From contig NZ_JANQJQ010000025.1 in the NCBI RefSeq assembly GCF_028281565.1, positions 62,001 through 126,000 of the forward strand: DNA of 64,000 nucleotides, in the 5' to 3' direction. The translations under genes were made by a program, and so were the position numbers. The DNA is from Seonamhaeicola sp. GTDB lineage: Bacteria; Bacteroidota; Bacteroidia; Flavobacteriales; Flavobacteriaceae. The notes beneath the pieces are model-generated. The model was not told the DNA's origin and made no database searches. It saw nothing but the letters and a program-made list of their open reading frames with translations. Positions 1 to 64,000 of this stretch are shown here, piece by piece; within the stretch, counting starts at the first letter, position 1, and the number at the start of each line of letters is the position of its first letter.

Positions 1-706
1 CAATGGCCATCCCTATTAGCGCTAACGTAGCACCAATAATGCCCAGGCGAATACTTTTCCAGACAAACGGACGCCTGATAAACTGCTTGGTAGCGCCAAC
101 CATTTGCATGGTCTTAATAGTGAAACGCTTGGAATATACGGAAAGCCGCAACGAACTGTTTATAAGTAAAACAGCAATAACTGTAAATAAGGCGCTGATA
201 ACCAATACCCAAAAACTGATCTTTTTGACATTATCATTCATAAGGTTCACCAGGTCATTATCATAACTTACTTCATCCACAAACTTTTTGTTCAGGGCCT
301 CGGCAGAAACTGTTTCCAAATGTTCCGAGGTGACATAATCCGCTTTTAAATGTACATCGATAGAGTTCTGCAACGGATTGTATCCCACAAAATCCATAAA
401 ATCTTCACCGGTTTCCACCTTCATGAATTCAGCCGCTTGTTCTTTCGAGACGTATTCGGTAGATTTTACATAATCGCTCATGGTTAAGCTTTTTTCAAGC
501 TGTTTGATTTCTATGTCTTTGGCATTTTCCTTTAAATAAATGGTGACCACCACCTGCTCTTTAAAATGATCCGATACTTTTTTGGCATTTAAGAGAATGA
601 TACCCAGTAATCCTAATAAAAACAACACCAAGGCAATACTTAAAACCACTGAAAAATAGGAAGAAATGAGTCGGCGTTTTTGCTGTTTTTCGTAATATGA
701 AGTCAT
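1..706 (-). CDS. ftsX: Cell division protein FtsX, ABC-type permease (3' end cut by window edge)
   Basis: Reading leftward from an ATG at 704-706 the frame stays open to the window edge, giving about 235 residues. A short basic cytoplasmic N-terminus (YYEKQQKRR) precedes a first membrane segment at about residues 17-40. A periplasmic domain of roughly 120 residues follows, then a second membrane segment (WVLVISALFTVIAVLL) and the start of a third. This is the FtsX layout: four helices, with the large periplasmic loop after helix 1. FtsX pairs with the ATPase FtsE and transmits ATP-driven signals to cell-wall hydrolases at the septum. The family in flavobacteria is about 290 residues, so some 55 residues are missing. 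No ftsE is visible in the window. Identification is from sequence pattern and length. Confidence 0.85.
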   Translation of the reverse strand, partial: MTSYYEKQQKRRLISSYFSVVLSIALVLFLLGLLGIILLNAKKVSDHFKEQVVVTIYLKENAKDIEIKQLEKSLTMSDYVKSTEYVSKEQAAEFMKVETGEDFMDFVGYNPLQNSIDVHLKADYVTSEHLETVSAEALNKKFVDEVSYDNDLVNLMNDNVKKISFWVLVISALFTVIAVLLINSSLRLSVYSKRFTIKTMQMVGATKQFIRRPFVWKSIRLGIIGATLALIGMAI

Positions 707-803
707 AAATAGCGATTAATGTTGTAAAAATAGTAAAGTATATGACATGTCTATTTATATAAACTAAAACATATCAACATTGTTGCTTTCAGGGTTCAGG
801 TTT

Positions 804-1745
804 TTAACCGGTTTTTGGTTGTCTGCTGATGAGATATACCCCAATAATGACCAAAAAGCAACTGATAATTTTTACCGGATCAATGTCTTTGTTGTAAATC
901 TCATTGTGAAACACATAAGATAAAATAAGAACAATAATAAAACTTACAGCTGGTTGCACATAGGAATAACTTCCCGCCACGGCCGGAGATACTTGCCGCA
1001 ATCCGTAAATATTAAATAAGAATGTTAAAAATGTCGTGCATACAATAATATAGGCAATGGCTAAACTGGTACTCGTATCAAAGGCTCCGTAATTTGTATT
1101 GTAAATAACATCTTTTAAACCAATGGGGACTAAAAAGATAAGCCCAAATAGAAAAACCCAGCTTATAATAGTAATAAAATGATAGGTGCGCATTAATGGT
1201 TTTACTAGCACCTGATATAACGAGTAAAACAAGACATTAATAAAAATGAACAGGTTTCCTAAAAAAGAGCTGTTATCATCTGCTACCTGTCCGTACCAGA
1301 TTAAGCTTATGGCACCTAAAGCACCAATGCTTAGGCCTAGTAGTTTGGCGCCGGTAACTTTTTCTTTCAAAAAGAAAATACTCAATATAAAAACAACTGT
1401 AGGCGCTGAGGTCATGATGATTGAAGTGTCTACTGGCGATGTTAAATTAAGTCCGTGAAAAAAAGACAGTTGATTCATAGAAGCACCAAACAATCCGCAT
1501 AATGCCAGTTTAAACAGGTCTTTTCCGGCTACCCGTTCCCTTATAAAGTACTTGATCCCCCAAAATAGTAACCCGGCACCAATAACGCGAAATACAACCA
1601 ATGCATTTGGATTGATTTTTTCAGGCATGATCCCTTTAGCAATAAAGTGATTTGCTGCATAAATAACATGACTCGCAAAAAGTGCCAGGTGTGCTTTTAT
1701 AATATTGCTTTGCAATGCCTTACTTTTTAAATTGAAGGATTTCAA
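804..1745 (-). CDS. EamA/DMT family transporter
   Basis: A protein of 313 residues with about ten hydrophobic segments in two homologous halves, the drug/metabolite transporter (EamA) arrangement. Typical features are the N-terminal half motif around ANHFIAKG, the FFLKEKVTGAKLLG loop between helices, and a C-terminal half ending in VIIGVYLISRQ. Such proteins export amino acids, metabolites or drugs across the inner membrane; the substrate cannot be told from sequence. The start is not ATG: the frame opens with TTG at 1743-1745, and a second TTG about eleven codons in is also possible. A -7 box sits only a few bases upstream of the first TTG. The gene diverges from leuS. Confidence 0.85.
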   Translation of the reverse strand: MKSFNLKSKALQSNIIKAHLALFASHVIYAANHFIAKGIMPEKINPNALVVFRVIGAGLLFWGIKYFIRERVAGKDLFKLALCGLFGASMNQLSFFHGLNLTSPVDTSIIMTSAPTVVFILSIFFLKEKVTGAKLLGLSIGALGAISLIWYGQVADDNSSFLGNLFIFINVLFYSLYQVLVKPLMRTYHFITIISWVFLFGLIFLVPIGLKDVIYNTNYGAFDTSTSLAIAYIIVCTTFLTFLFNIYGLRQVSPAVAGSYSYVQPAVSFIIVLILSYVFHNEIYNKDIDPVKIISCFLVIIGVYLISRQPKTG

Positions 1746-1749
1746 AAAC

Positions 1750-1757
1750 CAAATTTA
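1750..1757 (-). promoter_or_regulatory. Putative -7 box (TAAATTTG) for the EamA gene
   Basis: On the minus strand these bases read TAAATTTG, a perfect match to the Bacteroidota -7 consensus TAnnTTTG. No good -33 TTG is visible. The box ends four bases before the TTG start codon, so either the mRNA is leaderless or the true start is a little downstream. Confidence 0.4.
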
Positions 1758-1829
1758 GGTCTATTATTTTACAAATGTTTAGTCAGGCCATTTTTTAAGG
1801 ATTAGGCACACTTATTTCTATTTAAAGCT

Positions 1830-1837
1830 TAAATTTG
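1830..1837 (+). promoter_or_regulatory. Putative -7 box (TAAATTTG) for leuS
   Basis: TAAATTTG matches TAnnTTTG and lies 17 bases before the leuS start, in the divergent gap with the EamA gene. The -33 element is not obvious. Confidence 0.5.
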
Positions 1838-1854
1838 CACCTTGAAAAAGACTG

Positions 1855-4800
1855 ATGATGAAATACAATTTCAACCAGATAGAAGCCAAATGGCAAAAAT
1901 ATTGGGCCGATAACCAAACGTTTAAAGCCGAAAATAATTCAGAGAAGCCTAAGTATTATGTGTTAGACATGTTTCCTTATCCCAGCGGAGCCGGCCTGCA
2001 TGTTGGGCATCCTTTAGGGTATATTGCCTCTGATATTTATGCACGTTACAAACGTCATAAAGGCTTTAACGTACTGCATCCGCAAGGGTATGATAGTTTT
2101 GGTTTGCCGGCAGAACAATATGCCATACAAACCGGACAGCATCCGGCAATCACTACCAAGGAGAATATTGCCACCTATCGTCGTCAGTTGGACCAGATTG
2201 GATTTTCATTTGATTGGTCGCGTGAGGTTCGTACATCAGATCCTAAATATTATAAATGGACCCAATGGATCTTTATCCAACTGTTTGAATCCTGGTTCAA
2301 TTACGATACTAACAAAGCTGAGGATATAACCGAATTAATAAAACTATTTGAGGCCGAAGGGAATACTAATGTAAATGCGGCTTGCGACGATGAAGTTGAG
2401 AATTTCACTGCTGAAGACTGGAACGCATTTTCATCAGAAAAACAACAGGAAGTTTTATTACAATACAGATTGACCTATTTGGCGGAGACCGAAGTAAACT
2501 GGTGTCCGGCTTTAGGAACGGTATTGGCCAATGATGAAATTGTAAATGGGGTTTCCGAACGTGGCGGACATCCCGTAATTAGAAAGAAAATGACCCAATG
2601 GAGTATGCGTATTTCAGCTTATGCGGAACGTTTACTTCAGGGATTAGATACTATTGATTGGACCGATTCACTTAAGGAAAGCCAGCGTAACTGGATAGGG
2701 AAATCGGTTGGAGCCTCTGTGGCTTTTAATGTATTGCCAAATGTCACCCTGAGCGCAGTCGAAGGGTCTCACACTATTGAAGTCTTTACGACGCGTCCGG
2801 ATACCATATTCGGAGTAAGTTTTATGACCTTGGCCCCGGAGCACGATCTTGTTTCAAAAATCACAACACCGGAGCAAAAAGCGGAGGTGGATGCTTATAT
2901 AGAAGCCACAGCCAAACGTAGTGAACGAGATAGAATGTCTGATGTAAAAACCATTTCAGGGGCGTTTACAGGAGCTTATGCAGAACACCCGTTTACTAAA
3001 GAACCGATCCCCATCTGGATTGGCGATTATGTATTGGCAAGCTACGGAACGGGTGCGGTGATGTCGGTGCCATGCGGAGACCAGCGTGATTATGATTTTG
3101 CAAAACATTTTGATATTCCGATCCCCAATATTTTTGAAGGCATTGATATATCGGAAGAAGCTTTTGCTGATAAAGACAACACCATTATTGCCAATAGTGA
3201 TTTCATTAATGGCATGAACTATAAAAAAGCTACCAAACGGGTTATTTACGAATTGGAGCAAATAGGTCAGGGCGAAGGCAAGACCAATTACCGTTTACGA
3301 GATGCGGTGTTTAGTCGCCAACGCTATTGGGGCGAACCCTTCCCGGTGTATTATGTGAACGGGTTGCCACAAATGATCGATACGGAACATTTGCCTGTTG
3401 AACTACCCGAAGTTGAAAAATATTTACCGACCGAAACCGGAGAACCACCATTAGGGAATGCTACCGTTTGGGCCTGGGATACTGAAAGTAATACAGTGGT
3501 TGAAAACGATAAGATCGATAATAACACGGTCTTTCCATTGGAGCTGAATACTATGCCCGGCTGGGCCGGAAGTTCGCAGTATTTTAACCGCTATATGGAC
3601 CCGAATAATGACGAAGCCATCTTTTCAAAAGAAGCGATCGATTACTGGCAACAGGTAGATCTGTATATCGGTGGCTCCGAGCACGCTACGGGACACTTAT
3701 TGTATTCGCGTTTCTGGCAAAAATTCATGTTTGATAAAGGCTATGTAAACCATGATGAGTATGCTAAAAAGCTGATTAACCAGGGGATGATTTTAGGGAC
3801 GAGTGCTTTTGTTTATAGAGCTGGGGGTAATATTATTGAACTGAAAAAGGGAAACAAGGCTAGAAGTTTTGTTAAGGAAATTAAGTTTGATAAGTCGATA
3901 TTCATTCCCTTATATTATAATGAGGAAGAAGATTCTAACTTCAAAGATAATTTGAAAAAGTATATGTCTTCTGAAGATTTAGAAATGCTAAATAGCAATC
4001 CAAAGTATAGTTGGATAGTTTACAATAATGAAATTCATGCAGATGTCTCACTTGTAAATTCTTCTGATGAATTGGATGTTGAAGGCTTCAAAAACTGGAG
4101 AGAAGAATATAAGGACGCTGTTTTTCTTGATGAAAATGGTGAGGTTATTAAAGATAATGATGTTTATAAAGTAAGAAGAGACGTCGAAAAAATGTCCAAA
4201 TCCAAATACAATGTGGTGAACCCGGATGACATTGTTAGAGACTATGGAGCCGACAGTTTACGTCTATACGAAATGTTCCTTGGGCCTTTAGAACAATACA
4301 AACCCTGGAATACAGCCGGTATTACTGGTGTGTATTCATTCCTTAAGAAATTATGGAAGTTGTATTATTCCTCCCTTGAGGGAGGCCAGGAGGGTGTCCT
4401 GAAAGTTACCGATGCCGAACCAACAAAGGATAATCTAAAAACGCTTCATAAAACCATTAAAAAGGTAGAGGAAGACATTGAGAATTTCTCATTCAATACC
4501 TCGGTATCTACCTTTATGATCGCGGTTAATGAGCTAACCGCTCAAAAGTGTCGCAGTAAAGCCATTTTGGAACCTTTATTGATTTTAATATCGCCATATG
4601 CACCACATATTGCGGAAGAACTTTGGGAAGCCTTAGGAAATACTGAGTCTATTGCAACGGCTCCCTTCCCGGAATTTGATGAAAGTCATTTGGTAGAAAG
4701 CACTAAAGTATATCCTATTTCCTTTAACGGGAAAATGCGTTTTACCATGGAACTGCCTTTAGATATGAGTAAAGACGATATTGAAGCAACCGTTTTAGAG

Positions 4801-4887
4801 TTTGATAAAACTAAAGACCAGCTTCAGGGGCGCACGCCTAAAAAGGTGATTGTGGTGCCCGGGAAGATCGTAAATATAGTAGGTTAA
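1855..4887 (+). CDS. leuS: Leucine--tRNA ligase, enlarged by repeat insertions
   Basis: A class Ia aminoacyl-tRNA synthetase that charges tRNA-Leu. Visible are the HIGH-type motif HVGH in the N-terminal Rossmann half, the CP1 editing domain with TTRPDTIFG, and GGSEHATGHLLYSRF. The KMSKS motif (EKMSKSKYN, near 4187-4205) is followed by the anticodon-binding helical domain. At 1010 residues it is longer than the roughly 940 I would expect for the family in flavobacteria. Three places account for this: VTLSAVEGS at about residues 297-305, SSLEGGQEGVL at about 838-849 (both encoded by palindromic repeats), and an enlarged leucine-specific segment before KMSKS (bases about 3815-4140). Start is ATG-ATG at 1855/1858. 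Its stop shares one base with the AbiH start. Confidence 0.96.
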   Translation: MMKYNFNQIEAKWQKYWADNQTFKAENNSEKPKYYVLDMFPYPSGAGLHVGHPLGYIASDIYARYKRHKGFNVLHPQGYDSFGLPAEQYAIQTGQHPAITTKENIATYRRQLDQIGFSFDWSREVRTSDPKYYKWTQWIFIQLFESWFNYDTNKAEDITELIKLFEAEGNTNVNAACDDEVENFTAEDWNAFSSEKQQEVLLQYRLTYLAETEVNWCPALGTVLANDEIVNGVSERGGHPVIRKKMTQWSMRISAYAERLLQGLDTIDWTDSLKESQRNWIGKSVGASVAFNVLPNVTLSAVEGSHTIEVFTTRPDTIFGVSFMTLAPEHDLVSKITTPEQKAEVDAYIEATAKRSERDRMSDVKTISGAFTGAYAEHPFTKEPIPIWIGDYVLASYGTGAVMSVPCGDQRDYDFAKHFDIPIPNIFEGIDISEEAFADKDNTIIANSDFINGMNYKKATKRVIYELEQIGQGEGKTNYRLRDAVFSRQRYWGEPFPVYYVNGLPQMIDTEHLPVELPEVEKYLPTETGEPPLGNATVWAWDTESNTVVENDKIDNNTVFPLELNTMPGWAGSSQYFNRYMDPNNDEAIFSKEAIDYWQQVDLYIGGSEHATGHLLYSRFWQKFMFDKGYVNHDEYAKKLINQGMILGTSAFVYRAGGNIIELKKGNKARSFVKEIKFDKSIFIPLYYNEEEDSNFKDNLKKYMSSEDLEMLNSNPKYSWIVYNNEIHADVSLVNSSDELDVEGFKNWREEYKDAVFLDENGEVIKDNDVYKVRRDVEKMSKSKYNVVNPDDIVRDYGADSLRLYEMFLGPLEQYKPWNTAGITGVYSFLKKLWKLYYSSLEGGQEGVLKVTDAEPTKDNLKTLHKTIKKVEEDIENFSFNTSVSTFMIAVNELTAQKCRSKAILEPLLILISPYAPHIAEELWEALGNTESIATAPFPEFDESHLVESTKVYPISFNGKMRFTMELPLDMSKDDIEATVLEFDKTKDQLQGRTPKKVIVVPGKIVNIVG
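2742..2770 (+). repeat. GAGCGCAGTCGAA repeat, in frame inside leuS
   Basis: The bases read TGTCACCCTGAGCGCAGTCG followed by AAGGGTCTC. The same core recurs at 10362-10436 (twice, inverted), 12949-12973 and, diverged, 19905-19930. Here it sits inside the leuS reading frame and encodes VTLSAVEGS, just before the TTRPDT motif of the editing domain. Confidence 0.85.
4368..4400 (+). repeat. CCTCCCTTGAGGGAGG palindrome, in frame inside leuS
   Basis: A perfect 16-base palindrome, CCTCCCTTGAGGGAGG, is followed by CCAGGAGGGTGTCCTG, which can form a second small stem. It encodes SSLEGGQEGVL between the catalytic core and the tRNA-binding helices of LeuS. A related CTCCTCC hairpin lies at 58703-58723. 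Confidence 0.7.
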
Positions 4888-5873
4888 TGGCAGTATTAAA
4901 CATAGTTGGAAATGGCTTTGATAGGTCACATGACTTAAAAACTTCTTACGGTGATTTCATAAGATATTTAGTTAAAGAATCAATTAACTTTAATCAGGAT
5001 ATTCGAGACAATTTGTTTGATGTTGGAAAAGTTCCACAGGAAGACAAAGACTATGAAACGATAAAGACTAAACTTCGGGACCTAGTTAATTTCAAGCAAA
5101 TATCATTTAAGAACGATTTTCTCAGAAATTTAATGGATAGGTTTTTTGAAGCAAATTGGGTTGATATTGAAGAGTACTATTTCATCTTATTAAAAAATAT
5201 TAAAAACGGGAGTTGGAGTCAACTTGAAAAATTACAACGTGAGTTTATACAAGTAAAAGAGTATTTGGAGAAATATTTATTTGATTTATCAAATAATAGT
5301 GAAGACGAAATCATTGACAAATATCTGGAGCAGTTTGTAGATGTCAAACATAAGGATAACTTGTTTTTAAATTTCAATTATACGAATACATTAGGTAAAT
5401 ATTTGCCAAAATTGAAGTCAAAAATTCCTGATTTTAATTTTAAAATGATTCATATACATGGTGAGCTATTTAAGACTGATAATCCAATAGTTTTTGGTTA
5501 TGGGGATGAAAATGACGATTATTTTAGGATTAGAGACTATGACAATGATTTCACTCTTTTTCATAAAACACACATATACCCCTTAAAATCTCACAAAAGA
5601 AATTTGTTGGCTTTTTTAAATAATCATTCTAATATTGAATTAAATGTTTTTGGTCATTCATGTGGAATCTCAGATAGGGTTTTGTTAAGACAAATATTTG
5701 AACACAATAATGTAAGAAGAATTAAGATTTTTTATCATTTAAATAGCGGCGAAAATAATTTTCAAGATATTTCATCTAATATTTTCAAGACCCTAAATAA
5801 CAATTCAATTATTGACTCGAAACTAGTTCCAATGCCAGAATGTGAGCCAATGGCGCAGGCAATAAAAGCTTAA
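4887..5873 (+). CDS. AbiH-type abortive infection protein
   Basis: A soluble protein of 328 residues that opens with NIVGNGFDRSHDLKTSYGDF, the signature N-terminus of the AbiH family (bacteriophage abortive infection). Further family-like blocks are FLNFNYTNTL, IHIHGE, FGYGDEND and LNVFGHSCG near the C-terminus. AbiH was described from lactococcal plasmids as a phage-resistance protein; its mechanism is not established. The ATG shares one base with the leuS stop (TAATG), so translation may be coupled. The gene is more AT-rich than its neighbours except for the last dozen codons, which suggests it was acquired. It is a lone defence gene: no toxin partner, methylase or integrase is nearby. Confidence 0.8.
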   Translation: MAVLNIVGNGFDRSHDLKTSYGDFIRYLVKESINFNQDIRDNLFDVGKVPQEDKDYETIKTKLRDLVNFKQISFKNDFLRNLMDRFFEANWVDIEEYYFILLKNIKNGSWSQLEKLQREFIQVKEYLEKYLFDLSNNSEDEIIDKYLEQFVDVKHKDNLFLNFNYTNTLGKYLPKLKSKIPDFNFKMIHIHGELFKTDNPIVFGYGDENDDYFRIRDYDNDFTLFHKTHIYPLKSHKRNLLAFLNNHSNIELNVFGHSCGISDRVLLRQIFEHNNVRRIKIFYHLNSGENNFQDISSNIFKTLNNNSIIDSKLVPMPECEPMAQAIKA

Positions 5874-5882
5874 AGGTTTTAT

Positions 5883-6152
5883 ATGGTTATTGACTACATC
5901 GAAATTATAGGCTTAATTGCTGCGGTATTAACAACCTCGGCTTTTTTACCCCAGGTCTATAAAACCTGGAAAACCAGGGATGTATCTTCGTTTTCATTAC
6001 CTATGTTCCTAATCTTTTTTATAGGTATTATATTTTGGCTTATCTACGGGATATTGGTAAAAAGCATTGCCATGATCCTTGCCAATACCATCACCGTTAT
6101 ATCGTCTTTTTTACTACTGTATTTTAAGATAAAGTACGATAAACGTCAATAA
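5883..6152 (+). CDS. SemiSWEET-type sugar transporter (PQ-loop, MtN3-like)
   Basis: A protein of 89 residues with three membrane helices (about residues 7-24, 40-58 and 62-82). This is a single triple-helix bundle of the SemiSWEET family, which works as a dimer and passes sugars across the membrane. The hallmark PQ pair occurs in the first helix (FLPQVYKTWKTRD), followed by the conserved SLPMF segment and FWLIYG in helix 2. The ATG lies nine bases after the AbiH stop, so the two may be co-transcribed. Which sugar is carried cannot be told from sequence. Confidence 0.88.
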   Translation: MVIDYIEIIGLIAAVLTTSAFLPQVYKTWKTRDVSSFSLPMFLIFFIGIIFWLIYGILVKSIAMILANTITVISSFLLLYFKIKYDKRQ

Positions 6153-6197
6153 ACAGCTTAACAAATTAGGGGTTTTGTCTTAAGCGAGCGTCTTGGA

Positions 6198-6283
6198 TTA
6201 AAGAAACCATAACAAATCTCTAGTAAATCGGTCTATTTTATTTGATTCCTAATAAAAAGTTAAATTTGTTATGGTTTCTTTAA
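6198..6283. repeat. 20-bp perfect inverted repeat upstream of alanine dehydrogenase
   Basis: TTAAAGAAACCATAACAAAT (6198-6217) is repeated exactly in inverted form at 6264-6283, with 46 bases between. The distal arm ends about 40 bases before the -7 box of the alanine dehydrogenase gene. It could be an operator-like element, a hairpin at the end of the upstream transcript, or a small mobile-element relic; the tail is T-rich but there is no clean T-run. Confidence 0.8.
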
Positions 6284-6323
6284 TTATTTCGATTTTTTCG
6301 AATTATTTTTCAATCTATTGTTT

Positions 6324-6331
6324 TAAATTTG
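6324..6331 (+). promoter_or_regulatory. Putative -7 box (TAAATTTG) for alanine dehydrogenase
   Basis: TAAATTTG matches TAnnTTTG and lies 38 bases before the ATG at 6370, a usual leader length. The -33 TTG is not evident. Confidence 0.5.
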
Positions 6332-6369
6332 CAATCATTTTTTAGAAATAACTTAAAAATTATTACGAT

Positions 6370-7470
6370 ATGAAAATTGGTGTTCCTATTGAAATAAAAA
6401 ATAATGAGAACCGTGTGGGTATGACACCTTCGGGCGTGTTTGAATTAACTAAAAGAAACCATACCGTTTTTGTACAGAAAAATGCCGGTTTTGGCAGTGG
6501 TTTTTTCGATGAAGATTATATTAAAGCCGGTGCTACTATTCTTGACACCATTGAAGATATCTATGGTGCCGCAGACATGATTGTTAAGGTAAAAGAACCT
6601 ATTGAAAAGGAATATCCTTTAATTAAGTCACACCATACGGTATTTACCTATTTTCATTTTGCTTCCAGTGAAGCGCTTACTAGAGCCATGATCGATAGTA
6701 AAGCGGTTTGTATTGCTTATGAAACCGTTGAAGATCCGGATGGGTCATTACCGCTATTGATCCCGATGTCTGAAGTGGCAGGAAGAATGTCTATTCAGCA
6801 AGGCGCCAAATATTTGGAAAAGCCAATTAAAGGACGTGGTATTTTATTAGGTGGTATCCCTGGTGTGCCTCCGGCGCACGTATTGGTTTTGGGTGGTGGT
6901 ATTGTTGGTATTCAGGCGGCTAAAATGGCTGCCGGATTAGGCGCTAACGTAACTATTATGGATATCAACATGAAACAGTTGCGATACATTGCCGATATCA
7001 TGCCTGAAAATGTACATACGGAGTTTTCAAGTGAGTATAATATCAGAAGGCATTTACCGCATACCGATTTAATCATTGGAGGCGTATTAATTAAAGGTGC
7101 CAAAGCCCCTAAGTTGATAACCAGGGACATGCTAAAAGAGATGCGTCCCGGAACGGTGATTGTGGATGTTGCAGTGGACCAGGGCGGGTGCTTTGAAACC
7201 ACAAGGCCAACAACCCATGAAGAGCCAACTTATATTATTGATGATGTGGTGCATTATTCGGTTGCCAATATGCCGGGAGCCGTTCCTTATACATCTACTG
7301 TTGGGTTAACCAATGTAACCTTGCCTTATGTCATTAAGTTAGCCAATGAAGGTTGGGAAAAAGCCTGTGAAAATAGTATACCACTTGCCAAAGGTTTAAA
7401 TGTGGTTAATGGTAAAATTGTATATAAAGAAATAGCCGAAGCTTTCGATCTGGAATTCGAAATGGCTTAG
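6370..7470 (+). CDS. ald: Alanine dehydrogenase
   Basis: 366 residues. The N-terminus MKIGVPIEIKNNENRVGMTP is characteristic of alanine dehydrogenase, which interconverts L-alanine and pyruvate using NAD and ammonium. The NAD-binding glycine motif is VLVLGGGIVGIQAAKMA in the middle of the protein, followed by DINMKQL with the acidic residue expected for NAD rather than NADP. The block VDVAVDQGGCFETTRPTTH is also highly typical. Length fits the family (about 370). The gene stands alone, with its own -7 box and a strong terminator behind it. Confidence 0.95.
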   Translation: MKIGVPIEIKNNENRVGMTPSGVFELTKRNHTVFVQKNAGFGSGFFDEDYIKAGATILDTIEDIYGAADMIVKVKEPIEKEYPLIKSHHTVFTYFHFASSEALTRAMIDSKAVCIAYETVEDPDGSLPLLIPMSEVAGRMSIQQGAKYLEKPIKGRGILLGGIPGVPPAHVLVLGGGIVGIQAAKMAAGLGANVTIMDINMKQLRYIADIMPENVHTEFSSEYNIRRHLPHTDLIIGGVLIKGAKAPKLITRDMLKEMRPGTVIVDVAVDQGGCFETTRPTTHEEPTYIIDDVVHYSVANMPGAVPYTSTVGLTNVTLPYVIKLANEGWEKACENSIPLAKGLNVVNGKIVYKEIAEAFDLEFEMA

Positions 7471-7500
7471 GTAATAGTTGAATTGATTAATAGCAGAAGG

Positions 7501-7533
7501 GCCCTGACAGATTCGTTTGTCAGGGCTTTTTTT
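7501..7533 (+). terminator. Rho-independent terminator after ald
   Basis: A perfect stem GCCCTGACA / TGTCAGGGC with an eight-base loop is followed by seven T residues. Confidence 0.92.
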
Positions 7534-7656
7534 GTTTAAAAAGCACTTAATAGGTTAAAAAATGTTAAATGATCGATTTTTCAATCTGACAAAGTTTCAT
7601 GAGAGCTAAAGTGGTGTAATTATTGCTATCTTTACTATAAATTAAAGACTAAAATT

Positions 7657-8349
7657 ATGTTTGGATATTATATACTAATAGGAGCTATTATGTTGGCCAG
7701 TTGGGCCGTTAGTAATACTTTAAAGCGAAAGTTTGAAAAGTATTCTAAAACCCAGTTACGAAATGGGATGAGCGGCGCGGAAATTGCTCAAAGAATGTTA
7801 GCAGACCATGGCATTTACGATGTTGAGGTGATTTCAACTCCCGGAAGGTTAACAGACCACTACAACCCAAAGAATAAAACCGTTAATTTAAGTGAAGCCG
7901 TATATCATCAACGTAATGCAGCTGCTGCGGCTGTGGCTGCTCATGAGTGCGGGCATGCCGTACAACATGCACAAGCTTATAGCTGGTTGCAAATGCGTTC
8001 TACCTTAGTACCTGTGGTGAGTGTAAGTTCGGGTATGTCGCAATGGTTAATTATCGGAGGCCTTATTTTAGGTGGTGCAGCCGGATTAGGTCTGGGCTGG
8101 TGGGTTGCCGTAGCCGGTTTGGTCATGATGGGATTCGCAACGGCGTTTAGTTTTATTACGCTTCCCGTGGAATACGATGCCAGTAATCGTGCCTTAGCCT
8201 GGTTAAAAAATAAAAATATGGTGTCTCAGGAAGAATACAAAGGATCTGAAGATGCGCTTAAATGGGCGGCTAGAACCTATTTAGTAGCGGCCATTGGCGC
8301 GTTGGCCAACTTATTGTATTGGGCGCTGCAAGTTTTTGGCAGAGATTAA
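7657..8349 (+). CDS. Zinc metallopeptidase, YugP family (membrane)
   Basis: 230 residues with the zinc-protease motif HECGH at residues 96-100 (AAHECGHAVQHA), where the two histidines bind zinc and the glutamate is catalytic. An N-terminal helix (about residues 2-20) and two more hydrophobic stretches (about 125-165) place it in the inner membrane. Further family features are the GAEIAQRML block and FSFITLPVEYDAS after the second helix pair. This matches the YugP/Zn-peptidase-2 family, whose cellular substrate is not known. Its hairpin terminator follows at once. Confidence 0.9.
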   Translation: MFGYYILIGAIMLASWAVSNTLKRKFEKYSKTQLRNGMSGAEIAQRMLADHGIYDVEVISTPGRLTDHYNPKNKTVNLSEAVYHQRNAAAAAVAAHECGHAVQHAQAYSWLQMRSTLVPVVSVSSGMSQWLIIGGLILGGAAGLGLGWWVAVAGLVMMGFATAFSFITLPVEYDASNRALAWLKNKNMVSQEEYKGSEDALKWAARTYLVAAIGALANLLYWALQVFGRD

Positions 8350-8370
8350 CCATTTCAATATAAGATAACG

Positions 8371-8397
8371 AAAGCTCTGATGTTTCAGGGCTTTTTT
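8371..8397 (+). terminator. Rho-independent terminator after the zinc peptidase gene
   Basis: The stem AAAGCTCTGA / TTCAGGGCTTT, containing one G-T pair and a tight loop, runs into a short T-tract. It lies 22 bases after the stop and just before the MutS-like gene. Confidence 0.8.
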
Positions 8398-8411
8398 GTT
8401 TCTTTGATTTT

Positions 8412-10181
8412 ATGAACAATCCTTTGGAATATTATAAAGAACACCGGGAAACGTATCAGCTAAAGGCTAAAGCGTGTTATGAAAGAATGACCACTTTGAG
8501 TTTGTTGCGCCTGCTGGTTTTTGTTTTAACCGGTTTTGGGGTTTACCTGGCATTCCATACTTGGCAATTAGCAGTTGCAATTGCTATAGCAGGGATCATC
8601 ATATTTGTAAAACTGCTTTCAAGGTATACCGATGTTAAACATAAAAAAGCTTTTAATGAAGCTTTAGCTAATATCAATCAGGAGGAATTAAAAATAGCTT
8701 CCGGCGATTTTCACAATAGAGATAAGGGGCTGCAGTTTCAGGACCCGAATCACTATTATAGTTTGGATATCGATTTATTCGGTCGGGGATCGTTTTTTCA
8801 ATTCTTAAATAGAACCACCATAAACGAAGGTACAAAAACGCTTGCCTCTTTATTAAAGGCCAATAATATAGAAGATATTCCCGTAAGGCAGGAGGCTATA
8901 AAAGAACTTGCTACCAAACCCGAATGGCGACAACATTATTCCGCAACCTCAAGTTTGGTCAAGGTTGAAACACCTGCCAAAGAGATTGTGGGTTGGTTAA
9001 AAAATTACCAGACATTTTTGCCAAATATGATGCGATGGCTACCATTAGGTTTTACTGTCGCAACCGTTGTTTTACTTGGATTAATCCTGGTTAATCTAAT
9101 CGACGTATCCTTAATTGGTTATTGGTTGTTGGTAGGCCTGGCTATCACCGGGCGCTATATAAAAAAGATAAATGTATTGTCCTTACATGTAGATAAGGTC
9201 AAAGATACCTTTAGGCAATATGCGCAGTTGTTGAAGTTAATCGAACAAGAGTCTTTTACTTCGGAACTTTTAAATAAAAAGCAAGCACAAATTAAGTCTG
9301 AAAAGAAAGAAGCCTCCACTATTTTTAAGGAGCTTTCCAGGGCCCTCGATGCTTTAGATAACCGGAACAACATTATCGGCGCTATTTTTGGGAATGGCTA
9401 TTTTTTAACTGATATTAAAAACAGTTATCGTATTGAGCAATGGATACAGCAATATGCCAATAAGGTAGAAGACTGGTTTGAAGTAGTATCGTTTTTTGAC
9501 GCTTATAACGCCTTAGGGAATTATGCATATAATCACCCGGAGTTTGTTTATCCGGAAATTTTAGAGGATGATGTCGTTATAAAAGCTAAAGATTTAGGGC
9601 ATCCGCTTCTAGATAAAACCAAGCGAATAGATAGTGACTTAACCATTAACAACGAACAGTTCTTTATTGTTACCGGAGCCAATATGGCAGGTAAAAGTAC
9701 TTTTTTAAGAACCGTGTCTTTGCATATCGTGATGGCGAATATCGGATTACCGATTTGTGCCGGATCAAGTCGGTATACACCGGTGAAATTGATCACCAGT
9801 ATGCGGACCACCGACTCGTTAACCGATGATAGCTCGTATTTCTTCTCGGAATTAACGCGTTTGAAATTCATAGTAGATACCATCGCTAACGAGCCTTATT
9901 TTATAGTTTTAGACGAAATATTAAAAGGCACCAATAGTACGGATAAAGCTATAGGGTCGAAGAAGTTTGTTGAGAAATTAGTAGCCTCCAATGCCACCGG
10001 GATCATAGCCACCCACGATTTGAGCTTATGCGAGATTGAAGCCCAATTGGATGATGTAAAGAACTATTTTTTCGATGCTCAAATTATTGAGGATGAACTT
10101 CATTTTGATTATAAATTAAAGCAAGGGGTCTGCCAGAATATGAATGCCTCTTTTCTCTTAAAAAAGATGGATATTGTTTAA
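8412..10181 (+). CDS. MutS-like ATPase with N-terminal membrane helices
   Basis: 589 residues. The C-terminal third is a MutS-type ABC ATPase domain: Walker A GANMAGKST (about residues 422-430), the MutS SSYFFSEL block, Walker B FIVLDEILKGTNSTD, and the histidine switch IIATHDLSL. The N-terminal part has two membrane helices (about residues 30-65) and a second hydrophobic pair (about 200-245). There is no mismatch-binding domain with a Phe-x-Glu motif. It is therefore not the mismatch-repair MutS but one of the membrane-associated MutS relatives common in Bacteroidota. Their role is not established. Confidence 0.87.
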   Translation: MNNPLEYYKEHRETYQLKAKACYERMTTLSLLRLLVFVLTGFGVYLAFHTWQLAVAIAIAGIIIFVKLLSRYTDVKHKKAFNEALANINQEELKIASGDFHNRDKGLQFQDPNHYYSLDIDLFGRGSFFQFLNRTTINEGTKTLASLLKANNIEDIPVRQEAIKELATKPEWRQHYSATSSLVKVETPAKEIVGWLKNYQTFLPNMMRWLPLGFTVATVVLLGLILVNLIDVSLIGYWLLVGLAITGRYIKKINVLSLHVDKVKDTFRQYAQLLKLIEQESFTSELLNKKQAQIKSEKKEASTIFKELSRALDALDNRNNIIGAIFGNGYFLTDIKNSYRIEQWIQQYANKVEDWFEVVSFFDAYNALGNYAYNHPEFVYPEILEDDVVIKAKDLGHPLLDKTKRIDSDLTINNEQFFIVTGANMAGKSTFLRTVSLHIVMANIGLPICAGSSRYTPVKLITSMRTTDSLTDDSSYFFSELTRLKFIVDTIANEPYFIVLDEILKGTNSTDKAIGSKKFVEKLVASNATGIIATHDLSLCEIEAQLDDVKNYFFDAQIIEDELHFDYKLKQGVCQNMNASFLLKKMDIV

Positions 10182-10196
10182 ATTGAAACATGTTTT

Positions 10197-10213
10197 CCGA
10201 AGCATCGCTTCGG
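10197..10213 (+). terminator. Hairpin after the MutS-like gene, possible terminator
   Basis: CCGAAGC / GCTTCGG with a three-base loop lies 16 bases after the stop. It is followed by a pyrimidine-rich but not T-only tail, so termination is plausible rather than clear. Confidence 0.5.
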
Positions 10214-10228
10214 ATTTCCTTTTAAATT

Positions 10229-10300
10229 GTCATTCCCGCGAAATCGAAGATTCATGAATTCAAAAATTTAAAATAAGAACCAATGAATAAAGCGGGAATC
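10229..10300. repeat. GTCATTCCCGCG...GCGGGAATC inverted repeat element
   Basis: The arms ATTCCCGC (10232-10239) and GCGGGAAT (10292-10299) bracket a 52-base AT-rich centre holding the small palindrome GAATTCATGAATC. This occupies much of the 320-base gap between the MutS-like gene and the oxidase gene; the rest of the gap is the next repeat. A related ATTCCC/GGGAAT element is at 28600-28620. Confidence 0.7.
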
Positions 10301-10361
10301 TAAATAATATAGTTTAAAAAAATTATTTATTAATCCGTTTTAATCACTCAAATGAATGATT

Positions 10362-10436
10362 GTCACCTTGAGCGCAGTCGAAAGGTCTTAAAAAACAGGA
10401 ATCTTAATTAGGTTTCGACTGCGCTCAACCCGACAT
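10362..10436. repeat. Two inverted copies of the GAGCGCAGTCGAA repeat
   Basis: TTGAGCGCAGTCGAAA (10368-10383) and its exact reverse complement (10413-10428) are separated by 29 bases and can form a long hairpin. This is the same repeat unit that is found inside leuS and at the 3' end of the LytS-like gene. Confidence 0.85.
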
Positions 10437-10503
10437 ACATAATTAATGACCTTCGGTGTTAATAAAAAATAACTATGGCAAACTCACGTTTAAAAAGATT
10501 ATT

Positions 10504-11727
10504 TTGAGTACTCAAAAAGTTTATGATATTACCATAGTTGGCGGCGGTATTGTTGGCGTAGCTTCGGCTTACAAATTGCAATTGAAATATCCTTCCTTAA
10601 AAATATTGCTTATAGAAAAGGAAAAGGAACTGGCTGCACACCAAACCGGGAATAATTCAGGAGTTATTCATTCCGGTTTGTATTATAAACCGGGGTCTTC
10701 AAAAGCAAAAAATTGTGTGGATGGCAGAAAACAGCTGGTGGCTTTCGCTAAAAAGTATCAGGTAAAACATGAAGTATGTGGTAAAGTGGTGGCAGCTGTA
10801 GATAACAGTGAGTTGCCGTATTTAGATAAGATATTCAATAATGGTTTGGCCAATAATACCGAAGGCATAGAAAAGATCAATGCGAACCAATTAAGAGATA
10901 TTGAACCACATGTTAAAAGTATTGGCGGTATTTGGGTGCCTTGTACCGGTATCATCGATTTTATAGGCGCTACCCATACCATGGCAGATTTGCTAAAGGC
11001 CAAACAACCGGAAAGTCACATTGTTTTAGGGGAAGAAGTGCTTGCCTATGAGCATAATGACGAAACAACCAAAGTCATTGCTTCTAAAAACACCTACAAG
11101 ACCAAACATATGATCTTTTGTGGCGGCTTGCAGGCAGACCGTTTAGCAAAAAAGGATAACATAAACCTTAAAGAACGGGTTGTCAGTTTCCGGGGTGATT
11201 ACTACAACCTAACGGAAGCAGCGAAAACTAAGGTCAGGAATTTAATTTATCCGGTGCCGAATCCCGCGTTCCCGTTTTTGGGTGTCCATTTCACCAAAAT
11301 GGTCAATGGCGATGTGGAGTGCGGACCCAATGCCGTATTGACTTTTAAACGGGAAGGTTACGGAAAAACAGACTTCAATTTAAAAGATACCATGGATGCC
11401 TTATCCTATTCCGGAACCTGGAACCTGCTTAAAAACCATACCGGTTTTGCTATCAATGAATACAAAAGGGCCTTTTCAAAAAAGAGATTCTTAAAAACAT
11501 TGCAACGATTAATACCGTCGTTAACCATGAGTGATATTGAACCCGGAAGAGCCGGTGTCCGTGCCATGTTATTAAAAGAAGATGGTACCATGCAAGACGA
11601 TTTCAGGATAGAATACAAAGACAAGGGCATTCATGTGCTCAATGCCCCATCACCGGCAGCCACAGCCTGTTTAGCTATTGGTGATCAAATCTGTGATATG
11701 GCAACAACACATTTTGATTTGGGTTAA
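10504..11727 (+). CDS. lhgO: L-2-hydroxyglutarate oxidase
   Basis: An FAD-dependent oxidoreductase of about 407 residues. The N-terminal Rossmann motif VGGGIVGVASAYKL is followed by TGNNSGVIHSGLYY, the substrate-side signature of LhgO. GRAGVRAMLL lies near the C-terminus. The enzyme oxidises L-2-hydroxyglutarate to 2-oxoglutarate and passes electrons to the membrane quinone pool. The start is uncertain because no in-frame ATG exists near the N-terminus. TTG at 10504 gives MSTQKVYDITIVGGG, the expected spacing to the FAD motif. GTG at 10456 would add 16 residues. An ATG at 10475 in another frame opens a ten-codon ORF whose TGA overlaps this TTG. Confidence 0.9.
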   Translation: MSTQKVYDITIVGGGIVGVASAYKLQLKYPSLKILLIEKEKELAAHQTGNNSGVIHSGLYYKPGSSKAKNCVDGRKQLVAFAKKYQVKHEVCGKVVAAVDNSELPYLDKIFNNGLANNTEGIEKINANQLRDIEPHVKSIGGIWVPCTGIIDFIGATHTMADLLKAKQPESHIVLGEEVLAYEHNDETTKVIASKNTYKTKHMIFCGGLQADRLAKKDNINLKERVVSFRGDYYNLTEAAKTKVRNLIYPVPNPAFPFLGVHFTKMVNGDVECGPNAVLTFKREGYGKTDFNLKDTMDALSYSGTWNLLKNHTGFAINEYKRAFSKKRFLKTLQRLIPSLTMSDIEPGRAGVRAMLLKEDGTMQDDFRIEYKDKGIHVLNAPSPAATACLAIGDQICDMATTHFDLG

Positions 11728-11979
11728 ATACGCTCTGAATGTTAAAAAACGTAGGTTAAGTAAGGTGAGGTTTTGAAAACTGTTCGTTTAGTGATTGTTT
11801 ACCAAAAATAGCATGTAGCATCATCAAATTCCAATAAACTGTACAGACAGTTAAATTGACGTGATTAATGAAATAGATTTGTTTACAAACGACATATTTT
11901 GACGTTGGTAACTACAAAACGTTATTTTGTACATTACTTTTTGATGGTTTTTACTTTTCTCAGTACTTTTCATCTGTAT

Positions 11980-12975
11980 ATGGGAATTGTAAATAAACAT
12001 ATTTCGCGAGTACTGGTACACATCCTGTTCTGGATGCTGTTTGTATTTGTGTCCCTTTTTCTGTTCTCGAATTTCTATTGGAAGGAAAATCCGTTTCTTC
12101 AATACTTGTTCCTTCTGGTTATAATTGTGTATGCCAATAACCTGTGGTTGTTACCCTTTTTTGTAAAAAAGAAAATGTATGTAGGCTATATTTTTGTGTT
12201 CGTCATCATATCCTTTTTAGCCACACAGTTGTATTGTTATTCTTTTGCAAAATGCGGTTGTACCGTTTTTAAATGTTTGAGTGATTACCTGTGGCAGTCT
12301 TTAGTACCCTTGATCTTCTTCTCATTTGTTTGGATGCTGTATCGGTTTTTAGATGAACAGGAAAAAGTAGCGGCCGTAAAAAAAGAACATGTGGAAATGG
12401 AACTGAAGTTTTTAAAATCTCAAATAAACCCCCATGTGTTGTTCAACAATTTAAATACCATTTATTCGTATTCCATAGAAAAACCTAATGAAGTGCCTGA
12501 CATGATCTTAATGCTGTCTGATAACTTAAAACATGTCTTGCACGAGAGCAATTCAAAGACTGTTCCCCTGGAAAAAGAAATTCAGTTCATAGATAATTAC
12601 ATCAGGTTTCAAAGAATAAGAGTTGAAGGTGTTAAGCAGATTCAATATGAAAAAGATATAGATTCCTATGACTATGAAATAGCGCCGTTATTATTGATTA
12701 CGATCATTGAAAATGCGTTTAAGCACAGTGCCTTGCATAGTGATATTTCTATTTTAATTAAAGTTGGGAGTGGTGTTTTGGAATGTGTATGTGAAAATGG
12801 GTTTAAGGATGAAGACGAAGCTTCCAGTTTTAAGATCGGATTGCAAAACTTAGAAAAGCGATTAGCGCTTATCTATGAAGATGCTTATGAACTTAATATC
12901 AAAAAGGGAGAGACTTTTAAAGTGTATTTAAAATTAATTTTAACTAATGTCCCCTCGAGCGCAGTCGAGAGGTAA
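11980..12975 (+). CDS. LytS/YesM-type sensor histidine kinase with repeat-derived C-terminus
   Basis: Four membrane helices in the N-terminal half are followed by a short coiled linker. The His_kinase domain motif is LKSQINPHVLFNNLNTIYSY, whose histidine is the phosphorylated residue. The ATP-binding N-box is IENAFKHS. This is the LytS/YesM class, which pairs with LytTR regulators; one follows 70 bases downstream. The frame is open from a TTG at 11899. I prefer the ATG at 11980, which begins MGIVNKHISRVL right before helix 1; ATG at 11944 is also possible. The last residues (NVPSSAVER) are encoded by a GAGCGCAGTCGA repeat, so the native C-terminus has been rewritten. The signal sensed is unknown. 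Confidence 0.88.
   Translation: MGIVNKHISRVLVHILFWMLFVFVSLFLFSNFYWKENPFLQYLFLLVIIVYANNLWLLPFFVKKKMYVGYIFVFVIISFLATQLYCYSFAKCGCTVFKCLSDYLWQSLVPLIFFSFVWMLYRFLDEQEKVAAVKKEHVEMELKFLKSQINPHVLFNNLNTIYSYSIEKPNEVPDMILMLSDNLKHVLHESNSKTVPLEKEIQFIDNYIRFQRIRVEGVKQIQYEKDIDSYDYEIAPLLLITIIENAFKHSALHSDISILIKVGSGVLECVCENGFKDEDEASSFKIGLQNLEKRLALIYEDAYELNIKKGETFKVYLKLILTNVPSSAVER
12949..12973 (+). repeat. GAGCGCAGTCGA repeat forming the 3' end of the LytS-like gene
   Basis: CCCCTCGAGCGCAGTCGAGAGG, cut here into CCCCTCGAGCGCAG and TCGAGAGG, is a near palindrome (CTCGA/TCGAG). It belongs to the family also present in leuS and at 10362-10436. The stop codon of the kinase gene lies at its end. Confidence 0.8.
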
Positions 12976-13045
12976 ATTGAAAAGGTCTCAACTCTGGATT
13001 ATCTTAAGCGAAGACGAAAGACTAGACCAGACAAACTATTAGAAT

Positions 13046-13738
13046 ATGACTTGCATTATCATAGAAGACGAAATACCGGCCCAAAGAATTTTACAAAACT
13101 ACATTGGTAAAATACCGGGTTTGGAATTGCTGAACACATTTAAAGCAGCTATTGAGGCGAATTCGTTTTTGAATTCCAATCAGGTGGATGTAGTGTTCCT
13201 GGATATTAATCTACCCGATATTTCCGGACTTGATTTTATAAAAACCATCAAAGATCCACCGGCTGTGATCATGACCACAGCCTATCCGGATTATGCCGTG
13301 AGCAGTTTTGAACTTAGAACCATTGTTGATTACCTGGTAAAACCGTTTTCGTTTGACAGGTTCCTAAAAGCCATTAATAAAGCTAAGGAAAGAGTAGACG
13401 TTCCGAAAAACAATTCAGAAGAAAATAAGAGCGAAACTATTTTTTTGAATGTGGATAAGACCATGCATAAAATAGTATTGGATACCATTATTTATATTGA
13501 ATCTGATAGAAATTATATCACACTCGTTACACAGACTCAAAAATTTTCTTTTATAGATTCACTAAAAAACTGGGCAGAGAAGCTCCGGGGGAAGCAGTTT
13601 ATTCAAGTGCACAAGTCCTTTATTATTAACAGCGAATTTGTGGATAAGATATCCGGGAACACCGTATTTCTGAGTGGATATAAAATCCCGATAGGCAGAA
13701 CGTATAAACCTAATTTATTAAACGCCTTAGGGATTTAG
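13046..13738 (+). CDS. LytTR-family response regulator
   Basis: 230 residues. The receiver domain (about 1-118) has the acidic pocket EDE at residues 7-9, the phosphorylated Asp53 in VVFLDINLPDISG, and the conserved lysine at 99 (YLVKPFS). A LytTR DNA-binding domain fills about residues 130-230, recognisable from IIYIESDRNYITL and QVHKSFIIN. It is the output partner of the histidine kinase just upstream. LytTR regulators bind direct repeats in promoters; the target genes here are not visible. Confidence 0.93.
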   Translation: MTCIIIEDEIPAQRILQNYIGKIPGLELLNTFKAAIEANSFLNSNQVDVVFLDINLPDISGLDFIKTIKDPPAVIMTTAYPDYAVSSFELRTIVDYLVKPFSFDRFLKAINKAKERVDVPKNNSEENKSETIFLNVDKTMHKIVLDTIIYIESDRNYITLVTQTQKFSFIDSLKNWAEKLRGKQFIQVHKSFIINSEFVDKISGNTVFLSGYKIPIGRTYKPNLLNALGI

Positions 13739-13882
13739 GGTTTGTGGATATGTGTTGTTTTTCTTTCCGGAATAAACCAGAGAGAAGTAATTTTACACCT
13801 CCCGTAATCCTTCCAAATAAGAGGGCAGTAAGGGGTATGTTTCAAACATGTAAAAATGAAAAAAAACATGTACATTTAACCT

Positions 13883-15028
13883 ATGCAGCATACTTCTAAA
13901 CTTCCAAATGTAGGGACTACCATCTTTACGGTTATGAGCACTTTGGCAACTGAGCATAATGCCATCAACTTGTCTCAGGGTTTTCCGGATTTCGATAGTG
14001 ACAAAAAGTTAATTGACCTGGTAAGCAAAGCTATGAATTCCGGCTGTAATCACTATGCACCCATGCGTGGCCTTTTAGAGCTGAAGGAGATCATTGCAAA
14101 GAAGTTTGATGCACTGTATGGTACAAGTTATCATCCTGAAAGAGAGATCACCATTACGGCAGGAGCTACTCAGGCTATTGCTACTATAATAACAACGTTC
14201 GTAAATCAGAATGATGAGGTTATTGTTTTTCAACCTGCTTATGACAGTTATCAACCTATGGTGGAGCTTAACGGAGGCAACATTGTGCCCATTCATATGC
14301 GGGCGTCTGTTGATTTTAAAGTGGATTGGAATGAGGTCAGGGAGAAGCTCAATGATAAAACCAAAATGATCATTATTAATTCGCCTCATAATCCCACAGG
14401 TTCGGTTTTTTCGAAAGAAGATATGTTGACATTGCAGGAACTGACCAGGAATACCGATATTATTGTGTTAAGTGATGAGGTGTATGAGCACATGATCTAC
14501 GACGGGCTTCAACACCAAAGTGCTTGTTTGTTTCCCGATTTAAAATTGAGAACTTTTGTAGTGGCATCTTTTTGCAAAACCTTTCACAATACCGGATGGC
14601 GGATTGGGTATTGCTGCGCCCCCAGGGAACTGATGAAAGAATTTATAAAAGTGCATCAGTTTAATGTGTTTTGTATCCACCATCCCACACAAAAAGGCAT
14701 AGCAGACTATATGAAAAACCCGGAGCATTATTTAGGCTTACCCGGTTTCTACCAACAGAAAAGAGATCTGTTTTTAGAGTTGATAAAGGAGTCCAGGTTT
14801 AAATTCACACCGGCAAAAGGGACTTATTTTCAGCTATTGGATTATTCCGGGATCAATCAGGAATATGATGTGGATTTAGCAAAACAATGGACGATCGAAA
14901 AGAAAATCGCTTCCATACCATTATCCGTTTTTAATGCAGATGGATCAGATGAAAAGGTACTTCGGTTTTGTTTTGCAAAAAAGGAAGATACCCTTAAACG
15001 AGCCGCCGATATTTTAAACACCATTTAA
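13883..15028 (+). CDS. PLP-dependent methionine/glutamine aminotransferase (YbdL-like)
   Basis: A fold-type I aminotransferase of 381 residues. The N-terminal block INLSQGFPDFD, the cofactor motif NSPHNPTGSVF, and the Schiff-base lysine in SFCKTFHNTGWRIGYC (about residue 232) are all present, as is the C-terminal RFCFAKKEDTL. YbdL-like enzymes transaminate methionine and other hydrophobic or aromatic amino acids. The next gene, two bases after the stop, encodes an omega-amidase. That pairing points to glutamine as amino donor, because transamination of glutamine yields 2-oxoglutaramate, the substrate of omega-amidase. The exact amino-acid preference cannot be read from sequence. Confidence 0.9.
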   Translation: MQHTSKLPNVGTTIFTVMSTLATEHNAINLSQGFPDFDSDKKLIDLVSKAMNSGCNHYAPMRGLLELKEIIAKKFDALYGTSYHPEREITITAGATQAIATIITTFVNQNDEVIVFQPAYDSYQPMVELNGGNIVPIHMRASVDFKVDWNEVREKLNDKTKMIIINSPHNPTGSVFSKEDMLTLQELTRNTDIIVLSDEVYEHMIYDGLQHQSACLFPDLKLRTFVVASFCKTFHNTGWRIGYCCAPRELMKEFIKVHQFNVFCIHHPTQKGIADYMKNPEHYLGLPGFYQQKRDLFLELIKESRFKFTPAKGTYFQLLDYSGINQEYDVDLAKQWTIEKKIASIPLSVFNADGSDEKVLRFCFAKKEDTLKRAADILNTI

Positions 15029-15030
15029 GC

Positions 15031-15810
15031 ATGCAAGATCAATTAAAAGTCGCCTTAGTTCAGTCGGATTTGGTTTGGGAAAACCCAAAAGGAAATCGTA
15101 ATAATTTTTCAGAAAAATTAGAGTCGATTTCTGAAAAAGTCGACCTTGTTGTTTTGCCCGAAATGTTTACAACCGGTTTTACCATGAATGCGGGTGAGGT
15201 GGCCGAAACCATGCAAGGAGAAACAGTTTCCTGGATGAAGCGAATGGCGTCAAAACTGGATACAGCTATTATGGGTAGTGTGGTTATTTCTGAAGACGGG
15301 AAGTTTTACAATCGTCTGTTGTTTGTTGAGGCTTCGGGAAAGCTAACTACCTATGATAAAAAGCATACGTTTACTTTGGTAGGTGAGGAGAAAACATATG
15401 CCGGCGGAACAGAAAGGGTAATTATCAGTTATAAAGGCTGGAAAATTTGCCCGCTTATTTGTTATGATCTGCGCTTTCCGGTTTGGGCCAGAAACACTGA
15501 AGATTATGACGTCTTGATCTATGTTGCTAATTGGCCGAAACCAAGAGTGTCTGCCTGGGATGCGTTGTTAAAGGCCCGTGCCATTGAAAACATGAGTTAT
15601 TGTATCGGCGTCAACAGAGTTGGTGTAGATGGTGTCAAAATTGGGTATTCCGGTCATTCGGCGGCATATGATGTATTAGGAAACCAAATGACGTCTATTC
15701 GACCTTATGAAGAGCAAATTGAAACGATAACTCTGGAAAAGCGGCACATTCAAAAGTATCGAAATACCCTGAAGTTTTTAAATGACAGAGATGATTTTAT
15801 TCTGAAGTAA
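15031..15810 (+). CDS. Omega-amidase, nitrilase family (YafV/Nit2-like)
   Basis: 259 residues of the carbon-nitrogen hydrolase superfamily with the full catalytic triad: Glu44 (LPEMFTTGF), Lys110 (YDKKHTF) and Cys144 (LICYDLRFP). Omega-amidases hydrolyse 2-oxoglutaramate to 2-oxoglutarate and ammonia, removing the by-product of glutamine-dependent transamination. This fits the aminotransferase gene immediately upstream, probably in the same operon. The end of the gene overlaps the converging lipoprotein gene by 14 bases. Confidence 0.9.
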   Translation: MQDQLKVALVQSDLVWENPKGNRNNFSEKLESISEKVDLVVLPEMFTTGFTMNAGEVAETMQGETVSWMKRMASKLDTAIMGSVVISEDGKFYNRLLFVEASGKLTTYDKKHTFTLVGEEKTYAGGTERVIISYKGWKICPLICYDLRFPVWARNTEDYDVLIYVANWPKPRVSAWDALLKARAIENMSYCIGVNRVGVDGVKIGYSGHSAAYDVLGNQMTSIRPYEEQIETITLEKRHIQKYRNTLKFLNDRDDFILK

Positions 15811-17404
15811 AGTTAAGAATAGTTGGATATCCCCAGGCTGCTCGTATTTGTTCATCATCTTTAAAAATAAAATGGCTTACATCTTCCGGTTGTATCTTAT
15901 TTAAATAGTTTCCGGGATCGTATTTTTTATTGCCGTTTGCGTCATGAATAACCCTAATGTAATATTTACCGGGTGTTATATTATAAAAATCAACTTGTTC
16001 CGGTTTTGTAGAATATTTTTCAACTTTAACATCACCTTTAGAATCTGTTAACTGGATTATTACCGGATATTTAGCACCCACCAATGTAAGGCGCGCAAAA
16101 CCATAATCAGATTCTTTTTTGGTGCCTAAAGAATACAATAGGGTGTCAGCATGTGTGTCATCAAAAATATCCTTAAAAGCTTCCGGTAAAATTTTCATGG
16201 CATACTTGTTTTCATAACTTTTTTTAAAGTCGAAAACATAAGTGTTGTTTATAGTGTCAAACCTGGTTGTGAAATCAACATTAGCAGAGTCTTTATCAAT
16301 AAGTGTCACTTTTGAAACATCAAAAGCAGCAAACGGGGTGCTACCGGTAATTTTAAAGGGTTCATCAAGTCCGATAGTTCCTGAAACCGACTCTTCGATT
16401 ATTAATGAATCTCTTTCCTGCACACTAATTCTGGCCGTGTATTCTTTTTCATAATCAGTATGTGATACTTTAAAAAGTAAAGAATCCACTTCTAACCTTG
16501 GTATGTACCAATAGTATAAAGTATCTGCTTTTTCATCTTTGGTAATATAGTATTTGAATTCTTCCGGAACTTCAGAAAGTATGTCAATTTTCATGTTTTT
16601 ATAATCACCTTCATAACCGAACATGATCTTCTCTCCGGAAACTAATTTAGGTTTCACAGCGTTAAAATCTAAGTTCTCGCTAAACAATTTCATAGTATAT
16701 AGCGAATCGGTCGGAACTGTAATAAATGCTTTATGAAACGCTATTTGATCAAATTTTTGCTGAAATTTATTATCCCCATTATTGTCTTTTAAAGCCATGA
16801 GCATGTATTTTCCGGCTTTTACATTTTCAATGGAAAAGGTGGTTAAACTATCAAGGGTATTCGTTATATATTTAGGAACATCTTTATAAACAATAGAATC
16901 TGTAAAGGTGGAATCTACTTCGTATAAGGCGACATTAACAAAGGTTTCGGGTTCTTTATGAAATGCATCAACAATGTTCCCGTTAACGGTTAGCGAATCT
17001 ATAAAATCACCGGTTGAAAATACATATCTGTAGTACGGATATGGATTGCCTTCATTATTATCGGTAATGCTATTGCCAAAGTTAAAAGCGTATGTTGTAT
17101 TGGGTTGAAGGGTATCCAGAATTTTAATGGTGATTCTCTTGCTGGCACCACTCAGGGGTTTTATTTCTGGCTGGTATTCCATTGGAGGCGAAATAATAAG
17201 CTGCTTTTGTAAATCCTTAATCTTTATGAACTCATCAAACTCAATCTCAATTTCATTGCCTTCAAAATTGGTAGTATAATTTTCTGGGAATTCTTTTTCA
17301 ATTTTTGGTGGTTCTTCATCTTTTGGCCCGCCTTCGGGAGTGCCACGGTTAGCACAGTTTATAAAAACAAGACTTAAAAAAAATAATGCGTTAACTCGGA
17401 ACAA
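15797..17404 (-). CDS. Ig-like domain lipoprotein
   Basis: A large envelope protein with a lipobox (LVFINC followed by ANRGTPEGGPKDEEPP). The Cys would be lipidated after cleavage. The first domain is a bacterial Ig-like fold (FDEFIKIKDLQKQLIISPP, LQPNTTYAFNFG), then come several beta-rich repeats and a last domain containing DANGNKKYDPG, a calcium-loop-like motif. The frame extends back to 17545, but the upstream residues look non-coding. TTG at 17402-17404 gives a compact signal peptide of 16 residues before the Cys; TTG at 17440 and ATG at 17512 are alternatives. Homologues with this GGPKDE start are common in flavobacteria and have no assigned function. Confidence 0.8.
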   Translation of the reverse strand: MFRVNALFFLSLVFINCANRGTPEGGPKDEEPPKIEKEFPENYTTNFEGNEIEIEFDEFIKIKDLQKQLIISPPMEYQPEIKPLSGASKRITIKILDTLQPNTTYAFNFGNSITDNNEGNPYPYYRYVFSTGDFIDSLTVNGNIVDAFHKEPETFVNVALYEVDSTFTDSIVYKDVPKYITNTLDSLTTFSIENVKAGKYMLMALKDNNGDNKFQQKFDQIAFHKAFITVPTDSLYTMKLFSENLDFNAVKPKLVSGEKIMFGYEGDYKNMKIDILSEVPEEFKYYITKDEKADTLYYWYIPRLEVDSLLFKVSHTDYEKEYTARISVQERDSLIIEESVSGTIGLDEPFKITGSTPFAAFDVSKVTLIDKDSANVDFTTRFDTINNTYVFDFKKSYENKYAMKILPEAFKDIFDDTHADTLLYSLGTKKESDYGFARLTLVGAKYPVIIQLTDSKGDVKVEKYSTKPEQVDFYNITPGKYYIRVIHDANGNKKYDPGNYLNKIQPEDVSHFIFKDDEQIRAAWGYPTILNFTSE

Positions 17405-17567
17405 ACCTACCAGATACTTAGAAGAAAAAAACGTTAACAATTTTGAAACAAATTTGGGTGTATTTAAATCTCGATTATCGAGTAAAATAAAATTTGAAAG
17501 GGTCTTAGTCATTACCAATTTTAAATTTTGCACAAACCTACGCAATTTTAGAGATATAACGGACGAC

Positions 17568-18248
17568 TTAAGGGACTATTGCCATAGTAGCAATACTAAT
17601 TTTAACGTTTGGGACTTGCTTTAATACCGATGTACAGGCTTCCAGTGTAGCACCAGTGGTAATAATGTCATCAACCAGCAGAATATGTTTATTTTTAATA
17701 GAGGCCATATTACTTAATGAGAAAAGCTCATCGCTGTTTTTCCATCTTGAAAAACGGCCTTTTTTAGTTTGAGACCTGGTATTCGTTATTTTAACCAAAA
17801 CATCATCAACGTAGTCAGTTCCTAAGTTTGAAGCAATTTGTTGTCCAAATTTGGCGACCTGATTATAGCCTCTTTTACGTAACTTCTTTTTATGCAGCGG
17901 TACCGGAATAACAGCATCAATAGTTTGATACCTTTCAATTTCTTTCAACTCACCGCCTAACCAATTTCCCAGGGTGTAGCCAATGTTTTCGTAACCTTTA
18001 TATTTTAGTCCGTGGATAAGCCTTTGAACGATCCCTTGTTTTTCAAATCTAAAAAGTGCCGTGCCGTTTTCAATATCAGCGCGACCGTATAATACTTGTT
18101 TTATGCTGTCATCGTCATCAAAATGGAAATTGGTTACCGGCAAATCGTGCCTGCAATCAATACAAATAGTATCCGCATTGTCTTGCAATACATTAAGACA
18201 GGCATAGCATACTTTAGGAAAAAATAGGTTTACTAATGATTTTAGCAT
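17568..18248 (-). CDS. ComF family phosphoribosyltransferase-like protein
   Basis: 226 residues. An N-terminal zinc-ribbon-like part has two cysteine pairs (C14/C17 and C29/C32). A phosphoribosyltransferase domain carries the PRPP loop LLVDDIITTGAT, preceded by VIPVPLHKKKLRKRGYNQ, the ComF signature. ComF helps move transforming DNA across the inner membrane in naturally competent bacteria, but homologues are also present in species not known to be competent. It lies upstream of, and reads in the same direction as, the Ig-like lipoprotein gene. Confidence 0.92.
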   Translation of the reverse strand: MLKSLVNLFFPKVCYACLNVLQDNADTICIDCRHDLPVTNFHFDDDDSIKQVLYGRADIENGTALFRFEKQGIVQRLIHGLKYKGYENIGYTLGNWLGGELKEIERYQTIDAVIPVPLHKKKLRKRGYNQVAKFGQQIASNLGTDYVDDVLVKITNTRSQTKKGRFSRWKNSDELFSLSNMASIKNKHILLVDDIITTGATLEACTSVLKQVPNVKISIATMAIVP

Positions 18249-18342
18249 TTAAAAATAGTTAGACAGTTATAAACTTAAGGAAAAATATAGCAATTTCACC
18301 TTAATTTTTAAGGCTGAAAGCTATTAGTTTACTAGGGTTTTT

Positions 18343-18350
18343 TATTTTTG
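18343..18350 (+). promoter_or_regulatory. Putative -7 box (TATTTTTG) for glyS
   Basis: TATTTTTG fits TAnnTTTG and ends only six bases before the ATG at 18356. The leader would be extremely short or absent. Confidence 0.4.
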
Positions 18351-18355
18351 CACCT

Positions 18356-19897
18356 ATGGCAAATCAAGACGATAAATTTAAGAAGGTTATTTCGCATGCT
18401 AAGGAGTACGGCTATGTGTTTCAAAGTAGTGAAATATATGATGGTTTAAGTGCAGTATATGACTACGCTCAGAACGGAGCGGAATTAAAGAAAAACATTC
18501 GTGACTATTGGTGGAAAGCCATGGTACAAATGCACGAAAATATTGTAGGGATCGATGCTGCCATTTTTATGCATCCAACTACCTGGAAAGCTTCAGGACA
18601 CGTGGATGCTTTTAATGATCCTTTAATTGATAATAAAGACTCTAAAAAGCGTTACAGAGCCGATGTTTTAATTGAAGATTATTGCGCGAAACTGGAGGCT
18701 AAAATAGATAAAGAAGTGGCCAAAGCTGCCAAACGTTTTGGGGATGCCTTTAATAAAGAAGAATTTGTTAGCACTAACGGGCGGGTTCTTGGATACCAGG
18801 AAAAAATAAATACTACCTTGTCAAGAATGGCTAAATCTTTAGAGAATGAAGATCTGGCAGATGTAAAAGCACTGATTGAAGAGTTGGGTATTGCTGATCC
18901 TTTAACAGGTTCAAAAAACTGGACGGATGTGAAGCAGTTCAATTTGATGTTCGATACCAAATTAGGAGCTTCTGCAGATAGTGCCATGGATTTGTATCTC
19001 CGTCCGGAAACAGCCCAGGGTATTTTTGTAAACTTCCTGAACGTTCAAAAGACCGGTCGTTTAAAGATCCCCTTCGGAATAGCGCAAACCGGTAAAGCGT
19101 TTAGAAATGAAATTGTAGCCAGGCAGTTTATTTTCAGAATGCGTGAGTTTGAACAAATGGAAATGCAGTTCTTTATTAAACCCGGGACTCAAAAAGAATG
19201 GTATGAGCATTGGAAGGAAACCCGATTAAAATGGCACTTATCTTTAGGAATGGGTGAAGATTTATATCGTTTCCACGATCATGAAAAACTGGCGCATTAT
19301 GCTGATGCCGCGGCTGATATTGAGTTTAAATTTCCATTCGGATTTAAGGAGTTGGAAGGCATTCACTCCAGAACGGATTTCGATTTAAGCCAGCACGAAA
19401 AATACTCGGGAAAAAAGTTACAGTATTTTGATCCTGAAGAAAATAAAAGCTATGTGCCCTATGTGCTGGAAACGTCTATTGGTTTAGACAGAATGTTTTT
19501 AGCGGTATTCTCAAATTCATTACAGGAAGAAGCTTTGGAAAATGGTACCACCAGAACCGTATTAAAATTACCAAGTGTTTTAGCACCTGTAAAAGCAGCT
19601 GTGTTACCATTGATTAAAAGAGATGGACTGCCTGAAATAGCTCGTAAAATTGTAGAGGATTTAAAGTGGGATTTTAATGTTATTTATGATGAAAAGGATG
19701 CCGTTGGCAGACGTTACAGGCGTCAGGATGCCAATGGAACGCCATTCTGTATCACGGTAGATCATGATACTCTGGAAGATAATACGGTAACGATTCGTTA
19801 TAGAGATGCTATGGAGCAGGAGCGTGTTAAGATTGACGATTTACGCGACATTATTAAGAAAGAAGTGGATGTGCGTTCCTGGTTGATGAAAATGTAA
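18356..19897 (+). CDS. glyS: Glycine--tRNA ligase (single-chain, alpha2 type)
   Basis: A class II aminoacyl-tRNA synthetase of 513 residues, the dimeric GlyRS used by Bacteroidota rather than the alpha2beta2 form. Visible are RPETAQGIFVNF (motif with the ATP/glycine pocket), FRNEIVARQFIFRMREFEQMEMQ across motif 2 (here quoted as FRNEIVARQ and REFEQMEMQ), and SIGLDRMFLAVF as motif 3. A C-terminal anticodon-binding domain starts at about residue 415 (VLAPVKAAVLPLIK). It charges tRNA-Gly. It has its own -7 box and ends at a two-way terminator. Confidence 0.95.
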   Translation: MANQDDKFKKVISHAKEYGYVFQSSEIYDGLSAVYDYAQNGAELKKNIRDYWWKAMVQMHENIVGIDAAIFMHPTTWKASGHVDAFNDPLIDNKDSKKRYRADVLIEDYCAKLEAKIDKEVAKAAKRFGDAFNKEEFVSTNGRVLGYQEKINTTLSRMAKSLENEDLADVKALIEELGIADPLTGSKNWTDVKQFNLMFDTKLGASADSAMDLYLRPETAQGIFVNFLNVQKTGRLKIPFGIAQTGKAFRNEIVARQFIFRMREFEQMEMQFFIKPGTQKEWYEHWKETRLKWHLSLGMGEDLYRFHDHEKLAHYADAAADIEFKFPFGFKELEGIHSRTDFDLSQHEKYSGKKLQYFDPEENKSYVPYVLETSIGLDRMFLAVFSNSLQEEALENGTTRTVLKLPSVLAPVKAAVLPLIKRDGLPEIARKIVEDLKWDFNVIYDEKDAVGRRYRRQDANGTPFCITVDHDTLEDNTVTIRYRDAMEQERVKIDDLRDIIKKEVDVRSWLMKM

Positions 19898-19904
19898 TAA
19901 CCTT

Positions 19905-19930
19905 GTCATTCTGAGCGTAGTGAAGAATCT
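19905..19930 (+). repeat. GTCATTCTGAGCGTAGTGAAGAATCT repeat relic
   Basis: A diverged member of the GAGCGCAGTCGAA family. It sits between the glyS stop and the terminator that follows. Confidence 0.7.
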
Positions 19931-19940
19931 ATAAAAAAAC

Positions 19941-19976
19941 AAAATCCCGGATAAAATATCCGGGATTTTGTTTTTT
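19941..19976. terminator. Two-way terminator between glyS and the DUF3575 gene
   Basis: A perfect 13-base stem AAAATCCCGGATA / TATCCGGGATTTT with a three-base loop has a run of A residues to the left and T residues to the right. It can therefore end transcripts from both converging genes. Confidence 0.92.
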
Positions 19977-19990
19977 ATCACTTTTCAAAG

Positions 19991-20524
19991 TTAAAACCTG
20001 TAGCCTAAAGTGATGCCTCCTTTTCCAACTAAAGGATCGTCATCATCATTGTAAAATAAGTTTCGGCCAATACCCATAGATAATTCGAAGATAAAACCTC
20101 TTTTGTTGACCCATTTACCTCCAAACCCAAACCCGAGCGCAAAATCGGTTTTAAAATTGTCTTCCTCGGTATCAAATAAATCAAACTCTCTGTTGGAATT
20201 ATTTAACATACCGAATGCCTCTCCAAAAAAACCGGAAGCATTATTCTTATTACCAAAATACATTCTGTAATAAGGTGAGATATAATATTTTATTTCATCT
20301 GTAACATCCTTATCAAAAGGTAAGAAGGCTGAAATGCCGATTGCAGATTCTTCATTTAAAATGAACTCATAAGAGGGTTCAAACACACCTAGGATCAATA
20401 GAATGCCATTGAGCTTAATTTCGCTCACATTTTCCAGACTTTGATTACTAACTTGTTTTTCTTGTGAAAATGATGGTAATGATAACAGTAATAGGGCAAT
20501 TAAAATAATAGAAGATTTTTTCAT
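19991..20524 (-). CDS. DUF3575 outer-membrane beta-barrel protein
   Basis: 177 residues. A signal peptide covers about residues 1-20 (KKSSIILIALLLLSLPSFSQ). The mature protein is made of alternating strands: EIKLNGILLILGVFEPSYEF, YYISPYYRMYFG and FALGFGFGGKW. It ends in an aromatic residue (LGYRF), as outer-membrane barrels do. The IKLNG...SYEF start and YYISPYYR block match the DUF3575 family. No function is known. It converges with glyS. Confidence 0.8.
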   Translation of the reverse strand: MKKSSIILIALLLLSLPSFSQEKQVSNQSLENVSEIKLNGILLILGVFEPSYEFILNEESAIGISAFLPFDKDVTDEIKYYISPYYRMYFGNKNNASGFFGEAFGMLNNSNREFDLFDTEEDNFKTDFALGFGFGGKWVNKRGFIFELSMGIGRNLFYNDDDDPLVGKGGITLGYRF

Positions 20525-20596
20525 TTTTAATAGCTTAAGTTGATTTGGAAAATGGACGCAATAATCGTACCAAATATAGAAAATATCTTACATGTA

Positions 20597-21067
20597 TCAA
20601 ATCCTCATTTGTCTGTCAATCTGTTGGTCTAATGAAATAAATGTTTCTGTCCTGGAAACCCCTGAGATGGTTTGGATCTCATCATTAAGTAAATGCATTA
20701 AATGGGCATTATTTTTACAAATAATCTTAATTAAAACGTTCCAGTTTCCCGTGGTATAGTGGCATTCAAGAACTTCAGGTACTTTTTTAAGCTGCTTGAT
20801 AGCTTCCGGGTTATGAATGGCTTTATCCAAATAAACACCAATAAAAGCAACCGTCGTATATCCTAAAACCCTGGGGTTAATTACAAATTTAGATCCGGTA
20901 ATTAATCCGGATTTTTCAAGTTTACGTAAACGTTGATGAATAGCGGCACCTGAAATACCCACATTACGCGCTATCTCAAGAATAGGTGTTCTGGCGTCCA
21001 CCATTAAAGCACGCAATATTTTTTTATCTATGCCATCAATAGTAAGGGCTTTATCTTTATTTTTCAT
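20597..21067 (-). CDS. Lrp/AsnC family transcriptional regulator
   Basis: 156 residues. The N-terminal helix-turn-helix (DKKILRALMVDARTPILEIA, then GISGAAIHQRLRKLEKSG) is followed by the RAM/AsnC ligand-binding domain (about residues 70-150) with the family pattern VPEVLECHYTTGNWN. Such regulators sense amino acids and control their metabolism. The neighbouring pckA and aminotransferase genes could be targets, but nothing in the sequence proves it. A -7 box lies upstream on the same strand. Confidence 0.93.
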   Translation of the reverse strand: MKNKDKALTIDGIDKKILRALMVDARTPILEIARNVGISGAAIHQRLRKLEKSGLITGSKFVINPRVLGYTTVAFIGVYLDKAIHNPEAIKQLKKVPEVLECHYTTGNWNVLIKIICKNNAHLMHLLNDEIQTISGVSRTETFISLDQQIDRQMRI

Positions 21068-21092
21068 GTAGCTATAGTTTCTGTTTAAAAGA

Positions 21093-21100
21093 CAAATTTA
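21093..21100 (-). promoter_or_regulatory. Putative -7 box (TAAATTTG) for the Lrp-family gene
   Basis: On the minus strand these bases read TAAATTTG, 26 bases before the start codon. Confidence 0.5.
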
Positions 21101-21229
21101 ATCATTTGGTTTCAAATTAAAACTATTTTTATGTAAATGATTGTTCGTTTAAATGGGATTTTGTTCTTAATCAATTGTTTAGGACATTTATTTAAATCTC
21201 AAAAATACTCCCTGTTAAGATTAGTTAAG

Positions 21230-21237
21230 TAATTTTG
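21230..21237 (+). promoter_or_regulatory. Putative -7 box (TAATTTTG) for the DUF423 gene
   Basis: TAATTTTG matches TAnnTTTG and lies 23 bases before the ATG at 21261. Confidence 0.5.
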
Positions 21238-21260
21238 CAATAATTAAGAAAACAATTAAA

Positions 21261-21656
21261 ATGAAGAAAACACTATTGGTTACAGCATCAGTTTTAGGAC
21301 TTATTGCAATTATTTTAGGCGCTTTTGGAGCTCATGGTCTAAAAGAATTAATTTCACCGGAAGCGCAGAAAACCTTTGAAACAGGTGTGCGTTATCAAAT
21401 GTATCATGCCATTCTGCTATTGTTTGTTGGAAGTAGTACACTAATTAATGAAAAGATTAAAAAAGTTATCTTTTATTTAATTGTTTTTGGAGTATTGTTC
21501 TTTTCAGGCTCAATTTATGGGTTAGCAACTAATGATTTGTCCTCTTTCAATTTTAAAACCATTGGTTTTATTACGCCCATTGGCGGTTTACTTTTTATTT
21601 TAGCCTGGGGCGTGCTAATTGTGAATTTCTCAAAATTAACATATAAAATACGCTAG
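21261..21656 (+). CDS. DUF423 small membrane protein
   Basis: 131 residues with four membrane helices. The N-terminal block (VLGLIAIILGAFGAHGLK) and YQMYHAILLLFVG are hallmarks of DUF423, found in nearly all bacterial phyla and also in fungi. The function is unknown. The gene is separated from the divergent Lrp gene by about 190 bases and from pckA by 63 bases; both pckA and this gene have their own -7 boxes. Confidence 0.92.
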   Translation: MKKTLLVTASVLGLIAIILGAFGAHGLKELISPEAQKTFETGVRYQMYHAILLLFVGSSTLINEKIKKVIFYLIVFGVLFFSGSIYGLATNDLSSFNFKTIGFITPIGGLLFILAWGVLIVNFSKLTYKIR

Positions 21657-21685
21657 AAATAAATAATTTATCAAAATAATTGTAT

Positions 21686-21693
21686 TAATTTTG
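21686..21693 (+). promoter_or_regulatory. Putative -7 box (TAATTTTG) for pckA
   Basis: TAATTTTG matches TAnnTTTG, 26 bases before the ATG at 21720. Confidence 0.5.
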
Positions 21694-21719
21694 CGCTTTA
21701 AATAATTTATGAGCAAATT

Positions 21720-23336
21720 ATGGATAACTACAATCAAGTTGCGAAAACGATTTCGTTGGAACGTTACGGCATAAAGCATGCTGAAATAAATTACCAGCTT
21801 TCCCCTGATCAATTACATGATATATCCATTGAAAAAGGATTGGGGGCCGAAGCGTCATCCGGAGCTTTAGCAGTAAATACGGGTGAATTTACAGGGCGCT
21901 CTCCCAAAGACCGGTTTATTGTTAAAGATGATATTACCAAAGACCGCGTTTGGTGGGGTGATATTAACATCCCTTTTGATGCTGATAAGTTCGATAAACT
22001 TTACAGTAAGGTAGTGGATTACCTGTCCGGTAAGGAAGTTTTTGTTAGAGATTGTTATGCTTGTGCGGATAAAAATTACAAGTTGAGTATCCGGGTGATC
22101 AATGAATACCCCTGGAGTAATCAGTTTGCCCATAATATGTTTTTAAGGCCTACTGAAGAAGAACTGAATAATTTCAACCCGGAGTGGACAGTTGTTAATG
22201 CACCCGGTTTTAGGGCAAATCCTGAAGTAGACGGCACCCGTCAACACAACTTTGCCATTTTGGATTTCTCTAAAAAAATAGCCCTCATTGGCGGTACGGG
22301 ATACACCGGCGAAATTAAAAAGGGTATCTTTTCAGTTTTAAATTTTGTGCTTCCCGTGTTCAAGAACACGTTGCCAATGCATTGTAGTGCCAATATTGGG
22401 AAAGATGGTGATACCGCTATTTTCTTTGGGCTTTCCGGAACAGGAAAAACCACTTTGTCAACAGACCCTAGCAGAAGCTTGATTGGCGATGACGAACATG
22501 GATGGACCAATGAGAACACCGTGTTCAATTTTGAAGGGGGCTGTTATGCCAAGGTGATAAACCTTTCAAGAGATAAAGAACCGGAAATTTATGATGCTAT
22601 TAAAAAAGGCGCTATTCTTGAAAACGTCATTTTAAATTCGAGCGGGGTGGTGGATTTCGAAGATACCTCCATTACCCAAAACACAAGGGTTAGCTACCCC
22701 ATTCACCATATTGAAAATATTCAAATACCGTCTATTGGTAAGAATCCAAAGAATATTTTCTTTTTAACAGCTGATGCTTTTGGGGTGATCCCACCAATTT
22801 CCAAGTTAACACCAAGCCAGGCAGCGTATCATTTTATTTCCGGTTACACGGCTAAAGTAGCAGGAACAGAAGCAGGCGTAGTGGAGCCGGTACCTTCGTT
22901 CTCGGCATGTTTTGGAGCACCGTTCATGCCATTGCATCCGGCTAAGTATGCTGAAATGTTGAGTCAGAAGATGATTGAAGCAAAAGTTAATGTTTGGTTG
23001 GTAAATACCGGATGGACCGGAGGCCCTTATGGTGTTGGCAGGCGTATGGAGTTAAAATACACCAGGGCGATGATCAATGCCGTATTGAATGGCGATTTGG
23101 GATTGTATAATTATGACGATTACCACATTCACTCTGTTTTTGGAGTGGCACAACCCAGAACGTGTCCGGGCGTGCCAACAAGTGTTTTAAGTCCAAGACA
23201 AACATGGAATGACGACAAGGCTTATTATACTATGGCGTTCAAACTGACCAATGCCTTTAGACATAACTTTAAAAAGTTTGAAGCGCATTGCAATGAAGAA
23301 ATAAGACGTGGCGGACCGCAACGTTATGCATTTTAA
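21720..23336 (+). CDS. pckA: Phosphoenolpyruvate carboxykinase (ATP)
   Basis: 538 residues, the normal length of ATP-dependent PEPCK. It converts oxaloacetate and ATP to PEP, CO2 and ADP, the entry step of gluconeogenesis. The kinase-1a loop is GLSGTGKTTLS (about residues 238-248) and the kinase-2/metal site is LIGDDEHGW. GEFTGRSPKDRF near residue 58 binds the substrate carboxylates. AGTEAGVVEP and GWTGGPYGVG(R)R complete the family pattern. It is monocistronic, ending in a strong two-way terminator. Confidence 0.97.
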   Translation: MDNYNQVAKTISLERYGIKHAEINYQLSPDQLHDISIEKGLGAEASSGALAVNTGEFTGRSPKDRFIVKDDITKDRVWWGDINIPFDADKFDKLYSKVVDYLSGKEVFVRDCYACADKNYKLSIRVINEYPWSNQFAHNMFLRPTEEELNNFNPEWTVVNAPGFRANPEVDGTRQHNFAILDFSKKIALIGGTGYTGEIKKGIFSVLNFVLPVFKNTLPMHCSANIGKDGDTAIFFGLSGTGKTTLSTDPSRSLIGDDEHGWTNENTVFNFEGGCYAKVINLSRDKEPEIYDAIKKGAILENVILNSSGVVDFEDTSITQNTRVSYPIHHIENIQIPSIGKNPKNIFFLTADAFGVIPPISKLTPSQAAYHFISGYTAKVAGTEAGVVEPVPSFSACFGAPFMPLHPAKYAEMLSQKMIEAKVNVWLVNTGWTGGPYGVGRRMELKYTRAMINAVLNGDLGLYNYDDYHIHSVFGVAQPRTCPGVPTSVLSPRQTWNDDKAYYTMAFKLTNAFRHNFKKFEAHCNEEIRRGGPQRYAF

Positions 23337-23342
23337 AGAAAT

Positions 23343-23378
23343 AAAAAAGGCTGATTTTTTTAAAAATCAGCCTTTTTT
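23343..23378. terminator. Two-way terminator between pckA and hemD
   Basis: A 17-base stem, AAAAAAGGCTGATTTTT paired with AAAAATCAGCCTTTTTT, with a two-base loop. It serves pckA on the plus strand and hemD on the minus strand. Confidence 0.92.
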
Positions 23379-23397
23379 ACCTTATATAAGATCTTAA

Positions 23398-24147
23398 TTA
23401 TTTTCTTTTATTCACCTGTTCAATGTACTTTTCCAAAGCCATAGTCATTGAAGGCGTTTCAGGAGTTGGTGCCGCAATGTCAACACGTAATCCTTTTTCT
23501 TTCACCGCTTTAATAGTAGTATTTCCAAAAACGGCAATACGCGTATTATTTTGTTTAAAATCCGGGAAATTTTGGAATAATGATTCAATTCCGGAAGGAC
23601 TGAAGAACACCAATACATCGTAATAAACATCTGCTAAATCAGACAGATCGCTAACAACGGTTTTATAAAATGTGGCTTGTTTCCAGTCTACACCTAAAGC
23701 ATTTAAGGTATCAGGAACTTCTTGTTTTACCTTATCAGTATTAGGTAATAAGAATTTCTCGTCTTTATATTTTTTAATTAAAGGTGAAAGCTCAGAAAAA
23801 GTACGTTTGCCAACATAGATTTTACGTTTTCTGTATACCACATATTTTTGAAGATAATAGGCAACAGCTTCAGACTGACAGAAATATTTCATAGTGTCAG
23901 GTACTTTAAAACGCATTTCTTCGGCAACCCTGAAAAAATGATCCACAGCATTTCTACTAGTTAGGATAATAGCAGTATACTTGGTTAAATCAACTTTTTG
24001 TTGTCTTACATCTTTTGCAGTAACACCTTCAACATGAATGAAAGGTCTGAAATCTATTTTTACTTTTTGTTTTTCTTGTAAATCGAAGTAAGGTGAGTTC
24101 TCTATTTTAGGTTCTGGTTGAGATACTAAAATTGTTTTCACTTTCAT
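23398..24147 (-). CDS. hemD: Uroporphyrinogen-III synthase
   Basis: 249 residues with the two-lobed HemD pattern: KVKTILVSQPEP at the N-terminus, IILTSRNAVDHFF in the first lobe, and DVLVFFSPSGIESLF in the second. The second block is the most recognisable family motif. The enzyme cyclises hydroxymethylbilane to uroporphyrinogen III in the heme and siroheme pathway. Sequence conservation in this family is low and identification rests on these blocks plus length. The preceding minus-strand gene (DUF4271) is 22 bases away, a pairing seen in many flavobacteria. Confidence 0.88.
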   Translation of the reverse strand: MKVKTILVSQPEPKIENSPYFDLQEKQKVKIDFRPFIHVEGVTAKDVRQQKVDLTKYTAIILTSRNAVDHFFRVAEEMRFKVPDTMKYFCQSEAVAYYLQKYVVYRKRKIYVGKRTFSELSPLIKKYKDEKFLLPNTDKVKQEVPDTLNALGVDWKQATFYKTVVSDLSDLADVYYDVLVFFSPSGIESLFQNFPDFKQNNTRIAVFGNTTIKAVKEKGLRVDIAAPTPETPSMTMALEKYIEQVNKRK

Positions 24148-24169
24148 AAGCGCAAGTTTGTTCTTTGTT

Positions 24170-24814
24170 CTAGGTCATAAACACCTTATATAATATCACA
24201 TAGGGTGCAATTTCGAGAGCGCAAAGATACAAAATAAAATAGAAAAAATGCTGTTTTATTAAACTTTGATGCGTTTTAAAAGAAGTAATTAACCCGATAC
24301 CATTCACTATTAATAAAATTATAATCATTACATAAATTAAAGGTAACGATAACTGGAAACTGTATAACAAAAGGGCATTAACGGGTAGGAGTAAAATACC
24401 CAAATAATTTTTATAGCTTATTTTCTGAAAAATGTAGTCATCAATTAATTTATCAATTTCAAAAAGGCTAGCTATAAGTCTTTCAATAAGCACTTTGATT
24501 AAAATAAAAGCACCAATGCCTATGGCCAGTTTAAAAAGTGTATTGATTGAAATACCTTTATTATCAGTTATATACTGAAAAGAAATATAGGTAAATATGG
24601 AGCTGGTAATAATCAGGTTCCCAAATAGTAAGGCATCAAACTTGTCAAAGAATTTTTGATCTTTAGTATAAATTTTCAGGTATTTTGAATTGCCTATTAC
24701 GAAGATAAAATCATTAAAACGCTTAGGATCCGTTAATTTGGCAATGGCCACAACGGCAAGTCCAATGACCAATAAAACCGTAAATAACTCATTTGATACA
24801 ATTTCCCTAAGCAT
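24170..24814 (-). CDS. DUF4271 membrane protein
   Basis: 214 residues with about six membrane helices. The block LTDPKRFNDFIFVIGNSKYL after the first helix is typical of DUF4271, a Bacteroidota-specific family that sits beside hemD. Its function is unknown. It probably shares a transcript with hemD, and conservation of this pair hints at a link with the envelope or heme supply, which I cannot confirm. Confidence 0.85.
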   Translation of the reverse strand: MLREIVSNELFTVLLVIGLAVVAIAKLTDPKRFNDFIFVIGNSKYLKIYTKDQKFFDKFDALLFGNLIITSSIFTYISFQYITDNKGISINTLFKLAIGIGAFILIKVLIERLIASLFEIDKLIDDYIFQKISYKNYLGILLLPVNALLLYSFQLSLPLIYVMIIILLIVNGIGLITSFKTHQSLIKQHFFYFILYLCALEIAPYVILYKVFMT

Positions 24815-24893
24815 GCCCTAAAATTATCACAAATTAATAACAAGACCCTTAAATAATTAAGGAAAATTTAAAAAAAATAAACGCTTATTACCG

Positions 24894-24901
24894 TACATTT
24901 G
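24894..24901 (+). promoter_or_regulatory. Putative -7 box (TACATTTG) for the mannosyltransferase operon
   Basis: TACATTTG matches TAnnTTTG, 28 bases before the ATG at 24930. Confidence 0.5.
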
Positions 24902-24929
24902 CTAAATATAAAAGCTCAATATAATAAGA

Positions 24930-25652
24930 ATGACAGGAGCCATAGTTATTATTCCTACTTATAATGAGATTGACAATGTAGAGGCAATTATTAAGGCGGT
25001 ATTTTCTCAATCGGATGATATCCACATTCTTGTTGTTGATGATAACTCACCGGATTTAACAGCATTAAAAGTTAAAGAACTTCAAACCGATTTCCCGGAC
25101 AGATTATTTTTAGAAGTACGCAAGGAAAAATCCGGGTTAGGGACGGCTTATATTCATGGATTTAAGTGGTGCTTAAGCAAAGCGTATCAGTATATTTTTG
25201 AAATGGATGCGGATTTTTCACATGATCCGAAAGATTTGAAGCGTTTATATGATGCCTGTGCCCTTGAAGGTGCAGATTTATCAATTGGGTCCCGGTATAT
25301 TACAGGTGTAAATGTAGTTAATTGGCCCATGGGAAGAGTGTTGATGTCTTATTGTGCCTCAAAATACGTACGATTTATAACGGGGATGAACATTAACGAC
25401 ACTACGGCTGGCTTTGTTTGTTATAAACGCAAGGTTTTAGAAGCTATAAATTTAGATACTATTAAGTTTATCGGTTACGCCTTTCAAATAGAAATGAAGT
25501 TTAAAGCCTATTTAAAGAAATTTAAAATAACCGAAGTTCCCGTGATTTTTACTGACAGGACCAAAGGAGAATCTAAATTAAGCAAGGGCATCATATCTGA
25601 AGCTATTTTTGGAGTTATATCAATGAAACTAAAGAGTCTTTTTAAAAAGTAA
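24930..25652 (+). CDS. Polyprenol monophosphomannose synthase (GT2 family)
   Basis: 240 residues of glycosyltransferase family 2. It has the nucleotide-sugar pocket IIPTYNEIDNVE and VVDDNSPD, and the metal-binding DxD in FEMDADFSHDP. LSIGSRYITG and TAGFVCYKR are further blocks typical of dolichol/polyprenol-phosphate mannosyltransferases. It transfers mannose from GDP-mannose to a polyprenol phosphate, providing a lipid-linked donor for glycosylation outside the cytoplasm. There is no C-terminal membrane domain, so it resembles the soluble catalytic form. It starts a run with dihydroorotase and a DUF4296 lipoprotein, an order common in flavobacteria. Confidence 0.9.
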   Translation: MTGAIVIIPTYNEIDNVEAIIKAVFSQSDDIHILVVDDNSPDLTALKVKELQTDFPDRLFLEVRKEKSGLGTAYIHGFKWCLSKAYQYIFEMDADFSHDPKDLKRLYDACALEGADLSIGSRYITGVNVVNWPMGRVLMSYCASKYVRFITGMNINDTTAGFVCYKRKVLEAINLDTIKFIGYAFQIEMKFKAYLKKFKITEVPVIFTDRTKGESKLSKGIISEAIFGVISMKLKSLFKK

Positions 25653-25682
25653 TGTCTATTGATGACTAAAAATTTAAAGCAG

Positions 25683-27023
25683 ATGAAAAAAACACTTATT
25701 AAGAATGCCAACATTGTAAATGAAAGTGTTGTTTTTAATGGCGATATATTAATTGAAGGCCAGTATATAAAGAAAATAGGAACATCTCTTACACCAAAAT
25801 CTCCGGATGTTTTGGTTTTGGATGCCGAAGGGAAATATTTGTTACCCGGAGCTATTGATGATCAGGTGCATTTTAGAGAACCGGGCCTTACCCATAAGGC
25901 CAATATTGAAACCGAATCTAAAGCCGCTATTGCCGGTGGGATTACCTCTTTTATAGAAATGCCTAATACCAACCCGCAAACCACAACGATTGAAAAGTTA
26001 GAAGAGAAGTTTAAGATGGCAGCTAAAACCTCTTCGGCTAACTATTCATTTATGTTTGGTGGGACCAATGATAATTTGGACGAAATTTTAAAGCTGGATG
26101 TCAACCAGGTAGCAGGATTGAAATTGTTTTTGGGATCTTCCACAGGGAATATGTTAGTAGACGATCCCAAAGTTTTGAAGAAGATTTTTGAGAGCACCAA
26201 TTTGAGAATTTCAGTGCATTGTGAAGATGAAGGCACCATAAAAAAGAATCTTCAGGAACATATTGAAAAATATGGGGATGATATTCCAATCAGGCAACAC
26301 CCTGTAATCAGAAGTGAAGAAGCCTGTTATTTGTCATCTTCAAAAGCTATAGAATTAGCAAAAGAAACCGGGGCAAGGTTGCATGTTTTTCATTTGTCAA
26401 CAGGAAAGGAAACCGGGTTGTTTGATAACGATATTCCTTTAAAAGATAAAAAGATTACCGCCGAGGTTTGTACACATCACCTTTGGTTCTCAGATGAGGA
26501 TTATGATAAAAAAGGAACCTTTATTAAATGGAACCCGGCCGTAAAAACAGCGCAGGACAGGGAACAATTATGGGAAGCCTTACTTGATGACAGAATAGAT
26601 GTTCTGGCTACAGACCATGCACCACATACTTTAGAAGAGAAAAAGAACGTTTATACTAAAGCACCGTCCGGAGGACCTTTAGTGCAGCATGCTTTACCGG
26701 CCATGTTAGAGATGTATCATAAGGAGAAGATCTCATTGGAAAAAATAGTGGAAAAAATGTGTCATAATCCGGCTATTTTATTTGAAATTGACAGGCGTGG
26801 CTTTATAAAAGAAGGGTATTTTGCAGATTTGGTTTTAGTAGATCTAAATAACCCCTGGACCGTAACAAAAGAGAACATTTTGTATAAATGCGGATGGTCG
26901 CCGTTTGAGGGCGCCACTTTTAAATCGAGAATTACCCATACGTTTATAAACGGTAATATTGCCTATCAAAATGCCAAATTTAGTAAGGTTAGATATGCTA
27001 AACGATTAACTTTTAATAGATGA
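25683..27023 (+). CDS. pyrC: Dihydroorotase
   Basis: A class I dihydroorotase of about 446 residues, which closes carbamoyl-aspartate to dihydroorotate in pyrimidine synthesis. Metal ligands and active-site blocks are visible: DDQVHFREPGLT (the HxH type motif), a histidine in ISVHCED, CTHHLWFSDED and LATDHAPHT. The frame is open from ATG at 25659. I prefer the ATG at 25683 because MKKTLIKNANIVNES aligns with the usual family start. The stop overlaps the next gene by four bases (ATGA), so the two are translationally coupled. Confidence 0.92.
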   Translation: MKKTLIKNANIVNESVVFNGDILIEGQYIKKIGTSLTPKSPDVLVLDAEGKYLLPGAIDDQVHFREPGLTHKANIETESKAAIAGGITSFIEMPNTNPQTTTIEKLEEKFKMAAKTSSANYSFMFGGTNDNLDEILKLDVNQVAGLKLFLGSSTGNMLVDDPKVLKKIFESTNLRISVHCEDEGTIKKNLQEHIEKYGDDIPIRQHPVIRSEEACYLSSSKAIELAKETGARLHVFHLSTGKETGLFDNDIPLKDKKITAEVCTHHLWFSDEDYDKKGTFIKWNPAVKTAQDREQLWEALLDDRIDVLATDHAPHTLEEKKNVYTKAPSGGPLVQHALPAMLEMYHKEKISLEKIVEKMCHNPAILFEIDRRGFIKEGYFADLVLVDLNNPWTVTKENILYKCGWSPFEGATFKSRITHTFINGNIAYQNAKFSKVRYAKRLTFNR

Positions 27024-27559
27024 TGTTAAAACGATTTATCATAGTTTTTATTTCGGTATTAACCATTGTTGGCTGTGGTGGCCCTAAAAAACCTAAGAAT
27101 TTAATTTCTAAAAAAAAGATGGTTAATATATTAATTGATTCTAAGTTAATAGCGTCGGCTAATACAATTAATCGTAGGATTCTGGAGGAAAACGGTGTTT
27201 TTCAGGATACTTATATTTTTGAAAAATATAATATTGATAGTACTCAATTTGCGGAAAGCAATGCTTACTATGCCTATCATATAAAAGATTACGAAGAGAT
27301 TTACCTTATGGTAAAAGACAGTTTGGATAAGCTTAAGGCCCATTATAAGGAACTACAGGATAAAGAGCGAAAGGAAGCAGAGCAAAAAAGTAAAGACTCA
27401 CTTGAGACTGTTTTAAAAGAAAGAGACTCTGTTAAACTTTCAAAGGTCAGTGATTCTTTAGTTATTAAGAGAATACAAGATTCTTTATCTAAGAAGTCGC
27501 TTTCAGATATAAGTGAAGAAGGCGGCGTTTTAATTACGCCTCCTGTTTTAGAAAAATAG
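27020..27559 (+). CDS. DUF4296 lipoprotein
   Basis: 179 residues. A short signal peptide ends in a lipobox (LTIVGC, then GGPKKPKNLI), so the mature protein is lipid-anchored. KKKMVNILIDSKLIAS and IFEKYNIDSTQFAES match DUF4296. A highly charged Lys/Glu/Ser-rich coiled stretch fills the C-terminal third. Function unknown; it follows dihydroorotase in many flavobacteria. The 3' end overlaps the converging epimerase gene by 26 bases. Confidence 0.85.
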   Translation: MMLKRFIIVFISVLTIVGCGGPKKPKNLISKKKMVNILIDSKLIASANTINRRILEENGVFQDTYIFEKYNIDSTQFAESNAYYAYHIKDYEEIYLMVKDSLDKLKAHYKELQDKERKEAEQKSKDSLETVLKERDSVKLSKVSDSLVIKRIQDSLSKKSLSDISEEGGVLITPPVLEK

Positions 27560-28544
27560 CACCTACTTCTTTAATGCTATTATCAATAGGCTTAAAAGCG
27601 TAGTTTAAAGTGTTTTTAACCTTATCACTATTATAGTCCTTTTCTGTAGATAAAGACTTAACAATATGCTTTGTTAAACGTCTTCTTTTTCCGGTTAGTT
27701 TTGTTTTTAGCCAATCTAATTTCCAGGCAAACTTTAATAGTGAAGCTTTAGCTAGTTTTTTTGGCAGATCTGCATTCACAGACACAGCCAGTGCCTGTAA
27801 GAACTGTTTATAAGTCCAATTTTCTGCAACTAAAACAAAACGCTCATTTTTAATAGTGCTTTTCATAAGTCGTATCATAATCGTAACAACATCATCAATA
27901 GATACTAATCCAACAGTTCCGGTAGTGTAATGTTTTAATCCGTTACGCGCTCTTTTAAACAAACTTCCACTGCCGTACCGCCATATACCGGCACCAAGAA
28001 TAACACCGGGATTCACAATAACAGCATCTAACCCCTCCTGGGTGGCACGCCACACTTCCATTTCGGCACCATATTTTGTAATGCCATACACACTGTTATC
28101 CGCTTCCGGGTTCCAAATGGTTTCTTCGGTAATAGGTTCGTTGTTCAGAGTCATTCCCAGGGTAGCAATGGAACTTACGTAACAAAGTTTTTTAATGTTG
28201 AAAGCACAACAAAGATTTACAACATTAGCCGTGCCTTCAATATTGGTTTTTCTTAAAAGATGATACTTGTCCGGTTCAAATGATACAAATGCAGCGCAGT
28301 GGTATACGTAATCAATACCTTCAAAAGCTTCAGTAAGGGCTGGAATGTCTATGATATCGGCTTTAACCCAATCGACTTTATTGTAATAGGTTTGGAAGTC
28401 TTCTGTGTAACAGGAAAACACATTTTTTACATTGTTTAATTTTTTTTCGTTTCGGTAAATGGCTTTTACTTTTTCACCATCACTTATTAACTTAAAAAGC
28501 AAATGTGCACCTACTAATCCTGTACCGCCTGTTACTAAAATCAT
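27534..28544 (-). CDS. NAD-dependent epimerase/dehydratase (extended SDR)
   Basis: 336 residues with the extended-SDR cofactor motif VTGGTGLVGAHLL at the N-terminus, the YHCAAFVSFEP strand, and the catalytic YxxxK in YGITKYGAE, with serine from VSSIATLG. The acidic residue after the second strand is replaced by a basic one (IYRNEKK), which could favour NADPH. Substrates of such proteins include nucleotide sugars, flavonoid-like ketones and steroids; none can be assigned here. It converges with the DUF4296 gene and has a palindromic repeat just upstream. Confidence 0.88.
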   Translation of the reverse strand: MILVTGGTGLVGAHLLFKLISDGEKVKAIYRNEKKLNNVKNVFSCYTEDFQTYYNKVDWVKADIIDIPALTEAFEGIDYVYHCAAFVSFEPDKYHLLRKTNIEGTANVVNLCCAFNIKKLCYVSSIATLGMTLNNEPITEETIWNPEADNSVYGITKYGAEMEVWRATQEGLDAVIVNPGVILGAGIWRYGSGSLFKRARNGLKHYTTGTVGLVSIDDVVTIMIRLMKSTIKNERFVLVAENWTYKQFLQALAVSVNADLPKKLAKASLLKFAWKLDWLKTKLTGKRRRLTKHIVKSLSTEKDYNSDKVKNTLNYAFKPIDNSIKEVGAIFLKQEA

Positions 28545-28553
28545 GCGACTAAA

Positions 28554-28622
28554 GTAATGAATATTTCAAATTATATTAGTTGAAATATTCATTACTTAGA
28601 TTCCCATTTTCACGGGAATGAC
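28554..28622. repeat. Two adjacent hairpin elements in the SDR-tyrS gap
   Basis: GTAATGAATATTTCAA (28554-28569) is repeated inverted at 28580-28595 with ten bases between. An ATTCCC...GGGAAT element like the one at 10229-10300 follows at once (28600-28620). They lie in the 290-base divergent gap between the SDR gene and tyrS; the rest of that gap holds the tyrS promoter and leader. Confidence 0.75.
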
Positions 28623-28710
28623 AGTTTCAACGGAAACCTTTAGTAAACTAAAGGAATGACTTTTGAGTAAAGAATTATTCAGAATACCTAAGTAATTATA
28701 CATTGATTTT

Positions 28711-28718
28711 TATCTTTG
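28711..28718 (+). promoter_or_regulatory. Putative -7 box (TATCTTTG) for tyrS
   Basis: TATCTTTG is a perfect TAnnTTTG. It lies 116 bases before the tyrS ATG, leaving an unusually long leader. That leader holds two small hairpins (GCCC/GGGC at 28741-28753 and AAACAAT/ATTGTTT at 28761-28778). Confidence 0.55.
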
Positions 28719-28834
28719 CATAGTTTTATAAAAATCGATGGCCCGTGGTGGGCTTTTGGTAAACAATAGTCATTGTTTTACAGGTATTATTAAGACTTGA
28801 TTATTAGTGCGTTATTAAAATTTAGACAGATAAG

Positions 28835-30130
28835 ATGATAAAGAATTTTGTAGAAGAATTAACCTGGAGAGGGATGGTTCATACGGTTATGCCCGGAGCA
28901 GAAGAACATTTAATGGAAGGCATGAAAAGTGCTTATATTGGGTTTGATCCTACTGCAGATTCTTTACATATCGGAAACCTGGTACCTATTATGATTTTGG
29001 CGCATTACCAGCGTTGCGGACATAAACCCGTTGCTTTGGTTGGTGGTGCCACAGGTATGATTGGAGATCCCTCCGGGAAGTCTAACGAACGTAATTTATT
29101 GGACGAGAAGACACTTCGCCATAACCAGGAGGCCATAAAAGGGCAGTTAGCACACTTTTTAGATTTTGAAGGCGACGCCGATAATGCCGCTGTTCTCGTG
29201 AATAATTACGATTGGATGAAAGACTTCTCGTTTCTTGAATTTATCAGAGATGTTGGCAAGCACATTACTGTAAACTATATGATGGCTAAAGATTCGGTTA
29301 AGAACAGAATATCCTCTGATGCTTCAGAAGGTATGAGTTTTACGGAGTTTACCTATCAATTGGTGCAGGGGTATGATTTTCTTCATTTATACAGAACGGA
29401 TAATTGCACGTTGCAAATGGGCGGAAGTGACCAATGGGGAAATATTACTACCGGAACAGAATTGATCAGACGTATTGCAGGAGGAAAAGGTTATGCCATT
29501 ACCTGTCCGTTGATCACAAAATCCGATGGCTCTAAATTTGGAAAATCTGAAGGCGGAAATGTATGGCTGGATGCTAAAAGAACATCACCGTACAAGTTTT
29601 ACCAATACTGGTTGAATTCTTCTGATGAAGATGCCGAGAAGTATATTAAGATCTTTACGTTTTTAAACGAAGAAGAAATAAATGTTTTAATTGAAGCGCA
29701 CAAAGAAGCACCGCATTTGAGAGTCTTGCAAAAGCGTTTGGCCGAAGAGATAACCAAAATGGTACATTCTGAAGCTGATTTGGATAACGCTATAAAAGCA
29801 AGTAATATCCTTTTCGGGAAATCTACCGGAGATGATTTAAAACAGCTGGACGAGCAGACCTTTTTAGATGTGTTTGATGGTGTGCCACAAACTGAAATCT
29901 CAGCTTCTGATGTGGAAAACGGTTTGGATATTATTGCTGCTTTAGCTGAAAAAGGCGGGTTTTTAAAATCTAACGGCGAAGCCAGACGGGCCTTAAAAGA
30001 AAACTCTATTTCTGTAAACAAAGAAAAGGTAAAAGAAGGGTTTATGATTACTTCTAACGAGTTGATAAATGAGAAATTTGTTCTGCTTCAACGCGGGAGA
30101 AGAAACTATTTTATAATTAAAATAGCGTAA
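28835..30130 (+). CDS. tyrS: Tyrosine--tRNA ligase
   Basis: 431 residues, class Ic synthetase. The HIGH-type motif is HIGN in [12 protein letters not shown]. The tyrosine pocket has YDFLHLY and GGSDQWGN, and the KMSKS loop is [11 protein letters not shown]-terminal S4 RNA-binding domain begins at about residue 365 ([20 protein letters not shown]) and ends in GRRNYFIIK. It charges tRNA-Tyr. The unusually long leader upstream could be regulatory. Confidence 0.97.
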
Positions 30131-30134
30131 AACA

Positions 30135-30168
30135 TATAAGACCCGATGCAAGAACATCAGGCCTTATA
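30135..30168. terminator. Imperfect hairpin after tyrS, possible terminator
   Basis: TATAAGACCCGATG pairs with CATCAGGCCTTATA at 12 of 14 positions with a six-base loop, just after the tyrS stop. The tail is not T-rich. Confidence 0.4.
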
Positions 30169-30278
30169 CAACTAACCAACCAATTAAAAACTAATCTTTC
30201 TTTTTCTTAGCTTTAAGGTTTTGTCGTTTTATAGTTCAAAAGCTTACAAAAAACTTCAAATTTTTTAAGGGCAGATAG

Positions 30279-31259
30279 TTATAACACCATAAGATTGCAA
30301 CCACGAATATCAGAGTGATCAAAACGTCCGATAATTTCAAAAGAACCATCAGCATGTATGCGTCCTAAATCCTGAGTAGCAATAAAGGAACAGGAATTGA
30401 TATTGGCCAGATCAATGATGTTCAAACCACCTGTTTTACCTGTTTTTTGGATAGAAAGCGGGTCCTCGGTATCCCGGGAAAGAACACGCATCCAGTTCGG
30501 GCAATTAAAAATACCATTGCCTTTTGAATAGGCCTGACTTAAAAGCTCTGTCATACCATATTCACTGTGTATGGTGGCCACCCCGAACCCGGATTTTAGT
30601 ATTTGGTGTAACTCTTCTCTTATCAATTCTTTTCTACGGCCTTTCATACCCCCGGTTTCCATTACAACAGTATTTTTTAGGTTGAATTGATACCTTTCAA
30701 CTAAATCCAAAAGCCCAAAAGACACCCCTATAAGTAATACTTTTTTCTCCCGGGAGTCCAACCTGACCAGGGTTTCTTTTAATTCCGATAGGTTATTTAA
30801 ATAAAAGCCGCTTTCAGGATGGTTGGATTGTTTTATTAACGCGTCCACCATATAAATGAGTGAGGAGTCCTCACGCTCCAAGTACGATGGTAACAGGGCC
30901 AAAACTACATAATCTTTAATATTTCCGTAGAATTGTTTAAAGCCCAGACTAAAGCTTTGCTCGTACATTTTTAGATCAGTAACATGATGTTTACTGATTG
31001 AACTTCCCGTGGTTCCGGAACTTGTAAACGTTGTTTCAATAGGTTTTTTCGAGCTTAAAACAGGATGGGATTTAAAAAACTGAATGGGCAAAAAAGGAAT
31101 GTCTTTTGTGGTATGTACGTCACTGGGTGTTTTATATAATAAATCACAAAAAGACCGATACACCCTATTGTTTTCAAACTGAAATTTAAAAACTTCAAGC
31201 GCTTTTTGGTCAAACGCTTGTTCTGTTTTAATGTCAAAGATGGTATTAGGGTCTGTCAT
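30279..31259 (-). CDS. LuxE-like acyl-protein synthetase / acyltransferase
   Basis: 326 residues. The adenylate-forming signature TTFTSSGTTGSSISKH and the motif HSEYGMTELLSQAYSKG match the LuxE/acyl-protein synthetase family, a compact relative of acyl-CoA ligases. The C-terminal part TQDLGRIHADGSFEIIGRFDHSD is the hinge region of such enzymes. LuxE activates fatty acids for luciferase in luminous bacteria, but homologues without lux genes are frequent in Bacteroidota, and no lux genes are near. The product here is probably an acyl-thioester or acyl-protein of unknown use. It is convergent with tyrS. Confidence 0.8.
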   Translation of the reverse strand: MTDPNTIFDIKTEQAFDQKALEVFKFQFENNRVYRSFCDLLYKTPSDVHTTKDIPFLPIQFFKSHPVLSSKKPIETTFTSSGTTGSSISKHHVTDLKMYEQSFSLGFKQFYGNIKDYVVLALLPSYLEREDSSLIYMVDALIKQSNHPESGFYLNNLSELKETLVRLDSREKKVLLIGVSFGLLDLVERYQFNLKNTVVMETGGMKGRRKELIREELHQILKSGFGVATIHSEYGMTELLSQAYSKGNGIFNCPNWMRVLSRDTEDPLSIQKTGKTGGLNIIDLANINSCSFIATQDLGRIHADGSFEIIGRFDHSDIRGCNLMVL

Positions 31260-31291
31260 AATGTTTCGTTAGACAAAAGTAGATAAAATAA

Positions 31292-31318
31292 AAAAGCGTT
31301 ACCTACAGCAACGCTTTT
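31292..31318 (-). terminator. Terminator after the T9SS cargo gene
   Basis: Read on the minus strand, AAAAGCGTT / AACGCTTTT with a nine-base loop is followed by a T-run. It sits between the stop of the 304-residue T9SS protein and the start of the LuxE-like gene. Confidence 0.85.
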
Positions 31319-31338
31319 AAAATATATGTTTCCCGTTA

Positions 31339-32253
31339 TTATTTGATTACCAGTTTTTTTGTAGATATGGTCTCGTCTTGTGATACTTTTAATAGGTATA
31401 TACCAGTATTTAAGTCCGACACATTTAAAGTATTATCTCTAACAGTGCTGCTTAAAATTTGTTTTCCTAGCATATCAAATACACTCACCTGCATTTTGGA
31501 ATTGCTTTTGCTTGAAATAGTTACATAGCCCGGATCTGTTGGGTTGGGGTGCATTGAGAAGCCTTCAATTTGGTTTTCTTTAGTTGACAAAGCCTGACTA
31601 AAAGAACTGGCAATTACTAAGTTGTCTATCCTGATCGTTTCATTTTCGCTTGAAGTTGATTGGCGGAGTGCGAAAGCTGTTATAGCATTTCCGGGATCAG
31701 TTTCATCTGAACCTAAAATAGAAGTGTCAGTTTCCAGGGTGGCATCTATCCATAATTGGGCTTGATTCAAGTTTTGATCATATTTAACTGTAACACGATA
31801 AGTAGTTGCAAAACTCAGATCTGTGGGCCAAGTATTATCAGCACTACTTTCAAGAGTGGATATGCCTACGTTAAAATCACCACCAGCTGAAGGAGGAACT
31901 ATGTCAAGACGTGCACTAAAACTACCGGTTCCAACCATAAAATGAGCAAAATATTCATTGTCTGTGCCAGAATAAGGGTTGCCTAAATCATCAACTGAAA
32001 AGTCAAAACTGTAATAAATACTTCCGGAAACAGCAGAAAATGAGATGTTGGCATCTTCCTTTGATCCAGATCCATGAACAATTACGGCTTGACCTGATGA
32101 AACTTGTATAAAGCCCCCGGAACCACTATGGCTGGTCCATCCGCCATTTCCAACAAGATTTCCATCGGTATAGGCAAAACGATCTGATGTAGTTTGCCCA
32201 AAGGAAACACCTGAAATTAATAAAAACAAAAATAAAATGTTAAGATTTTTCAT
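31339..32253 (-). CDS. T9SS type A sorting domain protein, secreted
   Basis: 304 residues. A signal peptide (about 1-19, ending SGVSFG) leads into a beta-rich domain of some 200 residues (DRFAYTDGNLVGNGGWTSHS, a jelly-roll-like start). The C-terminal type IX sorting domain (about residues 230-304) shows FSMHPNPTDPG, VSVFDMLGKQIL and LNTGIYLLKVS, and ends KKLVIK. Type IX secretion carries such proteins across the outer membrane and anchors or releases them. The N-terminal domain resembles carbohydrate-binding/LamG-like folds, but I cannot name it. No enzyme active site is visible. Confidence 0.88.
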   Translation of the reverse strand: MKNLNILFLFLLISGVSFGQTTSDRFAYTDGNLVGNGGWTSHSGSGGFIQVSSGQAVIVHGSGSKEDANISFSAVSGSIYYSFDFSVDDLGNPYSGTDNEYFAHFMVGTGSFSARLDIVPPSAGGDFNVGISTLESSADNTWPTDLSFATTYRVTVKYDQNLNQAQLWIDATLETDTSILGSDETDPGNAITAFALRQSTSSENETIRIDNLVIASSFSQALSTKENQIEGFSMHPNPTDPGYVTISSKSNSKMQVSVFDMLGKQILSSTVRDNTLNVSDLNTGIYLLKVSQDETISTKKLVIK

Positions 32254-32363
32254 AATAAAAGATTAATAAAATTAGTCTTTTAATATAAATAAAAATCTTA
32301 CAAAAATATATAAATATACGACGTAAGGTTGTTATTCCACGATAAAACGAAATAACACTATGC

Positions 32364-32711
32364 TTACTTTATTACTAATTTTCTGGTTTCTTCGCTGACA
32401 CCGCCTTCGGTAATCTTTAAAATATAGACACCTTTGCTTAGGTTAGAAATGTTTAATTCTTTACCAACTAATGTTGTGGAATAAATTCGTTTTCCTAAAA
32501 CATTAAAAAACTCAATTCTTTTTACTAAGTTCTTTTTTGAAGTAATATAAACAAAGGTTTTACCACTGTTAACGGGATTGGGGTATATAGACAGTCCTTC
32601 TATTTTTTCCTGAACAGGGGTATCATTAGCAAAATTTTGAGCCTCTCCAAGCTGAGAGTAAAATAAAAATGCTAAAAAGAAAAATATGGTTAACAAGTAG
32701 TTTTTTTTCAT
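32364..32711 (-). CDS. Small T9SS sorting-domain protein with no cargo domain
   Basis: 115 residues made of a signal peptide (about 1-24), a short linker (QNFANDTPVQEKIEG) and a complete type A sorting domain (LSIYPNPVNSGKTF, FFNVLGKRIYST, LSKGVYILKIT, ending RKLVIK). There is almost no room for a functional passenger. It could be a remnant of a larger secreted protein, a decoy, or a small secreted protein whose activity lies in the linker. It reads in the same direction as the T9SS protein downstream, 110 bases away. Confidence 0.85.
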   Translation of the reverse strand: MKKNYLLTIFFFLAFLFYSQLGEAQNFANDTPVQEKIEGLSIYPNPVNSGKTFVYITSKKNLVKRIEFFNVLGKRIYSTTLVGKELNISNLSKGVYILKITEGGVSEETRKLVIK

Positions 32712-32907
32712 ACGCTTTATTTACACTTGCATTAAAATTAATAAAATTATTACAAAAGTTGTACCAAAAAAGTGTTAAAGATTTATGTTATTGGTCGAAA
32801 GGTTAAATTTCAGTAAGTTGTTTGTTACCTTAATGTTATTAATTAGGCTATATTAAGTATATTGTCCATTAAGTTTTATATTTACTTTTTACAAACTTTA
32901 ATTTAGA

Positions 32908-33588
32908 ATGAAGAAAAAAGATATCAAAATACTACTAGTTGATGATGAACCGGATATTTTGGAGATAGTAGGATATAACTTATCGAGCGAAGGCTACCAG
33001 GTAATTACTGCAGAGAACGGTTTTGAAGGTGTTAAAAAGGCAAAAAAAGAGTTGCCGCAGTTAATTATTTTGGATGTAATGATGCCTGAAATGGATGGTA
33101 TAGAGGCTTGTGAATTAATGCGAAAAAATCCCGATTTAAAAAATACAATCATAACTTTTTTAACTGCCAGAGGTGAAGATTACTCACAAGTGGCCGGCTT
33201 TGATGCGGGGGCAGATGATTATATCACTAAACCGATCAAACCAAAAGTACTGGTTAGTAAAGTAAAGGCACTTTTAAGACGTTATAAAGAAGAAGATATT
33301 GCCGATACGGTTAAAATTGGCAGCCTGGTAATTAACAGGGATGAATACAAAGTTACCTCCAAAGGAAAAGAGATAATCTTACCCAGAAAAGAATTTGAAT
33401 TATTATCTTTATTGGCATCAAAGCCGGGTAAGGTTTTTAAACGTGATGAAATTCTTGATACCGTATGGGGTAACGAAGTGGTAGTTGGGGGTAGAACCAT
33501 TGATGTTCATATTCGTAAACTACGCGAGAAATTAGGAGACGATAGTTTTAAAACCATTAAAGGCGTTGGATACAAGTTTGTTGATTAA
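32908..33588 (+). CDS. OmpR/PhoB-family response regulator
   Basis: 226 residues. The receiver domain has DDEPD at residues 12-16, the phosphorylated Asp56 (LIILDVMMPEMDG), Thr in FLTARGE, and Lys in DYITKPIKP. The winged-helix output domain (about 130-226) has LPRKEFELLSLLASKPGKV and GGRTIDVHIRKLREKLG. The pairing with a PhoR-like kinase six bases downstream makes it a two-component operon. The signal is unknown; phosphate or envelope stress would be guesses. Confidence 0.94.
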   Translation: MKKKDIKILLVDDEPDILEIVGYNLSSEGYQVITAENGFEGVKKAKKELPQLIILDVMMPEMDGIEACELMRKNPDLKNTIITFLTARGEDYSQVAGFDAGADDYITKPIKPKVLVSKVKALLRRYKEEDIADTVKIGSLVINRDEYKVTSKGKEIILPRKEFELLSLLASKPGKVFKRDEILDTVWGNEVVVGGRTIDVHIRKLREKLGDDSFKTIKGVGYKFVD

Positions 33589-33594
33589 TGCCAA

Positions 33595-34638
33595 ATGCAG
33601 ACAAAATTTAAAAGATCGTACAGGTTTGCGATAAATACATCGCTTTATATAACCATTTATATAACGCTCTTAACGAGTGTTTTTTTATATTATTTCTTCG
33701 AACTAAAATGGTATCATCCACTATTTCTGGCTGTTGGTATATACGTGTTTTCTTTTGCTATTATTCAGTTTAGGGTAGAACGTTTTATCTACAAGCGGGT
33801 TAAAAGAATATACGACGATTTAACACTTTTAGAGTCGGCAAGTTTAACGAAAGGGGCCATTACTACAGATATGAGAACCTTAACCCAGGAGATTGATAAG
33901 TATGCCAGGGATAAGAAAATAGAGATAGAAACCCTTAGAGTTAGAGAGCAATACCGGAAAGAATTTTTAGGAAATGTGTCTCATGAGTTAAAAACACCTT
34001 TGTTTACCGTTCAGGGTTACATTTTAACTTTACTTGACGGTGCTATGGATGATGAAAAAATCAGGAAGAAGTACTTAACAAGAGCCAGTAAAGGCATTGA
34101 AAGATTGGGTTATATCATTAAAGACCTGGATATGATTACCAAGTTGGAAGTGGGTGATTTAAGTCTGAAAACGGAAAAGTTTAATATCATAGAATTGGTT
34201 GAAAGTGTGTTTGAAATGTTCGAGATGAAAGCCAGTAAAAAGAAGATAACCTTAACCTTTGATATGGATTACAACAGTCCGGTGATGGTCAATGCAGATA
34301 AAGAGCGGATTCAGCAAGTATTGGCAAACCTGATCATGAACTCTTTAAAGTACGGAAGGCAAAAAGGAACTACCGAGGTTAGCATAGAAAATCTTATTAA
34401 AAACAAGGTGATTGTCCGGGTTACAGATAATGGAGAAGGTATTGAAAAAGAGCATTTGGCACGTTTATTCGAGCGTTTTTATAGGGTAGATAAAAGTGGC
34501 TCCAGAAAAGAAGGCGGCTCGGGTTTGGGCTTATCTATTGTAAAGCATATTATTGAAGCCCATAACGAGAAAATATATGTTGAAAGTGAGTACGGTGTAG
34601 GAAGTGAGTTTTCATTTACTCTTGAAAAGGCTGAATAA
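33595..34638 (+). CDS. PhoR-like sensor histidine kinase
   Basis: 347 residues. Two membrane helices lie at about residues 12-35 and 40-58 with almost no periplasmic loop, so it senses in or at the membrane. A linker helix leads to the H-box FLGNVSHELKTPLFTVQGY (His130), the N-box LANLIMNSLKYG, G1 VTDNGEGIE, and G2 GGSGLGLSIVKHI. It phosphorylates the regulator immediately upstream. The end overlaps the converging glycosyltransferase gene by 27 bases. Confidence 0.93.
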   Translation: MQTKFKRSYRFAINTSLYITIYITLLTSVFLYYFFELKWYHPLFLAVGIYVFSFAIIQFRVERFIYKRVKRIYDDLTLLESASLTKGAITTDMRTLTQEIDKYARDKKIEIETLRVREQYRKEFLGNVSHELKTPLFTVQGYILTLLDGAMDDEKIRKKYLTRASKGIERLGYIIKDLDMITKLEVGDLSLKTEKFNIIELVESVFEMFEMKASKKKITLTFDMDYNSPVMVNADKERIQQVLANLIMNSLKYGRQKGTTEVSIENLIKNKVIVRVTDNGEGIEKEHLARLFERFYRVDKSGSRKEGGSGLGLSIVKHIIEAHNEKIYVESEYGVGSEFSFTLEKAE

Positions 34639-35676
34639 TTTCTTGTAATTTATCACATAATCAAAGGCTTTTAAACCTTCAAATTTTCTGACTTCTTCAA
34701 TTTTATCAATAGTAAACTCCTCTTGCTTACAACTGGGGACGAGATTTAGTTTGGTTAAGCGTTTAGCTAAATATTCCTGTTCAAATTGTCCCGGCGTAGG
34801 GATAAAAAAGGCTTTTTTATTCAATTTTGCCAAATCCATTACAGTCGTGTAACCGGACCTTGAAATAACAAGTTCACTTTCATTTATTGTTTTTTCCAGC
34901 AAACCTGAGGTCATAAAATTATAAACCGTCATATTACCCTTAACCTGTATGGTCTGTTCGCTTTCCATAACCCCTTTAACAAACACTACTTTTTCAGGAT
35001 AATTTTTTAGTTCAGAAAGTAGCTTTTCTTCAAGTAAAGTACGCTGAGGCTCTGGGCCTGAAATTAAAACCAAAATTTTGTTTACAGGTTTTACAAATTG
35101 TTTTTCAAACCTGCTCAACGGACCGATATATTTAGTGGGAATGTCAAAAGTATCCGTATGTCCCAATTTGCCACTTAGGTTAATATCACCTTCAGTATCA
35201 GGTATCCAGCACGCATCAAACTTTTTAATGATCCTTTGGTGCATCTTAGTGCTTAGCCAGGTGGTGCTTCCGCTCAACACATTAAGCTGATGCGTTATAA
35301 AAACGGATGGCACTTTTTTGCTGTGTACACCCAATCTGTTATCGGAAATAACCCCTGAAATGTTCTGCATTTCAACAATCTTCTTAGTAGCTCTTCTTTC
35401 CGCTTTAACAGCTTGTAAAACTTTTGGAGCATCTTTGATCAGTTTTAATTTAAAGTTCTTGCCTTTTTTGGCGTAGGTAACATTGTATGATGGTAATTCA
35501 ATGGATGAAAGTGTTGGGAATTCCTTTCGCAACAATGTTAAGGCTACACCATCACTGGCAATTACAGGCTCAAACCCCTGGTGTAATAAAGCATTTATAA
35601 TGGGGATGCATCTGGTGGCGTGCCCCAACCCCCAGTTTAAGGGCGCAACTAAAATCCGTTTTTTATTTTGCTTCAC
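34612..35676 (-). CDS. Family 28-like glycosyltransferase
   Basis: 354 residues of GT-B fold. The N-terminal domain starts ILVAPLNWGLGHATRCIPII, a glycine-rich loop like that of MurG and MGD-synthase enzymes. The C-terminal domain has VISRSGYTTVMDLAKLNKKAFFIP, where sugar-nucleotide donors bind, and PTPGQFEQEYLAKRL. The family often acts on lipids or cell-wall precursors. Substrates cannot be named here. A -7 box on the minus strand lies at 35719-35726. Confidence 0.85.
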   Translation of the reverse strand: MKQNKKRILVAPLNWGLGHATRCIPIINALLHQGFEPVIASDGVALTLLRKEFPTLSSIELPSYNVTYAKKGKNFKLKLIKDAPKVLQAVKAERRATKKIVEMQNISGVISDNRLGVHSKKVPSVFITHQLNVLSGSTTWLSTKMHQRIIKKFDACWIPDTEGDINLSGKLGHTDTFDIPTKYIGPLSRFEKQFVKPVNKILVLISGPEPQRTLLEEKLLSELKNYPEKVVFVKGVMESEQTIQVKGNMTVYNFMTSGLLEKTINESELVISRSGYTTVMDLAKLNKKAFFIPTPGQFEQEYLAKRLTKLNLVPSCKQEEFTIDKIEEVRKFEGLKAFDYVINYKKLFSLFKSK

Positions 35677-35718
35677 GAAAATAGCGTTTCGTTTGAAATC
35701 TCAAGTAATGAGTAAATG

Positions 35719-35726
35719 CAAAAATA
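35719..35726 (-). promoter_or_regulatory. Putative -7 box (TATTTTTG) for the glycosyltransferase gene
   Basis: On the minus strand these bases read TATTTTTG, 42 bases before the start codon. Confidence 0.45.
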
Positions 35727-35801
35727 AAGATATAAACACTGTTGTATATTTCCTTAATTTTACCAAATAATTGCAAATAATAAGAAATAGTTAATAAATA
35801 A

Positions 35802-36476
35802 GTGGGTAGTAAAAATAAGCTAAAACGATTTAAGGAAAACGAGACCTTTTCAAACGTCTATCAACCTAAACGAGACATATTGGTAAATTCGGAATATGAG
35901 TTAAAAGGACATTGGAGAACCACGGTTTTTAACAACAACAATCCCATAATTTTAGAGCTGGGTTGTGGAAAAGGGGAATATTCGGTGGCATTGGCACGAA
36001 AATATCCTGACAAAAATTTTGTAGGCATTGATATAAAAGGAGCGCGCTTTTGGAGAGGGGCCAAAACTGCTATTGAAGAAAACATTTCCAATGTGGCCTT
36101 TTTGCGTATGCAGATAGAACTTATAGAATATGCTTTTGCGGAGCATGAAGTAGATGAAATCTGGATTACTTTTCCGGATCCGCAAATAAAATACAAGCGT
36201 ACCAAACACAGAATGACCAATACAGATTTTTTGAATAAATACAGGCGTGTCCTTAAACCGGATGGTATTGTCAATTTAAAAACCGACAGCGAGTTTATGC
36301 ATGGTTATACATTAGGCCTTTTGCATGGTGCAGGCCATGATGTTTTGTATGCCAATCACGATGTTTACAAGCAGGAAGGAAGCCCTGAAGACGTCACGGC
36401 CATTCAAACATTTTATGAGTCTCAATACCTGGAACAAAACAAACCAATTACGTATATTAGATTTAAAATTAACTAA
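35802..36476 (+). CDS. trmB: tRNA (guanine46-N7)-methyltransferase
   Basis: 224 residues. The SAM-binding motif ILELGCGKGEYSVALA is followed by the TrmB signature FVGIDIKGARFWRGAK and the catalytic block ITFPDPQIKYKRTKHRM. It makes m7G46 in the variable loop of tRNA. The start is GTG at 35802, giving MGSKNKLKRF, the usual N-terminus; no ATG is available nearby. Two bases after its stop a LysE-family gene starts, then an alkyltransferase-like gene, so the three form an operon. Confidence 0.94.
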   Translation: MGSKNKLKRFKENETFSNVYQPKRDILVNSEYELKGHWRTTVFNNNNPIILELGCGKGEYSVALARKYPDKNFVGIDIKGARFWRGAKTAIEENISNVAFLRMQIELIEYAFAEHEVDEIWITFPDPQIKYKRTKHRMTNTDFLNKYRRVLKPDGIVNLKTDSEFMHGYTLGLLHGAGHDVLYANHDVYKQEGSPEDVTAIQTFYESQYLEQNKPITYIRFKIN

Positions 36477-36478
36477 CA

Positions 36479-37108
36479 TTGAATATTACGTTTATCTTCT
36501 TTTTAGGGTTGTTTATTGCTTTAATTGGTGTTATTCCGCCCGGGTTATTAAATATGACAGCAGCAAAAATTAGTTTAAAAGATGGTCATGGAAGAGGTAT
36601 TATTTTTTCAATCGGGGTATGTGCCATCGTTGCGGTACAAACCTATATTGCCTCAATATTTGCCAGATATTTAAGTAATCATCCGGAAGTAATTGACGTG
36701 CTTCAGCGGGTAGCTTTTGTAATTTTTGTGCTCATAACGGTTTATTTTTTATTCGTTGCAAAAGCCACAACAAAACAACAAATTACCCCAAAAATCAGAA
36801 GTAAGCACAGCCGGTTTTTTCAAGGCATGTTTTTATCTTCCATAAATGTATTCCCTATACCGTATCAGGCCTATATGACCATTACTTTGGCGTCATTCGG
36901 CTGGTTGAATTTTGAGCAGATAAGCATTATTTCTTATGTCGCTGGTGCCGCTACCGGAACTTTTGTTATGTTGTATATGTATATTTTCTTTTTTGATAAG
37001 ATCAAAAGCAGGGCCTTCACATCTCAAAGGAATATGAATTATATCATTGGTGGGATTACCGGAGTTATTTCCGTTTTTACCTTAATAAATATTATAAAAG
37101 AACTGTAG
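36479..37108 (+). CDS. LysE family amino-acid exporter
   Basis: 209 residues with six predicted membrane helices. The N-terminal block FLGLFIALIGVIPPGLLNMTA is the classical LysE/RhtB signature. Such transporters export basic or other amino acids. The start is TTG at 36479-36481, two bases after the trmB stop; no ATG lies close to it. Confidence 0.88.
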   Translation: MNITFIFFLGLFIALIGVIPPGLLNMTAAKISLKDGHGRGIIFSIGVCAIVAVQTYIASIFARYLSNHPEVIDVLQRVAFVIFVLITVYFLFVAKATTKQQITPKIRSKHSRFFQGMFLSSINVFPIPYQAYMTITLASFGWLNFEQISIISYVAGAATGTFVMLYMYIFFFDKIKSRAFTSQRNMNYIIGGITGVISVFTLINIIKEL

Positions 37109-37110
37109 TA

Positions 37111-37440
37111 ATGAAACCGGAGACTTTAAGTTTTTTTGATAAAGTTTACGAGGTGGCCCGGTTGATCCCTTACGGACGTGTTACCAGTTACGGGGCCATC
37201 GCAAAATATTTGGGTGCGGTAAGAAGTGCCCGTATGGTGGGGTATGCTATGAATGGTTCCGGAGGAAAGGATGTACCGGCGCACAGAGTGGTAAACAGAA
37301 AGGGGCTACTTACCGGAAAGCATCATTTTGATGGCACAAACCTTATGCAACAACTTTTGGAAAGTGAAGGCATCAAAGTTGTTGATAATCAAATTCAGGA
37401 TTTTGAGGTCGTTTTTTGGGATCCTTCCGTAGAACTGTAG
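37111..37440 (+). CDS. Alkyltransferase-like protein (MGMT family, no catalytic Cys)
   Basis: 109 residues that match the DNA-binding/active-site half of O6-alkylguanine transferase: helix-turn-helix PYGRVTSYGAIAKYLG with the arginine finger region, and asparagine hinge MNGSGG. The acceptor motif PCHRV reads PAHRV (Pro56-Ala57-His58-Arg59), so it cannot accept alkyl groups. Alkyltransferase-like proteins bind O6-alkylguanine, flip the base and bring in nucleotide excision repair. The gene lies two bases after the LysE gene and is co-directional with trmB. Confidence 0.93.
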   Translation: MKPETLSFFDKVYEVARLIPYGRVTSYGAIAKYLGAVRSARMVGYAMNGSGGKDVPAHRVVNRKGLLTGKHHFDGTNLMQQLLESEGIKVVDNQIQDFEVVFWDPSVEL

Positions 37441-37499
37441 TTGTCATACGGAATTTTTGTTATTATTTCCTAATTTTTCAAAAAATTTACAAATAATTA

Positions 37500-38333
37500 C
37501 TAAAAAGACATTCCCAAACCAAAGCTTATGGTTGAAAAGTATTGACTCCCGATTTTTAAGGACTCATAGCCTCCATTTAATTTGTATTGCTTTATGTGAT
37601 AATTAATTAAAGCGTTAAACTTATTAATGGAATTATTATTTATAAAAGTATGATTGAAATTGGTTTCAATACTAATAGGCTTTCCCAGGAAAATTTCAGC
37701 ACCCAGACCAAGTGTAAAACCAAAATCATCAACGTTCCCATCTACATAAGATGCTCCAATACCCCACCAACCGTCAAATCGTTTCGTTCTAACTCTATGG
37801 TATTTTGCCAAAGCCGTATAAAGGGCAAGCGTATGATATCCGAAATTCGGATTATGCTCCCAGAGTTGAAGGTAGTCCATTTCTAAAGCTAGTTTATTAT
37901 AAAACCGAAAGTTTATGTTTAAGTGGTTGCCATCTAAACGTGAGTTTTCAAAAATATACCTTGATGAAATGGTTGTTCTGCCTACCGCAGAATGATCATC
38001 CCATTCATAACTATAATTACCATTATTAGAATTAAAATAGGGATGTTTCGTTAATGTAGCAGAACTACTGGGACTATCTTTTTCGAAAGGACTTTCAATT
38101 AAAATACCATAAGCTGTATAGGCAAAAATTTCCACAAACAATCTACCTATAGTTTCTTCCAGAAGAGAGGTGTCAGAATTTGTAGAAGCGTTATCATTGC
38201 CCTCAAATTTAACTTCACTATTAGAGTCGTCGTTTTGCTTTAAGCTTTCTTCAGCTTTTTCTATTTTACTTTGGGAAAAACCCGTGTTGCCAATAAAAAC
38301 AACCAGTAAAATTAAGAGTAGTTTTTGTTGCAT
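37500..38333 (-). CDS. Predicted outer-membrane or secreted beta-rich protein
   Basis: About 277 residues. A signal peptide (MQQKLLLILLVVFIGNTGFSQ) is followed by an acidic low-complexity stretch (about residues 22-60) and many amphipathic strands, such as LNINFRFYNKLALEMDYLQLW and FGFTLGLGAEIFLG. It ends in an aromatic residue (GLGMSF), typical of outer-membrane barrels. The frame extends to 38369, but the ATG at 38333 gives a clean signal peptide. I do not recognise a named family. Confidence 0.7.
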   Translation of the reverse strand: MQQKLLLILLVVFIGNTGFSQSKIEKAEESLKQNDDSNSEVKFEGNDNASTNSDTSLLEETIGRLFVEIFAYTAYGILIESPFEKDSPSSSATLTKHPYFNSNNGNYSYEWDDHSAVGRTTISSRYIFENSRLDGNHLNINFRFYNKLALEMDYLQLWEHNPNFGYHTLALYTALAKYHRVRTKRFDGWWGIGASYVDGNVDDFGFTLGLGAEIFLGKPISIETNFNHTFINNNSINKFNALINYHIKQYKLNGGYESLKIGSQYFSTISFGLGMSF

Positions 38334-38419
38334 TGGTAATGTATTCAGAATACCATTTTTGACACACAAATCATACCAATTTTGTAGTATAAGTATTTTA
38401 CATTATACCATAAATAAAA

Positions 38420-38451
38420 CTTCTGGCTTCGGCCTTCTATCTTCTAGCTTT
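38420..38451. repeat. CTTCTGGCTTCGGCCTTCTA-type degenerate tandem repeat
   Basis: A run of CTTC/GGCTT units with period of about 7-9 bases. It reads as the complement of the GAAGTTGGAAGT units at 52294-52322 and 52768-52800, and like 52401-52437. It sits just upstream of the mrp promoter. Confidence 0.6.
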
Positions 38452-38457
38452 AATGAT

Positions 38458-38465
38458 TATCTTTG
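38458..38465 (+). promoter_or_regulatory. Putative -7 box (TATCTTTG) for mrp
   Basis: TATCTTTG is a perfect TAnnTTTG, 27 bases before the ATG at 38493. It overlaps the upstream TTG that opens the frame, which argues that 38493 is the real start. Confidence 0.55.
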
Positions 38466-38492
38466 CTTTTAGAACGATTCTTAATAAAAGAA

Positions 38493-39629
38493 ATGAAACT
38501 TAACAAGCAAGACATATTAAAGGCTTTAGAGAATATTACGGTTCCTGGTGAAGGTCAGAATATGGTAGAAAGCGGTGCTGTAAAAAACGTGGTGACTTTT
38601 GCTGATGAGGTTATTGTTGACATCACTATTAAAAACCCTAGTTTGCAAGCTAAAAAACGTACGGAGGTTGATATTCTTAAAACCATTCATGAGAAGGTCT
38701 ATGAAAAAGCTAAAATTACTGTAAATGTAAAGGTTGATGCACCGGCGACACCTAAAGCAAATGTGATCAAAGGAAAACCTATCCCCGGGATTCAAAATAT
38801 AGTAGCGGTAGCTTCGGGTAAAGGCGGTGTGGGTAAGTCTACGGTCACAGCCAATTTAGCAGTATCACTTGCAAAAATGGGTTTTAAGGTAGGTGTTTTA
38901 GATGCCGATATTTACGGGCCTTCCATACCCATTATGTTTGATGTTGCCAATGAAAAACCATTAGCGGTCAATGTAGGCGGAAAGTCTAAAATGAAGCCCA
39001 TTGAAAATTACGGTGTAAAAGTATTATCTATCGGATTCTTTACCCAGCCTAATCAGGCAGTTGTATGGCGTGGGCCCATGGCATCCAAAGCTTTAAACCA
39101 AATGATCTTTGATGCGCATTGGGGAGACATAGATTTCTTGTTGATAGATTTACCACCGGGAACGGGTGATATTCATTTAAGTATTATGCAGTCATTACCA
39201 ATTACCGGATCTGTGGTGGTTAGTACTCCGCAAAATATAGCTTTGGCCGATGCCAAAAAAGGTGTGGCTATGTTCCAGCAAGACAGTATTAATGTACCGG
39301 TTTTAGGAATTATTGAAAATATGGCGTACTTTACACCGGAAGAATTGCCGGATAATAAATATTATATCTTTGGAAAAGAAGGTGCCAAGAATTTAGCCGA
39401 AGATTTAAACGTACCGTTTTTAGGAGAACTTCCATTGGTGCAAAGTATCAGAGAGGCCGGTGATGTTGGTCGTCCGGCAGCGTTGCAGACGGCCACGCCG
39501 TTAGAGAAGGCCTTTGAAAAGCTGACTCAGAATGTGGTGCAGGAGGTGGTTAGACGAAACGATAATTTACCGCCAACAGAAGCTATAAAGATTACAACGA
39601 TGGCAGGTTGTTCGGCAATTAAAAAGTAA
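38493..39629 (+). CDS. Mrp/NBP35-family ATPase, Fe-S cluster carrier-like
   Basis: About 378 residues. An N-terminal MIP18/DUF59 domain (about 1-85) is joined to a P-loop ATPase with the deviant Walker A VASGKGGVGKST, DADIYGPSIPIMF, and LLIDLPPGTGD. Mrp/ApbC proteins load Fe-S clusters on target enzymes. The usual C-x-x-C that bridges a cluster in the dimer is absent: the ENMAYFTPEELPDNKYYIFG segment has no cysteine, and the only Cys is four residues from the C-terminus (AGCSAIKK). A NifU-type protein follows in the same direction. The frame opens at TTG 38463, but the ATG at 38493 fits the promoter. Confidence 0.9.
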   Translation: MKLNKQDILKALENITVPGEGQNMVESGAVKNVVTFADEVIVDITIKNPSLQAKKRTEVDILKTIHEKVYEKAKITVNVKVDAPATPKANVIKGKPIPGIQNIVAVASGKGGVGKSTVTANLAVSLAKMGFKVGVLDADIYGPSIPIMFDVANEKPLAVNVGGKSKMKPIENYGVKVLSIGFFTQPNQAVVWRGPMASKALNQMIFDAHWGDIDFLLIDLPPGTGDIHLSIMQSLPITGSVVVSTPQNIALADAKKGVAMFQQDSINVPVLGIIENMAYFTPEELPDNKYYIFGKEGAKNLAEDLNVPFLGELPLVQSIREAGDVGRPAALQTATPLEKAFEKLTQNVVQEVVRRNDNLPPTEAIKITTMAGCSAIKK

Positions 39630-39682
39630 AAAGATGACATCGGAAGAAAACAAAGTTTCGCGAACTCAATAATATAGAAATA

Positions 39683-39925
39683 ATGACTAGTGAGCAAATT
39701 AAGCTAAATGTTGAAAAGGCGTTAGATGAGATCCGTCCGTTTTTACAAAGTGATGGCGGTGACATTTCGCTTTTGTCTATAGAGGACGATAAATTAGTAC
39801 GCGTACAACTAGAAGGTGCATGTGTTGGTTGTAGTGTTAACCAAATGACCTTAAAATCTGGTGTTGAAATGACCATAAAAAAGTATGCCCCCCAGATTGA
39901 AGAGGTTATCAATATTGAGGTTTAA
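39683..39925 (+). CDS. NifU C-terminal domain-like Fe-S scaffold protein
   Basis: 80 residues, a single Nfu domain. The cluster motif GACVGCSVNQMTLKSGVE holds the CxxC that binds a [4Fe-4S] cluster across a dimer. IRPFLQSDGGDISL is the conserved start of the domain. The gene lies 53 bases after mrp. With PFOR, KOR, complex I and ferredoxins close by, a Fe-S scaffold here makes sense. Confidence 0.93.
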   Translation: MTSEQIKLNVEKALDEIRPFLQSDGGDISLLSIEDDKLVRVQLEGACVGCSVNQMTLKSGVEMTIKKYAPQIEEVINIEV

Positions 39926-39935
39926 TGTCAATCTG

Positions 39936-40313
39936 CTATGATATTATCTTCTCTTTCCTGAGAAACGTATCCAAATCGTCTGCCGTAGCAAAGCAACTGT
40001 TTACTTTAGCATATTCGTTGCAATAGCCTGAATCTATTTTATAGGATTTGCATTGAAAGTCTGATAGATCAATTTTTTCAAAGTTGATATTTATGTTCTT
40101 ACATGCCTCATAAAGTTCAGCGATAGTAATTAAACTACTTGTGTCAATTCCGTTTTTTGTTAGGAATCCTCGTAAATAGTTTTCAATAGCATATTGCGAG
40201 TTCTTACAAACGGCGTAAGACACAACGTCTTCTTCAGGTTTGTACAACTCTTTGTTAGCCGCATTGAGATTTTCAATGGCCGTCGAAAAAAGTTTGTCAG
40301 CGCTAGATTCCAT
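39936..40313 (-). CDS. HEPN-like protein
   Basis: 125 residues, all-helical, beginning with ADKLFSTAIENLNAANKELY and KNSQYAIENYLRGFLTKNGI. This is the two-helix start typical of HEPN proteins. HEPN domains are often RNases paired with a nucleotidyltransferase as toxin-antitoxin modules. Here the expected RxxxxH catalytic motif is not visible and no MNT partner is adjacent, so RNase activity is doubtful. It is flanked by nifU (converging) and by nifJ upstream on the same strand. Confidence 0.7.
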   Translation of the reverse strand: MESSADKLFSTAIENLNAANKELYKPEEDVVSYAVCKNSQYAIENYLRGFLTKNGIDTSSLITIAELYEACKNININFEKIDLSDFQCKSYKIDSGYCNEYAKVNSCFATADDLDTFLRKEKIIS

Positions 40314-40351
40314 GATCCATTAATTATTTAGTTTGTGATCTTTAATTATTT

Positions 40352-40389
40352 ACATTCAGAATAGCACCAAATTGTGCTACTCTGAATGT
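40352..40389. repeat. 16-base hairpin between nifJ and the HEPN gene
   Basis: ACATTCAGAATAGCAC pairs with GTGCTACTCTGAATGT at 15 of 16 positions, with a six-base loop. It follows the nifJ stop and precedes the HEPN start on the minus strand. It lacks a T-run, so it may be an mRNA 3' end stabiliser or weak terminator. Confidence 0.7.
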
Positions 40390-40420
40390 TACTTATCATA
40401 TTTATCATACCATAAGAATG

Positions 40421-43400
40421 TTAAATGTCCCTATACAGTTCTAAACGTTCCCAATTGGTATTTACTTCTTCTTGTGCTTGCTTTAATAATTGAGCTCCTA
40501 ATTCAGCATTCTCCTTAACAACTCTGGTAAAACGGGTTTCGTTATACATAAAGTCTTCCAAAGGAATGGAAGGTGCTTTAGAATCAAGCTTAAATTTCTT
40601 GCCTTTAGGCTTAGAAGGGTCAAACCTGAACAGTGGCCAGTACCCACTCTGTACGGCTTTTTCCTGTTGCTTAGCGCCGTCTCTTAGGTTATAACCATGA
40701 TCACCACAATGTGAATAAGCTATAATTAGGGACGGTCCGTCATACGCCTCAGCTTCTTCAATTGCTTTTAGAGACTGAAGGTCTTTGGCACCCATGGCTA
40801 TTTGAGCCACGTAAACATTGCCATAGGACACGGCTTGTAAAGCTAGATTTTTCTTGCTTGTGCGTTTTCCGGAAACGGAGAACTTAGCACTGGCACCCAA
40901 AGGTGTTGCTTTAGAAGTTTGCCCGCCGGTATTGGAGTAAATCTCTGTGTCTAGCACCATGATGTTAATATTTTCACCAGAGGCCAGTACATGGTCAACA
41001 CCACCATAGCCTATATCATAAGCCCAACCGTCACCTCCAACGATCCAAACAGATTTTCTGCGTAAGTATTCGGTTAGTTGCATTAACCTTTTGGCATTAG
41101 CATTATCAATTTGCGCTAACTTAATTTTCAGTTTATCTATGTTCGCAAAATTTTCCGCCTTTTCAGCTTCCGTTTTTTCCGGATTGTTTAGAATGGCTTC
41201 AACCAATTCGCTTCCAACCTCACCCTTCAAACTTTCCAATAAGTCGGCTGCATATTCCTGTTTCTTTGATAAGGCTAATTTCATTCCCATACCAAATTCG
41301 GCATTGTCTTCAAACAATGAATTGGCCCAGGCCGGACCTCTTCCAAATTTATTTGCCTTATAGGGTGTAGTTGGCAGGTTACCACCGTAAATTGAAGAAC
41401 AACCCGTGGCGTTAGCAATCATAATGCTGTCACCGTATAATTGTGTCAACATTTTAATATAGGGTGTTTCACCACAACCGGAGCAGGCCCCTGAGAACTC
41501 AAATAACGGTTCAAGGAATTGCGATCCTTTTACATTAGTAATTTGCAATTCGGTTCTGTTATAATCCGGAAGGTCTACAAAGTAATTCCAGTTCAGATCT
41601 TCCACACTTTCAACTTTAAGTTTACTATGCATGTTAATAGCTTTAAAGTCTGGGTCTTCCTTGCTAACAGCAGGACAGAAGGCTACACAAAGGTCACAAC
41701 CCGTACAATCTTGTGGGGAAACCTGAAGCACATAAGACTCCTCTTCTTTTGAGAAAGGCCTTCCTTTAGCCGGCACAGATTTTAAAGTAGCCGGTGCATC
41801 TTTCAATTCATCGTTTTTAACCACTTTTGCCCTTATGGCGGCATGCGGACAAATAGCTATACACTTGTTACATTGCGTGCATAGGTTCACATCATCCCAA
41901 ACCGGAACAAAATCGGCAATACCGCGTTTCTCAAACTGAGAGGTTCCTACCGGGAAGGTGCCATCTACCGGGAAGGCACTTACCGGAAGGTCATCGCCTT
42001 TACCGACCAGGATCTTGCCAAGAACTTCCTCTACAAACGGGTCTGCGTCGCCGGTTAATATAGGCTTAAGACCTGCATCACTCGTAACCTGTTTTGGATA
42101 ATCTACTTTTTGTAGGTTTTCCAGCGATTTGTCAACGGCATTAAAGTTCATTTGAACTACGGCCTCTCCCTTTTTGGAGTATGATTTTATAATGGCTTCC
42201 TTAATTTTAGCAATAGCTTCGTCTTTAGGCAATACACCGGAGATGGCAAAGAAACACGTTTGTAAAACCGTATTGGTGCGCTTGCCAAGGCTGGCTTCGT
42301 GAGCCACTTTCGAGGCATCGATCACATAAAATTCCAGCTCATTATTAATGATCTGTTCCTGCATTAATTTTGGAAGTTTTTCCCATATGTCATCCTTGCT
42401 ATAAGGTGCATTTAATAAGAAGGTACCTCCTTTTTTAATATGATCCAGAATGTTATATTTTTCTATAAAGTGAAACTGGTGGCAGGCCACGAAATTAGCT
42501 TTATGGATTAAATATGTGGAGTAGATCGGATCAGGTCCAAAGCGCAGGTGAGACACTGTTTGTGCTCCGGCTTTTTTAGAGTCATATACAAAATACCCCT
42601 GGACATAATTATCCGTAGTTTCTCCAATGATCTTAATGGAATTTTTATTGGCGCCAACCGTACCATCAGATCCTAAACCAAAGAACATACAGTTAAATGT
42701 GTTCTTAGCTGTTTTAAATCGTTCACCAATTTCTAAACTTGTATGCGTAACGTCGTCATTAATACCTATTGTGAAGTGATTTTTAGGTTCCGGTTTATCA
42801 AGTTCATCAAATACAGCTTTAACCATGGCCGGGTCAAACTCTTTGGAACTTAAACCGTAACGCCCACCTACAACTTTCGGCATGGCTCTGTCACTTTCGT
42901 TAAATGCGGTTACAACGTCTTGATAAAGCGGTTCGCCTAAACTTCCGGGCTCTTTTGTTCTGTCTAAAACCCCAATTTTTTTAACAGTTTCCGGCAAGGC
43001 ATCAACAAAATGTTTAATAGAGAAAGGCCTGAACAGGCGTACGATAACGGCTCCAACCTTTTCCCCGTTTTTAACCATGGTGTCAACAGCTTCCATAACA
43101 GGGCCCTGGCCTGATCCCATAATAACAATAACTCTTTCTGCTTCGGGATGTCCTACGTAATAGAATAAGCTATAACGTCTGCCTGTTTGCTTGTAGAATT
43201 CCTTCATCGTGTCATCAACAATGTCTGGAACTTTCTGATAATAGGAATTTGCAGCTTCTCTGGCCTGGAAGAATACATCCGGATTCTGTGATGTACCTCT
43301 AATGACCGGGTTGTCAGGATCTAGTGATCTTTTTTTGTGAGCCATGATGTCGTCATCAGGCATCATGTCCTTAATAATGTCATCAGTAAACCCGTCAATT

Positions 43401-43951
43401 TTAGAGATTTCGTGAGACGTTCTAAATCCGTCGAATATATTTAAGAAAGGCACTCTGGATTTCAATGCGGCTACTTGAGATATTAAAGCAAAATCATGGG
43501 CTTCCTGAACGGAACCACCAAATAGCATTGAGAATCCGGTTTGGCGGGTCGCCATGACATCGGAATGATCTCCGAAAATGGATAGTGCATGCGTAGCCAC
43601 TGTCCTTGCCGCAACATGAATGACTGAAGGCAGTAGTTCTCCCGCTATCTTGTACATGTTCGGGATCATTAACAGCAATCCTTGAGACGCCGTAAACGTA
43701 GTTGTCAGTGCTCCTGCCTGTAAGGACCCGTGAACGGCTCCGGCGGCACCACCTTCACTTTGCATTTCTACGATTCTCGGAATATTGTTCCAAATATTTT
43801 TTTGGCCTTTGGAACTAAATACATCAACATGCTCCCCCATGGGAGAGGCAGGTGTTATAGGATAAATGGCACATACTTCATTGGTCTTATGGGCAACTCT
43901 TGCAACGGCTTCATTAGCATCACAAATGAGTTTTGGGAATTCATTTTTCAT
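40421..43951 (-). CDS. nifJ: Pyruvate:ferredoxin (flavodoxin) oxidoreductase, single chain
   Basis: 1176 residues, the full fused homodimeric PFOR. Domains in order: pyruvate-binding (NEVCAIYPITPASPMGE), transketolase-like second domain, gamma domain with GLGSDGTVGANKNSIK, an insert with two [4Fe-4S] motifs (CTQCNKCIAICPHAA and CTGCDLCVAFCP), then the thiamine domain with CSGCGETPY, GDGWAYDIGYGG and SNTGGQTSKATPLGA. It oxidises pyruvate and CoA to acetyl-CoA and CO2, giving two electrons to ferredoxin. It is oxygen-sensitive in many organisms. The ferredoxin gene upstream on the same strand, 283 bases away, is the likely partner. Confidence 0.96.
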   Translation of the reverse strand: MKNEFPKLICDANEAVARVAHKTNEVCAIYPITPASPMGEHVDVFSSKGQKNIWNNIPRIVEMQSEGGAAGAVHGSLQAGALTTTFTASQGLLLMIPNMYKIAGELLPSVIHVAARTVATHALSIFGDHSDVMATRQTGFSMLFGGSVQEAHDFALISQVAALKSRVPFLNIFDGFRTSHEISKIDGFTDDIIKDMMPDDDIMAHKKRSLDPDNPVIRGTSQNPDVFFQAREAANSYYQKVPDIVDDTMKEFYKQTGRRYSLFYYVGHPEAERVIVIMGSGQGPVMEAVDTMVKNGEKVGAVIVRLFRPFSIKHFVDALPETVKKIGVLDRTKEPGSLGEPLYQDVVTAFNESDRAMPKVVGGRYGLSSKEFDPAMVKAVFDELDKPEPKNHFTIGINDDVTHTSLEIGERFKTAKNTFNCMFFGLGSDGTVGANKNSIKIIGETTDNYVQGYFVYDSKKAGAQTVSHLRFGPDPIYSTYLIHKANFVACHQFHFIEKYNILDHIKKGGTFLLNAPYSKDDIWEKLPKLMQEQIINNELEFYVIDASKVAHEASLGKRTNTVLQTCFFAISGVLPKDEAIAKIKEAIIKSYSKKGEAVVQMNFNAVDKSLENLQKVDYPKQVTSDAGLKPILTGDADPFVEEVLGKILVGKGDDLPVSAFPVDGTFPVGTSQFEKRGIADFVPVWDDVNLCTQCNKCIAICPHAAIRAKVVKNDELKDAPATLKSVPAKGRPFSKEEESYVLQVSPQDCTGCDLCVAFCPAVSKEDPDFKAINMHSKLKVESVEDLNWNYFVDLPDYNRTELQITNVKGSQFLEPLFEFSGACSGCGETPYIKMLTQLYGDSIMIANATGCSSIYGGNLPTTPYKANKFGRGPAWANSLFEDNAEFGMGMKLALSKKQEYAADLLESLKGEVGSELVEAILNNPEKTEAEKAENFANIDKLKIKLAQIDNANAKRLMQLTEYLRRKSVWIVGGDGWAYDIGYGGVDHVLASGENINIMVLDTEIYSNTGGQTSKATPLGASAKFSVSGKRTSKKNLALQAVSYGNVYVAQIAMGAKDLQSLKAIEEAEAYDGPSLIIAYSHCGDHGYNLRDGAKQQEKAVQSGYWPLFRFDPSKPKGKKFKLDSKAPSIPLEDFMYNETRFTRVVKENAELGAQLLKQAQEEVNTNWERLELYRDI

Positions 43952-44164
43952 AATAAAGGAGTCTTAATTTAGCAATGTGGAATTTAATAAGGCTGAAGAC
44001 CTCTGTTCTATAAAATTACAGACTAAGAGTAGACCTAATCAGGTTATAAAAGTGAATAACGTTTAGGTGTGTACAATTAAATATCACATAAATTTAAAAT
44101 GAATACCCGTATTAGACTATGACAATTATCATGTCTGAAAATGTGGCGTATAAAGGGAAATAAA

Positions 44165-44192
44165 AAAGGGTTCCCTTTTAAGAGATCCCTTT
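44165..44192 (-). terminator. Terminator after the 2[4Fe-4S] ferredoxin gene
   Basis: On the minus strand AAAGGGATCTCTT pairs with AAGGGAACCCTTT (one mismatch, one G-T) and runs into a T-rich tail. The 283-base gap otherwise holds only the nifJ upstream region. Confidence 0.8.
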
Positions 44193-44234
44193 CTTAATAT
44201 AAAATTGTTTAAGCCCGAGTATTATACCGAACAA

Positions 44235-44585
44235 TTATTCGGCGTGTAACCAGGCTTTTTTCTCTAATAATTCTTCTTCTGATTCTACATGGTCTTCGTC
44301 AGGCACACAACAGTCTACCGGACAAACAGAAGCACATTGTGGCTCTTCGTGAAAACCTTTACATTCGGTACACTTATCAGGTACTATATAATAGAATTCA
44401 TCAGAGATAGGTTCGTTCATTTCATCAGCATCAACTTCCTCTCCACCAGGAGTCGTCACAGTACCACTTAAAGCGGTCTCGTCTGCATAGGCCCATTCCT
44501 GATCAGGCTCGTAAATTGCGTTATTAGGACATTCTACGATACAGGCATCGCAATTAATACATTCATCGGTTATTATAATCGCCAT
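44235..44585 (-). CDS. 2[4Fe-4S] ferredoxin
   Basis: 116 residues. Cluster motifs are CINCDACIVECPNNAI at the N-terminus and CTECKGFHEEPQCASVCPVDCC near the C-terminus, the latter with a longer loop as in Chromatium-type ferredoxins. An acidic insert of about 35 residues separates them. It is a one-electron carrier for the PFOR and KOR enzymes encoded beside it and a plausible electron donor to complex I. It diverges from korA, with 169 bases between the start codons. Confidence 0.9.
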   Translation of the reverse strand: MAIIITDECINCDACIVECPNNAIYEPDQEWAYADETALSGTVTTPGGEEVDADEMNEPISDEFYYIVPDKCTECKGFHEEPQCASVCPVDCCVPDEDHVESEEELLEKKAWLHAE

Positions 44586-44754
44586 AATTTATTATTTTTA
44601 AGACATGATTTGTAAAAATAGCTATCTTTTTAAAATATTTATATGATAAATTTCATATTGCTTGCAAAAAAGTAAAATTATATTTGAAACTTATCGTATC
44701 CATAAAATTATAGATTTTTAATAAATTTAATTAGATTTTTAACTTTTTTATTGC

Positions 44755-46608
44755 ATGACAACAACTCAAATTAAGCATCATCCGGAAACACTTGAAGCAG
44801 TTATTATTAGATTTGTTGGTGATTCCGGCGATGGGATGCAATTAACCGGTACGCAGTTCTCTGATACTTCTGCTATGTTTGGTAATGATATAGCAACATT
44901 TCCTAATTATCCTGCGGAGATTAGAGCCCCTCAGGGGAGTCTGTATGGCGTGTCCGGGTTTCAGGTGCATATAGGTAGTGTTGAGATCAGTACGCCCGGA
45001 GATGAAGTAGATTTATTAGTTGCAATGAATCCAGCCGGTTTAAAGACCAATTTACATGCGGTAAAGCCTGGTCATACCATTATTGTAGATACAGATGCTT
45101 TTACTAAAAAGAACCTGGAAAAGGCGCAATATGAGAGCAACCCCTTAGAGGACGGAAGTTTAGATAACTACCGGGTTATTGAGGTCACCATGACGTCATT
45201 GACAAAAGAAGCCTTAAAAGATGTTGAAGGATTAGACAATAAGAGTATTACACGAAGTAAAAACATGTTTGCTTTAGGGATGGTTTACTGGATGTATGAC
45301 AGATCTACAGATCACACCATAGAGTTCTTTAAGAAAAAGTTCCAGTCAAAACCCGCATTAATTGAGGCTAACACTAAAGTACTAAACACAGGGTACTATT
45401 TTGCCGAAACGCTTGAATTGATTCCCAATGCTTATGCTATTGCTCCTGCCAAGATGGAGGCCGGAACCTATAGAATAATAATGGGTAATACGGCAACCGC
45501 CTGGGGGTTTTTGGCAGCGTCTGAGAAATGTGGTTTGGATCTGTTTTTAGGGTCTTACCCCATTACTCCGGCTTCCGATATTCTTCATGAGTTGGCAAAA
45601 CACCAGCATTTTGGAGTAAAAACGTTTCAGGCAGAAGATGAAATTGCCGGTATAACCTCCGCCATAGGTGCCTCCTTTGGAGGGAATTTGGCGCTTACCA
45701 CAACTTCTGGGCCGGGTTTGGCCCTTAAAGGAGAAGCTTTGGGTTTGGCCATGATGATTGAAATGCCTTTGGTTGTGGTAAATGTACAAAGAGGAGGGCC
45801 ATCAACAGGATTACCAACAAAAACGGAACAATCTGATTTGCTTCAGACATTGTACGGCAGAAATGGTGAGAGCCCCGTTATTGTTATTGCCGCCAGTACA
45901 CCTGCAAACTGTTTTGATTTTGCCTATGAAGCCGCAAAACTTACCTTGGAGCATATGACTCCGGTAGTTTTGTTAACAGACGGATATATTGCAAATGGTT
46001 CGGCGCCCTGGAAGATTAAATCCGTTAAGGACATGCCTGAAATTAAAAGTAAAATTATCCGGGAGGCTAAAGAGAATTGGCATCCATATGATAGAGACGA
46101 TACAACCTTAGCACGTTTTTGGGCTATACCGGGAACCCCCGGTTTAGAACATAGAGTTGGTGGTCTGGAAAAAGACCGTGTAAGTGGAAACGTATCTTAT
46201 GTTCCGGATAACCATGAGTATATGGTCAATATCAGGGCTGAAAAAATAAAGCGCGTTCAGGATGCTATCCCGGAATTAAAACCGGAATTTGTTGATTCAG
46301 GTGATTTATTGGTTGTTGGCTGGGGCGGTACTTACGGATCCATATATTCGGCTGTAAAACATGTAACAGAGGAAGGGGTTGATACTATAGGTCTTGCACA
46401 TTTCAATTATATAAATCCCTTGCCTAAAAATACGTTGGATGTATTAAAGCGATTTAAGAAAGTATTGGTTTGTGAACTAAATAACGGACAGTTCGCTAAA
46501 GTATTAAAACAACATTTTGATATTGAAATCTTGCAGTTCAATAAGATCCAGGGATTACCTTTTGGTAATGAGGAGTTAGTTCAAAAATTTAAACAATTGG
46601 TAAAATAG
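44755..46608 (+). CDS. korA: 2-oxoacid:ferredoxin oxidoreductase, fused gamma-alpha subunit
   Basis: 617 residues. The N-terminal gamma domain (IIRFVGDSGDGMQLTGTQFS) is fused to the alpha domain (from about residue 240; FLGSYPITPASDILHELAK and TTTSGPGLALKGEALGLAMM). This two-subunit form with KorB oxidises 2-oxoglutarate to succinyl-CoA, giving reduced ferredoxin. The gene is first in a run that continues through korB and the whole nuo cluster. Substrate preference (2-oxoglutarate against branched or aromatic 2-oxoacids) is inferred from the overall family likeness, not from residues. Confidence 0.93.
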   Translation: MTTTQIKHHPETLEAVIIRFVGDSGDGMQLTGTQFSDTSAMFGNDIATFPNYPAEIRAPQGSLYGVSGFQVHIGSVEISTPGDEVDLLVAMNPAGLKTNLHAVKPGHTIIVDTDAFTKKNLEKAQYESNPLEDGSLDNYRVIEVTMTSLTKEALKDVEGLDNKSITRSKNMFALGMVYWMYDRSTDHTIEFFKKKFQSKPALIEANTKVLNTGYYFAETLELIPNAYAIAPAKMEAGTYRIIMGNTATAWGFLAASEKCGLDLFLGSYPITPASDILHELAKHQHFGVKTFQAEDEIAGITSAIGASFGGNLALTTTSGPGLALKGEALGLAMMIEMPLVVVNVQRGGPSTGLPTKTEQSDLLQTLYGRNGESPVIVIAASTPANCFDFAYEAAKLTLEHMTPVVLLTDGYIANGSAPWKIKSVKDMPEIKSKIIREAKENWHPYDRDDTTLARFWAIPGTPGLEHRVGGLEKDRVSGNVSYVPDNHEYMVNIRAEKIKRVQDAIPELKPEFVDSGDLLVVGWGGTYGSIYSAVKHVTEEGVDTIGLAHFNYINPLPKNTLDVLKRFKKVLVCELNNGQFAKVLKQHFDIEILQFNKIQGLPFGNEELVQKFKQLVK

Positions 46609-46609
46609 T

Positions 46610-47623
46610 ATGGAAACAACGGTAGACAATAAATACACCTTTAAGGATTTTGCCAGTGACCAGGAAGTTAGATGGTGTCCCGGTTGTGACGATTATGTTA
46701 TTTTAAGAGCCATGCAAAAGGCGCTTCCTGAGATGGGTGTTAAAAAAGAAGATGTAGTGTTCATTTCGGGAATAGGCTGTTCTTCGCGTTTTCCCTATTA
46801 TATGGACACCTATGGTATGCACAGTATTCATGGGAGGGCGCCGGCCATTGCTACCGGAACTAAATTAGCTAACCCTGACCTGAGTGTATGGGTAATAACA
46901 GGTGATGGCGACTCCATGGCCATTGGTGGAAATCATTTTATACATGCCTTAAGAAGGAATGTTGATTTAAACATCGTACTCTTTAATAATGAAATATACG
47001 GTTTAACAAAAGGACAGTTTTCGCCAACCTCTTTGGTAGGACAGAAAACAAAATCTTCCCCTTACGGAAATACGCAACCACCGTTTTCAGCCGGAGAATT
47101 GGCCATAGGGGCTCAAGCGCGTTTCTTCGCACGAATTGGGGGTAATACACCAAAAGAAATGACTCAAATTTTTATTGAGTCTGAAAAGTTTAAAGGGACC
47201 TCCCTTATCGAGGTACTGCAGAACTGCCCGATTTTTAATGATGGCTGCTATGACGAGTTTACAGATAAAGCTGTTCGGGAAGACAGGCAATTGTATGTTG
47301 AGCATGGTAAGCCTATGATCTTTGGTAAAGAAAAAGATAAAGGGCTTGTTCTAAACGGTTTGAAACTTGAAGTGGTAACCATTGGAGAGGATGGTGTTAC
47401 AGAAGAAGATATTCTGGTTCACGATGCTAAAGAACAAGATCCTACGCTACACCAAATGCTGGTGCGGTTACATTACCCTAAAGTTACGGGTATTATCAGA
47501 AGTTTTGATGATGTAACCCTGGAGGAACGAAAAAATGATCAAATAGAACAAGTTAAATCAAATTCGAAGTTCAGTGTTACTGACGATTTGTTCTTTTCCG
47601 GGGATATTTACGAGGTTGAATAA
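46610..47623 (+). CDS. korB: 2-oxoacid:ferredoxin oxidoreductase, beta subunit
   Basis: 337 residues. The thiamine-diphosphate motif is VITGDGDSMAIGGNHFIHA with NNEIYGLTKGQFSPTS. WCPGCDDY near the N-terminus and SGIGCSSRFPYY carry the cysteines that bind its single [4Fe-4S] cluster. Partner of KorA one base upstream. Its stop is 13 bases from the nuoA ATG, with no terminator between, so KOR and complex I are probably on one transcript. Confidence 0.94.
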   Translation: METTVDNKYTFKDFASDQEVRWCPGCDDYVILRAMQKALPEMGVKKEDVVFISGIGCSSRFPYYMDTYGMHSIHGRAPAIATGTKLANPDLSVWVITGDGDSMAIGGNHFIHALRRNVDLNIVLFNNEIYGLTKGQFSPTSLVGQKTKSSPYGNTQPPFSAGELAIGAQARFFARIGGNTPKEMTQIFIESEKFKGTSLIEVLQNCPIFNDGCYDEFTDKAVREDRQLYVEHGKPMIFGKEKDKGLVLNGLKLEVVTIGEDGVTEEDILVHDAKEQDPTLHQMLVRLHYPKVTGIIRSFDDVTLEERKNDQIEQVKSNSKFSVTDDLFFSGDIYEVE

Positions 47624-47636
47624 ATAATAAAGATCT

Positions 47637-47987
47637 ATGGGATCAGAAGCTATAATTGTTTTTTTTCTTGCCGGAGTTGTACTGGTGGCGGGAGCTAATT
47701 TTTTGTCAAATTTAGTATCTCATAAATCAGATAACACGCAGAAGCGGGAACCCTATGAGAGCGGTATGAAAACCATAGGACCTACCTGGGTACAGTTTAA
47801 AGTGGGATATTACCTTTTCGCCATATTGTTTTTGATCTTTGATGTGGAAGTAGCTTTTTTGGTGCCCTGGGCAGTGGTTTTTGGTGATTTTGGAGGCTTA
47901 GCTTTTATTGAGATATTCATCTTTTTATTCATACTTGGACTGGGGTTACTTTATGCATGGAAAAAAGGCGCATTAAAATGGGAGTAG
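47637..47987 (+). CDS. nuoA: Complex I subunit A
   Basis: 116 residues with three membrane helices and the conserved loop [16 protein letters not shown] between the first two. [20 protein letters not shown] marks the second helix. NuoA is a small subunit at the join of the membrane and peripheral arms near the quinone site. It begins the nuo genes directly behind korB, and its end overlaps nuoB by ten bases if nuoB starts at 47978. Confidence 0.94.
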
Positions 47988-48544
47988 ATAACACATACAA
48001 AATACCGGATGATTTTCCCGGAAAAGTAATTCCTGCCGGGAACGGTGCCAATATTGTGGTGACCTCATTAGATAAAATAATTAATTGGGGCCGATCAAAC
48101 TCGTTGTGGTCCTTATATTTTGGAACCAGTTGTTGTGCCATTGAGATGATGCAGACGGGAGCCTCCAGGCACGATTATTCGCGGTTTGGATTTGAAGTAG
48201 CACGCCCTTCACCGCGTCAGGCCGATCTAATTATTATTGCCGGTACTATTGTAAATAAAATGGCGCCTGTGTTAAGACGGTTGTATGATCAAATGGCAGA
48301 GCCCAGATATGTTATAGCGATGGGAGCCTGTGCTATTTCCGGAGGGCCATTTTTCTATAATACGTATTCCGTAGTAAAAGGAGCAGACCATGTGATCCCC
48401 GTAGATGTTTATGTTCCGGGATGCCCGCCAAGGCCCGAAGCTTTATTGGAAGGTATGCTCATGTTACAGGACAAGATCAGGACCGAGAACATGAAAGAAA
48501 AGAAGAACCCTATTGAAGGGTTTGATGAAGGCTTTTATCAATAA
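47978..48544 (+). CDS. nuoB: Complex I subunit B (cluster N2)
   Basis: 188 residues. [16 protein letters not shown] and [16 protein letters not shown] hold the cysteines of cluster N2, the last Fe-S cluster before quinone. [15 protein letters not shown] is also diagnostic. In a complex I without NuoEFG, electrons must reach N2 through NuoI. The frame extends back to ATG at 47957, but ATG at 47978 gives [14 protein letters not shown] and a modest overlap with nuoA. Confidence 0.95.
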
Positions 48545-48548
48545 GATT

Positions 48549-49100
48549 ATGACTAACGAAGCATTGCAAATACTAATTGGTAGTTGGTTTCCGAATCCTG
48601 AGGCTGATAAGGTTGTTGATCAGGTAGAAGTCTTGGCTGATGATGGGGAGGATCCTGTACCACAAGATCCTGTAAACCCCAGTTTGTTGGAATTTGCCGA
48701 GGAAGGGTCACAATTTTTAAATGTTGAGGTAAGTCCGGACCATTTACATGAATTAATGAGTAAGTTAAAAGCCAATACAGAAACAAGTTTTGATTATTTA
48801 TTCTGTTTAAGCGGTGTTGATTGGGGAACGGAACTGGGCATCGTATACCATCTGGAATCTACGGCTCATCGGCATAATATAGTAGTTAAAGTAAAGACAG
48901 AGGACAGGGAAAATCCAACCTTTGATTCGGTTTGGGATATATGGCGAACCGCAGAGTTTCATGAACGCGAAGTCTTTGATTTTTTCGGAATAAAGTTTAA
49001 TAATCACCCAAATTTAAAGCGTCTCTTTTTAACACCGGAATGGGATGGGTTTCCGCTTAGAAAAGATTATGAAGATGCTATAAATATGGTCGTTAAATAG
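48549..49100 (+). CDS. nuoC: Complex I subunit C (30 kDa), with an acidic N-terminal extension
   Basis: 183 residues. The conserved C-terminal region is EFHEREVFDFFGIKFNNHPN followed by LRKDYE. The first 50 residues contain an acidic, proline-rich stretch (DDGEDPVPQDPVNP) not usual in flavobacterial NuoC. NuoC and NuoD are separate genes here. The frame opens upstream at 48513, but the ATG at 48549 lies four bases after the nuoB stop and gives MTNEALQILIGSW. Confidence 0.92.
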   Translation: MTNEALQILIGSWFPNPEADKVVDQVEVLADDGEDPVPQDPVNPSLLEFAEEGSQFLNVEVSPDHLHELMSKLKANTETSFDYLFCLSGVDWGTELGIVYHLESTAHRHNIVVKVKTEDRENPTFDSVWDIWRTAEFHEREVFDFFGIKFNNHPNLKRLFLTPEWDGFPLRKDYEDAINMVVK

Positions 49101-49105
49101 TGTGT

Positions 49106-50230
49106 ATGCAAGAAACCACTACTTTGAATAATAGTTTTAAATCGGAAGAGTATTTCATTAATATGGGACCTCAGCATCCTGCTACGCATGGGGTGCTTCG
49201 CCTTTTATTAACTATTGACGGTGAGATCATCAAAAAAGTAGAACCGGATCTGGGTTATATCCATCGTTCCATCGAGAAGATGTGTGAACGGGATAGCTAC
49301 CAACAAATAGTGCACTTAACAGATAGAATGGACTATCTGTCTTCACATATTAATAATGAAGCGGTTTGTTTAACGGTTGAAAACGCTTTACAACTTGAGA
49401 TCCCGGATCGTGTAAAAGTGGTAAGAACCATTATTGGAGAGCTTACCAGGATTGCATCGCATTGTCTTTGGTGGGGTGTTATGGGAATGGATGTAGGTGC
49501 GCTTACTACCTTTTTTTACGGGTTTAGAGACCGGGAAATGATCAATGATATTTTTGAAGAAACCTGTGGTGCCAGATTAACTATGAACTACAATGTTCCG
49601 GGAGGATTAATGTGGGATATCCATCCTAACTTTATTAACAGGGTTAAGAACTTTGTGGCACATTTCAAGACGAAAATTCCGGAATACGATAGATTATTGA
49701 CAGAAAATATCATATTTCAGAAGCGTACCAAAGGCGTAGGTGTTTTATCAAAAGAAGATGCCATATCATTTGGTGTTTCAGGGCCTGTAGGGCGAGGTTC
49801 CGGTTATTCCTGCGACGTTAGAAAATACCACCCTTATAGTGCGTTAGATAAAGTTACCTTTAATGAAGCATTAGAAACTGATGGAGACACCTTCGCACGC
49901 TATAATGTGAGAATTAAGGAATTATGGGAATCACTATCAATTGTAGAACAGTTAATAGATAATATACCGGATGGAGAGTACAGGGTAAAAACAAATGCTG
50001 TGATAAAACTACCTAAGGGGGAATTCTATCAAAAAGTGGAAACGGCAAGAGGCGAATTAGGAGTTTATATCATTAGTACAGGAACGAAAAACCCCTATAG
50101 ATTAAAATTCAGGTCGCCGGGGTTTTCAAACTTATCTGCCCTTAACCATATGGCAGTTGGTGGGAAAATAGGAGACTTAGTGGCCACTATGGCTACTTTA
50201 GATCTGGTAATTCCGGATATAGATAGATAA
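49106..50230 (+). CDS. nuoD: Complex I subunit D (49 kDa, quinone site)
   Basis: 374 residues. FINMGPQHPATHGVLRLLL is the signature of the 49-kDa subunit. The histidine of QHPATHG and a tyrosine of YLSSHINNEAVC line the quinone pocket. LGYIHRSIEKMCE and RIASHCLWWGVMGMDVGA are further blocks. GTG at 49100 could also be read, but ATG at 49106 is the sensible start. The gene is followed after ten bases by nuoH: no nuoE, nuoF or nuoG lies between. Confidence 0.95.
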   Translation: MQETTTLNNSFKSEEYFINMGPQHPATHGVLRLLLTIDGEIIKKVEPDLGYIHRSIEKMCERDSYQQIVHLTDRMDYLSSHINNEAVCLTVENALQLEIPDRVKVVRTIIGELTRIASHCLWWGVMGMDVGALTTFFYGFRDREMINDIFEETCGARLTMNYNVPGGLMWDIHPNFINRVKNFVAHFKTKIPEYDRLLTENIIFQKRTKGVGVLSKEDAISFGVSGPVGRGSGYSCDVRKYHPYSALDKVTFNEALETDGDTFARYNVRIKELWESLSIVEQLIDNIPDGEYRVKTNAVIKLPKGEFYQKVETARGELGVYIISTGTKNPYRLKFRSPGFSNLSALNHMAVGGKIGDLVATMATLDLVIPDIDR

Positions 50231-50240
50231 AGAACAGAGC

Positions 50241-51305
50241 ATGAGAATAGCTTTAAATATAACCGAAAATATTCAGGAATGGCTACTTGGAATGATGTCC
50301 GAGACTGCGGCTAATTATATGGCCATGGTCATTGTTGCCTTGATCTATTTAGGGATATTTTCAGTAGCAGGCTTATTTCTTGTTTTGATAGAAAGAAGAG
50401 TAGCCGCCTGGTTTCAATTGCGTATTGGTCCGAACCGGGTTGGTTTTCAGGGTTTACTTCAAACCATGGCAGATGCCCTGAAACTGGTATCAAAGGAGCT
50501 TACTGGGACTGATAGGGCCGATAAATTTCTGTACAATTTAGCCCCGTATTTTGTGATCATCTCTTCTTTAATGGCGTTGGGAGTTTTACCTTTTACTAAA
50601 GAATTTCAGGCTTTTGATATCAATATTGGCGTCTTCTTTTTAATAGCAATATCCTCAATAGGGGTCATAGGTATTTTATTAGGAGGCTGGGCTAGTAACA
50701 ATAAGTTTGCCCTAATTGGTGCCATGCGTAGTGGCGTTCAAACCATTAGCTATGAATTATCAGTGGGCTTGTCGCTTTTAACTATGATTCTCTTAACAGG
50801 ATCATTACAACTTTCGGAAATTGTAGAAGTACAAAAAAGCGGGTGGTTGATTGTTCAGGGGCATATTCCTGCAATCATTGCCTTTATGATCTTTATGATA
50901 GCCGGAACTGCAGAAACCAACAGAGCACCTTTTGATATGGTGGAGGCCGAATCGGAATTAGGAGCCGGTTTCCATACGGAATATTCGGGAATGAAGTTCG
51001 CCTATTTTTTCTTAGCGGAGTTTATCAATATGTTCTTAATAGCAGCCATTGGAACCACGGTGTTTTTCGGAGCCTGGTTGTCTCCTTTCGGGATCACCGA
51101 ATCCGTTCCATGGTTAGGAGCATTTTGGTTTCTGGCAAAGACCTTAATACTTGTGTTTTTAATGATGTGGTTCAGATGGACCTTTCCAAGATTACGGGTA
51201 GATCAGCTATTAACACTTGAGTGGAAATATTTACTACCGATTAATCTGGTAAATATTGTAATTATGGCATTTATTGTTTGGCAAAACTTAATTATTCAGA
51301 TATAA
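50241..51305 (+). CDS. nuoH: Complex I subunit H (membrane, quinone chamber)
   Basis: 354 residues with about eight membrane helices. LIERRVAAWFQLRIGPNRVGFQG and the acidic loop NRAPFDMVEAESELGAGFHTEYSGM form the E-channel and quinone chamber. The C-terminal MWFRWTFPRLRVDQLL is also diagnostic. NuoH connects the peripheral arm to the proton pumps. Ends inside the untranslated start of nuoI. Confidence 0.95.
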   Translation: MRIALNITENIQEWLLGMMSETAANYMAMVIVALIYLGIFSVAGLFLVLIERRVAAWFQLRIGPNRVGFQGLLQTMADALKLVSKELTGTDRADKFLYNLAPYFVIISSLMALGVLPFTKEFQAFDINIGVFFLIAISSIGVIGILLGGWASNNKFALIGAMRSGVQTISYELSVGLSLLTMILLTGSLQLSEIVEVQKSGWLIVQGHIPAIIAFMIFMIAGTAETNRAPFDMVEAESELGAGFHTEYSGMKFAYFFLAEFINMFLIAAIGTTVFFGAWLSPFGITESVPWLGAFWFLAKTLILVFLMMWFRWTFPRLRVDQLLTLEWKYLLPINLVNIVIMAFIVWQNLIIQI

Positions 51306-51310
51306 ATAGT

Positions 51311-51787
51311 ATGGGCTATTTTTCTAACATATACCAGGGAATTAAAACATTGCTGAAGGGGATGAGTGTGACCGGAAAGTATTTTTTGAATTCCAGAAAA
51401 GGAGCGATTACCCAGCAATATCCGGATAACAGAGCAACACTTAAAATGTTTGATCGATTCCGTGGCGAAGTTATTATGCCGCATGATGAGAATAATGAGC
51501 ATGCATGCACGGGCTGTCAGAAATGTGAAATTGCTTGTCCCAATGGTACCATAGAGATTATTTGGGATAGAGGCTTGGATGAAAATACCGGTAAAAAGAA
51601 AAAGAAAATAGACAAGTTTGTGTACCATTTAAGTATGTGCACTATGTGTGGGCTGTGTATTGATGTTTGTCCAACCGATGCTATTGAATGGGGACAGAAT
51701 TTTGAAAATTCAGTTTACGATAGAACCGCTTTAACCAGGGTTTTAAATAAGCCGGGTTCTAAGTTAAGACCCGGAGTGGAAGATTAA
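51311..51787 (+). CDS. nuoI: Complex I subunit I (two [4Fe-4S], 23 kDa)
   Basis: 158 residues with two motifs, ACTGCQKCEIACPNGT and CTMCGLCIDVCPTDAIEWG, for clusters N6a and N6b. In a complex without NuoEFG these are the outermost clusters and the likely docking point for ferredoxin. The frame opens at 51278 inside nuoH, but ATG at 51311, just after the nuoH stop, gives MGYFSNIYQGIKTLLKG, a standard start. Confidence 0.94.
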   Translation: MGYFSNIYQGIKTLLKGMSVTGKYFLNSRKGAITQQYPDNRATLKMFDRFRGEVIMPHDENNEHACTGCQKCEIACPNGTIEIIWDRGLDENTGKKKKKIDKFVYHLSMCTMCGLCIDVCPTDAIEWGQNFENSVYDRTALTRVLNKPGSKLRPGVED

Positions 51788-51790
51788 ACA

Positions 51791-52351
51791 ATGGAAAGAA
51801 TTATATTTTACATTTTAGCCTTAACCATGATCGTATTTGCCATGGCGGCTGTGAGGAGCCGTAAGATGTTGAGGTCGGTTATTTTTTTATTATTTGTTCT
51901 GGCAGGCATTGCAGGCATTTTCTTTTTGATAGACTATAATTTTCTGGCGGCGGTACAACTTACGGTTTATGCCGGGGGCATCATTGTTTTAATAATATTT
52001 TCCGTGCTTTTGGTACACCATATTGAATTAGAACTGGAAGTAGCAAAACCCTTAAAGCAGGTCATTACAGGGATTGCCTGTTTATTGGGAATTGGCGTGG
52101 TTTTAAATACAATTTACACGCATGATTTTAAAGTTGTGGAAAATGATCTGACCACTAGCACAGCCGATATTGGATCAAAATTATTAAGTGTTGAAGCCGG
52201 AGGGTTTATTCTGCCCTTTGAAGTGATAAGTGTGGTACTGCTGGCTGCTATGATCGGGGCCATCATCATTGCCAAGGGCAAGAAATTAGAGAAAGGAAGC
52301 TCGGAGACAGAAGACAGAAGCCAAATTAATACCGGTTCAAATGAGATTTGA
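51791..52351 (+). CDS. nuoJ: Complex I subunit J, with a repeat-derived C-terminus
   Basis: 186 residues with five membrane helices. FLAAVQLTVYAGGIIVLIIFS is the pi-bulge-bearing third helix typical of NuoJ. The last 20 residues (LEKGSSETEDRSQINTGSNEI) are encoded by a GAAG-type degenerate repeat (52294-52322) and look unlike NuoJ. Proton pumping should not be affected since the tail is outside the membrane. It is separated from nuoK by 98 bases that contain another copy of the repeat. Confidence 0.93.
   Translation: MERIIFYILALTMIVFAMAAVRSRKMLRSVIFLLFVLAGIAGIFFLIDYNFLAAVQLTVYAGGIIVLIIFSVLLVHHIELELEVAKPLKQVITGIACLLGIGVVLNTIYTHDFKVVENDLTTSTADIGSKLLSVEAGGFILPFEVISVVLLAAMIGAIIIAKGKKLEKGSSETEDRSQINTGSNEI
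52294..52322. repeat. GAAGCTCGGAGACAGAAGAC-type repeat within the nuoJ 3' end
   Basis: A degenerate run of GGAAGY/AGACAGAAG units. The same style of units appear at 52401-52437 and 52768-52800 and, as complement, at 38420-38451. Here the run lies in the coding sequence and rewrites the last residues of NuoJ. Confidence 0.6.
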
Positions 52352-52400
52352 ATTTTAGTAAAAATATCAGGCAAGATGAGAAATAAAATAAAAATTAACC

Positions 52401-52437
52401 CTTCAACTTCGGTCTGCCGTCATCGGTCTACCGTCTT
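52401..52437. repeat. CTTCGGTCTGCCGTCATCGG-type repeat between nuoJ and nuoK
   Basis: Units CTTC, GGTCTGCCGTC and GGTCTACCGTC with a period of about 10-11 bases. It sits in the 98-base nuoJ-nuoK gap. Confidence 0.6.
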
Positions 52438-52449
52438 AAATTAAGTTTT

Positions 52450-52767
52450 ATGATAGAAGGGATTACCATATATGAAATACTAACCGTAACCACCATCCTG
52501 TTTTTTATTGGGGTTTATGGGTTTTTAACAAGAAAGAATTTGATATCCATGTTAATTTCTGTGGAGTTGATCTTAAATGCCTCCGTAGTGAATTTCGTGG
52601 TGATCAATAAATATTTATATCCGGATATGTTGCAGGGTGTATTTTTTTCAATTTTTATTATTGCCGTGGCGGCCGCGGAAACTGCTTTGGCGGTCTCCAT
52701 AATAATAAATCTGTACAGGCAAATTAGCTCTGTTGAAGTTAAAGACACTGAGGTCATGAAGCACTAG
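52450..52767 (+). CDS. nuoK: Complex I subunit K
   Basis: 105 residues with three membrane helices. The conserved glutamate-bearing segments are LISMLISVELILNASVVNFV and IFIIAVAAAETALAVSII. NuoK is one of the small pumping-chain subunits. Its stop is immediately followed by a GAAG-type repeat. Confidence 0.95.
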   Translation: MIEGITIYEILTVTTILFFIGVYGFLTRKNLISMLISVELILNASVVNFVVINKYLYPDMLQGVFFSIFIIAVAAAETALAVSIIINLYRQISSVEVKDTEVMKH

Positions 52768-52800
52768 AAAGTTAGAAGCCCGAAGTTGGAAGTTAGAAGT
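52768..52800. repeat. GAAGCCCGAAGTTGGAAGTT-type repeat between nuoK and nuoL
   Basis: AAAGTTAGAAGCCCGAAG then TTGGAAGTTAGAAGT, a degenerate tandem array with a period of about 7-8 bases. It begins directly after the nuoK stop. Confidence 0.65.
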
Positions 52801-52837
52801 ATAAAACAATTGATTAATAAGAAGACGATTAAATAAG

Positions 52838-52930
52838 ATGAGTTCAATAAACACAACAGCGTTTTTAAACTGGTCTTCTGTCGAAGGAAACGTCAAAGAC
52901 AGGCTGTTGTCACAAGTTGAAGTTGAATAG
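52838..52930 (+). CDS. Possible 30-residue peptide between nuoK and nuoL
   Basis: An ATG at 52838 begins a frame of 30 codons ending TAG at 52930, three bases before nuoL. The peptide begins MSSINTTAFLNWSSVEGN and has no membrane segment. A purine-rich GAAGACGATTAAATAAG precedes the ATG. It may be a real small gene, or the remnant of a sequence left by repeat expansion. I do not recognise it, and a short frame like this can occur by chance. Confidence 0.25.
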   Translation: MSSINTTAFLNWSSVEGNVKDRLLSQVEVE

Positions 52931-52933
52931 TCT

Positions 52934-54853
52934 ATGAATATAACATACATCATACTGATCCCGATCATTCCTTTTATAGTGTTCCTGCTATTAGGAATCT
53001 TTAACCAAAAAATTAAACCTGCTGTTTCTGGTTACGTTGGGGTTTTCGGATTGTTAGCTTCCGCCATGTTGTCTTTTTATGCAGCGTATCAATACTTTTT
53101 TGTAAATGGGAAAGTAGATGGCGTCTATCAGACCTTCACAGAAAAGACTGTCTGGATGCATTTTACGGACACCCTTCATATAGACATGGGTATACTGGTG
53201 GACCCTATTTCAGTCATGATGCTCGTAGTGGTTTCCGTAGTATCATTAATGGTGCATATTTATAGCAGGGGCTATATGAAAGGGGATGAAGGCTATACGA
53301 AGTTCTTTGCGTTTCTGGGGCTGTTTACCTTTTCTATGTACGGTTTGGTTTTAGCCACTAATTTATTCCAGATCTATATTTTCTGGGAATTGGTTGGGGT
53401 GTCGTCTTATTTACTGATCGGTTATTATTATACTAAAACATCCGCTATTGCCGCCGCAAAAAAAGCATTTATCGTGACGCGTTTTGCGGACTTCGGATTC
53501 TTAATAGGTATCATGATCATAGGGTTCTATACAGGAACATTCGACTTTGAAACCCTAAATAATCCTGAAGGTAGCGCCATATTGAACTGGGCAGCAACCT
53601 CGTTTATGGGCTTATCAGTCATTACCTGGGCATTGCTATTCATTTTTATCGGAGGTGCCGGAAAATCAGCCATGTTCCCATTACATATTTGGTTGCCTGA
53701 TGCTATGGAAGGACCAACACCGGTTTCAGCTTTAATTCACGCAGCAACTATGGTGGTAGCAGGCGTCTTTTTAGTAGCCCGATTATTTCCTATGTTTTAC
53801 TTTGTAGAGGATGGGTTTGCCTTGAATATTGTAGCCTACGTTGGAGCATTTTCAGCATTATTTGCGGCTGTTATAGCCATAACGCAAACCGATATAAAGC
53901 GGGTTTTAGCCTTTTCAACCATGTCCCAATTGGGATATATGATGCTGGGGCTTGGTGTTTCAGGATATGAAGGCCATGAAGGTGTTGGTTATATGGCCTC
54001 CATGTTCCATTTGTTTACACATGCCATGTTTAAGGCTTTGCTGTTTTTAGGAGCAGGCTCGGTTATTCATGCTGTACATAGTAACTATTTAAAAGATATG
54101 GGTAGTTTAAGAAAGTATATGCCCATAACTAATATCACCTTTTTAATTGCAGCTTTAGCCATTGCAGGGGTGCCCCCTTTAGCCGGGTTCTGGAGTAAGG
54201 ATGAGATCTTAGTGGCTGCTTTTGAGCATAATAAACTAATCTATTACGTTGGTGTTTTTGTAGCCGGTTTGACCGCCTTCTACATGTTTAGGCTTTACTT
54301 TGGCATTTTCTGGGGGAAAGACAGAACCTATGACCACAAACCTAAAGAATCGCCATTATCCATGACCTTTCCATTACTGGTTTTAGCAGTGTTGAGTGTG
54401 GTAGGCGGCTTGATCCCGTTTAGTGAATTTGTGACAGCAGATAAAGTTGGCTTTGAAGCACATTTAAATTATCCTTTAGCAGCTATTGCCACCACCGTTG
54501 GAATTATTGGTATTGGGTTGGCATGGATATTCTATAAAAAAGAAAATAATTTATCAGATAGGTACGCCAAAGCTTTTGGACCGCTATACAAATGGGCAAG
54601 TGATAAATTTTACTTCGATGAGATCTATATGTTTATCACTAAAAAGATCCTGTTTAAAAGGGTATCTGCACCTATAGCAAAGTTCGATAGAAAAGTAGTT
54701 GATGGCACTATGAATGGTATTGGAAACAAGACCGTTTTGATATCCCAAAAGATAAAAGGCGTGCAGTCCGGTAAAGTACAGGACTATGCTTTTGTATTTG
54801 TTGCGGGTGTAGTTGTTATAGCCCTGGTGTTTATTTATTTATGGTCAAACTAA
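52934..54853 (+). CDS. nuoL: Complex I subunit L (antiporter-like proton pump)
   Basis: 639 residues with about 16 helices including the long lateral helix at the C-terminus. FLIGYYYTKTSAIAAAKKAFI, FIGGAGKSAMFPLHIWLPDAME(G) and the lysine/histidine set of the Mrp-antiporter core are visible, as in TQTDIKRVLAFSTMSQLGYM. This is the terminal pump of the membrane arm. Confidence 0.96.
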   Translation: MNITYIILIPIIPFIVFLLLGIFNQKIKPAVSGYVGVFGLLASAMLSFYAAYQYFFVNGKVDGVYQTFTEKTVWMHFTDTLHIDMGILVDPISVMMLVVVSVVSLMVHIYSRGYMKGDEGYTKFFAFLGLFTFSMYGLVLATNLFQIYIFWELVGVSSYLLIGYYYTKTSAIAAAKKAFIVTRFADFGFLIGIMIIGFYTGTFDFETLNNPEGSAILNWAATSFMGLSVITWALLFIFIGGAGKSAMFPLHIWLPDAMEGPTPVSALIHAATMVVAGVFLVARLFPMFYFVEDGFALNIVAYVGAFSALFAAVIAITQTDIKRVLAFSTMSQLGYMMLGLGVSGYEGHEGVGYMASMFHLFTHAMFKALLFLGAGSVIHAVHSNYLKDMGSLRKYMPITNITFLIAALAIAGVPPLAGFWSKDEILVAAFEHNKLIYYVGVFVAGLTAFYMFRLYFGIFWGKDRTYDHKPKESPLSMTFPLLVLAVLSVVGGLIPFSEFVTADKVGFEAHLNYPLAAIATTVGIIGIGLAWIFYKKENNLSDRYAKAFGPLYKWASDKFYFDEIYMFITKKILFKRVSAPIAKFDRKVVDGTMNGIGNKTVLISQKIKGVQSGKVQDYAFVFVAGVVVIALVFIYLWSN

Positions 54854-54859
54854 AGTAAT

Positions 54860-56347
54860 ATGGATATTTTATCACTCTTCATAATCGTTCCAGTAGTTAC
54901 CATTCTGTTTTTGGTCTTCGCAAAAAGTCTGAAACAGGCTAGAATGGTTGCCATGGTTGGGAGTTTGGTTCAACTGGGGATGGCCATAAATCTGGTGTTC
55001 GCCTACCTGAAAGAGCGTACGGTTAATGATAGTATTATGGTTTTTACCAAAGATGTGGTTTGGTTTGAACCCTTTAATATTCATTATAATATTGGGGTAG
55101 ATGGTATTTCAGTGGCCTTATTACTTTTAACAGCTATCGTAGTACTGGCAGGTGTTTTTATCTCCTGGAAAATGTACGATCTGCCTAAGGAATTCTTTAT
55201 ATCGCTTATTGTATTATCCATTGGAGTATATGGTTTTTTCATTTCCATAGACCTGTTCACCATGTTTGTGTTCTTTGAAATTGCCGTTATTCCCATGTAT
55301 CTTTTAATTGGGATTTGGGGTTCCGGACCCAGGGAATATTCCGCTATGAAATTAACCCTGATGCTTATGGGAGCCTCGGCGATTCTATTGGTGGGTATTT
55401 TAGGGATTTATTTTAACTCTGATGTGGATGGTGGCGCACTAACCTTTAACATCCTGGAAATAGCACAAGTCAATATTCCTGTTGAAGTACAAAAATTATT
55501 TTTCCCATTGACTTTCATCGGTTTTGCAGTCATAGGAGCCTTATTCCCGTTTCATACCTGGTCGCCTGATGGTCATGCGTCTGCCCCCACGGCTGTATCC
55601 ATGTTACATGCCGGTGTGTTAATGAAGTTGGGAGGTTACGGGGTATTTAGAGTAGCTATGTATTTATTGCCGGAGGGTGCTGTGGACTGGTCGTGGATTT
55701 TTATCATTCTTTCCGTGGTAGGAGTGATTTACGGGGCCTTTAGCGCGATTAAACAAACCGACTTAAAATATATCAACGCCTACTCCTCAGTGAGCCATTT
55801 GGGGCTGGTCTTATTTGCCTTGCTAATGCTGAATAAAACTGCCTGGAACGGTGCCATATTACAGTCCTTGTCACATGGGTTTATGACGGCCTTATTCTTT
55901 GCGCTGATTGGGATGATCTACGAGAGAACGCATACACGGGATATTACCAGGTTAGGAGGTTTATTAAAAGTGATTCCCTTTATTTCCGTAATATATGTTA
56001 TAGCTGGTTTAGCATCCTTAGGCTTGCCCGGATTTAGTGGGTTTGTGGCCGAGATGAACATTTTTGTCGGAGCCTTTCAGCAGGAAGATATGTTTATGAG
56101 GGTGGCGACTGTTTTATCGATTTCAGTTATAGTTATAACAGCGGTTTACATATTGAGAGTGGTGGGTATTATGTTGATGGGGCCCGTTAAAAATGAGTCG
56201 TATTTGAAATTGGAGAAAGTAACATGGTATGAAAAATTCGGCATTCTATTGTTATTAATTCCAATAGTGGGTATTGGGGTAGCACCACTTTGGCTAAGTG
56301 ATATGATATTGGAAAGTTTAGATCCGTTTATAAAAGGATTATTATAA
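54860..56347 (+). CDS. nuoM: Complex I subunit M (antiporter-like proton pump)
   Basis: 495 residues, about 14 helices. GVDGISVALLLLTAIVVLAG contains the usual start of the pump core, with GALFPFHTWSPDGHASAPTA and KQTDLKYINAYSSVSHLGLV as the lysine-bearing broken helices. LPGFSGFVAEMNIF follows. It starts six bases after nuoL. Confidence 0.96.
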   Translation: MDILSLFIIVPVVTILFLVFAKSLKQARMVAMVGSLVQLGMAINLVFAYLKERTVNDSIMVFTKDVVWFEPFNIHYNIGVDGISVALLLLTAIVVLAGVFISWKMYDLPKEFFISLIVLSIGVYGFFISIDLFTMFVFFEIAVIPMYLLIGIWGSGPREYSAMKLTLMLMGASAILLVGILGIYFNSDVDGGALTFNILEIAQVNIPVEVQKLFFPLTFIGFAVIGALFPFHTWSPDGHASAPTAVSMLHAGVLMKLGGYGVFRVAMYLLPEGAVDWSWIFIILSVVGVIYGAFSAIKQTDLKYINAYSSVSHLGLVLFALLMLNKTAWNGAILQSLSHGFMTALFFALIGMIYERTHTRDITRLGGLLKVIPFISVIYVIAGLASLGLPGFSGFVAEMNIFVGAFQQEDMFMRVATVLSISVIVITAVYILRVVGIMLMGPVKNESYLKLEKVTWYEKFGILLLLIPIVGIGVAPLWLSDMILESLDPFIKGLL

Positions 56348-56365
56348 AAGTTAAAGAACCAAATA

Positions 56366-57793
56366 ATGGATTTTAGTAGTTTTTTATTAATGAGGCACGA
56401 AATAATACTATTGGCAGTCATCTTATTGTTGGTGGTGGCCGAAGTGTCCATATCCAGTAATAAAAAGAGTAGTGTGGTTCATTTAGCGATCTTTTTGTTT
56501 GGGATACATACCATTGCAGGGTTCTTTAAACCGGATTACGGAAGTCTTTTCGGGGGCATGTTCCATACAAATGCACTGATACATTTTTTTAAGAATGTGT
56601 TGAATATCGGTGTATTGATTTTGCTTTTACAATCGGCCGATTGGATAGAGGAAAAGATCATCCAGCAACAAAGAGGGACGGAATTTTTCATGCTTCTTTT
56701 TTCATCCTTGCTTGGGATGTATTTTATGATCTCTGCGGGCGATTTTCTTATGTTCTATTTAGGATTGGAATTGTCTATGCTTCCGGTAGCGGCCCTGGCA
56801 GCTTATGAAACTACAAAACGTATATCCAGCGAATCCGGTATTAAGCTCATTCTTTCTGCTGCACTGGCATCTGGTGTAACCCTGTTTGGAGTGTCTATGC
56901 TTTATGCTACATCCGGCTCTATTTATTTTGCCGATATTGTCGAAGCCATTTCTTCAGATAATTTGACCATTTTAGGCTTCGTGTTGTTTTTTGCCGGTTT
57001 AGGATTTAAAATTTCATTAGTACCGTTTCATTTGTGGACGGCTGACGTGTATGAAGGCGCTCCAATAAGTATTGCTTCATATTTATCGGTAATATCTAAA
57101 GGGGCTGCGGTTTTTATTTTAATGATCTTACTCTTTACCGTCTTAAAACCATTAATGTTTATATGGGAAAACATGGTTTATATACTGGCTGTTATAACCA
57201 TGTTTATTGGAAATCTGTTTGCCCTTAGGCAGCAGAACATGAAACGCTTTTTGGCTTTTTCGTCCATTGCCCAGGCAGGATTTATTTTGCTGGGACTTAT
57301 ACCGGGGAATGCCTTGGGAACAGCAACGGTCGTTTACTTTGTATTGATCTATGTGTTTTCAAACCTGGCAGCTTTTGGTGTGGTGCAGGCCATTTCATTA
57401 CACACCGGAAAAGAGCAGATGAAGGACTATGAAGGGCTGTACAGGACCAACCCTAATTTAAGCTTGGTTATGATGTTGGCATTATTTTCGCTTGCCGGAA
57501 TACCTCCTGTAGCCGGTTTTTTTGGGAAGTTCTTTTTATTTACGGCAGCCGCCAGTAAAGGGTATTATTTGCTGGTATTTTTAGCAGTTGTTAATGTGAC
57601 TATCTCCCTGTATTATTATTTGTTGGTGGTCAGAGCTATGTTTTTAAGACAAAGTGAGACGGCTATTCCGTATTTTAAAAGTAAAATATATATGAAATTA
57701 GGTTTGCTGATTACCGCTTTGGGGATCTTAGTGCTTGGGTTGTATAGTCCGCTATACGATTTTATTCATGAGTTAAGTAACAGTATTTTTTAG
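56366..57793 (+). CDS. nuoN: Complex I subunit N (antiporter-like proton pump)
   Basis: 475 residues, about 14 helices. Diagnostic segments are GFKISLVPFHLWTADVYEGA, RQQNMKRFLAFSSIAQAGFI and SLAGIPPVAGFFGKFFLFTAA. It completes the membrane arm. A small unknown gene starts six bases after its stop. Confidence 0.95.
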   Translation: MDFSSFLLMRHEIILLAVILLLVVAEVSISSNKKSSVVHLAIFLFGIHTIAGFFKPDYGSLFGGMFHTNALIHFFKNVLNIGVLILLLQSADWIEEKIIQQQRGTEFFMLLFSSLLGMYFMISAGDFLMFYLGLELSMLPVAALAAYETTKRISSESGIKLILSAALASGVTLFGVSMLYATSGSIYFADIVEAISSDNLTILGFVLFFAGLGFKISLVPFHLWTADVYEGAPISIASYLSVISKGAAVFILMILLFTVLKPLMFIWENMVYILAVITMFIGNLFALRQQNMKRFLAFSSIAQAGFILLGLIPGNALGTATVVYFVLIYVFSNLAAFGVVQAISLHTGKEQMKDYEGLYRTNPNLSLVMMLALFSLAGIPPVAGFFGKFFLFTAAASKGYYLLVFLAVVNVTISLYYYLLVVRAMFLRQSETAIPYFKSKIYMKLGLLITALGILVLGLYSPLYDFIHELSNSIF

Positions 57794-57799
57794 AAGATT

Positions 57800-58144
57800 A
57801 TGGCGTTAACAGGAAAACATATGTTTGGAAGTATTGAGGAAACAAGGGTGACCTTTGTTGAAAAAGGGATCAGTGCAGATAGAAAAGACTTTTTAAAGCA
57901 ACTTTTAGAATATAATGGCTTTGAAGTCCTTGTTCAGGAAGATAAAAAGAAAACTGAAGAGGATCCGCAACTATACACCATTGGGGTCACCGATATGGTA
58001 TTTAATCCAACCATCTGGATTTTTCAACGCAAATTAGAAACCTTTGATGGTCAAAAGGTTACCCAGGGGTATTGGAATCAGGAAACGGAAGATACCAAAC
58101 CGCAATACTGGAATAACGGCAGCAATTTTGATAATCAAGATTAA
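57800..58144 (+). CDS. Unknown small protein at the end of the nuo operon
   Basis: 114 residues, soluble and acidic, no signal peptide, no cysteine and no membrane segment. Opening MALTGKHMFGSIEETRVTF is followed by FEVLVQEDKKKTEEDPQLYT and IGVTDMVFNPTIWIFQRKL; the C-terminus is rich in Trp, Asn and Gln. The gene lies six bases after nuoN with no terminator between, so it is on the same transcript. I recognise no family. Its position makes it a candidate accessory subunit or assembly factor of this ferredoxin-type complex I, which is inference from context only. Confidence 0.75.
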   Translation: MALTGKHMFGSIEETRVTFVEKGISADRKDFLKQLLEYNGFEVLVQEDKKKTEEDPQLYTIGVTDMVFNPTIWIFQRKLETFDGQKVTQGYWNQETEDTKPQYWNNGSNFDNQD

Positions 58145-58348
58145 ATAGGTGCTGTAGGCCTTATTCCATATTTTTTTCACTCATTTTTTTAGTTGTAAAT
58201 AACAGAATTATAATGGCTTATGATGTGTCATAAATTAATCCTATTAAATCGATAGAGATAATCGATTTAAAAAACTTAGGTTTTGGTAAAATTAAATTTA
58301 TTTTTGACTGCTAAATTTAATAAAACACTAAAAAACATTAGCATTGTC

Positions 58349-58678
58349 ATGGTTGACGTAACGATAAAAATAACGGATAGAGAAGGTATAAAACACGAAA
58401 TTCTGGCCCCTACGGATATGGCCATGAATTTAATGGAAGTAGTGCGTTCGTATGAACTGGCTCCCGAGGGGACTATTGGTGTTTGTGGTGGTATGGCCAT
58501 GTGTGCATCCTGCCAGTGCTACGTGAATAGCAATGTTGAGTTACCTCCTATGACCGATGATGAAGAAGCTATGTTATCGGAAGCCTTTGATGTTAAGGAA
58601 AACTCACGTTTAGGATGTCAAATCCAGGTGACTCCTGAAATGGAAGGTCTTGAGGTTGAGTTGGCTCCTGAAAGCTAA
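58349..58678 (+). CDS. [2Fe-2S] ferredoxin, adrenodoxin type
   Basis: 109 residues. The cluster ligands follow the vertebrate/ISC pattern: CGGMAMCASCQC supplies three cysteines (C-x5-C-x2-C) and SRLGCQIQ the fourth. A beta-grasp fold is expected from VTIKITDREGIKHE. Such ferredoxins serve Fe-S cluster assembly or cytochrome P450s, and might also be a carrier here. The frame opens at 58283, but the ATG at 58349 gives the proper start MVDVTIKITDREG. It lies some 200 bases after the unknown nuo-linked gene, so its transcription may be separate. Confidence 0.92.
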   Translation: MVDVTIKITDREGIKHEILAPTDMAMNLMEVVRSYELAPEGTIGVCGGMAMCASCQCYVNSNVELPPMTDDEEAMLSEAFDVKENSRLGCQIQVTPEMEGLEVELAPES

Positions 58679-58702
58679 AAATAAAATTTAACAAATTAAA
58701 TG

Positions 58703-58803
58703 CTCCTCCTTTTTAAGGAGGAGTGAATTCTGGTTCCAGTCAGAATTCGAGGTGGTTTCAACCCTTCCGTCGCTATGCGACACCTTCCCTTGAAAAGAGA
58801 AGG
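58703..58803. repeat. Compound palindromic repeat after the [2Fe-2S] ferredoxin gene
   Basis: Three hairpins stand in a row: CTCCTCCTT / AAGGAGGAG (58703-58723), GAATTCTG / CAGAATTC (58725-58748), then a 60-base unit (58744-58803) with stem GTCGC / GCGAC and stem CCTTCCCTT / AAGAGAAGG. The 60-base unit recurs at 59871-59930 with about 85% identity. An open frame runs across it, but I read it as non-coding. Confidence 0.8.
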
Positions 58804-58866
58804 TACTTGTTCCATTTTTTATTAGTCCAAGGTTTAGCTTTATTTTTATTTATTCTAAATAAAAGT

Positions 58867-58874
58867 TATATTTG
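58867..58874 (+). promoter_or_regulatory. Putative -7 box (TATATTTG) for the 100-residue protein gene
   Basis: TATATTTG is a perfect TAnnTTTG and ends four bases before the GTG at 58879, so the mRNA may be leaderless. It also argues against a start further upstream. Confidence 0.45.
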
Positions 58875-58878
58875 CTCC

Positions 58879-59181
58879 GTGAATTTCGAAAGCGACATAG
58901 AAAATAGCTACCGGATCAAACAATCTACGTTTTGTAAATATGTTTTGATAACGCCTAATAAAGAGGTGGAATTGAATTTTCCTCAAATGTTGGAGCTAAG
59001 ACGTAAGATCAACGGATTAACCACTTTCCAAGCCCTCAACGACATTATAAATAATGAAAATTTTGTTTTGCTCTTTGTAGCTGACAGACAACATTTAATT
59101 TATTTGGACATTCCTCAATTATTGAAGCTGAAAAAAGAAATTGAATTGTTCTTTCTTGACTTTAACCCGGTTTTGGTCTAA
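58879..59181 (+). CDS. Uncharacterised 100-residue protein
   Basis: About 100 residues from GTG at 58879: MNFESDIENSYRIKQSTFCK, then LITPNKEVELNFPQMLELRR and FVLLFVADRQHLIYLDIPQ, with a helical C-terminus. It looks soluble and alpha/beta; I do not recognise a family with confidence. The frame runs open back to 58723, but that part crosses a palindromic repeat and the -7 box at 58867-58874, so I take GTG 58879 as start. The ferritin gene follows after 90 bases. Confidence 0.65.
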   Translation: MNFESDIENSYRIKQSTFCKYVLITPNKEVELNFPQMLELRRKINGLTTFQALNDIINNENFVLLFVADRQHLIYLDIPQLLKLKKEIELFFLDFNPVLV

Positions 59182-59246
59182 ACGTTATATTTATTTAGAC
59201 TTTTTTTAAATTTTCTTTGGGTTCGATTACCCTTTTCTTTTTATCG

Positions 59247-59254
59247 TAACTTTG
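59247..59254 (+). promoter_or_regulatory. Putative -7 box (TAACTTTG) for ferritin
   Basis: TAACTTTG matches TAnnTTTG, 17 bases before the ferritin ATG at 59272. Confidence 0.45.
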
Positions 59255-59271
59255 GTAAAAACAAGAAAGTT

Positions 59272-59781
59272 ATGAATACTACCGCAATAAGAAAACAAAT
59301 GTCTATTCATCCGGAAGTGATGGATTTACTGAATAATCAAATTGCCATGGAAATGAAAGCGTCTGCTTCTTATTTGGCCATGGCATCCTGGTGCGACCAA
59401 CGTGAATTACTGAATAGTAAAGCTTTTTTCTATAAACAGGCTGAAGAAGAAAGGGAGCATGCCATGAAAATATTTACATTTATTAACGATAACGGCGGGG
59501 GAGCTGTATCGCCTGATGTTATTGACGTTAATAATGATTTTGAAAGCTTAAGATCAGTTTATGAAACCGGACTTGAGCAGGAGATTGCGGTTACCGAATC
59601 CATCTTTAAGATATTTAAAGCTTCAAGAAAGGAAAGTGATTATATCACAGAAGTTTTTTTGCAGTGGTTCATCACTGAGCAATCTGAGGAAGAAGATACT
59701 TTTAGAAGTATACTTGATCTCTTTGATTTAATGGAGGGAATGCCGCTTAAGATGATTGACGAAAGACTTCCGAAGGAATAA
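59272..59781 (+). CDS. ftnA: Ferritin, iron storage
   Basis: 169 residues of the non-heme ferritin family. Ferroxidase-centre ligands are visible: an N-terminal helix with LNNQIAMEMKASASYLAMASW (quoted as LNNQIAMEMKASASYLAM), EEEREHAMKIF supplying Glu and His, and EQEIAVTESIFK and FLQWFITEQSEEE supplying later glutamates. Ferritin assembles as a 24-mer, oxidising Fe(II) and storing the mineral. It stands next to a Fe-S/redox cluster, which makes sense for iron supply. A strong terminator follows. Confidence 0.95.
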   Translation: MNTTAIRKQMSIHPEVMDLLNNQIAMEMKASASYLAMASWCDQRELLNSKAFFYKQAEEEREHAMKIFTFINDNGGGAVSPDVIDVNNDFESLRSVYETGLEQEIAVTESIFKIFKASRKESDYITEVFLQWFITEQSEEEDTFRSILDLFDLMEGMPLKMIDERLPKE

Positions 59782-59812
59782 CTTCTGATTCCGTAAGGGC
59801 ATAAAATTTTAT

Positions 59813-59856
59813 AAATCCACCTATTGAGATTAGACCATCTCAATAGGTGGATTTTT
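59813..59856 (+). terminator. Terminator after ferritin
   Basis: A perfect 18-base stem, AAATCCACCTATTGAGAT and its reverse complement, with a six-base loop, followed by a short T-run. Confidence 0.9.
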
Positions 59857-59870
59857 GTTTTGAAAATCAA

Positions 59871-59930
59871 AATTCGAAGAGATTACAACCCTTCCGTCAC
59901 TTCGTGACACCTTCCCTTGAAAAGGGAAGG
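59871..59930. repeat. Second copy of the 60-base palindromic repeat
   Basis: Aligns base for base with 58744-58803 with about nine differences. Its first stem is GTCAC / GTGAC where the other copy has GTCGC / GCGAC: both strands of one base pair changed together. The second stem is CCTTCCCTT / AAGGGAAGG. Confidence 0.8.
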
Positions 59931-59958
59931 AATTTTAACAATCAATTTATTTTATAAA

Positions 59959-61389
59959 CTAATTATTTAAAATAGCATGTCCTTTTTTTAATCGCTTTTT
60001 AAACATGTAAATACCTAGCAATCCAATCAGTATACAAAGTATAAACTGTATTGCAATCCGCATACCAATGCCTTTTAATTCTAATGGTTTATAAGTAAAT
60101 TTAGGCAAAGTATCATAATCCTTAGTAGTAAAAGGGAGTTGGCTGTATAGCATAAAGATTAAATGATTTCTCCAATGTCTGGAAAACGATAATGCCTGAT
60201 TTTTGAAATTCTGATAGTCGGCCGTAGAGTTTCCGGAAATACGATTCATTTCTTTATTGATAACTAAAGACGGCGATAACCATATCCATTTATTAACATA
60301 ATCTTGTTGCCCTTTAAGTTGTTCATCATATAAAGAAAACAAAGAGTCTATCTCTACGGCAACCATATCCATACTGGCCATATATTTATGCCAAAAACCA
60401 TAGTCTTCACTACCTCTTTTGGCGACTAATTCAGGATGATGCCTTAAAAAGTGGTCAAGTACTGTATCTTGTTTTTTAGAAACAGCTACTTTTAAAGTTC
60501 TCATAGTATTCACCAGATTGTTCCTTGAGGGTGTTGGGTAAGTGCTATTGGCAATTTGATTTATGGAAGAAGGCACCAGTAACACAAAAAATACCCATAA
60601 CCCAATTAAATAAGCTGCATTTTTAGCAGAAGAACCGCCTACAAGATTGATAAAAAAGGACAATGAAAACCAAAATAACATATACACTAATATGAGTCCG
60701 GTTAACGAAATGAATTGAATTTGAAATAAATTAATACCGCTTATTAAAAAAGAGATGACTAAGGCAATGATCATGATAATGCCTAACCAAAAGAAACGAA
60801 GTATCATTTTTTGAAATATCCATTTATAAATGGAAATGGGTTGTGATGCCAATAAACGAAGGGCGCCTCGTTCTTTTTCGGCAGAAAGGATATTATAAGA
60901 AAAAGCAATAATTAATAACGGTAACAAATAGATGATGACGAATGTTAAATCAAAACTTCCAAATAATAATTGTACCGAACTTGTCATTTCCGTAAAATCA
61001 ATGCTAAAATCATCATCAACTGTTATAGGCATAATAGCATCACTAAAAATATCACTTTGACCAATAGCTATGGCGCTCATACTATTTGGAGACATGGTTA
61101 CAGCTCTGGGATGTTGATACCCAATAGCCATTGGTGTATTTGGAATCCTTCTAAAGCTGGTTTTAACTTCCATACCCTTTTCCACAGAGTCCAGAAGTTT
61201 AAGCATATTGGCATCCTTTTCTAATACTTTAGATTCAATCGATGCAATTTGTTCAACACGTTTTTGTGTTCTGTAATTACCGTTATATGTTGCAAAGGTA
61301 AATGATATAAGTAGCAGCAAAGAGAGCATTGGTAACCACTTATTTCTAACAAGTAATTTTAGTTCGTAAGTGAAATTATATGAAAACAT
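59959..61389 (-). CDS. ABC transporter permease (DUF3526-like), second of two
   Basis: 476 residues with about six membrane helices. The N-terminal helix (LPMLSLLLLISFTFATYNG) is followed by a large extracytoplasmic domain of about 110 residues, then ILSAEKERGALRLLASQPIS, the coupling helix region of ABC-2 permeases. A second long extracytoplasmic insert of about 140 residues precedes the last helix. This matches DUF3526-type permeases, which are related to the NosY/gliding ABC family. It is last in an operon with another permease and an ATPase, with one base between the two permease genes. Substrate unknown. Confidence 0.85.
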   Translation of the reverse strand: MFSYNFTYELKLLVRNKWLPMLSLLLLISFTFATYNGNYRTQKRVEQIASIESKVLEKDANMLKLLDSVEKGMEVKTSFRRIPNTPMAIGYQHPRAVTMSPNSMSAIAIGQSDIFSDAIMPITVDDDFSIDFTEMTSSVQLLFGSFDLTFVIIYLLPLLIIAFSYNILSAEKERGALRLLASQPISIYKWIFQKMILRFFWLGIIMIIALVISFLISGINLFQIQFISLTGLILVYMLFWFSLSFFINLVGGSSAKNAAYLIGLWVFFVLLVPSSINQIANSTYPTPSRNNLVNTMRTLKVAVSKKQDTVLDHFLRHHPELVAKRGSEDYGFWHKYMASMDMVAVEIDSLFSLYDEQLKGQQDYVNKWIWLSPSLVINKEMNRISGNSTADYQNFKNQALSFSRHWRNHLIFMLYSQLPFTTKDYDTLPKFTYKPLELKGIGMRIAIQFILCILIGLLGIYMFKKRLKKGHAILNN

Positions 61390-61390
61390 G

Positions 61391-62797
61391 TTATATTTTT
61401 TTAGTTGAAATAAATAGAAGTAAACCTGATATGAAGACCCACAAAACTAATACAGCCATGTTTGTATTTTGTTGTTTTAAAATAACATCCAACGTGGGGG
61501 CTGTATAATTAAATTTGGGAAGGGTCTTCCAGAAACTGGCATCAGCTTTATACCCTCTTTCACCATATTTAGAATTGTTCATATTGTTGTCATTCAAAAA
61601 CTTCTGGGTTTGAATTCTATAATCTTCGGCAGCTTCTGCAAAACTCATATGGCTTTCATAATCTGTACCTGCAATTCCCATAGATAAAAACCTGGTGGGA
61701 AGAAAAGGGGAAATAAACGCTATGGACTTATAGGTATTTGCCTGATTTGAAAATTGTTCTTTTAACTTTCCATAGGCTTTAAAATATACTTCGGCTTCAT
61801 GCTCTTCTCCTTTTTGCATGATGTATCCGCTAAAATTAAAAGGCAGTTCAGAAACATGCCTTACGTTATATTCCTTTAATAGTTTAGCCTCTAATTTTTT
61901 AGCTTCTTTACTCCACGGATTGTGTCCGCTGAGTCCGCCTTTTTTAGCTTCCTCTAAACTGGTTATAAATTCTTGTTTTGTCGGGTATGGATATTTTATT
62001 TCAGCCATATTTGCAGCAATTTTAGGTGCTATAAAACAGCTTAGGATCCAAAATGACAACGCACTAACAAGCGATATACCGGAACGTTTCGTTGAGGTGG
62101 AAATTAATAGAACTATTTGAGCAAAAACTAAATAGTATAGTAAATAAGTTAGGTAAAGTGATAGCAGTTTATCCCAACTAAAAGCACTGTAATTTGACAA
62201 CGACGATAAAACAATACCTGCCGTTAAAAACAGAACACTACAAATTATAAATACAGGAATATAAACAGCAATTAATTTGGCAATGGCAAGTTTTAAGTTA
62301 GAAATACCCTGACTTTTTAGTAATACATATGTGCCTCCTTCTTTTTCTTTAGTAAAGCTATTGTAGCCAATAATTATAATTAGTAAGGGAATGACATAAA
62401 GTAAAATAAAGTCAGAGGTTAATTCTCCAAATCTGGATAGTTCCGTTTGGTCTCCTGCTGCAGAGTATTGTGCTTCATTTCTGGAGTGTGCTTCCAGAAA
62501 AATAGAAATACCTTCATATTTGTCAACACCCTGGTCTAATAAGGCCAGTGCATTTTTAGGTTTAAAAACATAAGTGCCAAAATGGGCAGCAGAATGCGGG
62601 TTTTTTGCTCCCTGATTTTCCCAAACATTGCGTTCTGAGTTTTGAGATATCTCGTATTGCTTATTAGTATTTTTATATTGATTACTTCCAATTACAATAG
62701 CTACAGCAATAAGAATAATAACCAAAAGAGCAGAAAACTTAAACCTGCCATCCCTAAAGATTTCTTTTAGTTCTTTTATAATCGTTTTTCGTATCAT
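61391..62797 (-). CDS. ABC transporter permease (DUF3526-like), first of two
   Basis: 468 residues with the same plan as its downstream neighbour: IIKELKEIFRDGRFKFSALL at the N-terminus, a first helix, an extracytoplasmic insert, GYNSFTKEKEGGTYVLLKSQ as coupling region, then a second insert and a last helix (VLVLWVFISGLLLFIS). The two permeases are diverged from each other, so the pore is likely a heterodimer. It begins ten bases after the ATPase gene. Confidence 0.85.
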   Translation of the reverse strand: MIRKTIIKELKEIFRDGRFKFSALLVIILIAVAIVIGSNQYKNTNKQYEISQNSERNVWENQGAKNPHSAAHFGTYVFKPKNALALLDQGVDKYEGISIFLEAHSRNEAQYSAAGDQTELSRFGELTSDFILLYVIPLLIIIIGYNSFTKEKEGGTYVLLKSQGISNLKLAIAKLIAVYIPVFIICSVLFLTAGIVLSSLSNYSAFSWDKLLSLYLTYLLYYLVFAQIVLLISTSTKRSGISLVSALSFWILSCFIAPKIAANMAEIKYPYPTKQEFITSLEEAKKGGLSGHNPWSKEAKKLEAKLLKEYNVRHVSELPFNFSGYIMQKGEEHEAEVYFKAYGKLKEQFSNQANTYKSIAFISPFLPTRFLSMGIAGTDYESHMSFAEAAEDYRIQTQKFLNDNNMNNSKYGERGYKADASFWKTLPKFNYTAPTLDVILKQQNTNMAVLVLWVFISGLLLFISTKKI

Positions 62798-62807
62798 AAA
62801 AACAGGT

Positions 62808-63509
62808 TTAGTAGTTCATAGTTTCCAGATAGTGTTTTTCTAATTCAGCAAGTGATAGATCATTTGCTTTAAACTGATGCTTTAAAACACCATGTTTCAT
62901 AATGCCTATATGTGTAGCAATTTCTTTGGCTCTAAAAATATCGTGGGTAGCCATTAATATAGCCACACCTTTTAGCTTTAAATTTTTTAAGAGCATTCCA
63001 AATTCATTACCGGCTTTAGGGTCCAGGCCAGAAGTGGGTTCGTCCAGCAATAACAGCTTCGCATCTTTGGCCAGTGCAATGGCAATACCCACTTTTTGAC
63101 GCATGCCTTTAGAGAAAGCCTTAATTTTTTTATTAAAAGCTTCTTTTTGTAGCCCGGCTTCTTCCAAAAAGCTTTCCATAGTATTTTTATTCAGGCTTTT
63201 ACCGGCAATTCCTGAAAAATAATCAAGGTTTTCCAGCGCAGTTAATGAAGGGTATAACATAAGGTTCTCCGGTATGTAAGCTAAGTACTTTTTAGTTTCT
63301 AATGGTTGCCTGGTAACATCTATATTATTTATTAAAGCGGTTCCGGAAGTGGGCTGTATAAAATTGAGCAACAAATTAATGGTGGTACTTTTTCCTGCGC
63401 CATTAGCACCTAATAAGCAATATATTTCTCCAGGTTTTATATCAAGGTTCAAGTTGTTTAAAGCGGTAAAATCACCATATTTTTTTGTAAGATTAGTTGT
63501 TGTAATCAT
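62808..63509 (-). CDS. ABC transporter ATP-binding protein
   Basis: 233 residues. Walker A LLGANGAGKSTTINLLL, the Q-loop near AYIPENLMLYPSL, signature FSKGMRQKVGIAIALA, Walker B LLLLDEPTSGLDPKAG, and the H-loop MATHDIFRAKEIA are all present. It powers the two permeases that follow in the same operon. The family (CcmA/NosF-like) includes exporters of many substrates; none is indicated here. Confidence 0.94.
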   Translation of the reverse strand: MITTTNLTKKYGDFTALNNLNLDIKPGEIYCLLGANGAGKSTTINLLLNFIQPTSGTALINNIDVTRQPLETKKYLAYIPENLMLYPSLTALENLDYFSGIAGKSLNKNTMESFLEEAGLQKEAFNKKIKAFSKGMRQKVGIAIALAKDAKLLLLDEPTSGLDPKAGNEFGMLLKNLKLKGVAILMATHDIFRAKEIATHIGIMKHGVLKHQFKANDLSLAELEKHYLETMNY

Positions 63510-63609
63510 AGCTAATAAATTATGAATATTGATAAAAGTTTATAAATAAGTCTATACCTCCATTAAACAAGTAATGAGGCATTATTTATAAAGTGTTTTT
63601 TGAAAATTT

Positions 63610-63927
63610 CTAGATGCTCAACGGAGCAGGAGGCGGTTTGTTAAAAAAATAATCGGTTATGATTGTTTTTTTAACTCTTTCAAGTATAGGGTTATACCGT
63701 CTGTCTGTAGTATGTTCTATGATATTTTTTAGTTCAGCGTAAAAAGGTGGTAACGTAAAATTAAGCTGGTCTTTTTGCTGAACAATATGCGCACAGTAAT
63801 CACATTCTACAAAAGCATGCTCATCTCCTTCAAAAAGATGTATAAAGAAGTGAAAATTTACAACATTGGCTAGGAATGTAATACCCAACACAGATGCATA
63901 AAAGCTATTTTTAAGTTTGTGATTCAC
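63610..63927 (-). CDS. Small CxxC protein with a hydrophobic N-terminal segment
   Basis: 105 residues. The N-terminal part (SVLGITFLANVVNFHFFIH) is a membrane anchor or uncleaved signal. VECDYCAHIVQQKD carries a CxxC with His nearby, as in metal-binding or thiol proteins. The C-terminus ends FFNKPPPAPLSI. I know of no name for it. It lies 100 bases upstream of the ABC operon on the same strand and may be part of a metal-linked or redox-linked export system, which is inference. A -7 box (TACTTTTG on the minus strand at 63932-63939) sits just before the start. Confidence 0.75.
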   Translation of the reverse strand: MNHKLKNSFYASVLGITFLANVVNFHFFIHLFEGDEHAFVECDYCAHIVQQKDQLNFTLPPFYAELKNIIEHTTDRRYNPILERVKKTIITDYFFNKPPPAPLSI

Positions 63928-63931
63928 AGTA

Positions 63932-63939
63932 CAAAAGTA
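63932..63939 (-). promoter_or_regulatory. Putative -7 box (TACTTTTG) for the small CxxC gene
   Basis: On the minus strand these bases read TACTTTTG, matching TAnnTTTG and ending four bases before the start codon. Confidence 0.4.
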
Positions 63940-64000
63940 TTGTTTTTTTAGGTGTTTTGATTTGATTGATGGTCTCTATTAGTATAGACGTAAATAAAAC

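Follow-up and report, generated by a model that had tools for sequence, protein, structure and literature searches.

Gene content of the run

Which donor supplies electrons to a complex I that has no NADH-oxidizing module? Complexes of this kind, which lack NuoE, NuoF and NuoG (EFG), are widespread, and the accessible text of two papers treats their donor as an open question (PMC11238625, PMC7002350). The window analysed here, a 64,000-nucleotide stretch of DNA from Seonamhaeicola sp., contains korA-korB-nuoABCDHIJKLMN-orf114 as one run on the plus strand, from which nuoEFG are missing (ORF calls, 44755–58144; Table 1). The ORF calls confirmed two details of a sequence-only reading of this DNA, namely that nuoD ends at 50230 with nuoH starting at 50241, and that korB and nuoA are separated by 13 bp. 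The 10 bp between nuoD and nuoH hold no gene, so the NADH module is indeed absent from the run, as that reading had proposed. NCBIfam names agree with the gene calls, and all 11 subunits of an EFG-less complex I (NuoA, B, C, D, H, I, J, K, L, M and N) were found; KorB, NuoA, NuoI and NuoJ score below their cut-offs, yet the three Nuo subunits among them are named by no other family. Judged by its genes, the run lacks the subunits with the NADH/FMN site and hence is not of the 14-subunit NADH:quinone oxidoreductase type.

Table 1. Features of the locus, in window coordinates. The starts of nuoB and nuoC were chosen by the analyst; the mechanical ORFs begin slightly upstream.
Feature	Position	Strand	Evidence
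nifJ, pyruvate:ferredoxin (flavodoxin) oxidoreductase	40421..43951	-	TIGR02176 1740 bits, cut-off 911
fdx, dicluster 4Fe-4S ferredoxin, YfhL family	44235..44585	-	NF033683 95.7 bits, cut-off 86
Bacteroidetes-type promoter-like site, 5' of korA	44658..44686	+	pattern match
korA, 2-oxoacid:acceptor oxidoreductase alpha (gamma-alpha fusion)	44755..46608	+	TIGR03710 640 bits, cut-off 482.8
korB, 2-oxoacid:acceptor oxidoreductase beta	46610..47623	+	TIGR02177 237.6 bits, under cut-off 261.9
nuoA	47637..47987	+	NF005839 108 bits, under cut-off; position
nuoB	47978..48544	+	TIGR01957 240.9 bits, cut-off 142.7
nuoC, not fused to nuoD	48552..49100	+	TIGR01961 123.4 bits, cut-off 122.5
nuoD	49100..50230	+	NF004739 429.6 bits, cut-off 360
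nuoH	50241..51305	+	NF004741 336.6 bits, cut-off 305
nuoI, two 4Fe-4S binding motifs	51311..51787	+	TIGR01971 91.9 bits, under cut-off 113
nuoJ	51791..52351	+	NF005168 93.4 bits, under cut-off
nuoK	52450..52767	+	NF004320 86.2 bits, cut-off 57
nuoL	52934..54853	+	TIGR01974 606 bits, cut-off 407.5
nuoM	54860..56347	+	TIGR01972 429.4 bits, cut-off 263.8
nuoN	56366..57793	+	TIGR01770 362.1 bits, cut-off 332.6
orf114, cysteine-free 114-aa protein	57800..58144	+	conservation; no family match
2Fe-2S ferredoxin-like protein, 3' neighbour	58343..58678	+	under Pfam and NCBIfam cut-offs

A pattern search of the window showed the motifs of NuoI, NuoB and NuoD to be intact, the quinone-site motifs of NuoD being used in the form that we assume for them. 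Among 16 relatives, strict patterns retain the two 4Fe-4S motifs of NuoI in all, the cluster-ligand pattern of NuoB in 14 and the quinone-site pattern of NuoD in 11; the NuoB and NuoD misses are variants in the f4 and f8 rows.

KorA is a fused alpha subunit of the OAFO type, with 6n2n_A as its nearest solved chain. KorB, whose solved homologues are 5b46_B, 6n2n_B and 8ys5_C, carries TPP and cluster motifs according to the patterns that we presume for these sites. The substrate of KorAB is probably 2-oxoglutarate, although no family model or solved relative settles specificity. Divergent from korA are fdx and nifJ, which the earlier reading did not mention. The fdx gene adjoins korA in all 10 code-labelled Flavobacteriaceae loci with room for it, and nifJ lies beside fdx in six of the eight such loci with room and in three of four named loci; neither gene is beside korA in the two f8 loci, and fdx is absent from both there. 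The product of fdx is a candidate electron carrier, and NifJ is a likely second source of reduced ferredoxin, as likely a source as KorAB. A 2Fe-2S ferredoxin-like gene follows orf114 in L058 and L059 as well as in the window, and in L065 one is found at the far end of an Rnf block.

In line with the earlier reading, the gap between korB and nuoA contains no terminator-like site. A strict Bacteroidetes-type promoter pattern (TTG-N17-23-TAnnTTTG, which we take to be the consensus) matched once on both strands of 43.8–59.9 kb, 69–97 bp before korA, and no strict match precedes nuoA in the window or in 17 f1/f8 relatives; L109 does have one before nuoA. In a comparison with spacer N16-24, the promoter pattern occurs 5' of korA in 3 of 11 code-labelled Flavobacteriaceae loci, 0 of 4 named and 0 of 2 f8 loci; counted with the window, only 4 of 12 Flavobacteriaceae loci have the strict promoter there. 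A sigma-70 scan was at chance level (49 found versus 51.1 expected), with one plus-strand match inside korB (47467–47496). We infer from the sequence that kor and nuo may be co-transcribed.

Search for an NADH module elsewhere

The window genome, which is 100% complete and amounts to 5.27 Mb in 48 contigs, contains two matches to the NuoF domain PF01512, both of them NuoE-NuoF fusions in NiFe-hydrogenase operons that score under the NuoF cut-off. NuoG-N-terminal-like proteins are present in the same two operons; the whole genome gave no NuoG match above cut-off and no RnfC-like PF01512 match. No complex I NuoF is encoded. The sequence-only reading had counted nuoEFG elsewhere in the genome as evidence against it; the two NuoEF-like fusions are formally such genes, but they sit in hydrogenase operons, and three relatives keep the same run of genes with no NuoF domain above cut-off. 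These are G202 (single contig, 100% complete), in which PF01512 yielded one 13-bit fragment below cut-off, and G007 and G037 (~320 contigs in the latter), in which it yielded no match.

The same fusions raise the possibility that NADH still enters, the diaphorase of the two hydrogenase operons docking on the EFG-less Nuo and delivering electrons from NADH or H2, an idea that the available part of PMC9414918 raises for cyanobacteria. We consider this very unlikely given G202, G007 and G037, which also led us to reject a hydrogenase diaphorase as the general missing N-module; in addition, G032, G088, G082, G031, G003 and G217 hold PF01512 proteins of formate dehydrogenase or Rnf type only, and NqrA is present. 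The 14 code-labelled kor-nuo genomes contain 19 PF01512 proteins above cut-off, 18 of which adjoin hydrogenase-type, formate dehydrogenase-type or Rnf genes, while one (L072) adjoins a HoxU-like protein. Two candidates for NuoF in relatives were discarded: matches of ~440–480 aa, considered as stand-alone NuoF, are RnfC according to their loci, and those of ~550 aa are NuoEF-like proteins whose neighbour is a molybdopterin enzyme that the analyst named as formate dehydrogenase-like.

Conservation of the locus and exchange with Rnf

Conservation was followed in 100 Flavobacteriaceae genera and in 198 Bacteroidota genomes. NuoD was detected in 10 of the 100 genera, and in all 10 of these genomes korA lies 4.2–4.5 kb (about 4.3 kb) upstream of nuoD. 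Since korA holds the same place throughout, the linkage is more than chance, and the synteny check supports the earlier claim of one run with korAB. KorAB is no obligatory partner, because three Chitinophagaceae genomes (G190, G225 and G248) have the same Nuo type with korA not adjacent. Flavisolibacter nicotianae (L109) carries nifJ, fdx, korAB and the same Nuo type in one stretch, a linkage that may or may not be independent by the KorA tree (AU p 0.194). All 13 genomes with the window's KorA type hold Nuo or Rnf, versus 1 of 87 others, 8 of which were classed by frame length only (Fisher p 2e-15, kinship uncorrected). In G048, a KorA of this type has no nuo or rnf genes as neighbours, and the Rnf of that genome is on another contig. 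In a NuoD tree that omits rows L091, L115 and L121, the NuoD of a Bacteroides sp. (L112) falls inside the same 22-row clade as the window type (support 100/99).

Analysis of G061 and G062 revealed a nifJ-fdx|korAB locus that bears rnf genes, with nuo not there; NuoD has no match in either genome, and RnfC and RnfD of G061 score above their NCBIfam cut-offs. Their KorA proteins are nested within the nuo-linked clade of the KorA tree, and a single shared origin of the two was rejected (AU p 0.00997, in a test made after the tree had been seen). In both genomes rnf and korAB converge, so that rnf has the same place without sharing the transcript; the G062 contig ends within the rnf block. Rnf takes soluble ferredoxin. 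The presence of a different ferredoxin-using pump beside korAB in two relatives points to ferredoxin as the fuel, and this exchange provides new and independent support for ferredoxin input, the strongest in hand. The proposal that reduced ferredoxin from 2-oxoglutarate oxidation enters at NuoI was thereby strengthened as regards ferredoxin as the likely donor; the restriction to 2-oxoglutarate was too narrow, as reduced ferredoxin could just as well come from the neighbouring NifJ.

KorAB could alternatively pass electrons straight to the Q-module of Nuo with orf114 as adaptor and no free ferredoxin, which would fit the tight korAB-nuo linkage and the occurrence of orf114 in every phylum-sample genome that has this Nuo. 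We give little credence to this route, since orf114 is also found where korA is unlinked (Chitinophagaceae), which means that it is not an adaptor specific to Kor, since the locus includes a neighbouring ferredoxin gene, and since kor is also found beside Rnf, a user of soluble ferredoxin.

The last gene of the run

The run closes with a gene that corresponds to no known Nuo subunit and on which the earlier reading was silent; orf114 is newly described here. It lies 3' of nuoN in 16 of 16 relatives, and the 9 of 198 Bacteroidota genomes that contain it are exactly those with a NuoD at least 68% identical. No Pfam or NCBIfam family matched, and a PDB sequence search returned a best E of 0.043, to an unrelated protein. 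Foldseek with the predicted structure (pLDDT 83) gave no match with E below 0.56, the top matches including PII- and ACT-like domains at TM ~0.3. A known NDH-1 accessory subunit was considered and rejected, as no NDH-1 accessory chain matched in the PDB search and none was confident in Foldseek.

These data make orf114 a candidate twelfth subunit of this Nuo type, and its product probably belongs to the complex alongside NuoABCDHIJKLMN; it is a new gene to look for in purified complex. A more speculative model, which we hold to be possible but doubtful, is that orf114 serves a ferredoxin:menaquinone complex I of Bacteroidota as its dedicated twelfth subunit, where low-potential donors would dock on it, a cofactor-free adaptor in place of the N-module. 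The donors would be ferredoxin from KorAB/NifJ in the window, an HdrA-type module in the case of a Marinifilum MAG and, for a single genome of Chitinophagaceae, an FNR-like protein.

Proposed mechanism

NqrA is encoded in all 100 Flavobacteriaceae genomes and OGDH E1 is matched in 98 (96 above cut-off), the window's genome included in both cases. NADH has another entry because NqrA is present, and KorAB was rejected as the sole 2-oxoglutarate step on the basis of the OGDH E1 matches. The window genome also encodes NapA (above cut-off) and three NiFe-hydrogenase operons, and the earlier description of the host as aerobe-like is not supported. With NqrA, OGDH E1, NapA and hydrogenases all present, the kor-nuo route is an extra, which probably serves growth at little or no oxygen.

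A mechanism is proposed where KorAB reduces ferredoxin from a 2-oxoacid, probably 2-oxoglutarate, and NifJ does so from pyruvate, with the dicluster fdx product as the probable carrier. Low-potential ferredoxin would donate electrons at NuoI, from where they would pass the iron–sulphur clusters of NuoI and NuoB and reach quinone at NuoD, and the EFG-less complex would pump protons. Menaquinone is typical of the group. On the gene evidence, we think it likely that the run encodes a ferredoxin:menaquinone oxidoreductase of this kind, fed by KorAB/NifJ ferredoxin and working beside Nqr (for NADH) and OGDH, most likely at low oxygen. If true, this would be a second ion-pumping entry to respiration, which would exploit the energy released by oxidizing 2-oxoacids more fully than NADH does.

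The complex might also run in reverse, the proton-motive force driving electrons from menaquinol to ferredoxin, with KorAB and NifJ then carboxylating their substrates in the manner of synthases of the reductive TCA cycle. KorAB enzymes are reversible, the closest solved relative (6n2n) is presumably an enzyme of the reverse TCA cycle, hydrogenases are encoded in the genome, and OGDH E1 is available for the oxidative step. However, reduction of ferredoxin by menaquinol would be expected to need a very large driving force, and the Rnf found at this locus is no less compatible with oxidation of ferredoxin, which makes the reverse mode unlikely in our view. Ferredoxin oxidation is directly testable as a donor hypothesis, given that the pump and an enzyme that reduces ferredoxin belong to one run and that Rnf takes the pump's position in two relatives.

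Comparison with known systems

Photosynthetic NDH-1 of cyanobacteria and chloroplasts has the 11 shared core subunits without EFG and uses ferredoxin as donor. The Seonamhaeicola complex resembles it in these 11 subunits and in NuoL, whose best solved match (6hum_F) is a chain that we take to be cyanobacterial NdhF, but orf114 matches none of its accessory chains in the PDB search. Rnf, a ferredoxin:NAD oxidoreductase, shares the place beside korAB in G061 and G062, although it is an unrelated membrane complex. In Campylobacterota, 2-oxoacid oxidoreductases likewise feed complex I and NADH does not: a Nuo with NuoX and NuoY is fed by POR/OOR via flavodoxin or ferredoxin, according to the available text of a review (PMC6682613). 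There nuoXY stand in for nuoEF, whereas here nuoD and nuoH have no gene between them and the run includes kor.

The 10-gene NUO of Bacteroides fragilis is also from Bacteroidota, lacks nuoEFG and coexists with Nqr; in the accessible sections of that study, mutant analysis gave no NADH:quinone activity, the donor is called unknown, and poor nuo expression is named as a possible cause of the missing activity (PMC7002350). The Bacteroides sp. locus L112 differs from ours in having no kor, no separate nuoC match and no orf114 despite ~930 bases after nuoN. For another EFG-less complex I, PFOR and ferredoxin were proposed as donors from co-expression, and the accessible part of the same paper, citing Moparthi and Hagerhall 2011, states that a search across bacteria gave no common donor (PMC11238625); here, donor enzyme and pump are at one locus. 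Among the papers listed in our literature search, with most subscription papers outside its scope, none dealt with korAB and nuo in one run in Flavobacteria. An EFG-less Nuo is itself already known from Bacteroides; what is new here is orf114.

Organization of the kor-nuo locus

The locus lies on contig C11 of the Seonamhaeicola genome G000 (5.27 Mb in 48 contigs; estimated to be 100% complete with 2.1% contamination), of which the window is positions 62001-126000. Family searches are consistent with the kor and nuo gene names; NuoA, NuoI, NuoJ and KorB score under the cut-offs of their own models, and no other family matches them better. ORF calls agree with the sequence-only reading that nuoD directly precedes nuoH (gap of 10 bp) and that korB ends 13 bp before nuoA on the same strand. 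That reading also saw no terminator between korB and nuoA; a terminator scan called no terminator-like site in this gap. The nifJ and fdx genes beside korA had gone unmentioned in that reading.

Features of the window by position
Feature	Position	Strand or orientation	Basis
leuS	1855-4887		
CTGAGCGCAGTCGAAG, 16 bases, within leuS	2749-2764		
Gene for AbiH-like protein (presumed)	4887-5873		
Two copies of CTGAGCGCAGTCGAAG	10368-10428	mutually facing	
nifJ	40421-43951	divergent from korA	ORF call and family search
fdx, dicluster ferredoxin, YfhL family	44235-44585	divergent from korA	ORF call and family search
korA, korB, nuoA, B, C, D, H, I, J, K, L, M, N, orf114	44755-58144	+	ORF calls

A sigma-70 scan gave matches at chance level overall, with one match within korB. 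A strict Bacteroidetes-type promoter pattern, based on what we take to be the consensus, occurs once in 43.8-59.9 kb, 69-97 bp 5' of korA. A slightly wider pattern was found 86-105 bp 5' of korA in 3 of 11 Flavobacteriaceae loci from the drawn genomes, and in none of four named Flavobacteriaceae loci or two loci of another family (f8); none of these 17 has it 5' of nuoA, where it is present in Flavisolibacter nicotianae (L109).

Elsewhere in the window, CTGAGCGCAGTCGAAG has two copies with two mismatches each (three matches versus 0.04 expected), and a dispersed repeat may have entered the essential gene leuS. The last base of leuS is the start of the following gene, the product of which we take, on reading its sequence, to be an AbiH-like protein.

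Distribution and gene content

The sequence-only reading had suggested comparing korAB-nuo synteny across Flavobacteriaceae. Among 100 genomes of this family, one per genus, NuoD was found in 10 and full-length KorA in 14, with korA 4.2-4.5 kb 5' of nuoD on the same strand in all 10 NuoD genomes. In a second draw of 198 Bacteroidota genomes, nine have a NuoD at least 68% identical to that of the window (four Flavobacteriaceae, two f8 and three Chitinophagaceae). korA lies 4.3-4.5 kb 5' of nuoD in all six Flavobacteriaceae and f8 genomes and on a separate contig in the Chitinophagaceae; among the matches listed, no other Bacteroidota genome of this draw has NuoD and KorA within 10 kb. The order korA-korB-nuoABCDHIJKLMN-orf114 is kept in 13/13 linked loci, which were chosen for linkage, and in L056 korB is split into two frames within the otherwise kept order. 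Named records with the linkage include at least an uncultured Lutibacter (L087), a Salegentibacter MAG (L090), the MAGs L088 and L089, and F. nicotianae, which may partly be the same organisms as drawn genomes. In a NuoD tree of 45 rows, the window falls in a 22-row clade (100/99) with Flavobacteriaceae, f8, Chitinophagaceae, Marinifilum, other Bacteroidota and a Bacteroides sp. record. Another Nuo type is found in one Flavobacteriaceae genus of the phylum draw (g101): eight of its nine genomes lack KorA, and each of the eight has a single PF01512 (NuoF domain) match and only a distantly related NuoD (E about 1e-70). Their complexes are presumably ordinary 14-subunit ones.

A search for nuoEFG elsewhere in G000, also proposed by the earlier reading, returned NuoE-NuoF fusions in hydrogenase operons and several NuoG matches, all under the cut-offs of the NuoF and NuoG models. 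The two PF01512 proteins of the whole genome are both such fusions (320 and 371 bits versus a NuoF cut-off of 558.7) and adjoin a NuoG-N-terminal-like/small-subunit-like fusion and a NiFe-hydrogenase large subunit. None of five places matched by the NuoG model is over its cut-off: two are in hydrogenase operons and three, on contig C42, are molybdopterin-enzyme-like, one of these being NapA. The fusions belong to a region (L008, G000:C3:158001-177500) of three adjacent NiFe-hydrogenase operons, two carrying the fusions and apparently NAD-linked, the third with a cytochrome b-like neighbour as read by eye.

Across 14 kor-nuo genomes (G000, G032, G088, G037, G082, G047, G031, G007, G003 and G025 of the family draw; G217, G202, G148 and G283 of the phylum draw), 19 PF01512 proteins are over cut-off. 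Judged by the adjacent genes, 18 of them belong to the hydrogenase type, to the formate dehydrogenase type or to RnfC, and the remaining one (G047, L072) adjoins a HoxU-like protein. G202, G007 and G037 have none over cut-off; G202, a single contig, has one 13-bit fragment with a stop. By gene content, then, Nuo of the kor-nuo type has no dedicated NuoF.

In all 16 relatives taken for synteny, the gene after nuoN encodes a protein of 105-131 aa. An orf114 profile built from 17 sequences matches 9/198 Bacteroidota genomes, exactly the nine with NuoD at least 68% identical, and none of the 165 others in that draw with some NuoD match. Among 32 named loci with nuoN, 11 have orf114 (two cut off by the locus end); of the 21 without it, L088, L102 and L109 end within nuoN, and in the other 18 NuoD identity does not exceed 57%. 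One of these 18 is L112, the Bacteroides sp. record of the NuoD clade, which has no orf114 in the ~930 bases after nuoN. The 114-aa protein has no cysteines and no match in Pfam, NCBIfam or, by sequence, the PDB; its AlphaFold2 model (10 sequences; mean pLDDT 83, pTM 0.73) gave no Foldseek match with E < 0.56. Because of this co-occurrence and constant position, orf114 likely encodes either a subunit of this Nuo or a factor in its assembly.

Proposed electron donor and mechanism

Two drawn genomes without a NuoD match, G061 and G062 (the latter 84% complete), have nifJ, fdx and divergent korA-korB, with a convergent rnf operon where nuo would start. In G061 (L065) it comprises RnfB, C, D, G, E and A, with RnfC and RnfD over NCBIfam cut-offs; in G062 (L066) A to D and part of C are followed by the contig end, names being transferred from L065. 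In the window, G202 and G217, orf114 is followed by a 2Fe-2S ferredoxin-like gene; in G061 this gene lies beyond rnf, on its far side. In a KorA tree of 43 rows, all nuo-linked KorA of Flavobacteriaceae and f8 form one clade (22 rows, 100/100), within which KorA of G061 and G062 are nested at different places. Constraining the two together was rejected (AU p 0.00997, 35-row tree), the pair being set by neighbour genes but the test run after the KorA tree was known.

In the family draw, 13/13 genomes with clade-type KorA have Nuo or Rnf versus 1/87 others (Fisher p 2e-15, kinship ignored; the 87 include eight with PF01512 frames of 501-568 aa classed as non-Rnf by length alone, and G033, with KorA of another lineage and neither Nuo nor Rnf). 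G003 has two near-identical korA, one at nuo and the other at a contig end beside fdx; its rnf genes likewise extend to a contig end, with no korA-rnf adjacency seen there. A KorA of different lineage adjoins rnf in G244 (f8), and in L084 (G048:C331) the clade's korAB adjoins neither nuo nor rnf. The single exception among the 87, G034, lacks the clade's korA and encodes a protein of 1647 aa, 24% identical to NifJ, directly 5' of an rnfC-D-G-E-A run (L082, G034:C2:120000-136000). This protein may be a fused form of 2-oxoacid oxidoreductase that adjoins Rnf.

Rnf oxidizes ferredoxin. Since two unrelated membrane pumps in turn adjoin the same ferredoxin-reducing enzyme, the alternation of Nuo and Rnf is the best evidence in this analysis that ferredoxin would be what KorAB hands on. 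Flanks were also read in 12 loci. F. nicotianae has korAB 5' of nuoA; a Marinifilum sp. MAG (L105, 454-8163) has HdrA-, VhuD- and sulfhydrogenase beta- and gamma-like genes before an orf114-type nuo operon, a dihydroorotate dehydrogenase-like gene being last in the block and ending 19 bp 5' of nuoA; and G190 (L062), a Chitinophagaceae genome, has an FNR-like flavoprotein gene 38 bp 5' of nuoA. No such partner was recognized in the flanks of the other nine. These varied neighbours fit a low-potential soluble donor but are no proof of one.

All 11 core Nuo subunits are present in the window, with intact NuoI and NuoB cluster motifs and NuoD quinone-site motifs, as we take these patterns to be. 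Among relatives the strict patterns are found in 16/16 NuoI, 14/16 NuoB and 11/16 NuoD, the misses being in Chitinophagaceae and f8 rows. Ferredoxin reduced by KorAB or NifJ would dock near NuoI, and electrons would pass through NuoB to quinone with proton pumping by the EFG-less complex. That KorAB acts on 2-oxoglutarate is a guess at the level of the family; among the solved relatives of KorA and KorB are enzymes whose names refer to 2-oxoglutarate, to pyruvate or to 2-oxoacids generally.

NqrA matches were found in 100/100 genomes of the family draw and 2-oxoglutarate dehydrogenase (OGDH) E1 matches in 98/100, over cut-off in 96. Among its ten kor-nuo genomes (G202, G217, G148 and G283 lay outside this search), E1 was missed in G003 (80% complete) and is in two contig pieces in G037. 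Because of this prevalence, the kor-nuo locus is an additional route and, in G000, not the sole 2-oxoglutarate step. Menaquinone reduction by ferredoxin yields clearly more energy than its reduction by NADH, which would make the ferredoxin route worthwhile where Nqr already takes NADH. NapA, over its cut-off, and three NiFe-hydrogenase large subunits in G000 suggest that the organism grows where oxygen is scarce or absent, and speak against the earlier description of the organism as aerobe-like.

Comparison with known systems

EFG-less Nuo is known from Bacteroides, where it was found to have no NADH activity; the authors call its donor unknown and also remark on poor nuo expression (PMC7002350). 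In Campylobacterota, Nuo with NuoXY is fed by POR and OOR (PMC6682613). For Desulfitobacterium, PFOR and ferredoxin have been proposed as donors from co-expression, and others had earlier looked for a common donor without success (PMC11238625). None of the papers listed by our literature searches concerns kor and nuo in one run in Flavobacteria. The kor-nuo system is a variant of EFG-less complex I, in which the linkage and its spread, the exchange with Rnf and orf114 are new as far as literature searches reach.
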